From: Strigamia acuminata
Taxonomy: Eukaryota > Arthropoda > Chilopoda > Geophilomorpha > Linotaeniidae
DNA: 64,000 nt
Assembly (NCBI GenBank): GCA_949358305.1
Contig: OX442320.1
Span: 3,054,259 to 3,118,258 of the forward strand
Reading direction: 5' to 3'
The position numbers and the translations under genes are program-made. This document shows, piece by piece, positions 1-64,000 of this stretch (the first letter of the stretch is position 1; every line of letters starts with the position of its first letter). The notes under the pieces are model-generated. The model searched no databases and was not told where the DNA came from. It worked only from the letters and a program-made list of their open reading frames with translations.

Positions 1-235
1 CTTTCAAGCAGGCTTGGATCTGTGGCGAAATATCATTCTCTGTTGCGAATTGCCAAACCGTTCCATCCGACATCCTTCCCACAGAAAAAGAAATCTGAAG
101 CAAAACATTATTTATTAGTAAAGCTGCTATTTTTGCGGGCCTAAAACGACGTAATTGTAGCCGGAAAGCGGATCAAAAAACCGCCCTTTTGCAGACGCAT
201 TGCGAAGTTATTGCCGGCTCATTTTTTGGGTGTAA

Positions 236-426
236 ATAACAATTTTTTTTAACCTAAAAATGAATTTTTTTAACATAAAAATGAATTTTTGGTCCAAAAA
301 ATAAATTTTTCGTCCAAAAAATAAATTTTTTGTCAAAAAAATGAATTTTTTTTAACCTAAAAATGAATTTTTCGTTCAAAAAATGAATTTTTCGTCCAAA
401 AAATGAATTTTTGGTCGAAAAAATGA
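236..426. repeat. A/T-rich imperfect tandem repeat
   Basis: About nine imperfect copies of a roughly 20-bp unit with core AAAAAATGAATTTTT and variable linker (CGTCC, GGTCC, TGTCA, TTAACC). No coding potential. The flanks on both sides are also AT-rich and hold nothing I recognise up to about 1.49 kb. Confidence 0.8.
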
Positions 427-1499
427 ATAATATCCTCGATAATATCTTTGCGAGACACCTCTATCATTGGCCAATATAAGTAAAAGTAAGGTAAATTATA
501 AAAAAATTTGTTCATTATTCCATTCGATTCCATTACATTTGTGTATGGAATATAAAAAAAGAATCAGGTAATATATTTTATTTATTTTGTTTTATTTATA
601 ATCCATACTCAAATTTAATAAAAAAAAACAAAAAAAAAAGATCTTATTTTGCTAATTACAAATTTTAAAGAGTTTCATTTTCCTTTAAATTAATAACTTA
701 CAAGTTAGTAGTAAATCAAATCAGATTTTTTTTTCATTAGAATAAAAAAAACGAATAATATATTTTCTTGTGGAATAAGGAACATTTTTTTTAGTAGGAA
801 TTTGGCGATCATTTCAACCAAAATCGGTGAAAATAGCCCGAAATAGCCCATACGTCGCCATACGTATATTTCAACCGATATCAATAGAAATAGCTTTTCC
901 GAAATATCAAATTAACGCGCACTTAGTTCATAATCTGTTACCGTACTAATTATTCAATTTCAATTCAATTTCAATTCAAGTTTGACTCGAATTTCACCGT
1001 AGCGCTAAAAAAATCGTCGACTTTCGTAACAATTTTCGTATGGTCGTATGAATGGAACTTGCCAGAGGAACCTGTAGTTGGAACGAAAAGCATCATAAAA
1101 ATAATCAATGAGAAAATAATAATCCGCAAAAGTCTTACCTTTAATAGGATAAAGTAAAATACGAGGTAAAATAGCACGCAATCCAACTCAATCACAATTG
1201 CGAACAATGTTGAATTCCGGGATTAATTTGAAGTTCGCGCTAAATCATAAATGCGCATGCGCAGATACCGCGCAGCGAGGTGCGCAGGTATAATTTCCTC
1301 CGATACGGACAATTTCAACGACAATTTCCGACAATTTCAATGTGGAACATTTATTTCTCGATTTATTTACAGTTGTCAGTTATTCCCTTGGTTATTCCAG
1401 TTTTTTGTAAAAATATTATTACATTTTTTTATCATAAATTTTGACTTTATTTTCCTCGATTTGTATACAATTTAAAGATTCGAGATTCGAAGATTCGGT

Positions 1500-1571
1500 G
1501 GGATTCGGAAAGATTCGGGCGGGATTCGGAAAGATTCGGGCGGGATTCGGAAAGATTCGGGCGAGATTCGG
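1500..1571. repeat. 21-bp tandem repeat, three full copies
   Basis: Three adjacent near-perfect copies of a 21-bp unit (GGGATTCGGAAAGATTCGGG plus C) followed by a partial copy. It reads through in frame on both strands, which makes spurious repetitive peptides. No gene is supported here. Confidence 0.85.
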
Positions 1572-1790
1572 AAGCCATTGTCAGAGATTCGGTCAAATGT
1601 CGCACCCCTCGCAAAAAACACTATTGTCGTTAAAACATTACCAATACAATTCGATATTCGATAAAAACAATTACATAGAGACTTAAAACACTTTTCGAAA
1701 TAAAACACTAAAATTAAACATAAATTGAAATCATTACTAAACATTAAATCCAAATCTGGATTTTACATTGGTTGCATAATGCAAAGAACA

Positions 1791-1911
1791 AACAATAAAG
1801 GGTCACATGGACAGAGCGTTCTGACCCATGGTTGTCGTGTCTTTAATACAATATCCGAATTTTGATCAACTTGGAAAATTGCCGGTTGAGTTTCTTAAGC
1901 ATTTATTTGCA
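1791..1911. repeat. Dispersed repeat, copy 1 (pairs with 3803-3910)
   Basis: The block from AACAATAAAGGGTCACATGG through the following 100 or so bases recurs at 3803-3910 with a few substitutions and small indels, in the same orientation. A related short tail with TTATTTGAATGGATA follows each copy (near 2140 and 3940). It is probably a short interspersed or terminal repeat of an unidentified element. The sequence between the copies includes the small gene at 2506-2825. Confidence 0.7.
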
Positions 1912-2505
1912 TAAGTGTTTTAACTTTATTCAAGTAATTTACTAACTTAAAATATCCCGGTCATTTCTTCGTTTGTCTAGAATCGTCTATTAGCAATGCT
2001 GTCACGGTTTTCTCACTTTTTTTTGTAAATCTCCTAACGCTTCTTTCTGCCAGAACTGAATTTGTTCGACTTTTGCAGCGTGCTTCGACTACAATCCTTC
2101 AAACAAAACTTGGAATTTCTGATTCGACACGCTTTATTTGAATGGATAGGCCTTTTCTCATTAGTTTTTGTTATGTTTTGCTACTGAAGCTTTGAAAACG
2201 TATTGCAGTACAGAGAAAGTAATGAAATGTCCAGCCAAAGACTCAGCTTTTTACCAAAGTCAAAGCCAGAGTAGACAGAGAGTCATCAACTTTGTTGAGG
2301 ATCTTTTTTCTTTCACCTTGGTGGGCATTTTTTTAAAATTTTCCACAATGTGTGAAAAATAAAAAATAGAAAATAGGATGAGAAATTAATATTTAGTGTT
2401 TAGAAGCCTACTTGAGAGGAATAACTGGTGGATTTTATTTCATTTTATAAACAATTTATCAATTCTGATAAAAACATTTCTCTAAGATTTCAATTCAATG
2501 CGTTC

Positions 2506-2825
2506 TCAACATGTGTGGTCCACCACAGCGAGCTCAGTTCCATTTAGTTTCTGCACAACGCAGTCAATTTTCACATGGTCGAGCAAATTACTAAACTTCC
2601 ATCCAACAGTGACCAGTACATACGTGAGTACCACCAGAAGAATCAACAGCAAAATTCCCGCGGAAACTTTGAACCATTTCCAAAAACGTTGCCATCTGCT
2701 TTTCTTGCCACTCGGGGTCAAATCGGCGTACGCACTGGGTGGTTTCCCTACCTTTTCTGAAAACGTTTTAAGAAAACGTTAGATGATTGTGTGTTTTCTA
2801 GTGTCAGGAACTCACTTTTAACCAT
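2506..2825 (-). CDS. Small single-pass membrane protein, two exons (86 aa)
   Basis: I do not recognise the family. Exon 1 codes only for the first three residues and one base (2816-2825). A 59-bp intron follows (2757-2815, starting GTGAGT and ending TTTTCAG), and exon 2 runs 2506-2756. Splicing keeps the frame and supplies an ATG that exon 2 lacks, which is why I chose this start. The product is basic at its N terminus (lysine-rich, then a Trp-Lys-rich stretch near residue 25), with one strong hydrophobic segment at about residues 35-57 and a short polar C terminus with two cysteines. This suggests a signal anchor or tail-in membrane protein. The upstream 2.92-3.01 kb, its presumptive promoter, recurs at 56.6 kb. 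The function is unknown. The gene model is inferred from splice signals alone. Confidence 0.6.
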
Positions 2826-2917
2826 TTTCACTGCTGTTTAGTTCGTTTCTTTTTCACATTTGACGGATTCATTTTGTTCGAAATTGCGTCTTATAAAAAT
2901 ACGGTATAACAATATAG

Positions 2918-3012
2918 AAAACACAATTCGGGATACTAATTTTACACTCGCACACAGCTCAATAACTTCGTGTAACTCGGCTCACCGGCGCGATCGGCAT
3001 CCGCATACAGTG
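2918..3012. repeat. Promoter-side repeat, copy also at 56635-56725
   Basis: Sequence including AACTTCGTGTAACTCGGCTC and the following CACCGGCGCGATCGGCATCC is nearly identical at 56635-56725 in the same orientation. It lies immediately upstream of the minus-strand membrane-protein gene. The distant copy is cut short by the second Mag-type element. Confidence 0.75.
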
Positions 3013-3802
3013 TCTTCTCCGTGGCTTGACAAGCTCAAGCCTGGCTATGGTCCTGCTCAGTCCAGTTGACACTGAGCAAGAAATATCCCGCTGCCAATGC
3101 AGCTTTTTAGCAGCAAGAATGGCAAGATAACCACTAACTGTCTCAGTGAAGTTTGGTGTTTTTCAAAGACAGTTTTCATGTGGTGTTTTCAATGCAGATT
3201 TTCCTAGCTGTGCAGCAAATATCATTTCCTGTGTTCAATTTAACAATTTAACGCAATTACCACAAACACATAGGGGTTAAATCCTGTGTAAATTACACGG
3301 TAATTTTTCTTACTCACAATAGTAAGGATTTTCCTTACTTGTAAAGCAATTACTTGTAGCTGGCTGGATCTCCATGGCAACCTCCTTGGCAACAGTATCA
3401 GCATAAATGCAAACTCCTTAAAATATCCTAAGAAAAATTCTCTGTTAGCCTATATTTTCTAAAAAAAAATAAAACTTTCTTTCAAAATAAAACAACTAAC
3501 CTTTAGTGATATTTTGAGATCACTACACTTTCCCCAATTTATGCTGTATGACATTGGTCAGTAACAGCTCACTCTTACGTCGTAGATTATTTCAATGGAT
3601 TCATTTCGTTTTTTTGTGAAATGCTGTCTTACGTCGCCCTTCCGCTTTTTCAGCAGACATTGTCCCTGTCTTGCCATACCGCGTACAATTTTTTCTTTTT
3701 CAAGTCAAACTCGCTGTCAAAATAAATTACTTTCGATTGCAAGTCTTGGTTTAATTTCTGTAGGTCGAAGTCCAACTGTTGATCCATTTCGAAAGCTTCG
3801 AA

Positions 3803-3910
3803 AACAATAAAGGGTCACATGGACAGAGCGTTCTGACCCATGGTTTTCGTGTCTTTAATACAATATCCGAATTTTTTCAACTTGGAAAATTGAGTTTCTT
3901 AAGCATTTAT
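3803..3910. repeat. Dispersed repeat, copy 2 (pairs with 1791-1911)
   Basis: Second copy of the GGGTCACATGGACAGAGCG repeat. It differs by a few substitutions and by loss of a short segment near TTGCCGG. Confidence 0.7.
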
Positions 3911-5871
3911 TTACATTTATTTGCATTTATTTGAATGGATATTGTAACGTAACGTGGCTGGTCCGGGCTCGTCTTACTTATGTGTGTTTGGCCACGTGAC
4001 ATTTATGTAAAGGTTTTTCAAGAATGACTCAGGTTTTAATCTTTAAATTCAATGTTTCTTTAATTAACTTAAACCAGGACAATTTATTAGAATTGTTCTA
4101 AGTTAAATTAATTCTTAACTCTCTTATTAAATCAAAGTCTAATCTATCAGATTTCATGAGATTGAATGGAATACAACTTTATACACTTACAATGAGTAAA
4201 ATGTAACACTAAATCTTAAATGACCAAAAAGAGCTATTCAATGGTTGGTTAAGGAGAGCAGAGGCCATGCCTGTAATAGGCTGACACAAGGGTTCCTTAT
4301 TAATGCTTGAACAAGATGTTATTTCAATTTTCACTATCTGCAATACTGCAATACATTTTCTAGCTCAAACGGTGTGACACTCTTAAAACTTTACAATTTT
4401 TATTCTTTATCTTTACAATTAGATTTTTCCAATTTGGACTTTAAAATTAGCCTAATTCTAAAGTACACTCTACAAGGGACAAAACAAAACAAAACAAGTA
4501 CGAATAGATCGGGCATGTCATGGAGAATTTGGATTTCTTCTCGGATTTCGTTCGTGATTTACGACAAGTCGGTTTTGCTTTTCTGAGTTTTTTGGGCGGC
4601 GTGTTGGGCTGTGAATTGGATTTCTTTCGTGATTTATGTTGACGAAAAATAGGAAAGCTGGTGAGTCAATTCGGTTTTTCAGTGTGCCTTGTAAAACCAC
4701 AATTCGGGCGGCCAGATTTTATAAATACTATTTAAAAAAATTTTTGTTGAAATTATTCGCAAAAGTTTGTCTTTTAGCCATTCTTGGTGAGTAATAGGTT
4801 GTTACAAAACCTTTTCTTTCTTTTCTTTGAAATTTCAATCGGTCACAACGTGTTGGTATTTAGCGCTAGGTGTCGCCGGACTTTTATAGCTCAATGACGG
4901 TGGGCTTGTAGAGCTTTGGAGCGTCGATAACAGTTTCGACTTGAGGTAGTAATTACTCTTGATCTGATCAGGTAAACACTTGCAAGCCTCGGCACATTTC
5001 CTTAAAAATAAAAATTAAATAACTATTTGTCACGATTAATTCGGTGTCAGGTGGTTCATACAGTGTTGCCATCTAGTGGCTAAACATGACAACACGTCAG
5101 CGCGGATCTAGCCTTTTGGGGGCCCCTTATCAAAATTTTTAATGGCTCAAGCCCCATTAGCCCTATGCTAGATCCGCTCCCGCCCAGATGGGTCGGGCTT
5201 GGGTCGGGCTTAGCTGAACTTTCCAAACTAGGAGTCGCGGGGCTGCGAGGATTCTTCCCGAGTCCTCCCCGTCTGGTATTCCTGTCTTTCTTGGCAATTG
5301 GCACGACAGTAATTTCCACTGTGCTGCACAATTTCTAGATAATAAAAAGCAAATGTGTTATTAGCCATATTATTATTAAATAAATATTAGTATTTCGCCA
5401 TTTATCGATTTGGACGGGCATCGGTTACGAACGTGTCGGAAATTTACATTCTGTGGTTTTCCAGGTGTGATCTTTAGGAAAGTCGTCCCTCAGATCCCGT
5501 GACCATGCTAAGTGCCAATATTATTAATATTTATTTTGTTTTTAAAAATTATGATGTGCTTATTATGTAAACTGGGATTTGTGAGACATTTGAATTCTCG
5601 TAATTCTAATAAAGTGATTTTTGTTGAAAACTTATTGAAATTTTAACTTAAAGGATGATTTTCTGTTCGGACAAAATAAAACATGCATTACATTCAAGGA
5701 ACAAGTTTATTGTAACATGTACACAAATGCATAATCAGGTGAAACTGGTCAATTTGTGACACAAAACCGGACTTCCGCGATGTTGGCTTCTCTGCTTGAC
5801 CCAGTGCATAATAAATTGATGTTAACCACGTTTTTGTTTGTTCATGAAGAGAAGAAATTTAGTTAAAAAAT
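3911..5871. other. Intergenic, no supported gene
   Basis: AT-rich DNA with scattered short open frames, none with a recognisable domain, start context or splice structure. A GC-rich patch at about 5090-5300 has an opposite-strand open frame of 83 codons that looks like chance or repeat sequence. Confidence 0.6.
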
Positions 5872-6160
5872 AGCAACCAGTTAATATTTAGTCAGTTTTT
5901 ACTTCAAAATAGAGTTACAAAACTTCAAATTCATCTTTTGGCCAATTACGGTTTGAATATAAAATTAAAACGGACAAAAGATGACAGCATGTGTTCAAAT
6001 GAATGACATTGTTCCCGTAAAATTCGCAGTGAAAGTTGACGTCTTTCGAGGGAAAAGTGAATCGTTTCGTTCGTGACAATGAGTCAATCTCGCGTCCAAG
6101 GCGGAGAGTGAAAATGCACGTGCGCTCTCGCATTTGTCACAAAACGCGTAACAACCGGTC
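5872..6160 (+). repeat. F-gene-type 5' flank fused to an LRR gene body
   Basis: This block matches 39425-39690, upstream of the small membrane-protein gene F1, including GGCCAATTACGGTTTGAATA and the start context GTTGACGT..TTTCGAG. It also partly matches 54541-54690, upstream of F2. The match stops near 6160, where homology switches abruptly to the last exon of the LRR gene family. This marks a recombination or retrocopy junction. Confidence 0.75.
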
Positions 6161-6725
6161 GTTCGACCGAGTTTGTTTGCGCGATTTGCGGTTTAAGAAC
6201 TTGGTGGAATTTGGCCTGACCGATCCCAACGACCGTTGGATTACTTCCGGTTATTTGTTCGAGTTTTTGACCATGTGTCCCAACCTGGATAATCTCATTC
6301 TGCAGCGTTGCTCCGGGTTCAGTAACAAAACTGCGCACGAATTGGCCGATTTGATGGCGAAGAATATCTCTCGGCTGGCGCCGCGGGATTCTGGTAGGTT
6401 GTCGGTACTTCGAGCCGCTATGGATTTTTTGTTGCGGCCCTTACTATCCGCATTTGCCAGTCCTGTGCGGAAACTTAAAGTTTTGGGAATTGATGGGTGC
6501 GACTTGTTGGGGCCGTCGGGGATTGAGGATTTAATAAAAATCGATTCTTTGGAGGAGTTATTAGTGATTTTGTACGTTGATGAGACGAGAAAGGCATATT
6601 TTGACGTTGGTGCGCTGCAGCTAATGGCTAAAAAACACGGTGTGATCCTGCAGATAGGATTTGAAGACCCGGCCTATTTCGCATTTGTGGATAATCTTCT
6701 TGACGGTGGCAATGATGGCGCCTAA
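6114..6725 (+). pseudogene. Chimeric, 5'-truncated LRR-family gene (203 aa open frame)
   Basis: From about 6160 to the stop the frame matches the C-terminal half of the LRR family in this window (intact members at 13453-15268 and 36146-38650). It carries the family's shared blocks CLRDLRF, DRWITSGYLFE, MCPNLD, GCDLLGPSGIEDL and the terminal FDVGALQLMAKKHGV. Exons 1 and 2 and the first half of exon 3 are absent. In their place is the 5' flank of the unrelated F genes, which brings an ATG at 6114 giving 203 residues. The frame is clean to the stop, so a short cysteine-containing LRR protein could be made. Without the N-terminal region it is more likely a chimeric pseudogene or a young fusion gene. 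Confidence 0.6.
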
Positions 6726-6929
6726 CGAGTTGTCAGTGGCTGTGTGTCTGCATTCATTCGATTAGTTTGTATTCAAAAATTAAATGTCAATATGCCATGC
6801 CTAACAAGTGTCGTATGTAAATCTGGACGAACTTTTTTGTGGATTTTGTCTGAAATTAAACAGTTTTGACTTTTGATGCAGAAATCAATATTTCTCATTT
6901 ATTTTTAACAAATGAAACCGTAAAGAAAA

Positions 6930-7215
6930 TTTTGCATTTATTCAACAGATGGAGCCACTGTAGCAAACCTGGTGGCAGTTTGATGAGTTTCAGCATTTTC
7001 TGCATCAAAAATTAAACATTCCACAATGGTGCTGCAATGTAAAAATGTTTGTTGGATATAATAGACCCTTTGTTCACCTGATGTTGCAGTAACTACTTTT
7101 GAAAATTATAACAGAAGCAGAAATTTAGAAAATAAAAATATCTAAGCATCAAGTTCAGAAACAACAAAAAAAAGACGAAACCAAGCAAAAATTTTTCACT
7201 ATTAAATTTGTCTGG
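6930..7215 (+). repeat. 3' and 5' flank remnants of LRR-family copies
   Basis: The stretch around ATTCAACAGATGGAGCCACT recurs beside other LRR-family members (15478, and reversed near 32600, 35950 and 39400). The stretch ending AAGCATCAAGTTCAGAAA matches the sequence just 5' of the truncated family member at 16041. A lost family copy probably once lay here. No coding sequence remains. Confidence 0.6.
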
Positions 7216-7740
7216 AATTTTTTGAGCAAGAATATAACATGCAGACACGCGAGTGGCGGTCGGTCGCCTCACGGCCAGAGGAGGACCATGGGGTGTTTGG
7301 ACATCATTCACAATGTAAATACAAACACAAAGAACACGCAGTTTAGGATTGATATGTCTTTATTGGCGTGGTTGTCTAGAGGATACTGCGTTCACCCTTT
7401 AGCAACCCAACCCACGTGGCCGCGGGCCTTTTGGGCAGTGAGGTCGGTGAAACATTGCGGCATGACCCAACAGGTCGCTTCCTGTCTCTTCAGTCTTGAG
7501 GGCGACTCCGCCAGTTATTGACATTGTTGTTGCTATTGCCGTTGCTATTTCTGTTGCGATCGTTGTATCGCACATCCTCTGTAAAACGCAACTAGTCTCT
7601 TTCGTGACTGGAGTTGTTTGTACTGTGTCGGTTGTGGACGTTTGACCACAGTCCGACACCGTGCAGAATCTTCTGTCCTGTTTAGTTGTAATTTAGGACG
7701 CAGCTCCGACAATTCGCCATTGGAGCTGCTGAGGATCATC
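7216..7740. other. Unassigned sequence left of the Mag-type element
   Basis: Moderately GC-rich, with a CTTTATTGGCGTGGTTGTCTAG motif resembling one in the insertion at 35291-35888, so the two may derive from one repeat family. No coding region that I can support. Confidence 0.4.
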
Positions 7741-7745
7741 CTCGT

Positions 7746-7931
7746 TAGTATATATCTTACTAATAACAAATTATGTTGAGGATGGTTGAAATGAAAGGTC
7801 AGTCATATTAGGCTAAGAACTAACAAGTGAAGTTTATTCGGGGTCAAGCTACAAGGTGGCGCTGGGGGTACAGCGCCTGAGGCAAAGATAACGTCACTAC
7901 ACAAAACATGCAGTGAAGTCCGAACACAGCA
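7746..7931 (-). repeat. 3' LTR of Mag-type element
   Basis: 186 bp, matching 12287-12472 except for one base. Element-strand ends are TG...TA. The boundary was set by the flanking CTCGT duplication. Confidence 0.93.
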
Positions 7932-7945
7932 TCATTCCCCATTAA
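7932..7945 (-). other. Polypurine tract of Mag-type element
   Basis: On the minus strand a purine-rich run (AATGGGGAATGA) abuts the 3' LTR. This is the expected plus-strand primer position. Confidence 0.7.
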
Positions 7946-8031
7946 TGGCACATTAATCAAATCACAAATACAATAATAGAATTCATTCACGATAGACAAT
8001 GTACCAATTCGATTAATAAAAACAAATACAC

Positions 8032-11000
8032 TTAATCACTGTTATTATATCCGTAAAATTGTGTCGGGTTGCGAATACGCTGGGGATGGCGGTACGGCAC
8101 AACAGGAGTATTGACGGGAACAGGAGGAGGTGTAGGAGCTGGAGAAGCATTACGAACGTTTGGGAGATTGGGTGAATTGGGAGGAGCAACTAGGACTTGC
8201 GGTTGTACAACTGGCGGTGTGTTACCGAGGTTTGAGTCGTCAATTATCAAAGGAAAATGTCCGCGATTCCCTCCCCCCTCCGGAGTTTGGGCGTGCAAAG
8301 TCTGGCGTCTTCGGAGCTGGTCCGCATGTCGGTTCCAAATTATGGCATTTCCGACGGCCACATCGTACGTGGTGGACGATGTCTTCCGCGATATTATTCC
8401 AGGAACCCATCTCGCGGCGTGCAAATAGTCGCGCGCGAACACCAATTCCCCAGGCTCGAAGGAACGGCGCGTTTCCACAGTTGTTGGCCCCGGCATTAAG
8501 CGGGGGTTCAACAAATGTAATCTAGTTCGAACAGTTCGTTGTAGAAATGCCTCGGACGGCGTAGTCCGTGTAGAAACGTGCGGCGTCGAGCGATAGGCAA
8601 TCAAAAATTGGTCAACGGCTTCTGAAATGCTCAAATTCAAATTTAGAAATTTCCCGACTTGATTTTTAAATGTCTTCACGAAGCCTTCCACTGCTCCGTT
8701 GGTAGCTGGGTGGAAAGGCGGTGAACGAGTTTGTCGGATGCCGTTCCGTGACAGGAAGTCAACAAATTCCGCTGAAGTGAATTGCGGCCCATTGTCGGAA
8801 TGAACGTGGATCGGCAAGCCGTGACGTTTAAACCAACATTTTAAAACCGCAATTGTTGCTTTCGAGGTAGTGGCGGTCATCATACGAACTTCGCACCACT
8901 TGGTGCGCGCATCCACAGCCAACAGGAACATTTTGCCATGAAAGGGGCCGGCGAAATCGAGGTGGATTCGCCCCCAAATTTCGTCGGGAATGGGCCAACG
9001 CAAGTCGGACGTCTTAGGCGGATCCGGGAGTGCGCGCTGGCACACGTCGCACGAACGCACCATCGACTCAATGTCACGGTCGATTGACGGCCACCAAACT
9101 GTTGAACGAGCGAGCGACTTGGTGCGCACGATTCCAAAATGTCCTGCGTGCAACTCCGCCAGGACCGCACGGCGAAGCTGTTCTGGCACGACTAAACGCT
9201 CCGTCAGGAACAAGAATGGTCCATGCGTGGAGAAGGCGAACCTGTGCTTATAAAATTTTTTTAAGTCAGGTGTTGTCGATTTCCATTCGTCTCGGATGCA
9301 CTGCAGAACTGCTTGCAATTGGGCGTCTGCGTCGTATGCTGCACGCAAGGCTGCTTGCGATACTGGAAACTGCGAAAGAGAAACGGAAAAAATTTCGTTA
9401 ACGTGCATGTCGAGGTCTTCTCGACCGTCGACAACGGGTTGAGGATTGCGAGACAATCCGTCTGCAATTTGGTTGTCGACAGCAGGCACATGCTCGATAG
9501 CATAATCGTAGGCACTCAGGAAAATTGCCCACCGGTGCAGGCGAGCGGCGACAATTTGATTGCATCCTTTCTTCTCTCCGAAAATGGCCACCAGCGGTTT
9601 GTGGTCAGTTCGTAAAATGAATTTTCTCCCAAACAGGTGGTGATGGAAGCGGCGAACGCCATAAACGATCGCAAGACCTTCACGGTCGATTTGCGCATAA
9701 TTTTTCTGCGCGCTGGACAAGAGGGAACTAGCAAAGGCAATTGGACGATGGATTCCATTTTCTACGTGGGAAATAAAGGCGCCCACACCGACCGGCGAGG
9801 CATCAACGGTCAGATAAAGTTGCTTCTTCGCGTCGTAGTGTGCCAGCGCTGAATCGACAGTTACTGCAGCCTTGACCTTCGTCCAGGCCTTGTGTTGTTC
9901 CGGTCCCCATGTCCACGGAGTATCGTCGCGCGTGAGGCGGTAAAGCGGCTCTAATAAAGTGGATAAATTATTAATAAATTTGCCATAATAGTTTATGAGC
10001 CCCAGGAACGATTTGAGCGATAAAACGTCGGTTGGCTGCATGGCGTTGCGTAGTGGAGCCAATTTTGAGTCCACTGGCGTGATTCCTAGCTTGGAAATGT
10101 TCAGCCCCAAAAACTGCACACAAGCACGCAAAAACTTGCACTTTTTCCTATTTAATGTTAAATTGGCTTTGTTAAATGCACCCAATAATTGATCCAGGTT
10201 GCATAAGTGCGTTGCGTTTGTTGCACCGGTCACGGCCGAATCATCAATGAACGGCTGCGTACTCTCGACTTTGGCTGTTAATGTGTCCATCTCGCGTTGG
10301 AAGATTGCCGGCGCGCTGGATATCCCGTAAAAAAGTCTATTTACTGTGAAGAGACCCAAGTGGGTATTAATTGTGCACACCAATTTACTCTCTGCATCCA
10401 ACTCCAGCTGGTTGTAGGCGTGATTCATATCAAGAGTAGAATACGTCTCACCGCCCGACAACTTCGCTGCAACGTCTTCAAACAGAGGTAAAGGGTAAGA
10501 GTTGGGGAGAACCGCCTTATTTATGGTTCTATTATAGCATCCCGCTATCTTTAACGTGCCATCTGATTTAAGGACATGCATAATAGGTGTCGCCCATTTA
10601 GAAGAAGCGACAGGAGTTATGATACCTAAATCCTGCAGTCTGCGCAGCTCTTCCTCCAGTCGTGGCTTCATCGCGAGTGGAACTGGGTAATTCTTCAAAA
10701 ATATCGGTTGCACGGCCGGATCGATATCGATGTGGACCTTGTGCACGTTGTAGCATCCGATTTCATCGCGAAAAACGTTGGCATGACGTTCCAAAATCTC
10801 GTCCAATCTGTTGGACGACGGTGTATCGAGTTTCTCGGGCGTTGGCGTCGATGTGGACAACGAAAATACTTCTGCGCCCACCAGGTCGCCAGTTTTCGAC
10901 AGCAAACCAAATGCTTGGAGCCAGTCGCGGCCAAGGAGTGGGATGGGGCCGTGAGTCGCCACGCACAACGGCAAACGAAAATCGCGATCACGATGACGAA

Positions 11001-12090
11001 CCGGAACTTCGCAAACCCCTTCCATTCGGAGTGTTGTGCCGCCATACGTATTCATCTGGATCGGAAGGGGCTGCAATGGAAAATTTGAAAAATATTTAGT
11101 ATAAGTTTCGAGATTTATAAATGTAGCGCCTGCTCCCGTGTCCATTTCCATTAGGAGATTGACATTAGCAATTTTAATGGCCAAAATAATTGGTTGTGTG
11201 GCTTTAATGCCAATCGCGTTGACGGTCGTCGTCAAATCCGGCTCGACAGCGTAGTACGTGAGCTGTTGTGGCATCTCGACTGCATGGACTGGAGCTGGTG
11301 ACTTCAAGACCGACCGGCAAACTGGTTTGATGTGGCCAGTTTTTCCGCATCCGTGGCACGTGGCATCGCGAAAGCGGCACGCTTCACGCGTGTGCGACTT
11401 ACTGCCGCAAGCAGAACACGCCGACACATTTCCTTTCGAGTTGGATGGTTGGCGGCCTGGTTGAAACGAGGTAGTGCCCCTCGAGGAGCGTTTTCTACCC
11501 CTTGACGCATCGTGACGTGGTTTGGAGTCGTGGTGGAGTTTGTGCACCGGCAGCGCCGATGCATTCTGCGTCGCGATCGTCGAAAATTCCTTTTGCGACA
11601 CTTCAGCGGCGGCAGCGAACTCGACCGCGTCGTCGAACGTCAAATCTTTTTTTAACGTGAGTGCCTGTTGCACTTGCTCATTCTGGAGGCCACAAAGAAA
11701 GCGATTTCTTAATTTGTTAGTTTTGTCGGCGAACTCACAGTTTTGGGCCAGGTCCTGAAGAGCGAGAGAATACTCCAGCACAGTTTCATTCGGCAGTCGA
11801 TCACGGCGGTGAAAACGGCGAATTTCTCCCAGCACGAGCGGCTTCGCGCGTGCATTCTTCTGCATCAAGGCCACTAGGTCCGCGTACTTCAAGTCGGCAG
11901 CTTCCTTCGGCGCCGCGAGCGTGTCCAGCTGCTTAAACGTCGGCATGCCGACGTACGACAGCAGCGTGTGGACCTTCTCCTGGTCATCGACGATTTTGTT
12001 ACAAGCGAAAATGCTCGTCATTCGCTTGCAATATAGGCCCCAATCCTCTGTTGGATCGTATTCCCGCGGTGTCCCTTTTAGAGCTGACAT
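8032..12090 (-). CDS. Gag-Pol polyprotein of Mag-type retrotransposon (1352 aa)
   Basis: One uninterrupted frame encodes all functions. Order: gag capsid region (about residues 1-200), two CCHC zinc knuckles (about 224-260), aspartic protease with the DTGA active site (about 318), reverse transcriptase with FIDD as the catalytic YxDD equivalent (about 615), RNase H with its DAS motif, integrase zinc-binding region, and integrase core. The core has the first Asp in HLDFAGP (about 1041), the second in DNGPQF (about 1096) and the Glu in VEGF. The tail is proline-rich. No frameshift is needed, unlike elements A and B. All catalytic signatures are intact, so the protein is probably functional. It drives reverse transcription and integration of its own RNA. 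Confidence 0.95.
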   Translation of the reverse strand: MSALKGTPREYDPTEDWGLYCKRMTSIFACNKIVDDQEKVHTLLSYVGMPTFKQLDTLAAPKEAADLKYADLVALMQKNARAKPLVLGEIRRFHRRDRLPNETVLEYSLALQDLAQNCEFADKTNKLRNRFLCGLQNEQVQQALTLKKDLTFDDAVEFAAAAEVSQKEFSTIATQNASALPVHKLHHDSKPRHDASRGRKRSSRGTTSFQPGRQPSNSKGNVSACSACGSKSHTREACRFRDATCHGCGKTGHIKPVCRSVLKSPAPVHAVEMPQQLTYYAVEPDLTTTVNAIGIKATQPIILAIKIANVNLLMEMDTGAGATFINLETYTKYFSNFPLQPLPIQMNTYGGTTLRMEGVCEVPVRHRDRDFRLPLCVATHGPIPLLGRDWLQAFGLLSKTGDLVGAEVFSLSTSTPTPEKLDTPSSNRLDEILERHANVFRDEIGCYNVHKVHIDIDPAVQPIFLKNYPVPLAMKPRLEEELRRLQDLGIITPVASSKWATPIMHVLKSDGTLKIAGCYNRTINKAVLPNSYPLPLFEDVAAKLSGGETYSTLDMNHAYNQLELDAESKLVCTINTHLGLFTVNRLFYGISSAPAIFQREMDTLTAKVESTQPFIDDSAVTGATNATHLCNLDQLLGAFNKANLTLNRKKCKFLRACVQFLGLNISKLGITPVDSKLAPLRNAMQPTDVLSLKSFLGLINYYGKFINNLSTLLEPLYRLTRDDTPWTWGPEQHKAWTKVKAAVTVDSALAHYDAKKQLYLTVDASPVGVGAFISHVENGIHRPIAFASSLLSSAQKNYAQIDREGLAIVYGVRRFHHHLFGRKFILRTDHKPLVAIFGEKKGCNQIVAARLHRWAIFLSAYDYAIEHVPAVDNQIADGLSRNPQPVVDGREDLDMHVNEIFSVSLSQFPVSQAALRAAYDADAQLQAVLQCIRDEWKSTTPDLKKFYKHRFAFSTHGPFLFLTERLVVPEQLRRAVLAELHAGHFGIVRTKSLARSTVWWPSIDRDIESMVRSCDVCQRALPDPPKTSDLRWPIPDEIWGRIHLDFAGPFHGKMFLLAVDARTKWCEVRMMTATTSKATIAVLKCWFKRHGLPIHVHSDNGPQFTSAEFVDFLSRNGIRQTRSPPFHPATNGAVEGFVKTFKNQVGKFLNLNLSISEAVDQFLIAYRSTPHVSTRTTPSEAFLQRTVRTRLHLLNPRLMPGPTTVETRRSFEPGELVFARDYLHAARWVPGIISRKTSSTTYDVAVGNAIIWNRHADQLRRRQTLHAQTPEGGGNRGHFPLIIDDSNLGNTPPVVQPQVLVAPPNSPNLPNVRNASPAPTPPPVPVNTPVVPYRHPQRIRNPTQFYGYNNSD

Positions 12091-12266
12091 TTTGATGGCA
12101 AAAGTCGGCGTTGAGTACGAAAACGCGAGGAAAACGTGACAATGGAACGTAGGCCTAACGTCGGGACGGCGTGGTCAGCAACGGGCCGAAAAAGCGCTCA
12201 AAAAGTTCGAAAAACACGAAAAAACTTGCGTCGCTACTGGATTCATTAGTTGAACGTGGATTTCGG

Positions 12267-12284
12267 ATCCCTTTCTCGTCGCCA
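12267..12284 (-). other. Primer binding site, serine-tRNA-like
   Basis: Two bases inside the 5' LTR on the minus strand is TGGCGACGAGAAAGGGAT. From memory of animal tRNA-Ser(GCU) 3' ends, this matches with two mismatches near position 12. The assignment is inference and the host tRNA is not in the window. Confidence 0.65.
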
Positions 12285-12286
12285 TT

Positions 12287-12472
12287 TAGTATATATCTTA
12301 CTAATAACAAATTATGTTGAGGATGGTTGAAATGAAAGGTCAGTCATATTAGGCTAAGAACTAACAAGTGAAGTTTATTCGGGGTCAAGCTACAAGGTGG
12401 CGCTGGGGGTACAGCGCCTGAGGCAAAGATAACTTCACTACACAAAACATGCAGTGAAGTCCGAACACAGCA
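12287..12472 (-). repeat. 5' LTR of Mag-type element
   Basis: 186 bp, one base different from the 3' LTR at 7746-7931. It is followed at 12473-12477 by the target duplication CTCGT. Confidence 0.93.
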
Positions 12473-12570
12473 CTCGTAATGTCGCCAGTGACGACTGCTG
12501 GCAGCCAGTTGGTCACAGACATTAACAGATGTGGCTATTGAAATTTTTATTAAGTGTTTGATTTAATGCA

Positions 12571-12711
12571 ATGTTGAAGAAATGGACGACGTTCAAATGA
12601 ATACAAAGTGCAATTAATCGCTTCTTTCAATAAACTTCGTAAATGAAACATTCCTCGCTCGACAGTGATGACAGCGATGAAAGCAGCGATGAAAGCGATA
12701 TTGGTGACTAA
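12571..12711 (+). pseudogene. LRR-family fragment: exon 1 end joined to C-terminal end
   Basis: The left part (GAAATGGACGACGTTCAAATG onward) matches exon 1 of the decayed family member at 34993-35119, down to its splice donor region. After 12645 the sequence jumps to a Ser-Asp-rich end followed by the family's 3' flank (GGAGTTGTCAGA), as after the intact gene's stop at 15268. Everything between is missing, so this is an internally deleted relic. Confidence 0.6.
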
Positions 12712-13440
12712 AGGAGTTGTCAGATATAGGCTGTGTTTGCATTAAATCGATTTTATTTGTATTCAGATATAAAGATTTAATATGGCATGTCAACCACTGT
12801 TTTTGCTACCGTAATAATTATTGTTTTTGGTTGTTCTTGCTGTTTGTTGTTATTTTTCTACTTGATTTCGTTTATTGTTATTCGACAGTTCCACTTTCGT
12901 TTATCTGTTGGGTCTATTTTCCGTTGTATGAGCCTTTGCACTGGTGTAGTGATACTAAAAAATAGATCAAAACACCAGAATTGCATTACAATGTACAGAC
13001 ATTGTAATCCTATTGTTGTAAAATTGTTTGCTTTCCTAACAAAGCAAGCAATAAACTTAATAACCATGAATGTTGAAATAAAGCAGCATAAATCTTTATT
13101 TTATGACTTGAAGATACATTTTCTGATAAAATACAAACAATATTACATTATTTCAATGATAAAAATAATAAAACAAATTTAAAAGCAAACTGAACTATTT
13201 TTGCTAGTGGTAGCACACAGACCACAGTTAGGAGTAATAAGGCTCATCCAATGGGAATTCGTAGGCCCAAGTTACAGTTGGCCAGAGTATAGCTGTGGTG
13301 TATCTATGTTACAAATTTAAAGTATGGTTGCTACTCGGCAACGAAAACAATGTAGAGATAAATGAACATATCGCTAAGCTGTTCGAGCTAAGGCTCTTAT
13401 TTAAATCTAATTTAAATCTGCCGAGTTGATGAAGGAAATT
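12712..13440. other. AT-rich spacer, 3' flank of LRR fragment then promoter side of LRR gene
   Basis: Only low-complexity open frames on both strands. The end, just before 13441, carries the leader seen 5' of other family members. No gene supported. Confidence 0.5.
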
Positions 13441-13452
13441 TAGAAAATCAAA

Positions 13453-15268
13453 ATGGAGGCGCAGTCATTATTAGACACGGCTAACAAATGTCTTTTTCGG
13501 TGTCTTATTCAACGGCCGGTTGAAGAAACGGAGGACGATCGAATGAAATCCACATTGGAATTAATGGATTACTTCGATAAAATCATTGCTGAGTGGGATA
13601 TCAGGAATTAAATTGTAATTTTTTTGTTTCAATTTTTCAATTTTTTATCTAGGTTTCACCGTATTCTATGTCAAAGACCAGCCGAGAAGAAACTGCCTTT
13701 ATTTGAAATAGTTCTTCGTAGAAGAATGCTGGTGAGGTTGTATTACGAGGAGTTTTGGGACCAAAGTGTTCGTGAGTCAGACGCGTGGGATGTTGCTCTA
13801 TTTATACACGAAGAGCAAGACGAACTACTGTTGGGGTCTATGAGTCCAGATTTTGATTTGGAATTTTTGTTCCGAGTTTGTGGCCACAAGTTGAAAGTGA
13901 GTAGACAAAGAGAACTAAATCGACATAAAAAAATGCATTTTCAAGCAAATAATGCATTTCCAGGCAGGAATATGCATCTTGATGTGCAGAACTTGCATTT
14001 TCTAAAAAATGATTTATTGGATAAAAAAAATCATTTTGTACATGAGAAATTTGCATGCACACTAATGTAAAATCCAAAAAACATGCTCATGCAACATTCC
14101 ATTTGTGTGTGCGACATTCTTAAAAAAAAATGTTTTAATTCTACTAATTGTATCTATCCTATCTGCACAGAATCTGACAACGTTCGAAGTACCAGAGGGC
14201 TGTACACTGACAGCTAAAGCTTGCAAAAGAATGTGGCAGACTTTGCCAAAGCTATCGAAGCTCCAAATTTCGTACACTGAAGCTGAAGACGACGCGGCGA
14301 AGTACATCGCTCGGCTGTCACTCGTTGAGCTTGAAGCCGACGGAACCAACGAAGATTTTGTGCGAAACTTATGCAGAGAAGACGGCCCAATCAGGCAAAC
14401 GTTGCGAAAGTTCAGGTTAGAGAATACATTTTCAATTCCATGCTACTGTTTGATATTGAACACGATGAAATTCATCGAATTCTTTGACACTTACCATTCC
14501 GAGTGGCTCAAAGGGCTATGGCCGATCGGCGCGCAACCGCAGCAATACAATCTGACAAGATTGGAGTTCTCGGGCTCCGCTGTCGAGGAAGAGGTGCAAA
14601 TTGCCGTGCTTACGTGTCCGAAAGTGTGCAAAATTATCATCGCTCCGTTTACTTTCACAATGAAAATGCTCCTCGCACTAACGAAATTCAAGCAGTTGAG
14701 CACGTTGTACTTGGACCTGCGTTACGACTCGGACGTGAAATGGGCGAGAATGGCGAAAATGGCGGAGGCATACGATGAGTTTGATCGAGTGAGTTTGCGC
14801 GATTTGCAGTTTGATAAATTGGTGCAACTTTCCCTCTACAATGACAAAGATCGTTGGATTAGTTCTGGTTATCTGTTCGAGTTGTTGGGCATGTGTCCCA
14901 AACTGGAGGAACTCTTTTTTTTGTGTTGCCCCAGCTTCAGTAACAAAACTGCGCGCGAGTTGGCCGGCATGATGGCGAAGAAACTCGCACGTTTGGAATT
15001 TCGAGGATGCGATTTGTTGGGGCCGTCGGGGATTAAAGATCTGTTAAAAATCGATTCTCTCGTGATGTTAAAAGTGAATTTGGCAGTTGATGAGATACGA
15101 AGACAACATTTTGACGTTGGGGCGTTGCGGCTAATTGCTGTAAAACACGGCGTGGACTTACAGCTACAATTAGAAGAGTCGTTGGATGATCTGATGGAAA
15201 TAGAAGAAGAATTTCTAGACCCGCGCGATGATATGCTTGAAGATGATTCCGGCAATGAAAGCGACTAA
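13453..15268 (+). CDS. Leucine-rich-repeat family protein, three exons (493 aa), intact
   Basis: Exons by splice signals and homology to the gene at 36146-38650: 13453-13592, 13653-13896 and 14171-15268. Intron 1 is 60 bp (GTGGGA...TCTAG) and phase 2. Intron 2 is 274 bp (GTGAGT...GCACAG) and phase 0. The frame is open throughout. Exon 1 and exon 2 encode a conserved N-terminal region ending FDLEFLFRVCGHKLK. Exon 3 encodes irregular LRRs, several with cysteine (LRR-CC-like, as in F-box/LRR and AMN1 proteins), and ends in an acidic tail. I see no convincing F-box, so a role as a ubiquitin-ligase substrate receptor is only a guess. Intron 2 holds repeated TGCATTTT-type motifs. At least four damaged relatives lie in the window. 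Confidence 0.7.
13921..14060. repeat. Scattered AAATGCATTTT-type repeats in intron 2 of LRR gene
   Basis: Repeated ATGCATTT, ATGCATCT and TGCATTTTC words about 20-30 bp apart in the intron between exon 2 and exon 3. The same intron of both minus-strand paralogs carries denser arrays of the same core (34400-34556 and 37455-38111). Confidence 0.6.
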
Positions 15269-15537
15269 CGAGTTGTCAGAGGCTGCGCGTCTGCATTGAT
15301 TCCATTTTTTTGTATTCGAAAATAAAAAGTCAATATGCCTTTTCGAACAAGTTTCATGTCCACCTGAAACGAACCTTTTTTTTTATTTTGTCTGAAATCA
15401 ACAGTTTTGAGGCAGAAATCAATTTTTACCATATTAATTTTCAACAGATGGAACTACGAAGAAGATTTTGTATTTATTCGACAGATGGAGCAACTGTGGC
15501 TAACCTGGTGGCAGTTTAATTAAACGTTGCTGCAAAA

Positions 15538-15704
15538 TGGTCGAGGTTAAAATGAAAAATTTTCGCTTATTTTGATAAACTAAACTACATAAGTTACTTA
15601 AGGATTTGTGGATTTATTGCGTAATTATCAATGACACACGGTACGATTTAGCCTTTCCTGTTCGTGACGAAATGCTGAATACGTTCGTGATGCCAAAAAG
15701 ATAG
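15538..15704 (+). pseudogene. LRR-family fragment: exon 1/intron 1/exon 2 remnant
   Basis: TTTCGCTTATTTTGATAAAC, followed by a short AT-rich spacer ending GATTTAG and then a coding-like stretch beginning CCTTTCCTGTTCGTGACGAA, matches the exon 1 end, intron 1 and exon 2 start of the decayed gene at 33040-35119. The ATG side, the rest of exon 2 and exon 3 are missing. Confidence 0.6.
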
Positions 15705-16040
15705 AAAAATCCCACTTGTCACTGCATACAATCAAGCACTTGGTCTGCATTCCGTGGAATTCATAGATGACCCCTCATTATATCAGATTCAAAGTCTTGA
15801 TCCTCCGAAACTTATTCCAGGTTTTGCGATTTATTGATTTTTCGCTTTACTAAATAAAATACAATAAATACAATATGCCGGAAACGGAAAGCATATTGCA
15901 TTCATTTTATTTGATTGTTGTTCAAAACATCACGTTTGATTACGCGTTGCTGCAGTAACTATTGTTGCAAATTTAGAAAATCAATATTTCTAAGCATCCA
16001 GTTCAGAAAGGCCTCAACCAAATCAGAATTTCAGGCCGGA

Positions 16041-16395
16041 ATGTCTTCAGCTGAATTGAAAATGCGGACATTAAAGGACCTGGCCATTAAAGTTGTATTC
16101 CGGTGTCTTATTCAACGGCCGGTTGAAGAAATTGAGGACGATCGAGTGAGAAACACATTGGAATTAATGGATTACTTCGATGAAGACATTGCTGGACCAG
16201 GCGGGCGGGATACCGGGTTTTTCCCGGTGCCCCGTGACGTTTGGGAATCGGCTTTTCATTTCCTAGTGCCCAGACCAACCCTGAATAAACTACGTGAGTG
16301 TCGCACGGATTTGTGCATTTATTTCGTAATTATCAATATGAAATTGTTTGATTTAGCTCGAAATTACTTTATATGGTCAGGGATCGCGGTATAAG
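16041..16395 (+). pseudogene. Truncated LRR-family gene (5' part only)
   Basis: Exon 1 is well preserved from the ATG (family block RCLIQRPVEEIEDDR...LMDYFD). It is then interrupted by an in-frame insertion of about 90 bp before the usual AAACTAC/GTGAGT donor. Intron 1 with its TTTGATTTAG end is present. Exon 2 stops after a few bases at about 16370, where a dispersed repeat begins. Read without splicing, the frame ends at 16394. The LRR exon is absent, so function is unlikely. Confidence 0.6.
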
Positions 16396-16460
16396 ACCTC
16401 CGTTTATAGAATCTGTCGTTAATTTAATAAACTATGACAACGAGCAGCATCAAAAAAGGC
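16361..16460. repeat. Dispersed repeat, copy at 29706-29805
   Basis: About 100 bp from CGAAATTACTTT to CAGCATCAAAAAAGGC is shared with 29706-29805 (same orientation, about 90 percent alike). It truncates the LRR-family gene at its left. Element identity unknown. Confidence 0.7.
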
Positions 16461-17611
16461 TTTTAAGAGGGTTTGTAACCCCTAGTTCCGCAAACTTTTA
16501 AATGTAGATGGCGCCACTGTTTTCCCATAGAAGCCCAGCCCATGTTCCGAGCCATGTTCATTCGTTTTTCCTGCTTTTTTTCGCTTAAAAATGAGCCTTT
16601 TTTAAAAAAAATTTTTAATGTGTGTTGAATGACTTGTTCTATAGCGCTAAAAAAATTCATTTTTCCAAAATAAAAAACACAATTACCCAAAAAATTAATT
16701 TTTTTCTTCAAAATTATTTAACTTTTTCTTCAATTTTTCCTCTCAACTTTCCTAACGAGTTCTTCTCCTCTCAGGTAAACCAATTAACGGTTGAAATCGA
16801 CTCTCATCTGTGTCCACTTTGCCTTAAAAAACGAACAACATTATCGACATTCGGGTAAATACTCGAAACAATTCAATTCCTCAATCCATCGGCTATTTTA
16901 ATGATTTACCTTGCTAAAACGATTCGTCTGCTGCTACCACTGCATCAACCAACACATCCAACACTTAGAAAATAGAAAAACTTACTTTTTGGAATTAATT
17001 CCAAGCTATGAATCGTTTGTTCCTACTTACAATTGCATAATAGGAGAAACCTCAATTGATCCTTTTATTTTTAGAATTAAAAAAACAAAAATTATTTTGA
17101 GTAAAAATTTGAAAATTAAAATTAAATGGTCGGGGCCTCTTCCGCTTTTTACCGTTTTCACTTAAATTCATCAGTTTTTACCTCTGAAAATTTAAAGACA
17201 CCAAATTTTTACTCAAAATTTGATTTATGGCTGAAAAAACTGAATTATTTTAACCCAAAAATTCGTTTATCAAAATAAAAAAGAACAATATTTTTCCAAA
17301 AATTGAATTTTATCTACAAAAATTTTCCTATTTTTATTCCTGTCAAATTTCCTTCCAATTATTAGCTAAAAAATCCAATTTTAGTTTAAAAAAACCAATT
17401 TTTAGCTAAAAAATCCAATTTTTTCATAAAAAATTAGTCAATTTTTTTCATACCGAATGATTTTTCCTGTCAATTTTCCTCATAATTTCTTCTTATTAAA
17501 GCAAACAACTATTTAAGTTGTTTAATCGATAAAAATCGAAAAAAATCCTGATCGGCTTTGCCTTTATAACAAAATAAAATACGTGTCAATCATCGCCCAC
17601 CAAATCCAAAT
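16461..17611. other. AT-rich intergenic
   Basis: Homopolymer-rich DNA with scattered short open frames and repeated words such as AAAAAATCCAATTTT near 17365-17430. No gene supported. It ends at the insertion site of element A. Confidence 0.6.
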
Positions 17612-18240
17612 TGTGGTGATTCGGCATCACCTGAAGAAGTAATTGGTGACGATTATCATGTTATTGATTCTCGCCACTAGAGCGCGCTAGAAATACAGAC
17701 TAGACTGACTAGTCTCGTGTTTCTGCGAACCTGCATAATCAGAAGGATTTGCATATGACGTCATTTCCGGTTAATATATAACGTCAACGCTTGACCGGAA
17801 ACGATACTACAGTTACCAATCTCAGCAAGAGCACCATTTACCTCACCTTTCAGGCCGTTTCACGGATTGATCGAGGACCGGTGCCCGCTGACCATTCAAC
17901 TGTACAACAGCCACATTTATTTAGCGTAGCCAAACTACGCTAGAATAAATATCCGAACGATATTCGTTTAATTCGCACGAGAAAGCGAATTCTCGCGTGT
18001 TCATAACAACACGTGGAAATACCCTAGACAACAAACACAGACCACGCGTAGGACTAAACAATTGGATCCGCCATTGTTTAGCGGCAACTCGTATTCGCAG
18101 CCGAATCCGAGGACCACCACAGGAAACATCTTAACTTATATTTGTATTAGTAAGCGTGTTTTAATAAAGCAGTATTTGAAGTATATTGTATTCCCGAGTG
18201 TGTTATTTATTATCTTTAACCACAAAGTCGAATCACGACA
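17612..18240 (+). repeat. 5' LTR of element A
   Basis: 629 bp, TGTGGTGATT...CGACA. A TATA-like run (TTAATATATA) is at 17771-17780 and a polyadenylation signal AATAAA at 18163-18168. Blocks downstream of the TATA (ACCTCACC, GATTGATCGAGGA, CCCTAGACAACA) recur in the LTR of element B. Confidence 0.93.
17771..17780 (+). promoter_or_regulatory. TATA-like box in LTR of element A
   Basis: TTAATATATA, about 160 bp into the LTR, followed after 60-100 bp by blocks conserved with element B. The start site itself is not visible. The same sequence is repeated in the 3' LTR at 28936-28945. Confidence 0.5.
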
Positions 18241-18242
18241 CG

Positions 18243-18260
18243 TGGGGGTCTGTCCGGGAT
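18243..18260 (+). other. Primer binding site of element A, proline-tRNA-like
   Basis: TGGGGGTCTGTCCGGGAT begins two bases (CG) after the LTR. It matches the well-known tRNA-Pro primer site of gammaretroviruses except for three bases in the middle. Element B has the same layout with two mismatches. Confidence 0.7.
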
Positions 18261-18334
18261 AGAATTTGCTAACCTTACGACAAAACTTTAAATAATAACC
18301 GGGATCTTTCGACCGATCATTATATCGCAAGAAA

Positions 18335-21214
18335 ATGACGAAAACTACCGCAGAAGACAGAAAAAGGCGTAACGACGAAAAAGAGAGAAAGGAAACCGAA
18401 GAGATCGAACGCCAAAAAGCGGAAGAAGCGAACCACGTGGAACCAGAAGTCGAGACTAACTCGACTGAAGTTTCAACGGAATCATCAAGTGAAGGCCTTC
18501 CCCTTGCAAGACAACTTCCGTTCACGGGAGGCGAATTCGAAGGATCAGGAAGCTCTCACGAAGAAAACAGACTAAATAAATCGTTCGAAAACCCTCGATT
18601 CGGATTGAAAAGCCCCAGACCAGTCGAAAAGGATCCCAGTGAAATGGATCTAATGACTCTTCTAAATAAAGCGGCAAGTACAGGCGCCGCAATTATCAAC
18701 GAGGCTACCCGAGCCGACCAAGCGAGAACAGCCGCGTTGGAAAAGAAGAAAAACGAATTGATGGAAGATTTAGCCAGAGAGCATCGCGAGAAGCTAGCTG
18801 CCATGGAACAGAGCTTGGCACAAGAACGTCAAGCTAAGCAGATGGCGGCCGCCCGTGAAAGCCAAGAAAAGCAAATGGCAATGGAGCGCGAGCTGGCTCG
18901 AGAATTGCTCGCGAAGCAAAAAATAATCGAACGAGAAATGGCAAAGGACTACCAGATCCGGCCACCAAGCAACGGGTTAAGCCAGCATTCGGAGCCAAAC
19001 TCCGTACAGAGCTCCCCAGAACGGTCTCACACAGCTAAGGAGCTGGTAGCCAAAGCAATAGAAGTAACTCGAGTGGCCTGCGCACACGGCATCGAGATCG
19101 ATCAGGACAAGGATCCTTACGCAGAACTAAGCCGAGTAATCGACCTGGTAAATCAGAGGACTGAAAAAAGATCGGCAGAAAACACGGCCAGACGCGGGGA
19201 GAAACGACGTCGGGTCGGAGCGGATCGACAACAGTCCGAGACCGGCGGCGAAGCAACGTCAGACAGTGAAAGTATCGACTCTCAAACATCTCACGGCAGT
19301 ATCCGAGTCAACGGACTAGATAGCATCTTGAACGAATCGGACGAAGTCAAAGGAGAACTATACGAGGCGTTTATACAGGATAGGAGGAATAATCAGGGCG
19401 CGCAATCATGGGCAATAAAAAACTCATTTGCAATGAAAACTGGCCAAACCAGTAATACCAACCCAGGCGACCCTAACACCGAACTAATCAGATGTATAAA
19501 TCAGAAGAACCAGATACGCAACGAAGCAGGTCGAAATAAACTGGCCATGCCGACGCTCGAGGAGATTAACGCCGTTAAAAATCACCTCGAAAAGAAGCAC
19601 GCCGCCGAAGCATATGCTGGAAGAGACTCCTATGTTTTTATCAAAAAAACGAACGAAGGCCTCACGGGGACCCGACTGGACGATCTGATACCGCCCGGAA
19701 CAAAGTTGAGCCGAACCTCCGCTCCGGAAAAATCGAACCCCGATAACTCAACGGTAGCGCAAGACCTCACGAATAATCCGAACGCCGCGGGATCATCAGG
19801 GCAAACGTCGTTCCAACACAATCAATTCGGACTGACAGGCAACGGTACGCATTACCCAAGCCTCCCTTCCGACAATCCACGATCATCACCGCTGCCTAGT
19901 GAGACTGACTCGCTAAGCAACCAACTACGGACGATGAAAGACGAACTCCTTCAAGCCATGGACCAAAAACTTCAACAGAGCCGTGGCCAAGAGACCGAGG
20001 AAGACGATCGAAGCGAAGGATTGTTGAAACGTTACTCCGCGGACCGATGGCTGTATTCTCGCAAGGATAACAACATCAAGTGGACGACCCTGAGACTAAT
20101 TAAGTTCGACGGATCCTGGAACGCTGGCAACTTGTTTTTGGACGAAGTCGCCCTGACGATTAATCGTTTAGGAGCGGAACCCGACGAAATGGTTGCACGC
20201 GGAATACCAGAAATGCTGATCAACCGGGCCCGAAACTGGTACGCTGATGTCCAACCCCGAAACTGGGAAGACTTCGTCATAAAGTTCCACAATCAATATG
20301 GCGAGACGAGCCAAGAAATCCAGAAAAGAGTAAGCTCTATGAAGCAAGCTCCCGGGGAAACTCTGAGGGAGTACGTACAACGAGCCGACAGCCTGTTCCG
20401 TGAAATGGACAAACCATTTGACCAACACGCTCAGAAAGCTCTCTTCGAACAAGGACTAAACGAAACCGCAACCAAAGTCCTACGAGAAATGAACGCTCCT
20501 AAAGGGGATAATTTCAAAGCCATCCTCGCTTTCGTCGAGAAAAAACACACCGAAGTAAACGCTCGGTATAACGAAAATCTGACAAAAGAAGAACGAGCTC
20601 TAGGAGTGGCTCGGCAGCAACGAATACAGGAACGCAGCATAGACTCCACTAAGCTGCTCCAATCGCGAAATTATCTAAACGGAAGTATAGAGCCACTCCC
20701 CTCAAAGAAAAACCAACAAGCTTCCAACCCGTTACCACCTCCAAATAAGGCCTATCGCACGCAAACTAACGCCGCCGAGGAAAAGTCGGAAGACGAAATA
20801 AGCGAAGATTCTGAGCAATTCTCGGAAAGCGATGAGGTCGACGAAGGTATCAACGAGGTTGTACATGCAAACATGGGGAAGGAACTGGCACCCAGCTACC
20901 GACCTCAGATGAAGTCCAGAAAATCGGAGCATCACAACCCGAAAACAGAGGCGACTTCTGAGAAGAAAGACTACCCCAAAAAACCTTTTGTGCGGGAGGG
21001 AAAGAAGAAAAGCCCTTGTAATTTCTGCAACGAGGACGGCCACTGGCGTCAGACCTGCCCGAAATTGGCAAAGAAAAAAGCCGACGACAAGGCCGCAGAG
21101 AGAGAAGAGCTAGTGAGATTGCTCGCTAAGGAGCAAGAAAAAGTCTTGAAGGAACTCACCGCCAAATTCGACAGTATGTCAAAAAACTGGAACTCGCGGG
21201 CGGAACAAAAATAA
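18335..21214 (+). CDS. Gag protein of element A (959 aa)
   Basis: Structural protein that would form the particle and package the RNA. The first third is highly charged and predicted coiled coil (Glu/Lys/Ala-rich heptads, about residues 110-215). A retrotransposon capsid region follows at about 570-740 (starting near KFDGSWNAG and including the ETLREYVQRA block). An acidic linker comes next, then a single CCHC knuckle at about 895-910 (CNFCNEDGHWRQTC). It is very long for a gypsy Gag. The ATG at 18335 is the first in frame, 75 bp after the primer site. Near its end the frame carries the frameshift heptamer, so most ribosomes end here and a minority continue into pol. Confidence 0.9.
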   Translation: MTKTTAEDRKRRNDEKERKETEEIERQKAEEANHVEPEVETNSTEVSTESSSEGLPLARQLPFTGGEFEGSGSSHEENRLNKSFENPRFGLKSPRPVEKDPSEMDLMTLLNKAASTGAAIINEATRADQARTAALEKKKNELMEDLAREHREKLAAMEQSLAQERQAKQMAAARESQEKQMAMERELARELLAKQKIIEREMAKDYQIRPPSNGLSQHSEPNSVQSSPERSHTAKELVAKAIEVTRVACAHGIEIDQDKDPYAELSRVIDLVNQRTEKRSAENTARRGEKRRRVGADRQQSETGGEATSDSESIDSQTSHGSIRVNGLDSILNESDEVKGELYEAFIQDRRNNQGAQSWAIKNSFAMKTGQTSNTNPGDPNTELIRCINQKNQIRNEAGRNKLAMPTLEEINAVKNHLEKKHAAEAYAGRDSYVFIKKTNEGLTGTRLDDLIPPGTKLSRTSAPEKSNPDNSTVAQDLTNNPNAAGSSGQTSFQHNQFGLTGNGTHYPSLPSDNPRSSPLPSETDSLSNQLRTMKDELLQAMDQKLQQSRGQETEEDDRSEGLLKRYSADRWLYSRKDNNIKWTTLRLIKFDGSWNAGNLFLDEVALTINRLGAEPDEMVARGIPEMLINRARNWYADVQPRNWEDFVIKFHNQYGETSQEIQKRVSSMKQAPGETLREYVQRADSLFREMDKPFDQHAQKALFEQGLNETATKVLREMNAPKGDNFKAILAFVEKKHTEVNARYNENLTKEERALGVARQQRIQERSIDSTKLLQSRNYLNGSIEPLPSKKNQQASNPLPPPNKAYRTQTNAAEEKSEDEISEDSEQFSESDEVDEGINEVVHANMGKELAPSYRPQMKSRKSEHHNPKTEATSEKKDYPKKPFVREGKKKSPCNFCNEDGHWRQTCPKLAKKKADDKAAEREELVRLLAKEQEKVLKELTAKFDSMSKNWNSRAEQK

Positions 21215-21231
21215 TTCCACATCCGCTCGCG
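21181..21231 (+). promoter_or_regulatory. -1 ribosomal frameshift cassette, gag/pol of element A
   Basis: The heptamer A-AAA-AAC at 21181-21187 is in the correct gag phase. A 7-base spacer follows, then a 9-bp stem (CGCGGGCGG at 21195-21203 with CCGCTCGCG at 21223-21231, one G-U pair) closing a 19-base loop that contains the gag stop. The -1 frame is open from upstream of the heptamer straight into pol. All of this is seen directly; frameshifting itself is inferred from the rules for such signals. Confidence 0.85.
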
Positions 21232-21246
21232 ATAACTTCAAAAACA

Positions 21247-24200
21247 ATGGACCTTACACTAGTGGAAAAACAAATTAAAGAAATGAAAAAATTGTTAGAA
21301 TTTTTCGAGGAAGCTGCCAACGAGGAAGTCACAACTCCAACCAAAAAACGGGAATTCGAAATTAGAGACGAAGACGGCATAGCCAACGCTTTCATGACTT
21401 TACCGCTTGACCAAGGGGCCAATCCTCTTAAAAAGCGAATACTTCGTTGCAACCTATCAACAGAAGCGAAGAGCGTACTGGCAAAAATACCGGTCTCTTT
21501 CGGCAAAAAGGTGTTAATGGGACTACTCGACTCGGGAGCGGATCAGTCGTTTATCTCCACCGACTTGTTCGAATCACTCGAAGAAAAAATACAGAAAAAA
21601 TTACGGGGAATGAACGAGAATATTCGAGTTCTTACGGCAGCGGGAGAAGTTAGAGCAGTGGGGACGTTATCAACCGATTTCGTATGGGAAGGAGGCACGA
21701 TTAAGCATTTCTTCATCGTGTTACCAACCCGAGACACAATCCTGCTGATAGGAATGGATTTGATGGAACGGATGAACATCCAGCCCAACCCAGTCACACG
21801 TTCGTGGAATTACATCGACAACCACGAGGACCCACGACTACCCATAATACCTCCGGAACTCCTAGACAAAGCTAAGGACGACGAGGAATGGGGAGGAGGC
21901 AAAATTAAAAAGTTCATCCAAGACTATAATTTTAAATCATTTAATACTATCCTCCAGGAGGAGAATTTAATACATAATCTGGCAGTAGACGCCAATCTTG
22001 GAGAAGAACAAACGAAACTCCTCGAAGAAATGCTCAAGAAGCACTCGAAGAACTTAAATAAGGATCCAGGGAAGACAAGTTACGTAATGCACGAGATCGA
22101 ATTGGTTACGGGCAAACCGGTACGAGTGCCTTTTAAGACTATGAATCCCCAGAAGAGACACATCGTAAGAACAATGTGCAATGAGTTGCTCGAAAAAGGG
22201 ATCGTGTCGCACGCCATCGGAGAGTATGGAATGAGGATTGTCCTCGTCATGCGACCAGGCTCCGAACCGCGCCTCTGCATCGATTATAGACCTTTAAACG
22301 CCATAACCGTCATTGACCCCATCCAAATGCCATCAATAGAAGCAATTTTACGAGAACTCGCCCCATTTAACTGGGTCACGACCATGGACTTGTCCAAGGG
22401 TTACTGGCAGGTTGAATTGCGGGAAGAGGATAAGGAGAAAACAGCTTTTTGGGCACCACAGGGTCGACTGATGTTTAATGTAATGCCCTTCGGGTTAGTA
22501 AACGCACCCGCCACCTTTCAAAAATTAATAGAAAAAGTTCTCGGCGATGCCTTACACAAATACGCATGGGCTTATCTTGACGACATAGTAATAGTCTCTC
22601 AGACCTTTACAGACCACTTGATGCATGTGAATGACGTCATGGAGCGACTCACAAAGGCCGGACTAAACATCCATCCAGGGAAAAGTAAATTTTGCCGCAA
22701 AGAATTGGCATTCCTGGGTTACACAGTCGGAACAGGTGGCCTATCCATCGACCCGAAAAAGACCCAGGCCATTAGCCAGTTCCCCGCCCCGGAAGATGTA
22801 AAAGGAGTCCAACGTTTCATGGGCATGGTGAATTTCTTCAATCGGATGCTCCCAAATTTGGCAGACGTCGCGGCGCCCATCACAGATCTGTTACGCAATG
22901 ATAAAGATTTCGAGTGGACTGACCACTGCGAAACATCGTTTAACAAAATAAAACAAATGTTGATCGATGTAAAACGGATTCCCCTACCAGATCTTAATCG
23001 AGAATTCACTCTTCACACCGACGCCAGTCGAATTGGCCTAGGTGCTGCGTTGCTTCAAAGGCATGACATCGACGGAGTAGAATTAGAGGTCCCGACGATG
23101 TTCATCAGCCGGAAATTACAAGCAGCCGAAAAGAATTATAATGCGACAGAGTTAGAATGTCTAGCCGTTGTCTGGGCAATCCGAAAATTCAGACCATACC
23201 TGGAATTTACCAAGTTCAACGTACAAACCGACCACGAAGCACTAAAATGGTTAATGGCGTTGAAGGAACCGTCCGGAAGAATGGCTCGCTGGCAGCTAGA
23301 ATTAATGGCTTGTGACTTAATCATTGAATACCGACCCGGAAAATTCAACGTCGTGGCAGACGCCCTCTCACGAGCCCCAGCTTCAGACCCCGAAGACGAG
23401 ACCGACTGCGGAGAAGACGACTCACGCCTCTTCTACTGTCCGAACCCCGTTCGAAAATGGGAATTTAAGAAACTAAACGAATTACCCAAGGAGAAACTCG
23501 AGTCAGGAGACCAAAATTATTACAATTATTGGCTCCGAGCGTACCAGTCTGTCAAGGACGCTCACCCAAATTACGAGCTAACGATAGAACCTCGAATCTC
23601 CGACAAGTACGTTCGAGCATTCGTCGCCCACGTAAGCAAGGGGACGAACAGCAAGCCGCCCACCAGGGACGAATTAATAGCCGCCCAAATGACAGACGAC
23701 TTCTGTAAAACTTATCGAGACTTCATCACAGATAAAAAATTCCCCGACAAGAATTTCGACGAAATCCAACGCGAAGAATTCGAAAGAGAAGCCTCCACGT
23801 ACTTAATCGAGGATGGACTTCTACTAAAACACCACCCGAATTTCCGCGATGATCTGACGGAGACAGGTACTTCGATGAAAGTCGTTATACCCAGGAGTCT
23901 GCTAACAAGGTTTCTGTGGATGGTCCACGGACACCCACTCGCCGGACATTCTGGAGTGGCCAGAACAATCTACCGTGCGAACCAACTCTATTTTTGGCCC
24001 AAAATGACCCGAGATATTGTTCGTTTCATTCACCACTGCCCCAGATGCCAAGCGTGCAAACCTAGGACGCCCAAGAATTACGAAAGAATCTCACTCGGCC
24101 CCTTCGCACCCTTCGACTGCTGGAGCGTGGATTTAATGGGCCCAAAACCCACGTCATCCAATAAAAACAAATATATTTTAGTAATCATGGATGTCGCGAC

Positions 24201-25260
24201 CGGATGGCCCGAGCTCTTTCCAATGGAGAGACCAACTAAGCAGAAAATCATTCGATGTTTGTACGAAGTGGCGCTTCATTTCGGATTCCCTCGGAAACTA
24301 ATTTCCGATAATGGACCACAGTTTGCGTCAAATTTGTATAAAGACTTCTGTAAAAAATTCGACATCGAGACATCATACACATCAACCTATAATCCACGGG
24401 CCAATCCCGTCGAAAGGTTAAATCGCGACATAAAATATGCGCTGGCAATTTTCACCGATGTTCACTCCAGCTGGGACGAATATCTTCGTGAAATTGCCTT
24501 CAGCATCCGCACGACGATCTCGAGGAACCGCAAATTTTCTCCCGCGTTTCTAAACTTCGCTCGGGAACTCAGAGTACCCTGGGACCCGCGAATACCGGAG
24601 GAAATACTGGAAATCGATCCCGAGAAGCCTCACATTTATGTCGATAGATTGGAGCAAATAATTTCGGCCACTTATCAACACATGATGTCTCACATATTCG
24701 ACATGAGAGATCGTATTAGCATTGCTGGAAAGGATCGGCCCTTCTGCAATTTTAAAGTCAATGACCTCGTCTGGAAAGACACACATATTCAGTCCAGCGC
24801 CGATAAGGGGATCCACGCAGGCCTAGCAGACAAACGCGACGGCCCGTACGTCATACTCGAAGCCCACGGCGGAAACGCTTTCAAGCTAAAAAGATTGGCA
24901 GACAACGTTAATTTTAGATCGATCCACGCCCGAGAATTAACTCCATACTTACCTGAGTTTCCTCAAGAGGCTTGGACGGAATATCAGACGAAACCAGCGC
25001 AAAATCCAATTATTCGCGACATGTTTTTAGATGAACAAACTGGCCCAACCAATTTAGTTCAAGATGAGTTACACGAAGCGGCCGACGCCCCGGATGAGAT
25101 TTCGGAGAGGGAGGAAATAGTCGAAGAATCTCCTAAAAAAGGAAAGCAATCAAACAAAAATAAGACTACAAGAATCCTCAAACCTGATAAAATATACGGT
25201 ATGCGTCGACGCAAGCCAAACCCGTTCATAAAAGACGGGAAACTCGTCGGAAAACAATAA
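21247..25260 (+). CDS. Pol polyprotein of element A (1337 aa from ATG; -1 relative to gag)
   Basis: Domains in order: aspartic protease with DSGA (about residue 96) and the later IGMD block; reverse transcriptase with TMDLSKGYW and YLDD (about 443); RNase H starting at HTDAS (about 591), with ELE and TDHEAL; integrase zinc-binding HHCC (near 900-945); integrase core with Asp in WSVDLMG (about 961), Asp in DNGPQF (about 1021) and Glu in VERLN (about 1056); and a GPY/F motif (KRDGPYV, about 1199). The tail is acidic then basic. All catalytic residues are present. The frame is open upstream of the ATG through the frameshift site, so it is probably made as Gag-Pol. There is no chromodomain. Confidence 0.95.
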   Translation: MDLTLVEKQIKEMKKLLEFFEEAANEEVTTPTKKREFEIRDEDGIANAFMTLPLDQGANPLKKRILRCNLSTEAKSVLAKIPVSFGKKVLMGLLDSGADQSFISTDLFESLEEKIQKKLRGMNENIRVLTAAGEVRAVGTLSTDFVWEGGTIKHFFIVLPTRDTILLIGMDLMERMNIQPNPVTRSWNYIDNHEDPRLPIIPPELLDKAKDDEEWGGGKIKKFIQDYNFKSFNTILQEENLIHNLAVDANLGEEQTKLLEEMLKKHSKNLNKDPGKTSYVMHEIELVTGKPVRVPFKTMNPQKRHIVRTMCNELLEKGIVSHAIGEYGMRIVLVMRPGSEPRLCIDYRPLNAITVIDPIQMPSIEAILRELAPFNWVTTMDLSKGYWQVELREEDKEKTAFWAPQGRLMFNVMPFGLVNAPATFQKLIEKVLGDALHKYAWAYLDDIVIVSQTFTDHLMHVNDVMERLTKAGLNIHPGKSKFCRKELAFLGYTVGTGGLSIDPKKTQAISQFPAPEDVKGVQRFMGMVNFFNRMLPNLADVAAPITDLLRNDKDFEWTDHCETSFNKIKQMLIDVKRIPLPDLNREFTLHTDASRIGLGAALLQRHDIDGVELEVPTMFISRKLQAAEKNYNATELECLAVVWAIRKFRPYLEFTKFNVQTDHEALKWLMALKEPSGRMARWQLELMACDLIIEYRPGKFNVVADALSRAPASDPEDETDCGEDDSRLFYCPNPVRKWEFKKLNELPKEKLESGDQNYYNYWLRAYQSVKDAHPNYELTIEPRISDKYVRAFVAHVSKGTNSKPPTRDELIAAQMTDDFCKTYRDFITDKKFPDKNFDEIQREEFEREASTYLIEDGLLLKHHPNFRDDLTETGTSMKVVIPRSLLTRFLWMVHGHPLAGHSGVARTIYRANQLYFWPKMTRDIVRFIHHCPRCQACKPRTPKNYERISLGPFAPFDCWSVDLMGPKPTSSNKNKYILVIMDVATGWPELFPMERPTKQKIIRCLYEVALHFGFPRKLISDNGPQFASNLYKDFCKKFDIETSYTSTYNPRANPVERLNRDIKYALAIFTDVHSSWDEYLREIAFSIRTTISRNRKFSPAFLNFARELRVPWDPRIPEEILEIDPEKPHIYVDRLEQIISATYQHMMSHIFDMRDRISIAGKDRPFCNFKVNDLVWKDTHIQSSADKGIHAGLADKRDGPYVILEAHGGNAFKLKRLADNVNFRSIHARELTPYLPEFPQEAWTEYQTKPAQNPIIRDMFLDEQTGPTNLVQDELHEAADAPDEISEREEIVEESPKKGKQSNKNKTTRILKPDKIYGMRRRKPNPFIKDGKLVGKQ

Positions 25261-25478
25261 GCGACTCCAGCCATTGTCTCAAACAATCGATAAAAACAAC
25301 CACAGGGGGGACACCTGTTACGTCCCACAATGCGTCTTAATTGGCCAAACCAATCAAAGACGACATGAGACTAATAGTTAACCTCTAACCCGACCCACAC
25401 TTATCACTGTCATCTCCGACTAAGCGACGATCACCTCGAGGCAGCCGTAAATCAAAGTATCAAATTAATTTTCGAAAA
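25261..25478 (+). other. Spacer between pol and third gene of element A
   Basis: 218 bp without a long frame. It has a purine run AGGGGGGACA near 25302 that could be an internal polypurine tract or a splice-related element. A subgenomic message for the third gene would need a 3' splice site or promoter here, and I do not see a strong one. Confidence 0.4.
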
Positions 25479-28400
25479 ATGAGAAATGATTGGAAGAAAG
25501 AAATTGAACGGGCCGTAAACAACGCTTCCGAGGATGACGACGAAGATCAAGTGGATTTATTACAAATCGTCGTAAACAACGAAGAGGGAAATTGGGACGA
25601 ACCCAATGAACCCGATGCCCAACCCGACGTAAGTAAAAAAAAAAATAGAAAAAATTCAATTATCGATAATTAAAAATACGAAATAAGTTCGTGGACTGAC
25701 CACGAACGAAGAAATAATTTAACTTTAAGTGACAAATTGTCAAAATTAATCAAATACCGAAAGAAAAAGTAACTTCAAGACACGTGGTCGAAAAGCACAT
25801 GGCCGACCATGACGCCATCTTGTGTTAGACGAAAGAATCTCTAAAAAATATGACAAATAAATCAACGATCCTAATATATTCATTAATATTCTAATATTTA
25901 GGACGGATATCGCACTACGTGGGGGCAAATCGACCCGAAAAGAGTTTCCGCAGGCAGCTTATGGCGTGAAGTCATCCCCATACTGTTCCGACAAGCGCTC
26001 GAAGAATCGGTCGACTTTGAACCATGGAAAATTCGCCTTTTATTATCTCGTGCGATCAGCCGCTACTGGTCCAGCCAGCAAACGTTGATCCACTACATGC
26101 CGCGCCAATACCAAGCAGCTTTGCGGGCGGTAATTTCTAGAAATATGGATCCGCCGGCGCCAATCCCGAATCCACTAATCCGAGCCGCCTTTCCAGACGA
26201 CCAACGGGGATGGGAAGTGTACGAGCAATGGCGCGACGCCGAAACGGAAGAAGAAAAACACGAAATCCATATGGCGTATTACGAGGAGGTGAGGCGGACC
26301 GCTCATGACGAAGTTTTCGATTATCTGCAGCCGGACGGTTACTCGACCGAGGAAATTAAGATTTGGCTCCAGCAAATCCGAGACGATCGACCCGACCGCC
26401 CAGATTGGAGGCCAAGACATGGCTTTATTTCCTCGCAACGAGCAATGCACCAATTGCACTTTTTAGGTTTCTTTGGTCGCAAACGCCAGAAGGCCGAGAA
26501 ACGTCTCTCCAACGAGCACGACGAAGGAGGCTGCTCAGCGAAGAAACAATGCCTGGACAAGCCAAGCACTTCCAGCAGCGCGCAGAATAAGAAACCCGCG
26601 ACAAAGAAACGCCTGGCCAAACCAAGCGCTTTCTCTCGCCTAGGGAAGACTGATTTCCCAAAAACATCACGATTCCAATCCAGGGACGCCCCGTCAAACA
26701 GTCGAAGAAGAGAGAATGTACGCGAACGCCCCGACTGCCGAGAAGATCAACGCCGACGCGATAAGAACCAAGAAAGTTGGGACGATTATCGTAGAAATTA
26801 CTTCAGACGGCGGGAGGAGAACAGAGAATCGTGGAACAGACACCGAGAGGAGTTCCTACGCGAACGTGATGAGAAAGCCCGACGTGAACGAGAGAACCTC
26901 CGGTTACAGGACGAACGAAGAAGGAGAGGATCGGAGAGTCGCGCACGTTCATGGAAAGCGTATCGCGAAGAGGAAATACGACAGCGAGATAGGAGACGCT
27001 GTGAAGACATCAAATCAATTCGGGACAGTCCCGAACCGATGAAGATTGACGACGAAGTGATTATCGACGAGGTCCCCGAGCAGAAGAAGATGTATACTCA
27101 GGCGGATCTCCTCGCGGTGGTTATGAAATACCAACAAATGCAGCCGAAACCAATCTACCGCCCGACTCCCTCGACCGCCTCGAGTCTAGAGACGGCACCA
27201 AGTGCTTTCATCAAGCCAGAACTCTCGCTGACGGGAAGTGTAACATCCAGCGTCAGCCTCCCGAGCGCTTTTCGCAAGAAAGTAATAATCGGCGCACCGA
27301 CACTGAGTTCTGAAGAACAACTCAAACATCGAGAAGCTCGCTTTGGACCAGCCAAAGTCGAACCTCTCCCAACTATCCCCGAAGCTTCAACTTCAACGAG
27401 AACTCCAATTGTTTGGGACAAGCCCGAACCGGAAAAATCAAGACGTCTAGTCAGATCTGTGCCACAGCCAACGACATCCACGGGACCCAACCCGATGTTG
27501 CCAGCCCCAGCAGTCGTCCAAGCCTCGACTCCAATCAACCCTTCGGAGGTAACGTTGCAACAATTCCTGGACGTCACAACCGTGGAGCAGGCCAGAGCGC
27601 TTTTGTGCGAAATGGATTCGTACCAACAAAACGTGATCCAGAACGTCATCACGAATCTTCAGCGGATCTCGATTGAATATACGCAAAACAAGAATCGGAA
27701 TCACCCGAATTGGAACACGAGGATCGTGGTTGCCATTACCGATTTAATGTCGATTTTGCTGGCGGCCGCCACCTTCCGAAACGCGCGTGTCGCTGTGGCT
27801 GCCTGGATCGTGGTGGCCCACGAAGGTTTCCAAGTCCCGCCAGCCCTCGTAGACAGTTGGGCACGCCTAGTGCCCTCGGCGGCCGTAATTCGAGCCCAAA
27901 TGGTAGCCCAGGACCCGGATCCAGAGGCCTCCTACCAGAACGTGCGAGCGGCCATTCAACACCCGCTCCCGCCACCTTCGACGGCAGAGGAAACTCCGGC
28001 TCCCAGGGACCCGTCGCCTCCTCCTCCGCCTCCACCAACGGAGAAAAGACCTTCTGAGCCACTGGCCGAACCAGTCTCGCTCAAGAAGAAGGAAGTAAAA
28101 AGAAAAATGCTCCGCCCGAAGTCGAGCATAAAGGTTTCGAAGACAATCGAACCTCAGATCGCCGCCAGACTCAAAATGTATTTCCCGGGTTTGTCCTTGA
28201 CAAAGGACACGGAGGCGAAATTACTCCAAACCCCAGACCGTGGCTATTCTCTTTATGTCTGGATGAAGAACGCTATCGAAGCCGGAGCCGGAGGCGATCG
28301 CTTCATCCAACATCAACGACTGCTCCGAGCTCATCGCGCGCCAACCAGCATTGCCGAAGCCCAAAGAATTCATCACACCAATCAGGGGATGTCGCCCTTT

Positions 28401-28583
28401 TTGCCGCCGATTTGGGCCCACGAACGAACGGGAAATCCGCTGGAAGCGCCAGGTCACTTACGTTTCTACTTGAACGAGAGCGAAGACCCCTCGGACTACT
28501 CCTCAAAATTGACCACATCTCCCAACCTGGACGAACCAAGTTCGGAAGATAAGCCAAGTTACGCCGATAACTTGAAGAAATAA
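25479..28583 (+). CDS. Third gene of element A, spliced, unknown function (about 943 aa)
   Basis: Lies where env sits in retroviruses but has no signal peptide, no clear membrane anchor and no recognisable envelope feature. Exon 1 (25479-25628) codes for 50 residues, very acidic in the middle. The intron (25629-25901, GTAAGT...ATTTAG, 273 bp) is phase 0. Exon 2 (25902-28583) has no stop for 893 codons and lacks an ATG near its start, supporting splicing. Features: a conserved WKIR block near the start of exon 2; a YSTEEIKIWL helix-like block; a long Arg/Glu-rich charged region (residues about 230-400); a mostly alpha-helical central block with AAWIVVAHEG; proline-rich linkers; and a C-terminal block with LLRAHR and IWAHERTG. 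The same blocks in the same order occur in element B. I do not recognise the family. A nucleic-acid-binding or particle-associated role is only suggested by charge. Confidence 0.75.
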
Positions 28584-28776
28584 TTAATTACAAATTCATA
28601 ACGAGAAGACTGTCTTCTCTAAAAAACCCTGAAATTATTTATGTATCAATTTCAAGAATGTAAAATATTTTGTTCATCATTCATCATCATTTAATAAAAA
28701 GATTATTTATGATTAAAGATACTGTTCCACCTTTATTTAAAGGGGGGCCCCGATGATTTATTCTCGGGGAGGGACG
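28584..28776 (+). other. 3' untranslated region and polypurine tract of element A
   Basis: AT-rich DNA followed by GGGGAGGGACG (28766-28776) directly before the 3' LTR. The same GGAGGGACG precedes the 3' LTR of element B, supporting its role as plus-strand primer. Confidence 0.75.
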
Positions 28777-29405
28777 TGTGGTGATTCGGCATCACCTGAA
28801 GAAGTAATTGGTGACGATTATCATGTTATTGATTCTCGCCACTAGAGCGCGCTAGAAATACAGACTAGACTGACTAGTCTCGTGTTTCTGCGAACCTGCA
28901 TAATCAGAAGGATTTGCATATGACGTCATTTCCGGTTAATATATAACGTCAACGCTTGACCGGAAACGATACTACAGTTACCAATCTCAGCAAGAGCACC
29001 ATTTACCTCACCTTTCAGCCCGTTTCACGGATTGATCGAGGACCGGTGCCCGCTGACCATTCAACTGTACAACAGCCACATTTATTTAGCGTAGCCAAAC
29101 TACGCTAGAATAAATATCCGAACGATATTCGTTTAATTCGCACGAGAAAGCGAATTCTCGCGTGTTCATAACAACACGTGGAAATACCCTAGACAACAAA
29201 CACAGACCACGCGTAGGACTAAACAATTGGATCCGCCATTGTTTAGCGGCAACTCGTATTCGCAGCCGAATCCGAGGACCACCACAGGAAACATCTTAAC
29301 TTATATTTGTATTAGTAAGCGTGTTTTAATAAAGCAGTATTTGAAGTATATTGTATTCCTGAGTGTGTTATTTATTATCTTTAACCACAAAGTCGAATCA
29401 CGACA
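28777..29405 (+). repeat. 3' LTR of element A
   Basis: 629 bp, two substitutions relative to 17612-18240. Followed by the duplicated AAAT. Confidence 0.93.
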
Positions 29406-30656
29406 AAATGTGTCCGTCCAAATGGAAAATAAAAGTAAATTCAAATTTCATCAAGATATGTCCATTTATTTAATATGTTTTCTCCGAAATACTCATGTTT
29501 TATAAAAAATATCGATGTGGGTTCAAGTACCGATGTTTATCAAGATATATATCTGAGATAATCGCTAGATGGCGCGAGGGGTATCGTGCCGTGAATCTCA
29601 GATGAGACACGTCAAAACCTCCTTCGCGTGTTGCATCGTCCACATTCCTCTTTATGAGTTTTAAGGATCTAAACAAGTACTGTATGTTAGTGCGATATAT
29701 TGTGTCGAAATTACTTTCTCCGGTCAGGGATCAGGGTTCAGGACCCGTTTATAGAATCTGTCATTAATTTAATAAACTATGACAACAAGCAGCATCAAAA
29801 AAGGCCTTTTCATGTGCACAAACATGTAAAAATATATTTTTTTTTTGTGACGGGAAAACTTATCATCGTAACATTATATAATTACAATATAGCACGCAGC
29901 CAATGTATTACATATTTTTCCGTGTCTTTATGGCGCGCGAGGGGAGAAATAGCAGTCTATGGTGGCGGATGGCCACCCATAGCATTGCCTTGTCTGGGTC
30001 ACAAGTAGAGGGGGACCACATGAGGGTGCCCAGTTGTTCTGAGACCAGACTTAACGACTGTACTAGACGAGTTGAACGACAGCAAGCTCCTCTCTTCTAT
30101 CTCTGAAGGGTGTAGCAACACTCCCTTCCCTCTGAAGCCGCCTGGGACGACTCAATTCAGTCACGCCACCCTTTTTGAGCAAATGACGTCAGCAGCTTAC
30201 TGCCCGGGGAATCGGGTGGGCTGCTCAGCAATATCTAGCTCAAAGATTCCACAGCTATGCTCCAAAGTCCAAACCGATACAACGATTACGCCTAGCTGTG
30301 CTCTATTATGCAGAAAAGTAGTTCTGTTTGTTTTCAATGAATTTCAACGTAAAAATTGATTAGAATGATTTATTTTATATATTTGGTAATAAAATATTTA
30401 TTTATTTATCGATTTGGAGTATACGCACTCAGTAGTACTGAGTCAGTACCCATGGCCGTAGGACGAGTCCTATTTATAAGCTATGTTGTACATACCGGAA
30501 TTACAAATAACTCGCTTTATTCTATACAAGTACTTAAAATTTTACGAAAGTTTATCTCGTCATATTTTTAGGTGCACAAACATGTAGAAATGGCCTTTTT
30601 AGGGCCGTAAAAAGTCACAAGTACAATGACCTTCATTAATGAATTTTTTTTTTCAG
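29406..30656. other. Intergenic with dispersed repeats
   Basis: Holds the repeat copy at 29706-29805. The word GTGCACAAACATGTA at 29814 recurs at 30572, possibly bracketing an insertion of about 750 bp. No gene supported. It ends in the tract TTTTTTTTTTCAG (to 30656), which looks like a splice acceptor for the zinc-finger gene. Confidence 0.5.
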
Positions 30657-30770
30657 GACCAGTCAAAATTTGCCGAATCAACAAACCTGCGAAATCACGG
30701 TCCCGGACACCCGATCAGCTGCCAATTGATTTGTTATTCGTGCCACAAGGAAATTTAACAGTTGGCGACG

Positions 30771-31803
30771 ATGGAAAAACGTTTCGAATGCCATTTGTGT
30801 TCGTACGCCTGTAAATACAAAGGCTGTTTAAAATCACACATAACAACCCACACGGGAGAAAATCCATTCGAATGCCATCTTTGCAGCAAAGCGTTTAAGA
30901 GTAACCAGGGATTAAAAGTTCACATGTCAAAAAAACATCCTGGAGAAGAAATTCCACTAACACCCCGAAACAAACAAAAGAACAATCCCGAGCACAATTG
31001 CAATTTGTGCGAATACAAAACCAAAATCGTTCAAAATTTGGCATATCACATGATGACTCACACCGGAGAAAGACCATTCAAATGTGAATCATGTCCGGCT
31101 TCCTTCAAACGAAAGGACCACCTAATCAAACATTTGAGAACACACACTGCAGAAAAACCGTTCAAATGTCACTTGTGTTCTTTTTGCTCCGCCCAGTCGG
31201 GGAACTTGAAATCTCATTTGTTGACTCACACCGATGAAAAACTGTTCAAATGTCCCGAATGTCGCAAGTCGTTTACTAGCAGCACGGGTCTCAAATGTCA
31301 TTTGAAGATGCACGCTGGGGAAAAAGATTTCAAGTGTCATTTGTGTTCGTATTCGTGCATCCAAAGTGGCAACTTGAAGACACATTTGCGGACCCACTCG
31401 GCGGAAAAATCGTTCAAGTGTCACTTCTGTTCGTACAGCGCCGCGCAGCCGTCAAACTCATTCCGAAAAGAAGCCGTTTAGGTGTGGTGTGTGTTCCAGT
31501 TCATTCCAGCGGAGCGATTCGTTGAAACAGCATTCGAAGGTCCATTCGGCGGAGAAGCCGTTTAAATGTTCTGGGTGTTCGAGTTCGTTCAAGAGGAGAA
31601 ACGAACTCAAATTGCATTTTAGAATTCATTCTGGGGAGAAACCGTTCAAGTGTCACTTGTGTTCTCATTGCTGTGCCCAGTCGGGGAGCTTGAGATCTCA
31701 TTTGTTGACGCACACCGGAGAAAAACCATTCGAGTGTCGTTCGTGTTCTCGTCGTTTTGCGCATAGAAGCGTATTAAAAAAACACATACAAAAGTGTTTG
31801 TAA
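30771..31803 (+). pseudogene. C2H2 zinc-finger gene with an out-of-frame deletion
   Basis: Encodes a run of about twelve C2H2 fingers linked by the usual His-Thr-Gly-Glu-Lys-Pro type linkers. The pattern predicts sequence-specific DNA binding in the nucleus. The first frame (30771-31481) holds seven complete fingers and the start of an eighth. In finger 8 the helix and its two zinc histidines are missing at about 31450-31465, and the frame shifts. Fingers 9-12 continue in another frame to the stop at 31803. A probable acceptor at 30655-30656 precedes a non-coding stretch with a stop, then the ATG at 30771. The upstream exons are not identified. Either the gene is broken, a 236-residue truncated protein is made, or the base sequence has an error. 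Confidence 0.75.
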
Positions 31804-33039
31804 TATTTTGAATTATTTCTAATTGCTGTTCTTTGGCATGAACAAATAAATTTTTTGGCTTGCTAAAATTAGGGGAGCAAAAAAGGTGCGTTAGTGGAAA
31901 ATTCAGTAAATGGGAGATTTATTTTTTTTAAAGTGGAAATCCAAGGACATTTAGTGGACCAATAAATGGGACCCCTTTAAAGACAGTGATTTTGTACGAG
32001 ATTGAAGATTTGAATTATGTGGAGGGAAACAAAGAATGAAATTGAATGTTGGTGCGGTGCCTTCTTTAAACACAGAACCAACAAGTAGTTCGGAACTAAC
32101 AACATCGGTAGCGTCAAATGCACTTTTTCTAATCAAGTTGTGATGATTTACTAATCTCATTTGAAATCAACCATACTTCACCTGCCCAGGCTTCCACTGC
32201 ATCGATTGACACAGTTCAATCTCTGCTTTTTATTGTTTTTTTTTGTACTTTTCACATAAAATTCAAACATAAACTTAAAATGTTTTATTTTATTAATTTT
32301 CGACAACATTAATGACATGTAAAATTAAAATATCATCTACTTTAACATAGACACTCTAATTTACTCTTAATTTCTATACATGAATGCCACACTGAACAGC
32401 ATCATTGCTTCCCACCTATATGACGACACGCTTTTTGACCAATCACGTCAAAGTAACCGAGTGGCACCACCGGTACGACGACTAATCATCGCCGAATCAT
32501 CGCGTAATTCATCAATTTTAAAAAATATCGGTCCGTGAAAGCGAGAACACACTTGTTCTCAATTAAAATTGCAGCGACATCACCAAGCTTTCCACAGTGG
32601 CTCCATCTGTTGAATAAATGAAAAATTTTCTTTATAGTTTCATTTGTTGAAAATAAATTTCATAAGTATTGAATTCTGCATCAAAACGGTTTAATTCAGA
32701 CATGATTTCACAAAAAAAGGTTGTTCTGGATCTAAATATGACACTTGTTCACATTCACTCTTTATTTTTGAATACAAACAAATCGAATAATGCAGACACT
32801 GACAACTTTAGTCGCCATCATCAACATTAATTAATCGTGCAAATACGGTAAATAATAATCAAAATAAATGACAAAAATAAATGCTAATAAATCCCAATAA
32901 ATGATAATAAATTGAGCGTTAAAATGAAAACACTCTTATTTGGAAATTCTGTAGAATACGGCGTTTTACATTTCTTATTTGTGGGTACATAATTGGTACA
33001 AAATTGTAATACGGTAATTAATAATTACAAAAAATGATA
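31804..33039. other. Intergenic, includes 3' flank of the minus-strand LRR gene
   Basis: AT-rich. From about 32580 the sequence matches, reversed, the 3' flank of other LRR-family members (AGTGGCTCCATCTGTTGAAT). No gene supported between 31.8 and 33.0 kb. Confidence 0.6.
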
Positions 33040-35119
33040 TTATGGTATATGATCGAACGGGACTTCAAACCGCAGCCGCAGTTCCACGCCGTGTTCTTCA
33101 GCCATTCGCTGCATCGCTCCAGCGTCAAAATGTCGCCTTCTCATCTCGTTAATTCGCAAACTCACACACAACTCCTTCAAAGAATCGATTTTTATCAGAT
33201 CTTCAATCCCCGATGGCCCCAACAAGTCGCAGTCAAAAACTCTCAAACATTCGAGTTTCTTCCTCATGACTGGACTGGGAAAAAATTTTGAACCCAGAAA
33301 TTTGGATAAGCTTAGGAAAGGACGCAACAAAAAAAGAGAATAATTGAGCGCGTCACGGACCAATCCAGATCCAGCACTCTTCTTGTTCATCACGTCGGCC
33401 AACTCGCGCGCCATTTTGTTACTCAAGCCGGAGCAATCATTAAGAGTGAGTTTCTTAAGGTAGGGACACATGTCCAACAACTGGAACAAATACCCGGAGC
33501 TAACCCAACGGTCATTGGTATCCCACAAGGAAAATTCCACCAAATTATCAAACGACAAATCCCGCAAACAATCTCGATCGAAAGAATCATTTTCCTTCAC
33601 CATTTCAAACGTATCAATTTCCTCCGCAATTCCCACGTCCGAGTCATCGTCCATGCCATCGTCCATGCCATCGTCCGTGCTGACGCACAACTCGCGCAAC
33701 TTCTTGAACTTGGACAAACTCTGCAGCATTTTAAAGGTGAAAACATACGCAGAGAGGTCGATTCGGTTAACTTCAGGACACGTGAGCGCGGCTATCTCCA
33801 ACTCCTTCTCAATGTCGTCGCGAGGGTGACCCAACGTCAATCTTGTCAGATTGTATCGCTGCGGTGGCGCGCCGATAGGCTGCAGCGCTTTGAGCCACCT
33901 GGAATGATGATGAGTGTCCAAGACTTCGATGTATTTCATCCTGTTCAATATCAAGCAGTAGCAGTCCATTGGAAGATCGTAGCTCAACCTGAACACTTTC
34001 AACGTTTTGCTCAGTGTGGAGCTTTCTGCGCACAGTTTGCGCACAAAATCTTCGGTGGTTCCCCAACAGTCCAGCTCAACGAGTGGCATCTGGCCGATGT
34101 ACGTCACCGCGTCGTCTTCAACTACACACCGAGTAAGATTTAGCGTTTGTAGATTGGGCAAAATCTGGCACATTTGTTTGCACGCAGTGGCTGTGAGTGT
34201 ACTTTCCAGGGGCGGCGAGAACGCTGTCAGGTTCTATGCAGATGTGCAATTTAGAACAATTAAAAGAAAACGAATGTTTTAAGGAATTTCGCACACAGTG
34301 GTGGGGCGTTAGTGCATGTTTTTCGAGAAATTTCAAGTACAAACTAGATTTTTTTTTAACGTGCGGAAATGCGTCAATTTTTAAGCCAATAAAGCAGTTT
34401 TTTGTATAAAACGTGCATTTTTTGTCTAAATCATGCATTTTGTCTAAATCATGCATTTATTGTTTAAATCATGCATTTTTTTGCATAAAACGTGCATTTT
34501 TTGTCTAAATCATGCATTTTTTGTCTAAATCATGCATTTTTTGTTAAAAAATTCATTTATTTTTACTTTTTTCAGATAATGCATTTTGCTAAGCTTGAAA
34601 ATGCACTTTTCTGGTAAAAAATGAAAGGAAAAAAAAGAAGCCATTTCTGAATAATTCAGTCTTTTTTCTAATTTACGATATTTCTTCTTTTTCCCTTTTT
34701 GTTTTACTTTCGGCCACTGTGTGTGCAGTTTAAGTCCTCCTTCGATACTCACCCTTAACTTGTGGCCACAAACTTCAAGCAAAAACTCAAAATCAAACCT
34801 TGCACTGGGAAAGAACATGTGAATCTCATTCTTCTTTCCAGAAACAAATGGAGCAATGTCCCAAGCCTCTGGCGCGCCAACACCGTAGTACCGCGATCAG
34901 GTTCAGTATTTCGTCACGAACAGCAAAAGCTAAATCGGACCGTGTGTTATTGATAATTACGAAATAAATCAATAAATCCGGGTTCCACTTACGTAGTTTA
35001 TCGAAATAAGCGATTAATTGCATCGCGTTTTTCATCTGAACGTCGTCCATTTTTTGGACGTTCCATTGAACTTAACACCTAAAAATAGCTTCTATAGCCA
35101 TACCCTGTAATGTTTGCAT
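33040..35119 (-). pseudogene. Decayed LRR-family gene (three exons, stop and frameshift)
   Basis: Exon 3 (33040-34233) is open for 397 codons and is the longest family copy of this exon. It has all the LRR blocks (DRWVSSGYLFQ, GLSNKMARELAD, CDLLGPSGIEDL). Exon 2 (34753-34929) is 177 bp against 185 in the intact paralog, with the frame shifted midway before the APEAWDIAPF block. Exon 1 (34993-35119) has an in-frame TAA where paralogs read RCLIQ or RFVQW. Intron signals (GTAAGT...TTTAG, GTGAGT...CATAG) survive. Two independent lesions make this a pseudogene, although the large third exon could still be translated if transcribed from another start. Confidence 0.7.
34400..34556. repeat. ATGCATTTTTTGTCTAAATC repeat array in intron 2
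   Basis: About seven imperfect copies of a 19-20 bp unit with core ATGCATTTTT, at the same intron position as the array at 37455-38111 and the looser repeats at 13921-14060. Confidence 0.8.
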
Positions 35120-35290
35120 TTTAAATTCTTGCTGAAATTTGGTTTTTGAACTTGTATACTCGGATTTGAAATGTCTGCTTCTGTTATAATTTTCAACAAC
35201 AGTTACTGCAGAAACGGGTGTACAAAGATCTATTACACATAAAAACAGCAAACAAAGACTTTATTTTGCAGCACCATTGTTGAATGTTTA

Positions 35291-35888
35291 GTTTGTGACT
35301 GGTATGGTCTCGCCAATGTAATCAGGGGACTAATAACACTGGGTAGGGACGCATACTTCACGTAATAATAACAAAGATTCCCACAATATTGATTGGTTGG
35401 CCTTTATTGTCGTTGTCTAGGGGTATGGGGAATCCCGTTACCCATTGCAGGGGCGCCATGAAGGCGCGCCGCACCGGCAACTGACCCGTCACACACTGGG
35501 CAGAAGTCCAATGTGTGACGTGGTCGGTTCGACTTAACATTCATGTCGTACTTACCTACGACCCACGCGTCCGCTCATGGAGGCTGCACTATGGGCTCCG
35601 CCATAGCACTGAGTATCGACGTGGTGAATGGTGAGGAGTGTGGGGTCCAACCTGGGACACTTCTTGTCCCTCTCGATGACTACTTCTCCTCTCTGGGAGC
35701 TGCTGCAGACACGTCCTTCTCAGGCCGTGTCCAACACTCAACTCTCTCACTCCACTCCCTCCTCACCACACCACTCCACTCCCTCCTCCCCGGGCTAGGT
35801 CAATCACCCACAGAGGGGCTGACCTTTGGGGCCGTATGGTGGTGTGTGGCAGTGCTGCAGGTCACCCAGGTGGCCTGACGGTCACAAG
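35291..35888. mobile_element. Candidate insertion of about 598 bp with short terminal inverted repeats
   Basis: The flanks of this block (CACCATTGTTGAATGTTTA on the left, TTTTTGATGCAGAAAATGAT on the right) are adjacent, in reverse orientation, in the related LRR flank at 6985-7035. The block is therefore extra. It begins TTTGTGACTGG and ends CGGTCACAAG, giving imperfect inverted ends. It contains a CT-rich minisatellite (ACTCCACTCCCTCCTC, 35750-35800). No transposase. It may be a MITE-like element or another non-autonomous insertion. Confidence 0.5.
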
Positions 35889-36145
35889 TTTTTGATGCAG
35901 AAAATGATGAAACTCATTAAACTGCCGCCATGTTTGCCACAGTGGCTGCATCTGTTGAATAAATGCGAAATTTCTTTATAGTTGTGTTTTTTGAAAATAA
36001 AAATGATAAAATGTTGATTTTAGACAAAATTCATAAAAAACGTTTGTCTGGATCTACATACGACACTTATTCGACATGGCATATTGACTTTTTATTTTTG
36101 AATACAAAAAAAATTGAATTAATGCAGGCACGCAGCCACTGACAA

Positions 36146-38650
36146 TTAGTTAGTCGCCATCATCATCATCGACAAGTACCATATATCACCGACCGTGTTT
36201 TGGAATGTTAGCCGCAGGTTCACACCGTGTTTTTTAGCCATTAGCTGCAGCGCACCAACGTCAAAAGATTGTCTTCTCGTGTCATTAATGGCCAAACTCA
36301 CTTCTAACTCCTTCAGAGAATCGATTTTTAAAAGATCCTCAATTCCCGACGGCCCCAACAAGTTGCAATCATCAATTTCCAAACATCTGAGTGTCTTCGC
36401 CAGGACTGGACTGCCAAAAAATGGCCGCAACAAAAAAGAGAAATCAAAGTTGGTAGCCGCACGGATCGGTGAAAATCCAGCGCTCCTCTTCGCCATCATG
36501 TCGACCAACTCGTGCGCACTTTTGTTACTGAAGCCGGAGCAACAGTGCAGTTGGAGTGACTCCAGGTTGGGACACATGTCCAACAAGTCGAGCATATAAC
36601 CAGACGTAACCCAACGATCGGTGGGATCGAACAGATAAAATTCCACCAAGTTCTCAAACCGCGAATCTCGCAAACAATCTCGATCGAACGAATCGTTTTC
36701 CTCCGCGATCACGTCCGCGTCATCTCTCATGGAGATTTGTAATAGGCGCAACTTCTTGAACTTCGTCAAACTCCGCAGCATTTTGAGTGTGAAGATATTC
36801 GGGGCGATGTCGATTATGGAAACTTTAGGACACGTGAGCGCGCCTATCTCCAGTTCGTCCTCAATGTCTTCGTGGGGGTTCTCGAACCTCAACTCTCTCA
36901 GATTGTATTGCGGCGGTGACGCGCCGATCGGCAACAGCGCTTTTAGCCACCTGAAATCAGTGAAATCGCCAGTGTCCAACTCTTCTATTGATTTCATCGT
37001 GTTCAATATCAAAATGAAGCAGTCTGTTGGAAGTTGATTGGTAAAGCTGAAATATCGTAGCGTTTGGCTGAGGGTGGAGTCTTGTGCGCATAGTTTCCTT
37101 ATGAAATCTTCAGTGATTCCGCGTGTAACGAGCCTACCGAGCGGCAGCTGCGCGATGTACTTCGCCGCCTCGTCTTCAGCAACGGTATCGTAAAGCTTGA
37201 GTTGCTCGAGGTGTAGTAAAGTCTGGCACATTGTTTTGCAGGTTTTAGCTGTCAGTGTATATCCCCTTGGCAGTTCTAATAATGTCAGATTCTGTTCAGA
37301 TAGATAGAATTAATAGAATTAAAATTAATTAAATTTTTTTTTAAGAATATCGCACATTACAATGGCATGTAGTACGTGCATGTCTTTTGGATTTAACATT
37401 TGTGTGCAAAAAAATGCAAATCTCTCATGTACAAAATGTGTTTACTATTCAATGAAATGCAATTTTTTGGAAAATGCAATTTTTTGAAAAATGCAATTTT
37501 TTGGAAAATGCATTTTTTTGGAAAATGCATTTTTTTGGAAAATGCATTTTTTTGGAAAATGCAATTTTTTGGAAAATGCAATTTTTTGGAAAATGCAATT
37601 TTTTTGAAAATGCAATTTTTTGGAAAATGCAATTTTTTGGAAAATGCAATTTTTTGGAAAATGCAATTTTTTGAAAAATGCAATTTTTTGAAAAATGCAA
37701 TTTTTTGGAAAATGCAATTTTTTGGAAAATGCAATTTTTTGAAAAATGCAATTTTTTGGAAAATGCAATTTTTTGGAAAATGCAATTTTTTAGAAAATGC
37801 AATTTTTTGGAAAATGCAATTTTTTAGAAAATGCAATTTTTTAGAAAATGCAATTTTTTAGAAAATGCAATTTTTTAGAAAATCCAATTTTTTAGAAAAT
37901 GCAATTTTTTAGAAAATGCAATTTTTTAGAAAATGCAATTTTTTAGAAAATGCAATTTTTTAGAAAATGCAATTTTTTAGAAAATGCAATTTTTTAGAAA
38001 ATGCAATTTTTTAGAAAATGCAATTTTTTAGAAAATGCAATTTTTTAGAAAATGCAATTTTTTAGAAAATGCAATTTTTTAGAAAATGCAATTTTTTAGA
38101 AAATGCAATTTCTAAAAACAAAATATTCATTCCATTTTAAGAAAAATGTAATAATTTGTCGTCTTTTGTGATTTTATTATTCCCTCTTAACAATAATTTC
38201 AAATCCTATCACTGTGTGTGGACACTCCTCTTTGCCTACTCACTTCCAACTTGTAACCGCAAACCCTGAACAAAAAATCCAAATCAAAATTTGGACTCAT
38301 ACGCAGCAAGTCCAGATCTTTCTGCCTTTCCTGTACAAACGGAGCAATGTCCCACGCCTCTGGCTTGCGACCACTTTCGTCCCAAAGCCTCCAAATATTC
38401 TCCAGCATTTCTCCACGAACATTTCCAGCTAAATCAAACAATTTCATATCCATTAGATTGTGGTAATAATGCACAAATCAGTGTGACACTCACGTAGTTT
38501 TTCGAAATAAGTGATTAACCGTAACGTATTTTCTATATGTGCTTCGTCTACTTCTTCGACGTTCCATTGCACGAAACGATCGAAAATTGTTTGTGTCGCC
38601 ATGTCCTGTAATTTCTCCATGTTCGATTCTTCTGAATAAATTTCAGACAT
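36146..38650 (-). CDS. Leucine-rich-repeat family protein, three exons (495 aa), intact
   Basis: Exons: 38494-38650 (ATG at 38650), 38244-38428 and 36146-37291. Intron 1 is 65 bp (GTGAGT...TTTAG, phase 1). Intron 2 is 952 bp (GTGAGT...GAACAG, phase 0) and is mostly a 17-bp tandem array. The spliced frame has no stop. The N-terminal part (exons 1-2) carries the family blocks VQWNVEEVDE, LFRVCGYKLE and a Trp-rich segment. Exon 3 has irregular LRRs, some cysteine-rich, and ends in a Met-rich tail. It is 495 residues against 493 for the plus-strand paralog at 13453, with matching exon phases as far as exon 2/3. No clear F-box is seen. Function unknown; protein-protein recognition is the family expectation for LRRs. 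Confidence 0.72.
37455..38111. repeat. 17-bp tandem array in intron 2 of LRR gene
   Basis: About 38 copies of AAAATGCAATTTTTTGG or its variant ending AG. The left half is almost all GG-type, with some GCATTTTTTT units. From about 37785 rightward it is almost all AG-type. Because 17 is not a multiple of 3, every frame is used in turn, and both strands show long but meaningless open frames. Confidence 0.97.
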
Positions 38651-39424
38651 TTAATAGTGAAATTTTAGTTTATAGTTTTGGTTTATACCTGAAACTTAAT
38701 ATCTACAAAAAAAATTTCTCACCGTTACGGCCGAAATTCCATGATGGAGTGCTAAAATTTCCAACAATAGTTGCTGCAGCGACAGATAAACAAACCTCGA
38801 AATGTTAAACAAATAATAAGCAAGCGGCTAGAACTCATCCAAACTCAGACATTGTGCTTCGGCTAAGGTAAAACCAGAAACCAAACGAAACAGTAAAAAA
38901 GAAACAACCAAAAATGGCTGCTGGTACAGCAATTTTAACTGGAAAAAAACTGCTTTGTTTACTGCGAAATGCTGTTTTCTGATCTCATCAATTCGAAATT
39001 TCACCTCCAGCTCGATCTGAAAACCGCAGTTTTCGGTTTTCAATTTTACAATTTTATAATTGATCTTTTTAATTTTCAAAGAAAAATCAGTGATAAAAAA
39101 AAAACAAGCTATCGATTAAATATTTACAACTTGTGCATAGACACCAACCTTTCAAAAAATTAAAATCGTTTACCTAATTTATCTGACAAACGGTAACGAA
39201 GTTTACCACGTAAGTCAGACATAGAATATCCAAAATACTGTGTGCACTTAGTTTTATTTTTGATACACACTTTCAACATGTGGCCACAAAATTTAAATAA
39301 AATATCCAAATCAAAATTTCAACTAACAAACTCCATTAATATTTCTTTCGCGAGAATACACCTGTACTCAATTAAAATTGCAGCAAAATCGCCATGTTTT
39401 CCACAGTGGCTCCATCTGTTGAAT
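38651..39424. other. Intergenic, upstream of LRR gene
   Basis: Contains the leader of the minus-strand LRR gene (AGTTGCTGCAG near 38770, shared with other family members) and a degraded LRR-family 3' flank near 39390. No gene supported. Confidence 0.5.
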
Positions 39425-39761
39425 AATCGCAACCAGTTTAAATTCAGCTAGTTTTTACTTCAAAATCGAGTTACAAAACTTCAAACCTATCTCGTGGCCA
39501 ATTACGGTTTGAATATAAAAATTGGAAATTGTAGAATACGTGGAAATTAAATCAGGCAGAAGATGGCAGCATGTGTTCGAATGAATCACATTGTTCCAGT
39601 AGAATTCGCAGCGATAGTTGACGTATTTCGAGTAAAAATGCACGTGCGCTCGCGCTTGCGCATTTGTTACGAAACGCGTAGCAACAGCTCGCAAACGCGG
39701 GATACAGTGAGACTAGGACTAAACAGGCCCGGAAAAAAAGCTAAAGAAACGAAACAAAATC
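39425..39761 (+). promoter_or_regulatory. Upstream region of gene F1, repeated at F2 and at 5.9 kb
   Basis: Shared blocks GGCCAATTACGGTTTGAATA, GTTGACGTATTTCGAGT and CATTTGTTACGAAACGCG occur before F1 here, before F2 (54541-54747), and before the chimeric LRR gene (5872-6160). The CCAAT word in GGCCAATTACGG may be functional. This is presumed promoter and leader; the start site is not visible. Confidence 0.5.
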
Positions 39762-42700
39762 ATGGCGATACGAAAGAGTGAATGGCAGCTGTTGTCATCT
39801 CAGTTATGCTTTGTTATGCTCGTTGTAGTGGTTTTCACTTGTGCGGGGAAGTTTTGGATATTTAGAGGTTACAGGTTATGCGTAGTGTATTGTGTATCTC
39901 TTGCGAACAAAACTAATATTTACTCTCTGGCAACTGTCGCAAACAGATTAGACGACAGAAATCTTGTTGATGTCTTCTCAAACATGGGACCGAACGAACA
40001 AATTAGAGCAGCCGAGGTGAGGATTGTTATTCCTTGAAAATTAAATCTATTTTTACACGAAAATGCATTTATTCGCTTGAATTTGGACTAATCCTCGATA
40101 ACTTAATGATTTTTTTTTATACTCAGATCGTTCTGGAATTCTTTTTTGATGATGTCAATAATTCGGAGGCCGACACCAACTTTGCAAACATTTCCGAAGC
40201 ATTTGTAATCAGACGTACATATTTAGGCATTTGGAAAGAGTAAAAAAAAAAGCCGATTAATCAAATTTGTACACTCTGTGGTGACCCAGTTGGATAAGTG
40301 TCCCCCCAGGGCGGATACTTGTCCTATGAGTCACTATGATTAAAGAGTCGTTCCCCCCCGAGTTGGCTCCACCTCCCCATGGCAGGTGTGTGCCCCGAGG
40401 GGGAGGAAGCGGCTGGTGGTCAGCCCCCATTGGTTGATCGCCGGCCCTTCACCCCACTGCATAAAAGGCTGTGTTTCCCGCCTAAAGTCAGAACTTACAC
40501 AAACGACACCAAGAACACAGCAACTACCTCACCGTCAGGCCAACTTCAACTACAAGTTAGGATTGATCGAGGATCGCTGAGTAAAGTGCAAACTGTAACT
40601 CTCACGAAGTCACTTGCGAGCTATTCCTGCGAAAGCACGAGAATAGCCCTTGTGAAATCACCCAGAATAATCGCCCAGACGATTATTCGCCGAAGTAAGT
40701 GTCCGAGTGCTTTGTAGGGAACCCCAAAGTTCCTAGACGAGGCCTCTGCGACGCTAAACAAACCCTAGACAACAGGCACGGATAGAAGACTCGAAAGAGC
40801 ATTCCACCGCGTCCGTGAAGACGAATCCGTGACGAATTAACGACAACTCGAGACGCCGCCTTTGTTCCGCCGACCACGCGGAATCGACGACGCCATCTTG
40901 AGAAATCCTTTGTTCGACGCTGACCACGTCGACTCTAGAATTATTACTGAGTGTATTTTAAAGGCATAAAGCCTGGTGAATAAATTACCTGTTTATTTAC
41001 ATACATTTGGTATTCATTTGGGTATTTACATAATTGATCACAGGTAAAGTATTACACGTTAGCGCTATTTAAACCTATACCAAGTAGGACGCGACACGTG
41101 GGGGCCTGTCCGGGATTTAGAAATAAATCTCAAATCTGAACTTGTGATCTCTCAATAAGATAACCCAAATCGTAGAATTACCGAAAGAAAATGTCAGACA
41201 AAGACGAGCAATCCACGTCTGAAACCGAGCAGAGAATGCCCGAGAAGGGAAAAAGGACCTCCGACTACCACCTGAGATCGGATGGTCCCGTCCCTGAAAT
41301 GTCCGCAAAGGCGAAAGCCCGAGCGAATAAAAGGAGAGCGAAGGCGCAGAAAGAGGAGCAAGCTGCATCGCTCGCGGCCCTAGACGGGCCAGAGCGAGAG
41401 CGGGTTCCCTTGAATATGCAACCCTTCGAGGATACCGATCCGGAAGCCATAGAAAATCGAGAAGAAATTCGCGACGTATCGCCAGGACGAGTATCGATAT
41501 TGATGACCGAGGAGACGAATGAAGCTCCGAAAAAAACGGTCACGGTCGGCACGAACCCATCGCCACCCACGGCTCAGACGTCCGTGGAGCAAACCCCACG
41601 AAAAAACGACGGCGGGACCCCGATAACCCCCCGAGTTACGGCGAGTCCTGCGGTTGTTTCCTTCGAGGTATCTCACCTAATTCGGTTGACACGGCAAGCT
41701 GCCCAACTGAAAGCGATGATAGACATTCCAGTAGGAACGTCAGTCTGGGAATCGATTACTCTACTCACTGACGCTATCTGCGCGGCACAAGCCCCGACGC
41801 CGGTCGCAAGACCAGCAGCGGAGACGCCCATGCCCCAGGTGACGCCCAGTGACACCGGAGGTTTCGCGCCAGACCCCAACCGAGCACTTCACGAATCCAG
41901 AGAGAAGGCCCGCGAAGAAGCCAGACAAGAAGCGACTAATCGCCAACGAAGACTGAGCGCAGAGCGGCGAGAACTCTGGAAGGAAGAGGAAGAAAGGGAG
42001 CAACGCGAGAGAAGAACCACCGAGAGAACAGAGAAACTGGTCCAAAAAATGAGGGAAGAACGAGAAGCTAAAATTCGAAAAGAATGGAACGCCACAGTAG
42101 AAGGGCGACATCGAGAAGCTCAAGAATACGAGGACCAATTTCAAGCCCTCATAGCTCAAAGAAAAGCGGAAAAGCTACAAATGTTGCGAAAAGAAGCCAT
42201 TTTACAACATCAAAAATGGGAAGAACAGCATCGCGAGAGGCTGAGAGAAGAGGAAGTCAGAAAAGAAAAAGAACAGTTTCTGAAAGAGAAAGAAGAATGG
42301 GAACGAGTCAGATGGACCGAAGAGTACAAAGCGAAGAAACAAGCTATAATAGATGAGCAAAAAAGATGGGAAGCCGAAAACTGGGAGAAGGAGACAGAAA
42401 AGTTCCAGAAAGAGTACGAACAAGACGTCTCGGACAGGAAGAAAAATGAAGAAAACCTGAAACGGAAATCAGAACCCCCCAGCGGCTCTGATACCGACAC
42501 AGGAGAAGGTACAACGAAGCCGGCAAAAACGGCGAAAAGAGGGAAATCTCAAAAGAGAGACGAGTCGGTCCCAAAAACAAAGGACCGTCACCCCTCAAAA
42601 AGATCCGAGACGGGAGCAGCCATCGACGCGTTACTCGAAAAGAAAAACGCAAATAAAAATCGGGAACGCCCCGAAAGCGAGGAAAACAGATGGCATTCTT

Positions 42701-45700
42701 TTTACGAGAACAACGACGGAGAGGAGCCGCCGCCATCCGGAGGCTCGAAACAGAAGAAGGCTGGCGGAGAGACCCCACCGAGAGGGCCGAGGTTTCACCA
42801 CCAAGGAGATCCCTCCGAGCCCTCCGATTCGTCGGACGACGACCATCCGAGTCGACCGTCTACAGGGAGGAGTCAAGAAGGCAGCGATGGGCACCGGTCG
42901 AACCGGCCGAATGCTTCAGACCGCTCCTCCCGGAGCTCCAACCCTCGTTCGGAGGAAGGGAACTTTCAGGACTCATCTGGCCGACATTACACGATGTCTG
43001 AGCTAGGCCGAGCCCTGCTGAACTCTTTCAGAAGAGAAGGAATCGATCTAGGCCATCCAGGCGACGAACATAATCGCGCTGGAGAGAGGGTTAAACGCAA
43101 ATATGGCGTACGAAACGAACCAAGCGGCGAAGCCACGGGTAACATCCGTTGGCAACACTACATACAAACACGATTCGACGGTTCGTGGAAGGCCGGAGAC
43201 CGCTTCCTAGACGAAGTAATGCGTATCAAGAAAGCGACAAAAGCCACCGTCGCCGACATGCTAACCCACGGTCTAGTGGAACTAACCACGGGGTCAGCTC
43301 GAGAATGGTATCAGGGACTGAAAAACCCAACCTGGGACGATTTTCTCGTCCGTTTCGATCTCCGATACGGCGAGACTCCAGACGAGATCAGTAACAAATT
43401 ACGTGGTCTACGACAAGCCCCAGGAGAAACATTAGCCGACTACGACGCCCGAGCGAAACTCCTGTTTGCAAGAGCGCCGTACGAAATAAACCCCGCTGGT
43501 TTTACGATGATCTTTTACGGAGGATTATCGGCCCACTCGCAAAGAATTCTGCTAGACATGCGTGCACCCCGCACTGGCGATTACCAAGATGTCAGTAACT
43601 ATCTTCTAACAAACACGTTAGAAATAGAACAGCGGTATTACGCCACTCTGCCCCCGGAAGAAGCTGACGCGCACGAGAAGCGGTTGCAGACGAGCGCCGA
43701 ACGCCACAAGACCTCAGAAAAATTAATGAGGCCAAGTGAATATTTGAGCGGCATAATGAGTCTCACCGAAGCATCCTTCGGACGAATGCTGACGCCTAAA
43801 GCAGGCAGTATTCTTCCAGCCAACCCGATAGCTGCCCCAAAGAAAGCACCGGCAGCAACGGCGATGCAGGTGACCTCGACGGACTCCACCCAGATGGAGA
43901 AAGTCGAAGAGACAACACCTCTCGCCACGGCTAAAGAAGAGGAGCCAGCATCAAGCGACGAGGAAGCCCTAAATGAGCACCTCGAAAACTTGTCGACGGG
44001 ATGCGACGATCAAGGTCCCTATTTGCACCATGCACACCGGGCCTTAGCAATCGCACAATTCAGAGCACACGTGCAGGCAACAAAAGCGAGAGGGGCATTG
44101 GGAGGAAAAAGACGATTTCCGACGCCCTTCGTCCCGAAAAAACCGGGATTCACTCCCACAGGGGACAAAAGTAACATCAAATGTTACAGCTGCGGAGAAT
44201 ACGGTCACTACTCCGACAAATGCGAAAAAACCGTCAAAGAAAAAGGCATCATGCAAACCTTGATGAAAATGATGATGGAGTTAAATACTAATCTAGCAAA
44301 AAACTCCCAAGCGCAGGCGTCGCCGAAATAAATTCAGCTTCGTCTGCGCCAGCCGCGGAAATTAAAAAGAAGAAATATCACACTGGACCCGCAGGTCATG
44401 CCTTGGCAGAGGCACAGATCAAAGACCGCATACAGATCGTTCCGAAGAAGGAGGAAAAAGTGACGTTAACGAGTATGCAAGTGAGAACGAAACCGGAGGT
44501 CGACATGGATTGGACGGACCTTCCGTTCAATCTGGAGGTTGAGCCCCAGACATTACGCGTATTTCACTGCAATGTCACGAAAGCACATTGCGAAACTCTG
44601 TGTATGCTGCCAGTGGAGATAGAAAACCAAAAATTGTTCGGTCTACTGGATTCAGGAGCGGATCGTTCATTCATATCCGAAGATATAGTAAAAGACTTGG
44701 ATATTGGAAAGAAGGTGGCACAAGTGAACGCGAACGTAGAATTGCTCACCGCCAACGGCTACGTCAAGCCGAAGGGCGTAGTTCGCATCATGATCGACTG
44801 GACGGGGGGGAACCTGTCCCACCCCTTCATAGTCTTGCCATCCCACGACAAAGTATTCCTCCTAGGGATGGACATCATGGCGAAACTGAAAATTCAGCCA
44901 AACCCGATAACCCGTTCATGGAACTGGATAAGTCCCGAGGGAGAACGGTCAGTCCCCGTAGTTCCCCAAAAATTACTGGACGAAGCCAAGGACAAAGAGG
45001 AATACGGAAGAGGATTGCGAAAATTCGTCCAAGATTACGATTTCGCAGCCTTCACTCTGGAATTACAGAGGAGTAACGTCGTGGACACCCTGGTCGAGGA
45101 GGCAGCACTGCGTGTTAACGAGGCATCGCTACTAAGGCGAGTGCTTCGAAAGCATGAAAGAATTCTGACCAAGACACCTGGTCGAACGACGGAAGCAACA
45201 CACGAAATAGTCTTAACCACAGACAAGCCGATTCGAGTGCCTTACAAGGGGATGAACCCCCAGAAAAGAGACATCGTGACGCAAATGTGCCAAGACATGC
45301 TCGACAAGGGCATAGTAACGCAAGCCCTGGGCGAATACGCCATGCGGATCGTCCTGGTGATGCGTCCAGGCTCGGAACCTCGACTATGCATTGATTATCG
45401 CCCCCTGAACGCGATAACGGTTATAGACCCGATTCAGATGCCGTCTATAGACTCGATCCTCCGGGAACTGAGCCCGTTCAAGTGGGTAACCACGATGGAT
45501 CTGTCAAAGGGGTATTGGCAAGTGGAGCTAAAACCCGAAGACAAACTAAAAACGGCTTTCTACTCCCCGATAGGAAGATTAATGTTCAACGTGATGCCGT
45601 TCGGGCTTGTAAACGCCCCGAGCACGTTCCAGAAATTGATCGAAAGCGTGCTGGGAGATATGCTTCACGACTTCGTGTGGGCATATCTCGACGACATAAT

Positions 45701-48700
45701 AATAACGTCGGACACATTCGAAGAGCATATAGACCACATCGACAGAGTGGTCTCTCGCCTAGCCAAGGCGGGACTCCACATCCATCCAGGGAAGAGCAAG
45801 TTTTGCAGAAAAGAGCTTGCCTTCCTAGGATATCGAATAGGAGTCGAGGGAATCGCGATTGACCCCGAAAAGGTCAAAGCAATAAACGGATTCCCCGCCC
45901 CCGAAGATATAAAAGGTGTCCAAAGATTCATGGGCATGGTCAATTTCTTCGGCCGACTACTCTCTGGTCTGGCTGAGGTGGCCGCGCCTATAACGGATCT
46001 CTTACGAACGGATAAAGAGTTTGAGTGGACGGTCCAGTGCGAGGCCGCATTTAGCACTATCAAGCAAATGCTGGCTGACGTCGAAAAGATGCCATTGCCG
46101 GACCTAAACCGACCGTTCGTGTTGCACACCGACGCGAGTAAAATCGGACTGGGTGCAGCCCTTCTGCAGACCCACGTGTACAACGGAATCTCGCAAGAAG
46201 TACCCTGTATGTTTATAAGCAGAAAAATACAGGGCGCGGAGAAAAATTATACGGCAACGGAACTAGAATGCCTAGCCGTAATTTGGGCAGTTCGGAAATT
46301 TCGCGACTATCTGGAGTACACGAACTTCGAGGTTCAAACAGATCACCAGGCACTAAGCTGGTTGATGAAGCTCAAGGAACCCTCCGGCCGACTCGCACGA
46401 TGGCAACTGGAGTTAATGGCGTGCGATATAACAATTACGTACCGCCCCGGGAAGTACAATCATGTGGCCGACGCCCTCTCGAGAGCCCCAGCCTCTGACC
46501 CCCAGGGACCAGACGACGACGGCGAGGACGACACCCACCTCTTGTACTGCCCGACTCCACGGAGAATATGGCGTTTGCGAAAGGCGAACGAGCTACCAGT
46601 GATGGAGCCTGAAGATAGAACGTTTTGTGGTTTTTGGACTCGAACATACCAGCCAGCTGGGACAAACAATTCAACATCCGAAATTCAATCTCCGCCCCCC
46701 GGAGAAACCCACAAAACACTACTACGCGCCTTCACAGCAAAAATTGAAGAAAAAACACAATACGCTCCACCCACGAGACGTGAGTTCGTCGAACACCAGG
46801 CAGCAGACACAAAATGTCAAATTATAACGCAATATTTGCTGAACGGCGAATTTCCGGAAGGGATGGCAAACCCACACCGCCGGAAACAGTTCGTCAAAGA
46901 AGCAACAAGCTACCTCATAGATGATGAACTCCTGGTAAAATACCACCCGACGTTTCAAGATGACCTCAGCGGAGCGGGAAACTCGGTTAAAGTGGTCGTG
47001 CCGGCATCGCTGCACACCCGACTGTTGTGGCTGATGCACGGACACCCGCTCGCCAGCCATTCTGGCGTGGCGAGGACCCTTTATCGAGTAAAACAACTTT
47101 TCTTCTGGCCGGGCGCGCGGCAAAAGATAACGAAATTTATCCGACACTGCCCCCGGTGCCAAGCGTGCAGACCGCGAGATAAAGTGGCCAGAAACGCCAT
47201 GTCTCTCGGACCCTACGCACCGTTTGACTGCCTAAGCATAGACTTGATGGGCCCCAAGCCCACAACGGGAAACAAGAACATGTATATTCTCGTAATTATG
47301 GATGTGGCCACCCGATGGCCGGAGCTGTACGCCCTCGCGAAGCCCTCGGCTGAAAACATAGTCGAGTGCCTTTACGACGTGGCAATGCGATTTGGGTTTC
47401 CCAGAAAACTCATTTCGGATAACGGCCCCCAATTCCGATCAAGAATATATAAGGACTTCTGTAGAAAATTTAAAATGGATGCATCAAACACCTCCACGTA
47501 TAATCCTCAGACAAACCCAGTCGAGAGATTAAATAAAGACATAAAGTATGCGCTGACAGTATTCACCGATATTCACAATCGATGGGACGAATACCGGCGA
47601 GAAATCGCTTTCAGCATTCGCTCAACCGTGTCAAGAACACGCGAATTCTCACCGGCGTACCTCAACTTCGCCCGCGAATTAAGGATGCCATGGGACCCAC
47701 GCGTTGCCGAAGCTGTTAACGTATTAGACCCATCGAGCCCACATGAGTACGTGTGCCGGTTGGAACAGACTATATCCGACACATACCAGCATATGATGGC
47801 GCATATTTTCAACATGAGAGAGAGAATCGCAGATAAAGAAGGCGATCTCGCTTTCGCGAACTTTAAAGTGAATGATCTAGTGTGGAAGGAGGCACACACG
47901 TTGTCCAATGCAGCGAGGGGCATCGCCGCCGGTTTAGCCGACAAGAGGGACGGTCCCTATGTAATTGTGGCCGAACACGGCGGCAACGCATACCAACTGC
48001 GCCGCTTAGAGGACAACAAAAATTTTCAGTCGATACATGGCCGAGATTTAAGGCCATATCTGCCAGAGTTTCCCCAAGAAATCTGGCTGGAAGGTCAGAC
48101 ACACAGCGGCCAAGGGGGCACCGTGGTCGACACGTTCCAAAAAACAAATGAAGCTGAAAATATAACGAAGGACGAGGACGAATTCTTCGACGCCGAATCC
48201 CCAGCCGACGAGGCTCCAACTCAGCCGGAGCAAGCAATTTCGGAGAGGGAGGAAGCAGAAGAATGTACTTCTGAAATGGAAAATAAAAAAATTAATAATG
48301 AGAAAAATGCCAACACATCGGAGATGAACGAGCAAGTAGAGTCACGATCTACGAGCACGTCGAAAATCAACCTTCGACCACGACGAAGCGATAATCCGTT
48401 CATTCGGGACGGCAAAGTCGTGGGGAAGAACTAAAAATAAAAGAAAATGTGATAACATGGAGCGGAGGCCTTGTAAAATAAAAAGACTTACTTACGAGAG
48501 CTGCTGCACATGTTGAAACGCGAAAATTTGGCTAAGTCCAAACTTCGCAACGAATTGTCGCAGTCACCACTAACAGACGAGAAGTTATGACGTATCGGGC
48601 GACCACGTGACAATGAAACCACGCGGTCGACCCCGTAGCGTCATTGCCAGCACGGCGGATCTCGCAAAATACGAGACGCGTTCGAGACCCACAATTCTCA

Positions 48701-51700
48701 GCGTCGATAGGCCCAGTTTCCGACTGTTTTTAACACGACGAGACGTGTTTTTTGCTTCTCCCCAAAGAGAAAACAAAGACCTCTCAAACAAAAACTTCTC
48801 TTTCCTAAATTGAAATGGCCGATCGACGCAACCCACGATTAGAGCCGAGCGCATCGTCGAGAGACGAGAGCGACGGCCTAATCGTAAATGCAGAAGAAGA
48901 TGAGAATTGGGACGAACAACCGCCGTTGCAGGTAAATTAGTGTGATTTCCCCAGAGAAATCACATAATTCTTTGAATCTGTTGCATCCAACCCAGATTGG
49001 AGCGTGACTTGTGACTGATATATTTCTTTCTGTTTTATTGTTGATTTAAGGCTGGCTAAAAACCCGAGAGTGGACCCAGATTCACCTCGGAGTCAAGGCC
49101 GCCAAAAAACTAGAACAAAGGAAGTGTTCGCGGAATGGCGTCGTGGCAAACCAAAACCAAAACTAAAGGTTTTCTTTCTTTTAAATTTAAACATCGTAAT
49201 AAATTAAAATACGATTAGAGTTAAAATAAAAAAGTTTAACGTAAGAAATTAAAATTTAACGATCGGTTTTGCCTGCGACCCCTTCCAAAAAAGCGGATCA
49301 CCTGAGTTCAAAAGTAGTGTTGGATCAGCGCTACGACGGCGGAGATCATCGCAGAACTGCGAAACAAGAAAATAAGACCGACGGCCGCAACAAAAGAAAG
49401 GAGTTGCTGCCACCGTCGATCTTGAGCATATTTCTGATCCCCATCGTTAACTGGGATTTATTATATTAATCTTGTGATCTAAAATTATTCAGGTCGACCC
49501 GCTAGAATCGTGGGACGCCCTGCCTCCGACGGCGTCAACCGCCAACAACATCTTTCGCGGAGCCCTGCCGATTTACCTGCGGCAGGCCTATCCTGCAGAG
49601 ACCAGCGCCTGGAAAATCCGATTGATGTATTCCAGGACCCTCGAGGAAAAATTCGAGCGATCAAAAACGCTGGTCGAGTGCATGACGAAGGAGATGAGGG
49701 AGCGAGTGGGGCCGCGGATCCCACCCGATGCGGATCCGCCGAGCCCCGTTTACTCCGGGTACCTGGAAGAGGCTTACCCAGGCACGGTGGCCGAGCTGCA
49801 CACCTCCCATAGGTGGAGCGAGGCCCCGACCTTGGCAGCCCGCCAGAGAATAGTGGACGACGAGATCAAACGCTTAAAGCGCACCGAGACTCACGGAGTA
49901 ACCCGAGTTCTCGAGAGAAACGGTTTCTCCCCCGAAGAAATCCGTAGATGGCTTCGCGACATCGAAGAAGATCATCTGACACCCAGATGGATACCGCCGG
50001 CGAATTTTACGGCCACGCAGTCTGAAATGTGGCAGTTATACCACGCTGGTATCCTGGGAAGTCGCCGCCATCACAGAAGATCGAAGCGTCCGGCGGAGTC
50101 CGCCCCACGCGGACCCGCACGAAGAAGACAGGCCGTCTCCCCAACAGAGGCCGGCCCGTCAACGAGTCGCGACTACCGCAGCCGCTCGAGCAGCTCCAGT
50201 TCCCGAACTCGAGTTGTCGTGCGCTCGGAGTGTCGCCGAGTAGTAACGCTCGAGCCTGCCTCGCCAGACGACGCGCGGGCTGAGCGAACGGTCGAATCTT
50301 CCGCCCACTGGGCTGCGAGGACCGAGACACACCAAGATCGAGGAAAGAAAAGATCCTCGTTGTTTATGGCGATTACCACACAGTCGTCAGATCAATCCTC
50401 GTCGCGACGAACCGTCTCAACACACCAGAGACCGGATTCCCCGACGGACGTCCCCCAGAGGACGGTCCAACGAAGATCCGTCGCAGCCAACACCCGGAGG
50501 AATCGGAAGCGTAAAGTACGACAGAAGATGCGTGCGCAGTCTCTGATCGCGAAAGGATTGGAGAAAGAGCGAGAGATGGCCGCCGCAAAAAGGTCCGAAC
50601 CCCGAAGTCTCGGATCCGCGGCTGGGCCGTCCAGGCTCCAGGCAGAGATTGATTTGGGAGAATTGACGGAAGAACAAATATCCCAAGAAGAGTCGGACAA
50701 GGATGGACCGGTCACGAAGCAAGATCTGGCCATGGCATTGAAGAACGCCTTCCGAGGATACGCGGCCAACCGGCCGTCGGGCTCAACACCGGCTGTGCCC
50801 ACCGCGCTTGTGCCCCCACAGGTGCAATCGCGATGGCCGCCACTCCTCGAGGGTACAAACCCAGCAGTGACCACGTGGACCCCTCCCCGGATGATTCCGG
50901 TGGGAGATCCAACTCCCAAACGGGTCAGATACGACGACCTACCGGGGTTGAGCCGTCCACCGTCACCCCCAACGCCGCGAGCGTATCGGCCCTATCATAA
51001 CGCCGAGTGGTATGCACAGCGAGAGATGGACGCCCGATGCCGGCGTGAAGCGGCCTATCCCCCACTCAGCGAGCTGCAGGAATATCTGGCCGAATACGAG
51101 AACCCCGCGATTGCCGAGTTGGCCATACGACAGGCCGACGCCGCCCAAACTCACCACATCAATTGGGCGATCAAACAGATGCGGACGCTGTCACAACAAT
51201 TCAGTGACAATCCGGACCGCGCTCACCCCTGCCATCGGAGCAGTTTGAATTTGGCTGTGACGAACGTACTGGCCCAGCTGCTATCCCTGGGCGTCTTCTT
51301 GGACAGTCGGCAAGCTATGGCAGCCTGGACAATCGTCGACCGTGAGGGAGTTCACCTTCCTCGGGCGTTGTACCAGGTATGGGCCGGATGGACTCCTGAG
51401 CCCGCCTCGCTGCGCTTCGACCTGGCCAGAAATACGGAAAACCCAGGCCTACAGTTTTCGAAGATGCGTTCGTTGGCATTCCGCTACCGGAACCCCGGTG
51501 TCCATCCTTCCTTGTTACGAACGATTCGGGAGGTTCCGGAGATACCAGGAACGGCAGCGAGCCTCCCACAGGCCATCGAGACCGCCCCCCCAGAGGCGGC
51601 GGTCCAACCATACATACCGACCCCAAAGCCGGTATTCCCGAAGGAGAAGCGGCGCGCGAATCGACCCATATTGATTCCGAAGCGTTCCAAGCGAGGACCC

Positions 51701-53515
51701 CGAGCTCCTCCGCTGCCCTCTCCTTCACCCCCAGCGGCAGAGCTGGCCGCTCTCTCTGCAGAGCCGGCTACGCCACCGTTGGAGAGCCCAATGGAGATTC
51801 CGCTTCCACCATCGCCTCCGCCGCCCCCAGCAGCGCAGCTTTATTTGAGGCTGGGAGTGGAATACCCCTTCCTTCAGATGTCGGAGTTCACGCGACAACG
51901 CATCGTTGACTCCGATGATCACGGCGAATCGATCCTCAAATGGCTAAACAGAGAAGCCCGATCCACCATGGACGTCGTCTTCCATCGCCGTATCCTACGG
52001 GCCCACAGGAAACCCGGGTCGAGCGCCGAGTCACGAAGGATCCGGCTCGTTCCAGACCGATTCCCGGCCTCTACCCGGATTTGGATCCATGAGCGTACGG
52101 GACTGATCGGCGAACCCGTCGGTGGTCACCCACAATATTTCATCAATGAGCGGCAGAATCCTGCGGATCTAACAACCTCTCTGCCCCCAGATTTACCACC
52201 GCCGCCACCGGCAGTGCCACCCGTGATCCTCCGCCCATGCAGAGGAGTGCTGCCGGCTCTTCGCAGAGGAGAGCGATGAGAAAATTGAGATCGCTCCGAT
52301 CCGAGATCGAAGCTGGAGGAGGGACGTGTGGTGACCCAGTTGGATAAGTGTCCCCCCAGGGCGGATACTTGTCCTATGAGTCACTATGATTAAAGAGTCG
52401 TTCCCCCCCGAGTTGGCTCCACCTCCCCATGGCAGGTGTGTGCCCCGAGGGGGAGGAAGCGGCTGGTGGTCAGCCCCCATTGGTTGATCGCCGGCCCTTC
52501 ACCCCACTGCATAAAAGGCTGTGTTTCCCGCCTAAAGTCAGAACTTACACAAACGACACCAAGAACACAGCAACTACCTCACCGTCAGGCCAACTTCAAC
52601 TACAAGTTAGGATTGATCGAGGATCGCTGAGTAAAGTGCAAACTGTAACTCTCACGAAGTCACTTGCGAGCTATTCCTGCGAAAGCACGAGAATAGCCCT
52701 TGTGAAATCACCCAGAATAATCGCCCAGACGATTATTCGCCGAAGTAAGTGTCCGAGTGCTTTGTAGGGAACCCCAAAGTTCCTAGACGAGGCCTCTGCG
52801 ACGCTAAACAAACCCTAGACAACAGGCACGGATAGAAGACTCGAAAGAGCATTCCACCGCGTCCGTGAAGACGAATCCGTGACGAATTAACGACAACTCG
52901 AGACGCCGCCTTTGTTCCGCCGACCACGCGGAATCGACGACGCCATCTTGAGAAATCCTTTGTTCGACGCTGACCACGTCGACTCTAGAATTATTACTGA
53001 GTGTATTTTAAAGGCATAAAGCCTGGTGAATAAATTACCTGTTTATTTACATACATTTGGTATTCATTTGGGTATTTACATAATTGATCACAGGTAAAGT
53101 ATTACACGTTAGCGCTATTTAAACCTATACCAAGTAGGACGCGACAACTCTACATGAGTTTTCTCTTTACCAGGAATTTGCAGGCAATGAATGAAACTAC
53201 TTTGTTGAGGTTGAAAAAAGTGCTGACGCAAACGAAAGAATTGGCATCCGACGAAGTGAGTGTTTGACCGCAAAAACTTTGACTTCTCTGCGCGTATTTG
53301 TCACGTGGAAACGAATTTTGCAGGGATGGAAGATCGCAATGAAGAGTATGCAGTATTTACTGAACGACGACCTTAGGGTCTACGATTATTTGCTGGACGA
53401 GCGCTTGGCCGAAATCAATGGCGACGTCAACGAGAAAGATGTGGACGTCACCGACTGGATGCCCAGTTCGCTCGCGCTGCCGACAGACCAACCGACGGCC
53501 ACAGATGTGAATTAA
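39762..53515 (+). CDS. Gene F1: small membrane protein, four exons (213 aa), retrotransposon in intron 2
   Basis: I do not recognise the family. Exons: 39762-40016, 40127-40239, 53174-53255 and 53324-53515, all with GT/AG ends and compatible phases (0, 2, 0). Exon 2 reads into a stop (TAA) immediately after its donor, so splicing is needed for the full protein. A single N-terminal hydrophobic segment (about residues 13-32) suggests a signal anchor. The rest is polar and charged, with the conserved KVLTQTKELAS helix in exon 3 and LLDERLAE in exon 4. Intron 2 has grown to 12.9 kb because element B inserted in it. Exons 3-4 match those of the neighbouring paralog F2 closely, which supports the model. 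Whether the transcript still crosses the element cannot be told. Confidence 0.6.
40277..41096 (+). repeat. 5' LTR of element B
   Basis: 820 bp, TGTGGTGACC...CGACA. TATA-like ATAAAAG at 40461-40467 and AATAAA at 40979-40984. Shares short blocks with the LTR of element A downstream of the TATA. Confidence 0.95.
40461..40467 (+). promoter_or_regulatory. TATA-like box in LTR of element B
   Basis: GCATAAAAGGC, about 185 bp into the LTR. The repeat copy is in the 3' LTR at 52511-52517. The conserved blocks ACCTCACC, GATTGATCGAGGA and CCCTAGACAACA follow it. Confidence 0.55.
41099..41116 (+). other. Primer binding site of element B, proline-tRNA-like
   Basis: TGGGGGCCTGTCCGGGAT, two bases (CG) after the LTR. 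It differs from the familiar tRNA-Pro primer site at two central positions. Confidence 0.72.
41191..44331 (+). CDS. Gag protein of element B (1046 aa)
   Basis: Same plan as the Gag of element A but longer. The basic, Ala/Glu-rich N terminus is followed by an unusually long charged coiled coil (about residues 235-425, dense in Glu, Lys and Arg), then a Ser/Glu/Arg-rich linker. A capsid region (about 650-830) starts at FDGSWKAGDRFLDEV and includes WYQGLKNPTWDDF and the PGETLADYDA block. One CCHC knuckle (CYSCGEYGHYSDKC) lies at about 990-1004. The ATG is the first after the primer site in this frame. The capsid block aligns well with element A (FDGSW, PGET, NEM/DMRAP), while the coiled coil has drifted. 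The heptamer for frameshifting lies 11 codons before the stop. Confidence 0.9.
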   Translation: MSDKDEQSTSETEQRMPEKGKRTSDYHLRSDGPVPEMSAKAKARANKRRAKAQKEEQAASLAALDGPERERVPLNMQPFEDTDPEAIENREEIRDVSPGRVSILMTEETNEAPKKTVTVGTNPSPPTAQTSVEQTPRKNDGGTPITPRVTASPAVVSFEVSHLIRLTRQAAQLKAMIDIPVGTSVWESITLLTDAICAAQAPTPVARPAAETPMPQVTPSDTGGFAPDPNRALHESREKAREEARQEATNRQRRLSAERRELWKEEEEREQRERRTTERTEKLVQKMREEREAKIRKEWNATVEGRHREAQEYEDQFQALIAQRKAEKLQMLRKEAILQHQKWEEQHRERLREEEVRKEKEQFLKEKEEWERVRWTEEYKAKKQAIIDEQKRWEAENWEKETEKFQKEYEQDVSDRKKNEENLKRKSEPPSGSDTDTGEGTTKPAKTAKRGKSQKRDESVPKTKDRHPSKRSETGAAIDALLEKKNANKNRERPESEENRWHSFYENNDGEEPPPSGGSKQKKAGGETPPRGPRFHHQGDPSEPSDSSDDDHPSRPSTGRSQEGSDGHRSNRPNASDRSSRSSNPRSEEGNFQDSSGRHYTMSELGRALLNSFRREGIDLGHPGDEHNRAGERVKRKYGVRNEPSGEATGNIRWQHYIQTRFDGSWKAGDRFLDEVMRIKKATKATVADMLTHGLVELTTGSAREWYQGLKNPTWDDFLVRFDLRYGETPDEISNKLRGLRQAPGETLADYDARAKLLFARAPYEINPAGFTMIFYGGLSAHSQRILLDMRAPRTGDYQDVSNYLLTNTLEIEQRYYATLPPEEADAHEKRLQTSAERHKTSEKLMRPSEYLSGIMSLTEASFGRMLTPKAGSILPANPIAAPKKAPAATAMQVTSTDSTQMEKVEETTPLATAKEEEPASSDEEALNEHLENLSTGCDDQGPYLHHAHRALAIAQFRAHVQATKARGALGGKRRFPTPFVPKKPGFTPTGDKSNIKCYSCGEYGHYSDKCEKTVKEKGIMQTLMKMMMELNTNLAKNSQAQASPK
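44298..44349 (+). promoter_or_regulatory. -1 ribosomal frameshift cassette, gag/pol of element B
   Basis: A-AAA-AAC at 44298-44304 in gag phase, 6-base spacer, 9-bp stem (GCGCAGGCG at 44311-44319 with CGTCTGCGC at 44341-44349, one G-U pair), 21-base loop carrying the gag stop. The architecture is the same as in element A although the stem bases differ, so pairing is conserved independently of sequence. Confidence 0.87.
44305..48434 (+). CDS. Pol polyprotein of element B (frameshift product, no usable ATG at its start)
   Basis: Open from before the heptamer through 48434 in the -1 frame, with no ATG before the protease, so it should be made only as Gag-Pol. Domains: protease with DSGA (near 44650); reverse transcriptase with TMDLSKGYW and YLDD (45684); RNase H from HTDAS (near 46131); integrase zinc-binding region with HPLASHSG; core with Asp in LSIDLMG, Asp in DNGPQF (47418) and Glu in VERLN; and GPY/F motif KRDGPYV. 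All key residues are present. The C-terminal end is acidic then ends NPFIRDGK, as in element A. Identity to A is high across RT, RNase H and integrase. Confidence 0.95.
48435..48814 (+). other. Spacer between pol and third gene of element B
   Basis: Contains a short open frame (about 48613-48813) ending one base before the third gene's ATG, with an AT-hook-like word PRGRPR near its start. It could be an upstream frame, a further small protein or chance. Element A has no counterpart. Confidence 0.4.
48815..52279 (+). CDS. Third gene of element B, spliced, unknown function (about 967 aa)
   Basis: Exon 1 (48815-48931) codes for 39 residues with the acidic ENWDE block shared with element A (GNWDE). 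The intron (48932-49492, GTAAAT...TTCAG, 561 bp) is phase 0, as in A. Exon 2 (49493-52279) is open for 928 codons and lacks an early ATG. Blocks shared with A, in order: WKIRL near residue 80; FSPEEIRRWL; a Ser/Arg-rich charged region; an alpha-helical block with AAWTIVDREG; proline-rich linkers; and a C-terminal block with RILRAHRKPGSSAES and IWIHERTG. No signal peptide or membrane span. The family is unknown to me. Conservation of both the protein blocks and the intron position in a diverged element argues for a real selected gene. An open stretch at about 49051-49165 could be an alternative exon but is out of phase with exon 1. Confidence 0.75.
52315..52326 (+). other. Polypurine tract of element B
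   Basis: GGAGGAGGGACG directly before the 3' LTR, same GGAGGGACG ending as in element A. Confidence 0.8.
52327..53146 (+). repeat. 3' LTR of element B
   Basis: 820 bp, no difference seen from 40277-41096. Followed by the duplicated ACTC and then the rest of F1 intron 2. Confidence 0.95.
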
Positions 53516-54540
53516 AAGAGTATTACTTAGAATTAGTTATTAAATGCGGGTTTTGAGGCAATTTACAGGCGTGGAACAATCGATTTATTCGTGAATCCAT
53601 GAGAAAATTCCCAGAGAAATAACCAAAAAGAATTTTTTTGTTCTGTTTAGAAATGAATTTTCAGGTCGAAAATGAAGCAGAAATCATAAATGGGAGCACT
53701 TTATACCTTTTAGTCGTATTGACCATTCAATTTTTCGTTGTGTAAAGTATTTTGTGTATTTCAGCAAGGATCTGGCGAGCTGTAACATGTCAGCAGTGAA
53801 GATGCGTAACGAGAGATTGAACAAATAATTTGGCAAATAATGATTGGAATTACTTGGTGGATAATACGGACCAAGAAATTTTGGAATCAAGGGCCTCGTT
53901 CGGATATTTATCCAAATTTAATGTCAATTGAAGTGTGTTCATTCTAGTAATGTATATTTGTAATTATACTGCAGTTTGATAGTGTATTTTTAGTTACCCG
54001 CTGTCCTAGTGTGGTACATCTTGTCTCACTGTAGAAATTTTGAGTAATAAATCTACAGCAGTGATTTTTCTATGGGAAAGCAACAAAGTCAAAGAAAAGT
54101 TAACAAAAACTTGTGATCACGGAATTCAACAACGAAAAGCGGATTACAAGGCAATTGAAACGCGATAAAACGATTGAAAAGGTCGATAAGTCACAGATTG
54201 ACAATTTACAGGAAGTGGAGCAAAGAGCCGAAGATGAGGTATTTAGTATCAATTGTGATGTGAAAATATTCATGAAAATATTGAAAGCTGCTACAGTAAT
54301 GTGGCAAAGTGTTTTTCATGGTTTGATGAAATAAATGAGCTATAAACGGAAATTTTATAAAGAAAGAAAAATGAAATTTATTTTAATAAAACATAAAAGT
54401 TAATGAAATTAAAGAAAAGTTTTTAATTCACCTTCATTTAGGCTGGCTCACACCAATTATATTCACTTCCTCTGCAAAAATGATTTTTGATGTGCAAATC
54501 AAAATCATGCTAATCTACATCTAACATTCTAACAACAGAA
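53516..54540. other. Downstream region of F1, duplicated after F2
   Basis: About 550 bp after F1 (to about 54080) matches the sequence after F2 (55676-56190), including AATCCATGAGAAAATTCCCA. It holds a possible alternative 3' exon (acceptor TTTACAG then a short frame ending GAGAAATAA) in both copies. At 54113-54334 a frame rich in Lys/Glu with an internal GAG/GTATTT donor could be a further exon; unassigned. Confidence 0.5.
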
Positions 54541-54747
54541 GTGAAAGTTGACGTATTTCGAGTGAAGTGAATCGTTTCGTTCGTGACAATTGAGTCAACC
54601 TCGTTTCCAAGGCTAAGAGTGAACGTGTGCGTGGGCTTGCGCATGCGCATTTGTTACGAAACGCGATGCAACAGCTCGGAAACGAGGGATACAGTGAGAC
54701 TAGGACTAAACTGGCCCGAAAAAAAGCTGAAGAAACGAAACGAAATT

Positions 54748-55675
54748 ATGGCGCTACGAAAGAGTGATTGGCAGCTGTTGTTTTCTGGTTTGTGCTTTAT
54801 TATCCTTGTTACGCTGGCTGTCACTTGCGCGCTTAAGTATCGGAGATATAGAGGGTATATCTAGTTTAGAATTATCACTATACGAGAGTGTATCTCTTGC
54901 GAACAAAAACTAATACTGTATTTCCTTTCCGGCAACTGTCACAAACAGAATCGACAAGACATCTCTTGTTGGTTGGTTTTCAAGCTGGCTGGAACCGAGC
55001 GAGCAAATGATGGCAGCCGAGGTGAGGATTGTTATTTCTTGAATATTAAATATATTTTTACACGAAAATGCATTTATTCGCCTGAATTTGGACTAATCCT
55101 CGATAACTTGATGATTTTTTTGATACTCAGACCGTTCTGGAATTCTTACTTGATGCCAAAAATTTGGACACCGACACCATCCGCGTTTCCAAAAAAATTG
55201 AATTCAGAAGTGGAGATGCCGACAATAAAAGCTTTTCTCTAGAAGCAGATTTAGACCTTTTGAGACAGTAAAAAAAAAAATAAGAGCCGATTAATTGAAT
55301 TTGTACACTCTACACAATCTTTCTCTTTACCAGGAATTTGCGGGAAATGAATGAAACTAGTGTGTTGAGTTTTAAAAAAGTGCTGGCGAAAACGAAAGAA
55401 TTGGCATCCGAAGAAGTGAGTGTTTGACCGCAGAAACTTTGACTTCTCTGCGCGTGTTTGTCACGTGGAAACGAATTTTGCAGGGATCGAAGATCGCAGT
55501 AAAGAGATTGCAGTATTTAGTGAACTACTTTATTGGGAACTTCGAAGATTTGCTAGACGAGCGCTTGGCCGAACACAAAAGCGACGTCAAAAAGAAAGAT
55601 GTGGACGTCACCAACTGGACGCGCAGTTCTCTCACGTTGCCAACAGACCGATCGACGGCCGCAGATGTGAATTAA
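54748..55675 (+). CDS. Gene F2: small membrane protein, paralog of F1, five exons
   Basis: Tandem paralog of F1. Exons: 54748-54854, 54949-55021, 55131-55267, 55334-55415 and 55484-55675. The last three match F1 exons 2-4 with the same phases. The first F1 exon is here split. F2 has an in-frame TAG at 54862 just after a GG/GTATAT donor, and resumes after an ACAG acceptor, restoring the I-D-K-T-S-L-V block that matches F1. The N-terminal membrane segment is at about residues 13-32. The product is about 196 residues. If the small first intron is not real, F2 is a pseudogene. The empty target site of element B lies in its third intron. Family and function are unknown. Confidence 0.55.
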
Positions 55676-56634
55676 AAGTGTATTACGTGGAATTAGTTAT
55701 TAAATGCGGGTTTCGATGCAATTTACACGCGTGGGACGATGGATTTATTCGTGAATCCATGAGAAAATTCCCAGAGAAATAACCAAAAACATTTTTGTCT
55801 TGTTTAGAAATGAATTTCCAAGTCGTAAATGAAGCAAAAATCATTAATGGGAACACTATATACCTTTTAGTTGTATTGACCACTCAATTTTGAGTTGTGT
55901 AAAGTATTTTGTATATTTCAGCGAGGATCTGGCGAGCTATAGCATGTCAGCAGCGAAGATGCGTAACGAGAGATTGAACAAATAATTTGACAAATAATGA
56001 TTGGAATTACTTGGTGGGTAATATGGGTCAAGAAATTTTGGAATCAAAGGCCTCATTCAGATATTATTTGAAATTGAAACGTGTTCTTTCTAGTAATGTA
56101 CATTTGTAATAATACTGTAGTTTGATTGTGATAGTTTTGTTACATCTTGTCTCACTGTAGAAATTTTGTGTAATAAATGTACAGCAGGGATTTTTCTGTG
56201 GGAAAATCGTACGAATCACAGCTTGGATGTTACGATTTATTAATGGATGCAAAATGATACGCTCTGAGAAACAGAAACTACACGGTGCTGAGAAGGTCTG
56301 GATAAGGTATATCTAACGCACGTATTACAATGCGGAAATACAAATGATAAAAGAAGATCTCAACCAATTCGAAGATAAAAAAACTTTCACCCATTTCTCG
56401 ACAATGGAAACATCCTCCAGATTGGCGGACGACGACAGTTCGCAGATGCAAGACAACATAAGAAGCATCCGATGATCCTACATGGAAATCACTATTTCGT
56501 GAAACTACTTGGGAAGTGAACACACAGTGTTGTATCTTGTTCACTAAATTAGCACTAAATGGCAGAATTCTTCTATCTTCAATCAATGTTAATGCGAAAT
56601 ATTTCGGTTTCTTCACTTAAAGTTAATAATAGTG
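55676..56634. other. Downstream region of F2, then unassigned DNA
   Basis: Matches the downstream region of F1 to about 56190. An opposite-strand frame at 56278-56616 (112 codons) has no recognisable domain, and I do not call it. No other gene is seen. Confidence 0.5.
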
Positions 56635-56725
56635 GACACAATTCGGGATACTAATATTATACTCACAATAACTTCGTGTAACTCGGCTCACCGGCGCGAT
56701 CGGCATCCGTGTACAGTGTCTTCTA
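56635..56725. repeat. Second copy of the 2918-3012 repeat
   Basis: Nearly identical to the promoter side of the membrane-protein gene at 2.5-2.8 kb. It ends where the LTR of the second Mag-type element starts. Confidence 0.75.
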
Positions 56726-56904
56726 CATTATTGTGTTCTTTACGTTGATTGTTGAGGATATGTCGGAGTACGAAGAAAGACAGCCATGTTGGTAAAGGAA
56801 ATTAACATAAGTGAATTTATTAAAAGGTTTAAAATAGGTGGCGCTGCGAACAGCGCGTCATACAAACAAAAACGGTCGATTAACCAATGGAGTCAAACAC
56901 TCCA
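56726..56904 (-). repeat. 3' LTR of second Mag-type element
   Basis: The right end at 56904 is fixed by the polypurine tract on the minus strand (purine-rich, ending GGGGATGA, just outside). The left end is estimated from the break in the 56635-56725 repeat. Only one LTR is in the window, so identity between the two cannot be judged. Confidence 0.6.
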
Positions 56905-57093
56905 TCATCCCCACTAATTGGGAAGAACACCAATTACAAATAAAACAACTAACATAAAAGTTAAGTTAAGAATAAAAGTAACAAACACTAACGGTTGAAC
57001 ACTTGTAATAAATGAAATAATAAAACACTAAATTTGAACATGACTACAAACGAATTAATTCAAAAATAAAAACAAACACAACAAATCAATTGT

Positions 57094-57612
57094 TCACTGG
57101 AAAACCATAAAGTCCGGCGGTCTCTTCTCACGCACAGGACGCGGATTTCGAGCAGGTGGCGGCGAGGCACTCGGGCCAGCAACTGCAGGCGGTGAAGGCG
57201 CGCGAACAGGCAAAGGCGGAGCATGGACCTGGGCAGCGGTTTGTGGTACAACGGTTGGAGCTGGAGCTGGAAGTTGAGCAGGTAAGTTGGGTGGATTGTT
57301 CGTATTCATCGGCGGAACTGTCAGTAGTGGATTCGGGAGCAAGGATAGAAGCAAACTTCCACGATTTTCCCCCTCAATATGAGGCAATTTTGCACCAACT
57401 AATCTCGGGCGCAACTGGTCCACGTGACGGCTCCAAACAACGTCCAAAGCGACCTCGATGTCGTACGTTGTAGAAGACGTTTTGCGGCGAACAACACCTG
57501 GAATCCATCGATTGGTGCCTCGATAGTCTCGAGCAAACACCAAATCGTCCACTTCAAAACGACGTTGCGTGTTGGTTTGGGGAGTTTCGGGCAATAATTT
57601 CGGGTTAAGAAG
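57094..57612 (-). pseudogene. C-terminal part of Mag-type Gag-Pol, cut off by the copia insertion
   Basis: Continues from the integrase core at 63452-64000: the GPY/F-like region (FARDYRGTNRWIPGVV), the TSSTTYDIEV block and WSRHVDQLRP match the first Mag element, then a long proline-rich tail to the stop at 57094. The frame itself is open; only the insertion separates it from the rest. Confidence 0.8.
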
Positions 57613-58035
57613 TGTTATGTATGGAGCCGGCCTGGACAGTCCGAAATAAAGCTGACAAGTCGTGTAAAAGGTGCGGATAATCCGCATCTGCGTCCGCCAT
57701 TGTTTTATTAACTAAAAGACAATGAGAAGTGATTGATTCGAGGCTAATTCGCCTCAAAGTCAATGTACATCAAACAATAGAACAAATCAGCATTGTAAAC
57801 TACTGATTTGTTCTTTACAAAACAAACTGAGAACCAAACTCAACAAATCGATAAACAAAGTGAATGAACAATCGATGAGTGTCAATTCTAGCAGACAACA
57901 TCCGCATCGAAACTAAAACAAAACATTAGCACGCATTGTCTCATAGGTATACATTAATTATATCACGCGCCTAAATTACGTACAAACAGCATCACGCAAT
58001 TCAAACATTAAATAGGTGAACACTAAATCCCAATA
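57613..58035 (-). repeat. 3' LTR of copia-type element
   Basis: 423 bp, identical by eye to 63024-63446. Element-strand ends TATTGGG...CATAACA. Boundary fixed by AGAAG duplication. Confidence 0.92.
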
Positions 58036-58049
58036 ATTCCCCCTTTGTT
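58036..58049 (-). other. Polypurine tract of copia-type element
   Basis: Minus-strand AACAAAGGGGGAAT abutting the 3' LTR. Confidence 0.8.
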
Positions 58050-58131
58050 CACTTATTTTAATATTGCAAAAATAGATCCGCAAAATCCACAAATTCACTT
58101 TATGGTAATTATTCGATTTTCTAGTCTGCAT

Positions 58132-61100
58132 CTACATTCGTACTCCTTCCAGCCAATCAAATCCACCTGTCCGCGATATTACATCTTTATATTTATCCGG
58201 TCTAACAGTACAGGTTTCGGTAAGGGGTTGAGGGGTGGTTCTGGTATTGAAATCAAAAAGTTTCCTTTCATATCTATATCCCTTCTCCATACACCATTGC
58301 ACAACTTGATTCCGAATTGTAAGTCGATCGTTTAACGGTGATATGTAGTAGATATAAACTTCACCGGCTCTATCCCCTGTCTTCATGACAGCTTGGACCC
58401 TTTTCCATTCCTTCATCTTTAATGGGAGTAACGTTTGTTGACTGGTTATTCTCCCTCTTTGTTCATTGTCCCAAGGTTCAATCAAGAACGTTTCAGGAAT
58501 TATTTCTCGTGTATCAGGGTCAGTTTTATGAATTTCTACCCTTTCCTGCACTGCACCTTCCCCAATTAGTTCGGGAATTGAAGCAATAGGTTCCTCAATT
58601 TGGGTTTCATCCAATAAAAATGTTTGTCCCCCTTTAGCAAAATCAATTTGATTAATGGAATCACATTCCATCCTTTCTGGTATCACGAGTTCCCTAATTG
58701 TTTCACGTTTCTCTATTCCACTCTCGGGTAATGAAAGTGTTTGTCCCCCTTTATCCAAAACAGGTTCATCACTAATTGTGTTCCAGAGATTTGGTTCCAT
58801 CCTATTCACGATTGGTTGGTCCAATTCAAACCAATACACACTTTCATCTATTCTTGCACGTTCCGACGCAACGACACTATTTTCTTTTGGATCCCATATT
58901 CTGTATCCACGCGCCGTCATGGCGTACCCCACTAGGGCACCCGACCATGTCTTCCCATTCGATTGTCTAACGTGCACCTGAGAGCCAATGCATTTTAAAT
59001 GTCTCAACGACAATTTCTTGTCATAGAACAAACAATAGGGGATTTTCCCATTTAAACCTGCATTCGGGAACCGATTACTTAGATAAACTGCAGTTACAGA
59101 CAGTTCAGCCCATAAATTAGGGGGAAAATTGTTTTCCAATTGCATCGATTTCACACTGTCAATTATCGTGAGATTCATCCCATCGGCTACCGAGTTCATT
59201 CCGGCTTGAATACAATTTACTTCAATATTCGATGCATCATCCCATTCGGATATAAATTCCTCACTATCCGTCTCGATGTATTTCACTTTAGTGGAGGTGA
59301 TGCATTCAACTTGTGTTTGCCAATGCTTAAATCTTGTAAACATCTCCCCCTTATTTTTCAAAATTTCTACCCAGGCAAATCTTGAGAAATCATCAACTAT
59401 TACAAGATGATAATTGGCCCCACCCAACGATGCGACCTGTTGTGGGCCATACACACCCACATGGATGAGCTCCAAAATCTCTTTAGTAAATACCTTAAGA
59501 ATGGGGGAGAAATTGTGTGTCCCTGTGCTCTTAACTTCAGAGCAAGTAATGCAATGTGGAAGATCTTTATTTTGGAGTTTGATTCCAAAAATATCTTCAG
59601 TGTCTTCCATTCTGGCAATTCCGTCAGCATTAAAATGCCCCAGGCGCGAATGCCAAATGTCCATTGTTTGGGCCTCGTCTTTGTTTTTCACTTTAATGCC
59701 CTTACTTCTCACCTTTTTCGCTTTCAAATTAAGTTCGGCGTCAGCATTCGTGTTGGCACTGACGTCCCTTACACCACCGAAAACGATCGTCTGATCTGGC
59801 AGAGGATGTCCACGGACCTTACCCACTTTAATCTGAGCGGCAATTTGCTCAATTCCAGTGTTATTTCCTCCATTGTTGTTATCTAATTTATTGATCCCAC
59901 CATTCGTATCAGATTTCCTAACAACATTGTTATCTTTAATAACTTTCCCATTTTTAATTCCTCTTGATTTCCTGCCCTTAATTTTCGTTGTTTTAACTGT
60001 ATTCGCATAATCTTGCGAATTATCACTTAAAGGCGCAGATGAAATTTTTGCAGACTTTACTGCATCACACGAATTGTTAGCATTCGCTAATTTAAATTTC
60101 AAAGGGGTCAGTAACGAATCTACATTGCTATTATCTTCTACAGATAATTCCACCGAATTGGCTGCAACACGCGGAAAGTCAGTTTCCGCTAATATAGCTT
60201 CATTGAAGTCAATATGGGCCATACAGCTTGGCTTTCGGTTCCCCTTTAAACTTCCACTCCAAACCCCGTCTGGATATTCAATTTCCTTGCTTTTACGTTG
60301 GTTCTCAACACCGTTTGGATAAAATGTTTCATTATTCTTACCCTGCACATTACTGCACATTACTGCCCTGTCAATTCTATGCATGCACATCCCGTAAATC
60401 AACACAATAGCAGTATTTATCGCTCGTGCCAAAATGTCTGGCTTGTGTGTTAGTGCGCTCTTAGAAATTAAATGTGTTAATAGCGATACATTTTCCTTAA
60501 AATCAGACTTTAAATCAGCCGTGTCAACCGCATGCTTTGTTGAAAAGGGTGCGGTTGCACTCACATTTGGAACCATGGTGCAACAATCAACCGTGAATTC
60601 ATTATTCCCATTCCGTTGTGCCACCAATAATGGTTTGCTGATTTTGTTTTTGTAGATAGCCAGTCTCCCATGTGCAATATTAGTGGTTAGGCCAATTTTA
60701 TTCAATTGTCCCAAAGAAATCAAATTTCTTCCACTTTTGGGCACAAACCAAACATTTCTCAACCAAAATTTGCATTTCCAATTTTTATTAAAGAAAATGA
60801 AATAGATATCCCCGATACCCTTGACTGTTAAATTATTAACCAATGTGTTTAATGGCCTAAAGTTATGTAACCACCTTTCACATGATGCCACATGGTTGGA
60901 GACCTGGCTATCACAATACCAAACCGAATTTATATCATTCACTGTTATTACAGAATTACTAAAGTTTTGATGATCACTAATATTCGCGTTATACGAATTT
61001 CCACCTCTGGAATTTTCCTGATTTTTCTGGCTTTGTTCACGGACCCCAGCCATCTGAAAAATAGTTTTAGTGTTCATTGTGTCGGGTAACAATCCTCCGA

Positions 61101-61455
61101 CTTGGGCATTAAATGCCTTGTTAGTGCCCAAATTATCTTGTCCAGGCGTTTCCAACGCCGCTCGATCCTTGTCGAACTGATCACAGGCTTCCAAAACTTT
61201 GTGTGCCATTGTTCCAATTCCGTAGGCACTATTGTAGACAATCCTTGTCTCGTACGTTTTATAACGTTGACCTTGGCGTCCCCGGCGCCTCTCTACGACA
61301 TGCCAATCATTCGCACACTTGAAATCTGTTCCTTGTTTAAATGTCTTCATTTTATAAGCTGGACTCTTGTCATTTGATGACATGGTGACGATGAATTGAG
61401 AAATCCCAAATAAATTCGCACTTGAATTCACCGTTATCACCTTACTTTGATGCAC
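58132..61455 (-). CDS. Copia-derived protein: degenerate protease/integrase with C-terminal MBD-like domain (1107 aa)
   Basis: Likely start is residue 25 (ATG at 61383 in a good ACC-ATG context), giving 1083 aa. Order: short basic N terminus without capsid or zinc knuckle; a copia-protease-like block at residue 181-190 where the usual Asp-Ser-Gly is Asp-Ser-Gln; GAG-pre-integrase block with WHSRLGH (about 600); integrase-like core (about 655-800) where the first catalytic Asp is Gly, the second Asp (about 729) remains, and the Glu is Asp (about 756); then the downstream copia domain that normally precedes RT. RT and RNase H are absent. A repeated KGGQT-containing segment follows, then (about 1010-1075) a stretch that aligns without gaps to the MBD fold: Trp, Gly, Ala-Gly, Tyr-Tyr, Ser-Pro and the late Phe-Asp-Phe are kept, while both arginine fingers and the Asp that contacts methyl-cytosine are replaced. 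The function is unknown. Intact length despite lost catalytic residues suggests a non-catalytic role. Confidence 0.8.
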   Translation of the reverse strand: MHQSKVITVNSSANLFGISQFIVTMSSNDKSPAYKMKTFKQGTDFKCANDWHVVERRRGRQGQRYKTYETRIVYNSAYGIGTMAHKVLEACDQFDKDRAALETPGQDNLGTNKAFNAQVGGLLPDTMNTKTIFQMAGVREQSQKNQENSRGGNSYNANISDHQNFSNSVITVNDINSVWYCDSQVSNHVASCERWLHNFRPLNTLVNNLTVKGIGDIYFIFFNKNWKCKFWLRNVWFVPKSGRNLISLGQLNKIGLTTNIAHGRLAIYKNKISKPLLVAQRNGNNEFTVDCCTMVPNVSATAPFSTKHAVDTADLKSDFKENVSLLTHLISKSALTHKPDILARAINTAIVLIYGMCMHRIDRAVMCSNVQGKNNETFYPNGVENQRKSKEIEYPDGVWSGSLKGNRKPSCMAHIDFNEAILAETDFPRVAANSVELSVEDNSNVDSLLTPLKFKLANANNSCDAVKSAKISSAPLSDNSQDYANTVKTTKIKGRKSRGIKNGKVIKDNNVVRKSDTNGGINKLDNNNGGNNTGIEQIAAQIKVGKVRGHPLPDQTIVFGGVRDVSANTNADAELNLKAKKVRSKGIKVKNKDEAQTMDIWHSRLGHFNADGIARMEDTEDIFGIKLQNKDLPHCITCSEVKSTGTHNFSPILKVFTKEILELIHVGVYGPQQVASLGGANYHLVIVDDFSRFAWVEILKNKGEMFTRFKHWQTQVECITSTKVKYIETDSEEFISEWDDASNIEVNCIQAGMNSVADGMNLTIIDSVKSMQLENNFPPNLWAELSVTAVYLSNRFPNAGLNGKIPYCLFYDKKLSLRHLKCIGSQVHVRQSNGKTWSGALVGYAMTARGYRIWDPKENSVVASERARIDESVYWFELDQPIVNRMEPNLWNTISDEPVLDKGGQTLSLPESGIEKRETIRELVIPERMECDSINQIDFAKGGQTFLLDETQIEEPIASIPELIGEGAVQERVEIHKTDPDTREIIPETFLIEPWDNEQRGRITSQQTLLPLKMKEWKRVQAVMKTGDRAGEVYIYYISPLNDRLTIRNQVVQWCMEKGYRYERKLFDFNTRTTPQPLTETCTVRPDKYKDVISRTGGFDWLEGVRM
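58225..58430 (-). other. MBD-like domain region within the copia-derived protein
   Basis: Encodes about residues 1010-1075. The match to the methyl-CpG-binding domain rests on Trp-Lys at the start, Lys-x-Gly-x-x-Ala-Gly, Tyr-Tyr-x-Ser-Pro in the second strand and Phe-Asp-Phe at the end, in register over about 39 residues. Normal methyl-CpG reading is doubtful because the two DNA-contact arginines are Met and Thr here. A fold-level match is inference until a profile search is run. Confidence 0.65.
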
Positions 61456-63008
61456 AATAAATATAATTACACTTCGTGGAAATGAAACACTAATCGCAAT
61501 GCACTTTGCACTTTAAATGCACTTTTCCCCAAAATAATAGGCGAAAAAACAATCTTCCCTAGGACAAATCTCTCTAAGAGAGATGAAAAACTCTATCTGG
61601 CAACCCTGCTAGCTTCCGACCGCCTACCTGGAGGCGCGGGACGACTAACTTGTGCCACGGGTAAGCCCAGATAGAAATAAGACTTCACGCGGGCGACTGC
61701 CCGAAGGGTGAAGAATATGCTATAGACCCAAAACAAAACCTTAAGAACTATACAAAGTTTCACGACAACCCCAGAAATAATAAACAACAATATGCTGGCA
61801 AGCTGTCGTTAAAGTTGCGGGACGTTTGCGTCGCAAATCCTGCGATGACGTCGCTGAAACGTCGCTCCAAACGCTGAAATCCGTTGCAATTCACTTGTGC
61901 ACCTGGCACAAGACTTATCCGGTCCAACGATGCACAGATACCCTGTACGGGCCGATCCGTGATTCCACTCGATTCGTACGTCGCGTACGAAAACCCGCTG
62001 TCAAAAATCGAAATGTCTGCCAAAAATTCCGTAACGATGCTGAAACGTTCCTTGCGATCTCGTACAACGTCTAGTCGACGTAATTCCACGCTGGAGTAAT
62101 CCCACGACGAGCCGCTAACGATATTCGGTCGCTTTCACCAGCTTGGCGTGGGCGGCGCCATCTTGGATTTGGCTGTTCCGCACATCTCGGCAAAAATAAC
62201 ACGGCAAAATGATTATTTCGACAAATAATAAAATCCTACCGCCTTTTGGTAATCTTAATCCTTCGCCACGGTCCTTGACAACGTTGTACTGGCGTCTAAA
62301 CACGTTTTCCCGACGTGTGTGCGTGCGTTTTTGTGCACACGCTGGCTTCACCGCTTCGCACGGTGAAAAACCCAAGAAAAATGACCGCCGTCGAAATAAA
62401 CTCTTCGCTACGGTGATCCAAGTGCTTATTTCGCACTGATAAATACAAATAACGTTGCTTACGTTCCTAAATGTCTCCAAAAACGTCTGCACATCCACTG
62501 AATAGGCACAAATATTTCGTTCCGAGTTGACTCGTTCTCGTTCGTTGATTCGCTTTTGCGGCGACGTTCATCAACAAACGAAATCCATTTTCACGTAAAA
62601 AAATGGCCGTGTCTTCAACAAATAAATGTCCTACCGTACTATTGGTTCCTATTGTGTGTGTATTTGAACACACAACGACGTTTATGCGTTCCCACGAAGT
62701 TTAACTGCAACACACGATCGTTTTTCCGACAATTCGGCCGTTGCTTACTCGCACACGGTTGTCACGACGCACATGGTTGAAAATTTCGGTAAATTCGCAA
62801 ATAAACAGTCTCTTACGCTCACAGTATATCCCGCAAATGCTCCGCACACAGTTCCAACTATTTCCACGACGTTTAAACCGCCTCTTCGCTCGTTTTTACA
62901 ACGAATTTCGTCCGCGCACTTTGCGTGACTTCTCGGGACGAAAATGGCCGCTCCAAACACCCATTCCAACAAAAACAACCAAAACAAATTGGTTTGGATC
63001 GTTGTTGA
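61456..63008 (-). other. Leader of copia-type element
   Basis: 1.55 kb between primer site and coding region with only short frames. Long leaders may hold packaging signals or a decayed gag, but I find no gag-like residue pattern on the minus strand. Confidence 0.6.
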
Positions 63009-63021
63009 CCCTCTGCTACCA
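63009..63021 (-). other. Primer binding site, initiator-Met-tRNA-like
   Basis: Minus-strand TGGTAGCAGAGGG, two bases after the 5' LTR. The first 12 bases equal the complement of the 3' end of animal initiator Met tRNA, the usual copia primer. Confidence 0.8.
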
Positions 63022-63023
63022 CT

Positions 63024-63446
63024 TGTTATGTATGGAGCCGGCCTGGACAGTCCGAAATAAAGCTGACAAGTCGTGTAAAAGGTGCGGATAATCCGCATCT
63101 GCGTCCGCCATTGTTTTATTAACTAAAAGACAATGAGAAGTGATTGATTCGAGGCTAATTCGCCTCAAAGTCAATGTACATCAAACAATAGAACAAATCA
63201 GCATTGTAAACTACTGATTTGTTCTTTACAAAACAAACTGAGAACCAAACTCAACAAATCGATAAACAAAGTGAATGAACAATCGATGAGTGTCAATTCT
63301 AGCAGACAACATCCGCATCGAAACTAAAACAAAACATTAGCACGCATTGTCTCATAGGTATACATTAATTATATCACGCGCCTAAATTACGTACAAACAG
63401 CATCACGCAATTCAAACATTAAATAGGTGAACACTAAATCCCAATA
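63024..63446 (-). repeat. 5' LTR of copia-type element
   Basis: 423 bp, identical by eye to 57613-58035. Followed by AGAAG. Confidence 0.92.
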
Positions 63447-63451
63447 AGAAG

Positions 63452-64000
63452 GTGCAGTCTCGAACGCATTTCCCGATTGGTAAACGCTAACGCGGGCGAA
63501 ATCTTGGTTGTGGCATGCGGCGTGGAGCGATACGACGCCAAAAAATGCGATACTGCAGCCGACAATGAAAAATTACTGGCCAACAACTTATCTACCTGGT
63601 TCTTGAAGGTTTTAACGAAGCCTTCAACTGCACCATTCGTAGCGGGGTGGTACGGCGGCGAAAGTGTGTGCCGGATCCCGTTGATTGCCAAAAATGCTCG
63701 AAATTCTTGCGAAGTGAATTGCGGCCGGTTATCTGTGTGGAAATGGAGCGGCAACCCGTGGCACTCGAACCACGACTTCACGACAGCAATGGTAGCAGCA
63801 GCGGTGGTTGTCGACATGGCGCGCACTTCACACCATTTTGACTTTGCGTCGACAGCGAGCAGAAACATGGAATTGTGGAAAGGGCCGGCGAAGTCCAAGT
63901 GAACACGACCCCACACCTGATCTGGGACAGGCCACTTGATGGTGTTGGTTTTGGGCGGGTCGGGCAGGCTGCGCTGGCAAACATCACAACTCTTGATCGT
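63452..64000 (-). pseudogene. Integrase core of second Mag-type Gag-Pol (partial, runs off window)
   Basis: Starts beyond the right edge (visible CDVCQ zinc-binding end) and continues through HLDFAGPF with the first Asp, DNRPQFTS with the second Asp (the usual Gly is Arg) and VEGFVK with the Glu, to the copia insertion site at 63451/63452. Strongly similar to the integrase at 7746-12472. Interrupted, so the polyprotein cannot be completed. Confidence 0.85.

Follow-up and report, generated by a model that had tools for sequence, protein, structure and literature searches.

An MBD at the integrase end of a clade of copia elements, with an RT-less member nested in a gypsy integrase gene of Strigamia acuminata

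The window analysed here, a stretch of 64,000 nucleotides, contains a frame of 1107 codons, or 1126 when counted from stop to stop, that raises the question of what an MBD-like domain is doing on a copia-type protein that has no RT. In chromoviruses the chromodomain is a methyl-histone reader thought to steer integration, and chromodomain integrases are an example of retroelements able to read histone marks. The sequence-only reading of this locus had placed the MBD-like domain at the C-terminus and had proposed that it could be the copia counterpart of that chromodomain and that, with both arginine fingers and the contact Asp replaced, it may read something else. Our analysis confirmed the observations made in that reading and partly supported its interpretation. 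The frame lies at 58132..61455 on the minus strand, which had been left unstated; read on the plus strand, the same positions contain many stops.

The window element is a complete LTR element nested inside a gypsy integrase gene. Its 5' LTR (63024..63446, minus strand, 423 bp, ends fixed by the 5-bp duplication) and its 3' LTR (57613..58035, minus strand) match without difference, 424 of 424 columns being identical with one flanking base included, and the printed sequence has the TSD AGAAG on the left (57608..57612) and on the right (63447..63451). A primer-binding site, TGGTAGCAGAGG, presumably of the initiator-Met tRNA type, is found just inside the 5' LTR (63010..63021, minus strand), and this motif (GGTAGCAGAGG in L029) also adjoins the LTRs of the copies L029 to L034 and L037. 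The polypurine tract AAAGGGGGAA (58037..58046, minus strand) precedes the 3' LTR, and relatives of the element have similar tracts. The interrupted gypsy integrase frame, also on the minus strand, has its downstream half at 57094..57607 and its upstream half at 63452..64000, from where it continues beyond the window edge. Thus LTRs, primer-binding site, polypurine tract and 5-bp TSD are all as expected of a copia element, and the copia order of protease, integrase and RT lacks its last member. Since the relatives L033 and L034 have the full order, the window element is a non-autonomous derivative. It resembles LARD, TR-GAG and BARE2, non-autonomous LTR elements with intact LTRs, primer-binding site and polypurine tract that are copied without an RT of their own; those elements keep gag or nothing, whereas the window element keeps its protease/integrase/MBD frame. 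An Rfam scan of the whole window gave no match, and neither did an Rfam search for SL1, which detected no control.

Pfam recognised four domains on the minus strand within this frame: Pol_BBD, the protease region (60691..60921, residues 179-255), gag_pre-integrs with the integrase HHCC zinc region (59530..59712, residues 582-642), SH3_retrovirus at the end of the integrase (58831..59025, residues 811-875) and the MBD, PF01429 (58231..58413, residues 1015-1075). Comparison with L033 additionally placed an integrase core remnant at 59026..59529 (approximate limits, minus strand). The copia-like protease and integrase blocks described earlier were therefore found again, and the scan of the window protein detected no RT, no RNase H, both of which had been reported as absent, and no rve (integrase core). 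Chromodomains were detected neither in this protein, at E values up to 10, nor in the scanned relatives, at E values up to 0.01.

What had been called MBD-like is a true MBD, with a Pfam E value of 4.3e-7 and 29.9 bits against a curated cut-off of 21. As a single sequence it reached its nearest solved structure, MBD2, at an E value of only 0.076, and a profile made from 13 MBDs of the host genome, the window copy first, reached MBD2 at 1.9e-14; all 32 chains among the matches listed for this profile were MBD/TAM-domain proteins. The AlphaFold2 model of the window MBD (mean pLDDT 78.1, core blocks 87-95) placed 43 MBD or TAM rows ahead of the first unrelated row when compared with the PDB by Foldseek (best E 2.2e-4, seven rows with E <= 0.001), and the model predicted for the MBD of L013 likewise has the MBD fold. 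When the MBD of L013 was used by itself as the query of a protein search, no match was obtained. The Pfam, profile and fold matches, together with the search among other proteins described below, rule out a chance MBD-like register. The predicted fold is common to host MBD1, MBD2, MBD4 and MeCP2 (6d1t, 2ky8, 3vyq, 3c2i), whereas the copia domain belongs to the polyprotein of a retroelement. The window copy has the profile match and the predicted fold of an MBD without its arginine fingers and Asp, because the contact residues R, D, R are M, Y, T in this copy, in agreement with the earlier observation.

The domain is not a single oddity: the host genome, proteins from elsewhere and an RT tree all show that it characterises an entire clade of copias. 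A search of the 237.5-Mb host genome with the MBD model gave at least 150 matches, all above the cut-off (the best 150 of 1092 candidates were scored, the window copy being outside the scored rows). By our own count 119 of them sit in open frames of at least 1500 codons, and one, at C3:20309085, belongs to an exon in a gene of the host, which from its motifs we take to be BAZ2-like. The matches examined, which do not include the broken L006 and L002, belong to copia elements in which the MBD follows the integrase SH3 and precedes the RT: L033 and L034 have the order gag, zinc knuckle, protease region, integrase, SH3, MBD, RT, and L001, L003 and L005 the order SH3, MBD, RT. Additionally, in a protein search with L013, many of the best 120 of 665 matches have PF01429 amid their copia domains, and the matches include copia proteins of Araneus ventricosus and Argiope bruennichi. 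A local profile search of 128 proteins detected the MBD at E < 1e-7 in 44, including one Stegodyphus and one Parasteatoda protein, and weakly in another 5. SH3 precedes and RT follows the MBD in 42 of the 44; in the other two SH3 was not found and RT follows. The C-terminal placement is therefore not by design, as the RT that follows the MBD in every RT-bearing relative examined is simply missing here.

Furthermore, in an RT tree of 131 rows (quick method, midpoint root) all 51 MBD rows fell in one group of 65 (SH-aLRT 97), together with 5 weak rows and 9 without detected MBD, and none of the remaining 66 rows has an MBD; a small careful tree gave a support of 98/97. The simplest history suggested by these sequences would be a single gain of the MBD, followed by erosion or loss in some lines. 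Both the position of the MBD and the unity of the clade are well supported in our sample. The literature searched, seen in part and with subscription papers and preprints outside its scope, offered no description of a retroelement that carries an MBD.

The contact residues are conserved in most of the sampled clade. R, D, R are present in 11 of 11 other MBD copies sampled from the host genome and in 36 of the 44 proteins from elsewhere, many of these proteins being near-copies from one spider. A Tyr that we take to correspond to MBD1 Tyr34 is also kept in 34 of those proteins; in the host it is kept in 4 of the 11 sampled copies and is V or I in the high-copy families. Thus the contacts of host MBD proteins are also found in most RT-bearing copias sampled and are absent from the window copy, so that the idea of a domain that reads something else is limited to the RT-less lineage and a minority of the others.

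The proposed likeness to chromodomains held for position, because the MBD is found at the integrase end as the reader is in chromoviruses; chromatin reading itself is what we infer from this likeness. Chromoviruses are described in the relevant passages of PMC5348765 as Ty3/gypsy elements with an integrase chromodomain, and the same passages report that the CoDi-I elements, copias found in the diatom Phaeodactylum, have an integrase chromodomain. CoDi-I elements are like MBD copias in being of copia type with a chromatin-reader domain at the integrase end, and unlike them in having a chromodomain instead of an MBD and diatom instead of animal hosts. Chromoviruses also have their reader at the integrase C-terminus and differ from MBD copias in the gypsy order, with RT before integrase; MBD copias carry a methyl-DNA-reader fold.

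The explanation that we favour, with moderate confidence, is that of an MBD-copia clade in which a reader at the integrase end tethers integration to CpG-dense DNA, the window element being an RT-less hitchhiker. A deep Copia clade, from animals where hosts are named, would have gained a single MBD, placed between the SH3 of the integrase and the RT, and would for the most part have retained it. At the integrase C-terminus this domain would tether the integration complex to DNA that is dense in CpG and probably methylated, and the targets would often be coding parts of other retrotransposons, in parallel with the chromodomains of chromoviruses. The RT-less subfamily of the window would be copied in trans by the proteins of autonomous relatives; its own protein, with catalytic residues and putative methyl-CpG contacts lost, would be partly constrained and perhaps a helper.

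The hitchhiker part of this explanation is well supported by the RT-less family itself. A search of the host genome with the LTR gave 26 matches, ten at about 100% (five pairs), four at 81-92% and twelve weak ones at 69-72%. The five pairs correspond to five insertions, in the window and on C69, C111, C8 and C3, those on C8 and C3 being shortened. Their LTRs are more than 99% alike, their interiors 97-99.9% alike, and their 5-bp TSDs all differ (AGAAG, CGACG, ACTTG, AAATT and ATTTT). This family has moved recently without an RT of its own. In a search with the integrase-to-MBD region (best 79 of 2785 candidates), the family was followed by a single old, broken copy, and the matches after that were 47% identical. 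In that old copy, L155, whose pieces are 80-94% identical, the MBD runs into the LTR and leaves no room for an RT, which suggests that the RT was lost before L155 split off.

A first alternative concerns the RT-less protein, which could be a mere decaying relic with a meaningless open frame. The protease active-site motif is DSQV in the window protein and DTGA in the intact relative L033; in the integrase all of H-H-C-C is kept in the zinc region, and in the core the first catalytic D is G, the second D is kept and E is D, again compared with L033. These losses, together with those of the MBD contact residues, fit a relic. Changes on the window branch are also near even over codon positions (133/117/123), unlike the third-position excess on the branches of L033 (73/59/112) and L034 (94/72/137), indicating relaxed constraint. 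We nevertheless consider decay alone rather doubtful, because the 1126-codon frame is open in three copies (the window copy, L029 and L030) and 996 codons of it are kept in a fourth, L032. In a simulation with 150 unconstrained changes, a figure that is a guess, only 1 in 1000 frames remained open from the 730-codon frame of L033. The protein alignment also resumes in frame past each gap, a weak argument since whole-codon gaps arise by construction. Furthermore, dN/dS was 0.75 against the younger copy L032 and 0.53, over 663 codons, against the old copy L155, itself dead with three stops. Partial constraint is the simplest reading of these data, and the RT-less protein might perhaps serve as a structural or nucleic-acid-binding helper.

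The tethering part of the favoured explanation bears on insertion sites, for which the main MBD family, 7 kb long, was used (20 hand-picked copies, 18 usable, 16 with a clear 5-bp TSD). The comparison sets were 20 random loci and 19 sites of two gypsy families; the gypsy sites came from 10 copies with both flanks, 2 of them dropped because the LTR end was not found, and 20 copies with one flank, 9 of them dropped (5 without LTR end, 4 with a flank below 200 bp). Flanks of the MBD family contained 9.0 CpG per 100 bp at 52% GC, compared with 4.6 at 39% GC for gypsy (p = 0.0003) and 4.45 at 39% GC for random loci (p = 0.00014). For CpG o/e, no significant difference separated these flanks from random loci (p 0.27) or from the gypsy sites taken together (p 0.12); since GC rises together with CpG while CpG o/e stays the same, a plain preference for GC or coding DNA fits too, and GC-rich coding DNA may be the true correlate of insertion. 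The insertion point itself showed no maximum of CpG density, with 5.9 CpG per 100 bp within 10 bp. CpG-poor exceptions were L037 (3.5 per 100 bp; main family, outside the 18) and L034 (5.0), and the RT-less copies L030 (5.2) and L032 (3.0). Empty sites formed a fully open 560-bp frame in 11/18 cases for the MBD family and 5/20 for random loci (p 0.047). Retroelement protein domains lay beside the site in 8/18, 3/20 random and 3/19 gypsy cases, one of the 8 having only an MBD that was taken as a copia's; this weak excess gave p 0.025 with sub-threshold matches and p 0.087 above the Pfam cut-off (7/18), and the rates are not even-handed because the Pfam scans covered 20 of the 30 long open frames in MBD flanks (13 sites), 10 of 21 at random loci and 10 of 15 in gypsy flanks. 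Stronger clustering than gypsy at the end of C1 was rejected (20/37 vs 11/28 by our own counts, p 0.32).

The MBD could instead give the integrase a grip on DNA that is unspecific or favours GC, in which case methylation would be irrelevant. The joint climb of GC and CpG with unchanged CpG o/e would agree with such a grip, as would the V or I at the Tyr34 position in the host's high-copy families and the CpG of the window, which is not depleted (o/e 1.21) and so carries no mark of germline CpG methylation. We find it unlikely in view of the proteins from elsewhere, where R, D, R, mostly together with Tyr34, are retained. Methyl-CpG reading with targeting is most likely, as the putative role that best fits the data. 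A more specific form, in which a widespread animal copia clade reads host methylation through its integrase MBD and inserts into methylated, CpG-dense bodies of other retrotransposons with the RT-less offshoot riding along, is a tentative possibility. If it were true, the host's silencing mark would be the element's address. A conserved methyl-DNA-reader fold at the chromodomain spot makes methylation-guided site choice by retroelements directly testable.

The MBD could also work after integration or in particles, binding the element's own methylated copies or competing with host MBD repressors. The kept contact residues would suit this anti-silencing role, and so would a host with DNMT1-like genes at about four places (introns or decay between the pieces) besides one DNMT2-like gene, names that we assigned from motifs; these points fit targeting equally. 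Together with the BAZ2-like exon, the DNMT1-like genes indicate an animal host. We regard anti-silencing as quite improbable because in the elements examined the MBD is at the integrase C-terminus, the usual place of targeting modules, and because the insertion profile is unlike that of gypsy. Lastly, a domesticated host gene, which a preserved frame with lost catalytic residues could have indicated, was rejected as scarcely credible, since the frame sits between identical LTRs with primer-binding site, polypurine tract and TSD and has sister insertions, five in all at separate places.

MBD-copia proteins are filed in public databases under names like 'Retrovirus-related Pol polyprotein from transposon TNT 1-94', and one public-database cluster named after Araneus has 217 member sequences.

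Residues 255-582 of the window ORF, which separate protease from integrase, span roughly double the length of the corresponding stretch in two RT-bearing copia relatives, L033 and L034, and most of the differences between the window copy and its sister copy L032 appear, as an uncounted impression from the alignment, to fall within it. In the same clade of MBD-bearing copias, five proteins from outside the host genome (P0014, P0016, P0018, P0020 and P0039) carry an MBD at an unchanged position that is strongly altered: the Asp and the counterpart of MBD1 Tyr34 are changed, as is the second Arg in most of them, and a shift of ligand is possible for these domains. About four genes of the host genome, presumed to be DNMT1-like from their motifs, were located at C1:30368704, C3:32744317, C1:11840161 and C3:35919211; CpG depletion is absent in the window.

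The window also holds two large gypsy-like elements on the forward strand (18335-28583 and 41191-52279), in each of which gag and pol occupy frames of their own and are followed by another long frame. These third frames have 832 and 885 codons, and the 832-codon one had no Pfam match in a scan that covered the first element. At 14105-15268, 33040-34173 and 36146-37231 lie three single frames that resemble one another, each some 360-390 codons long, and probably represent a host gene family; one of the two scanned gave a weak LRR match. In the host genome, the gypsy family comprising L109 and L110-L127 inserts at ATAT, with duplication of these 4 bp at all eight usable sites.
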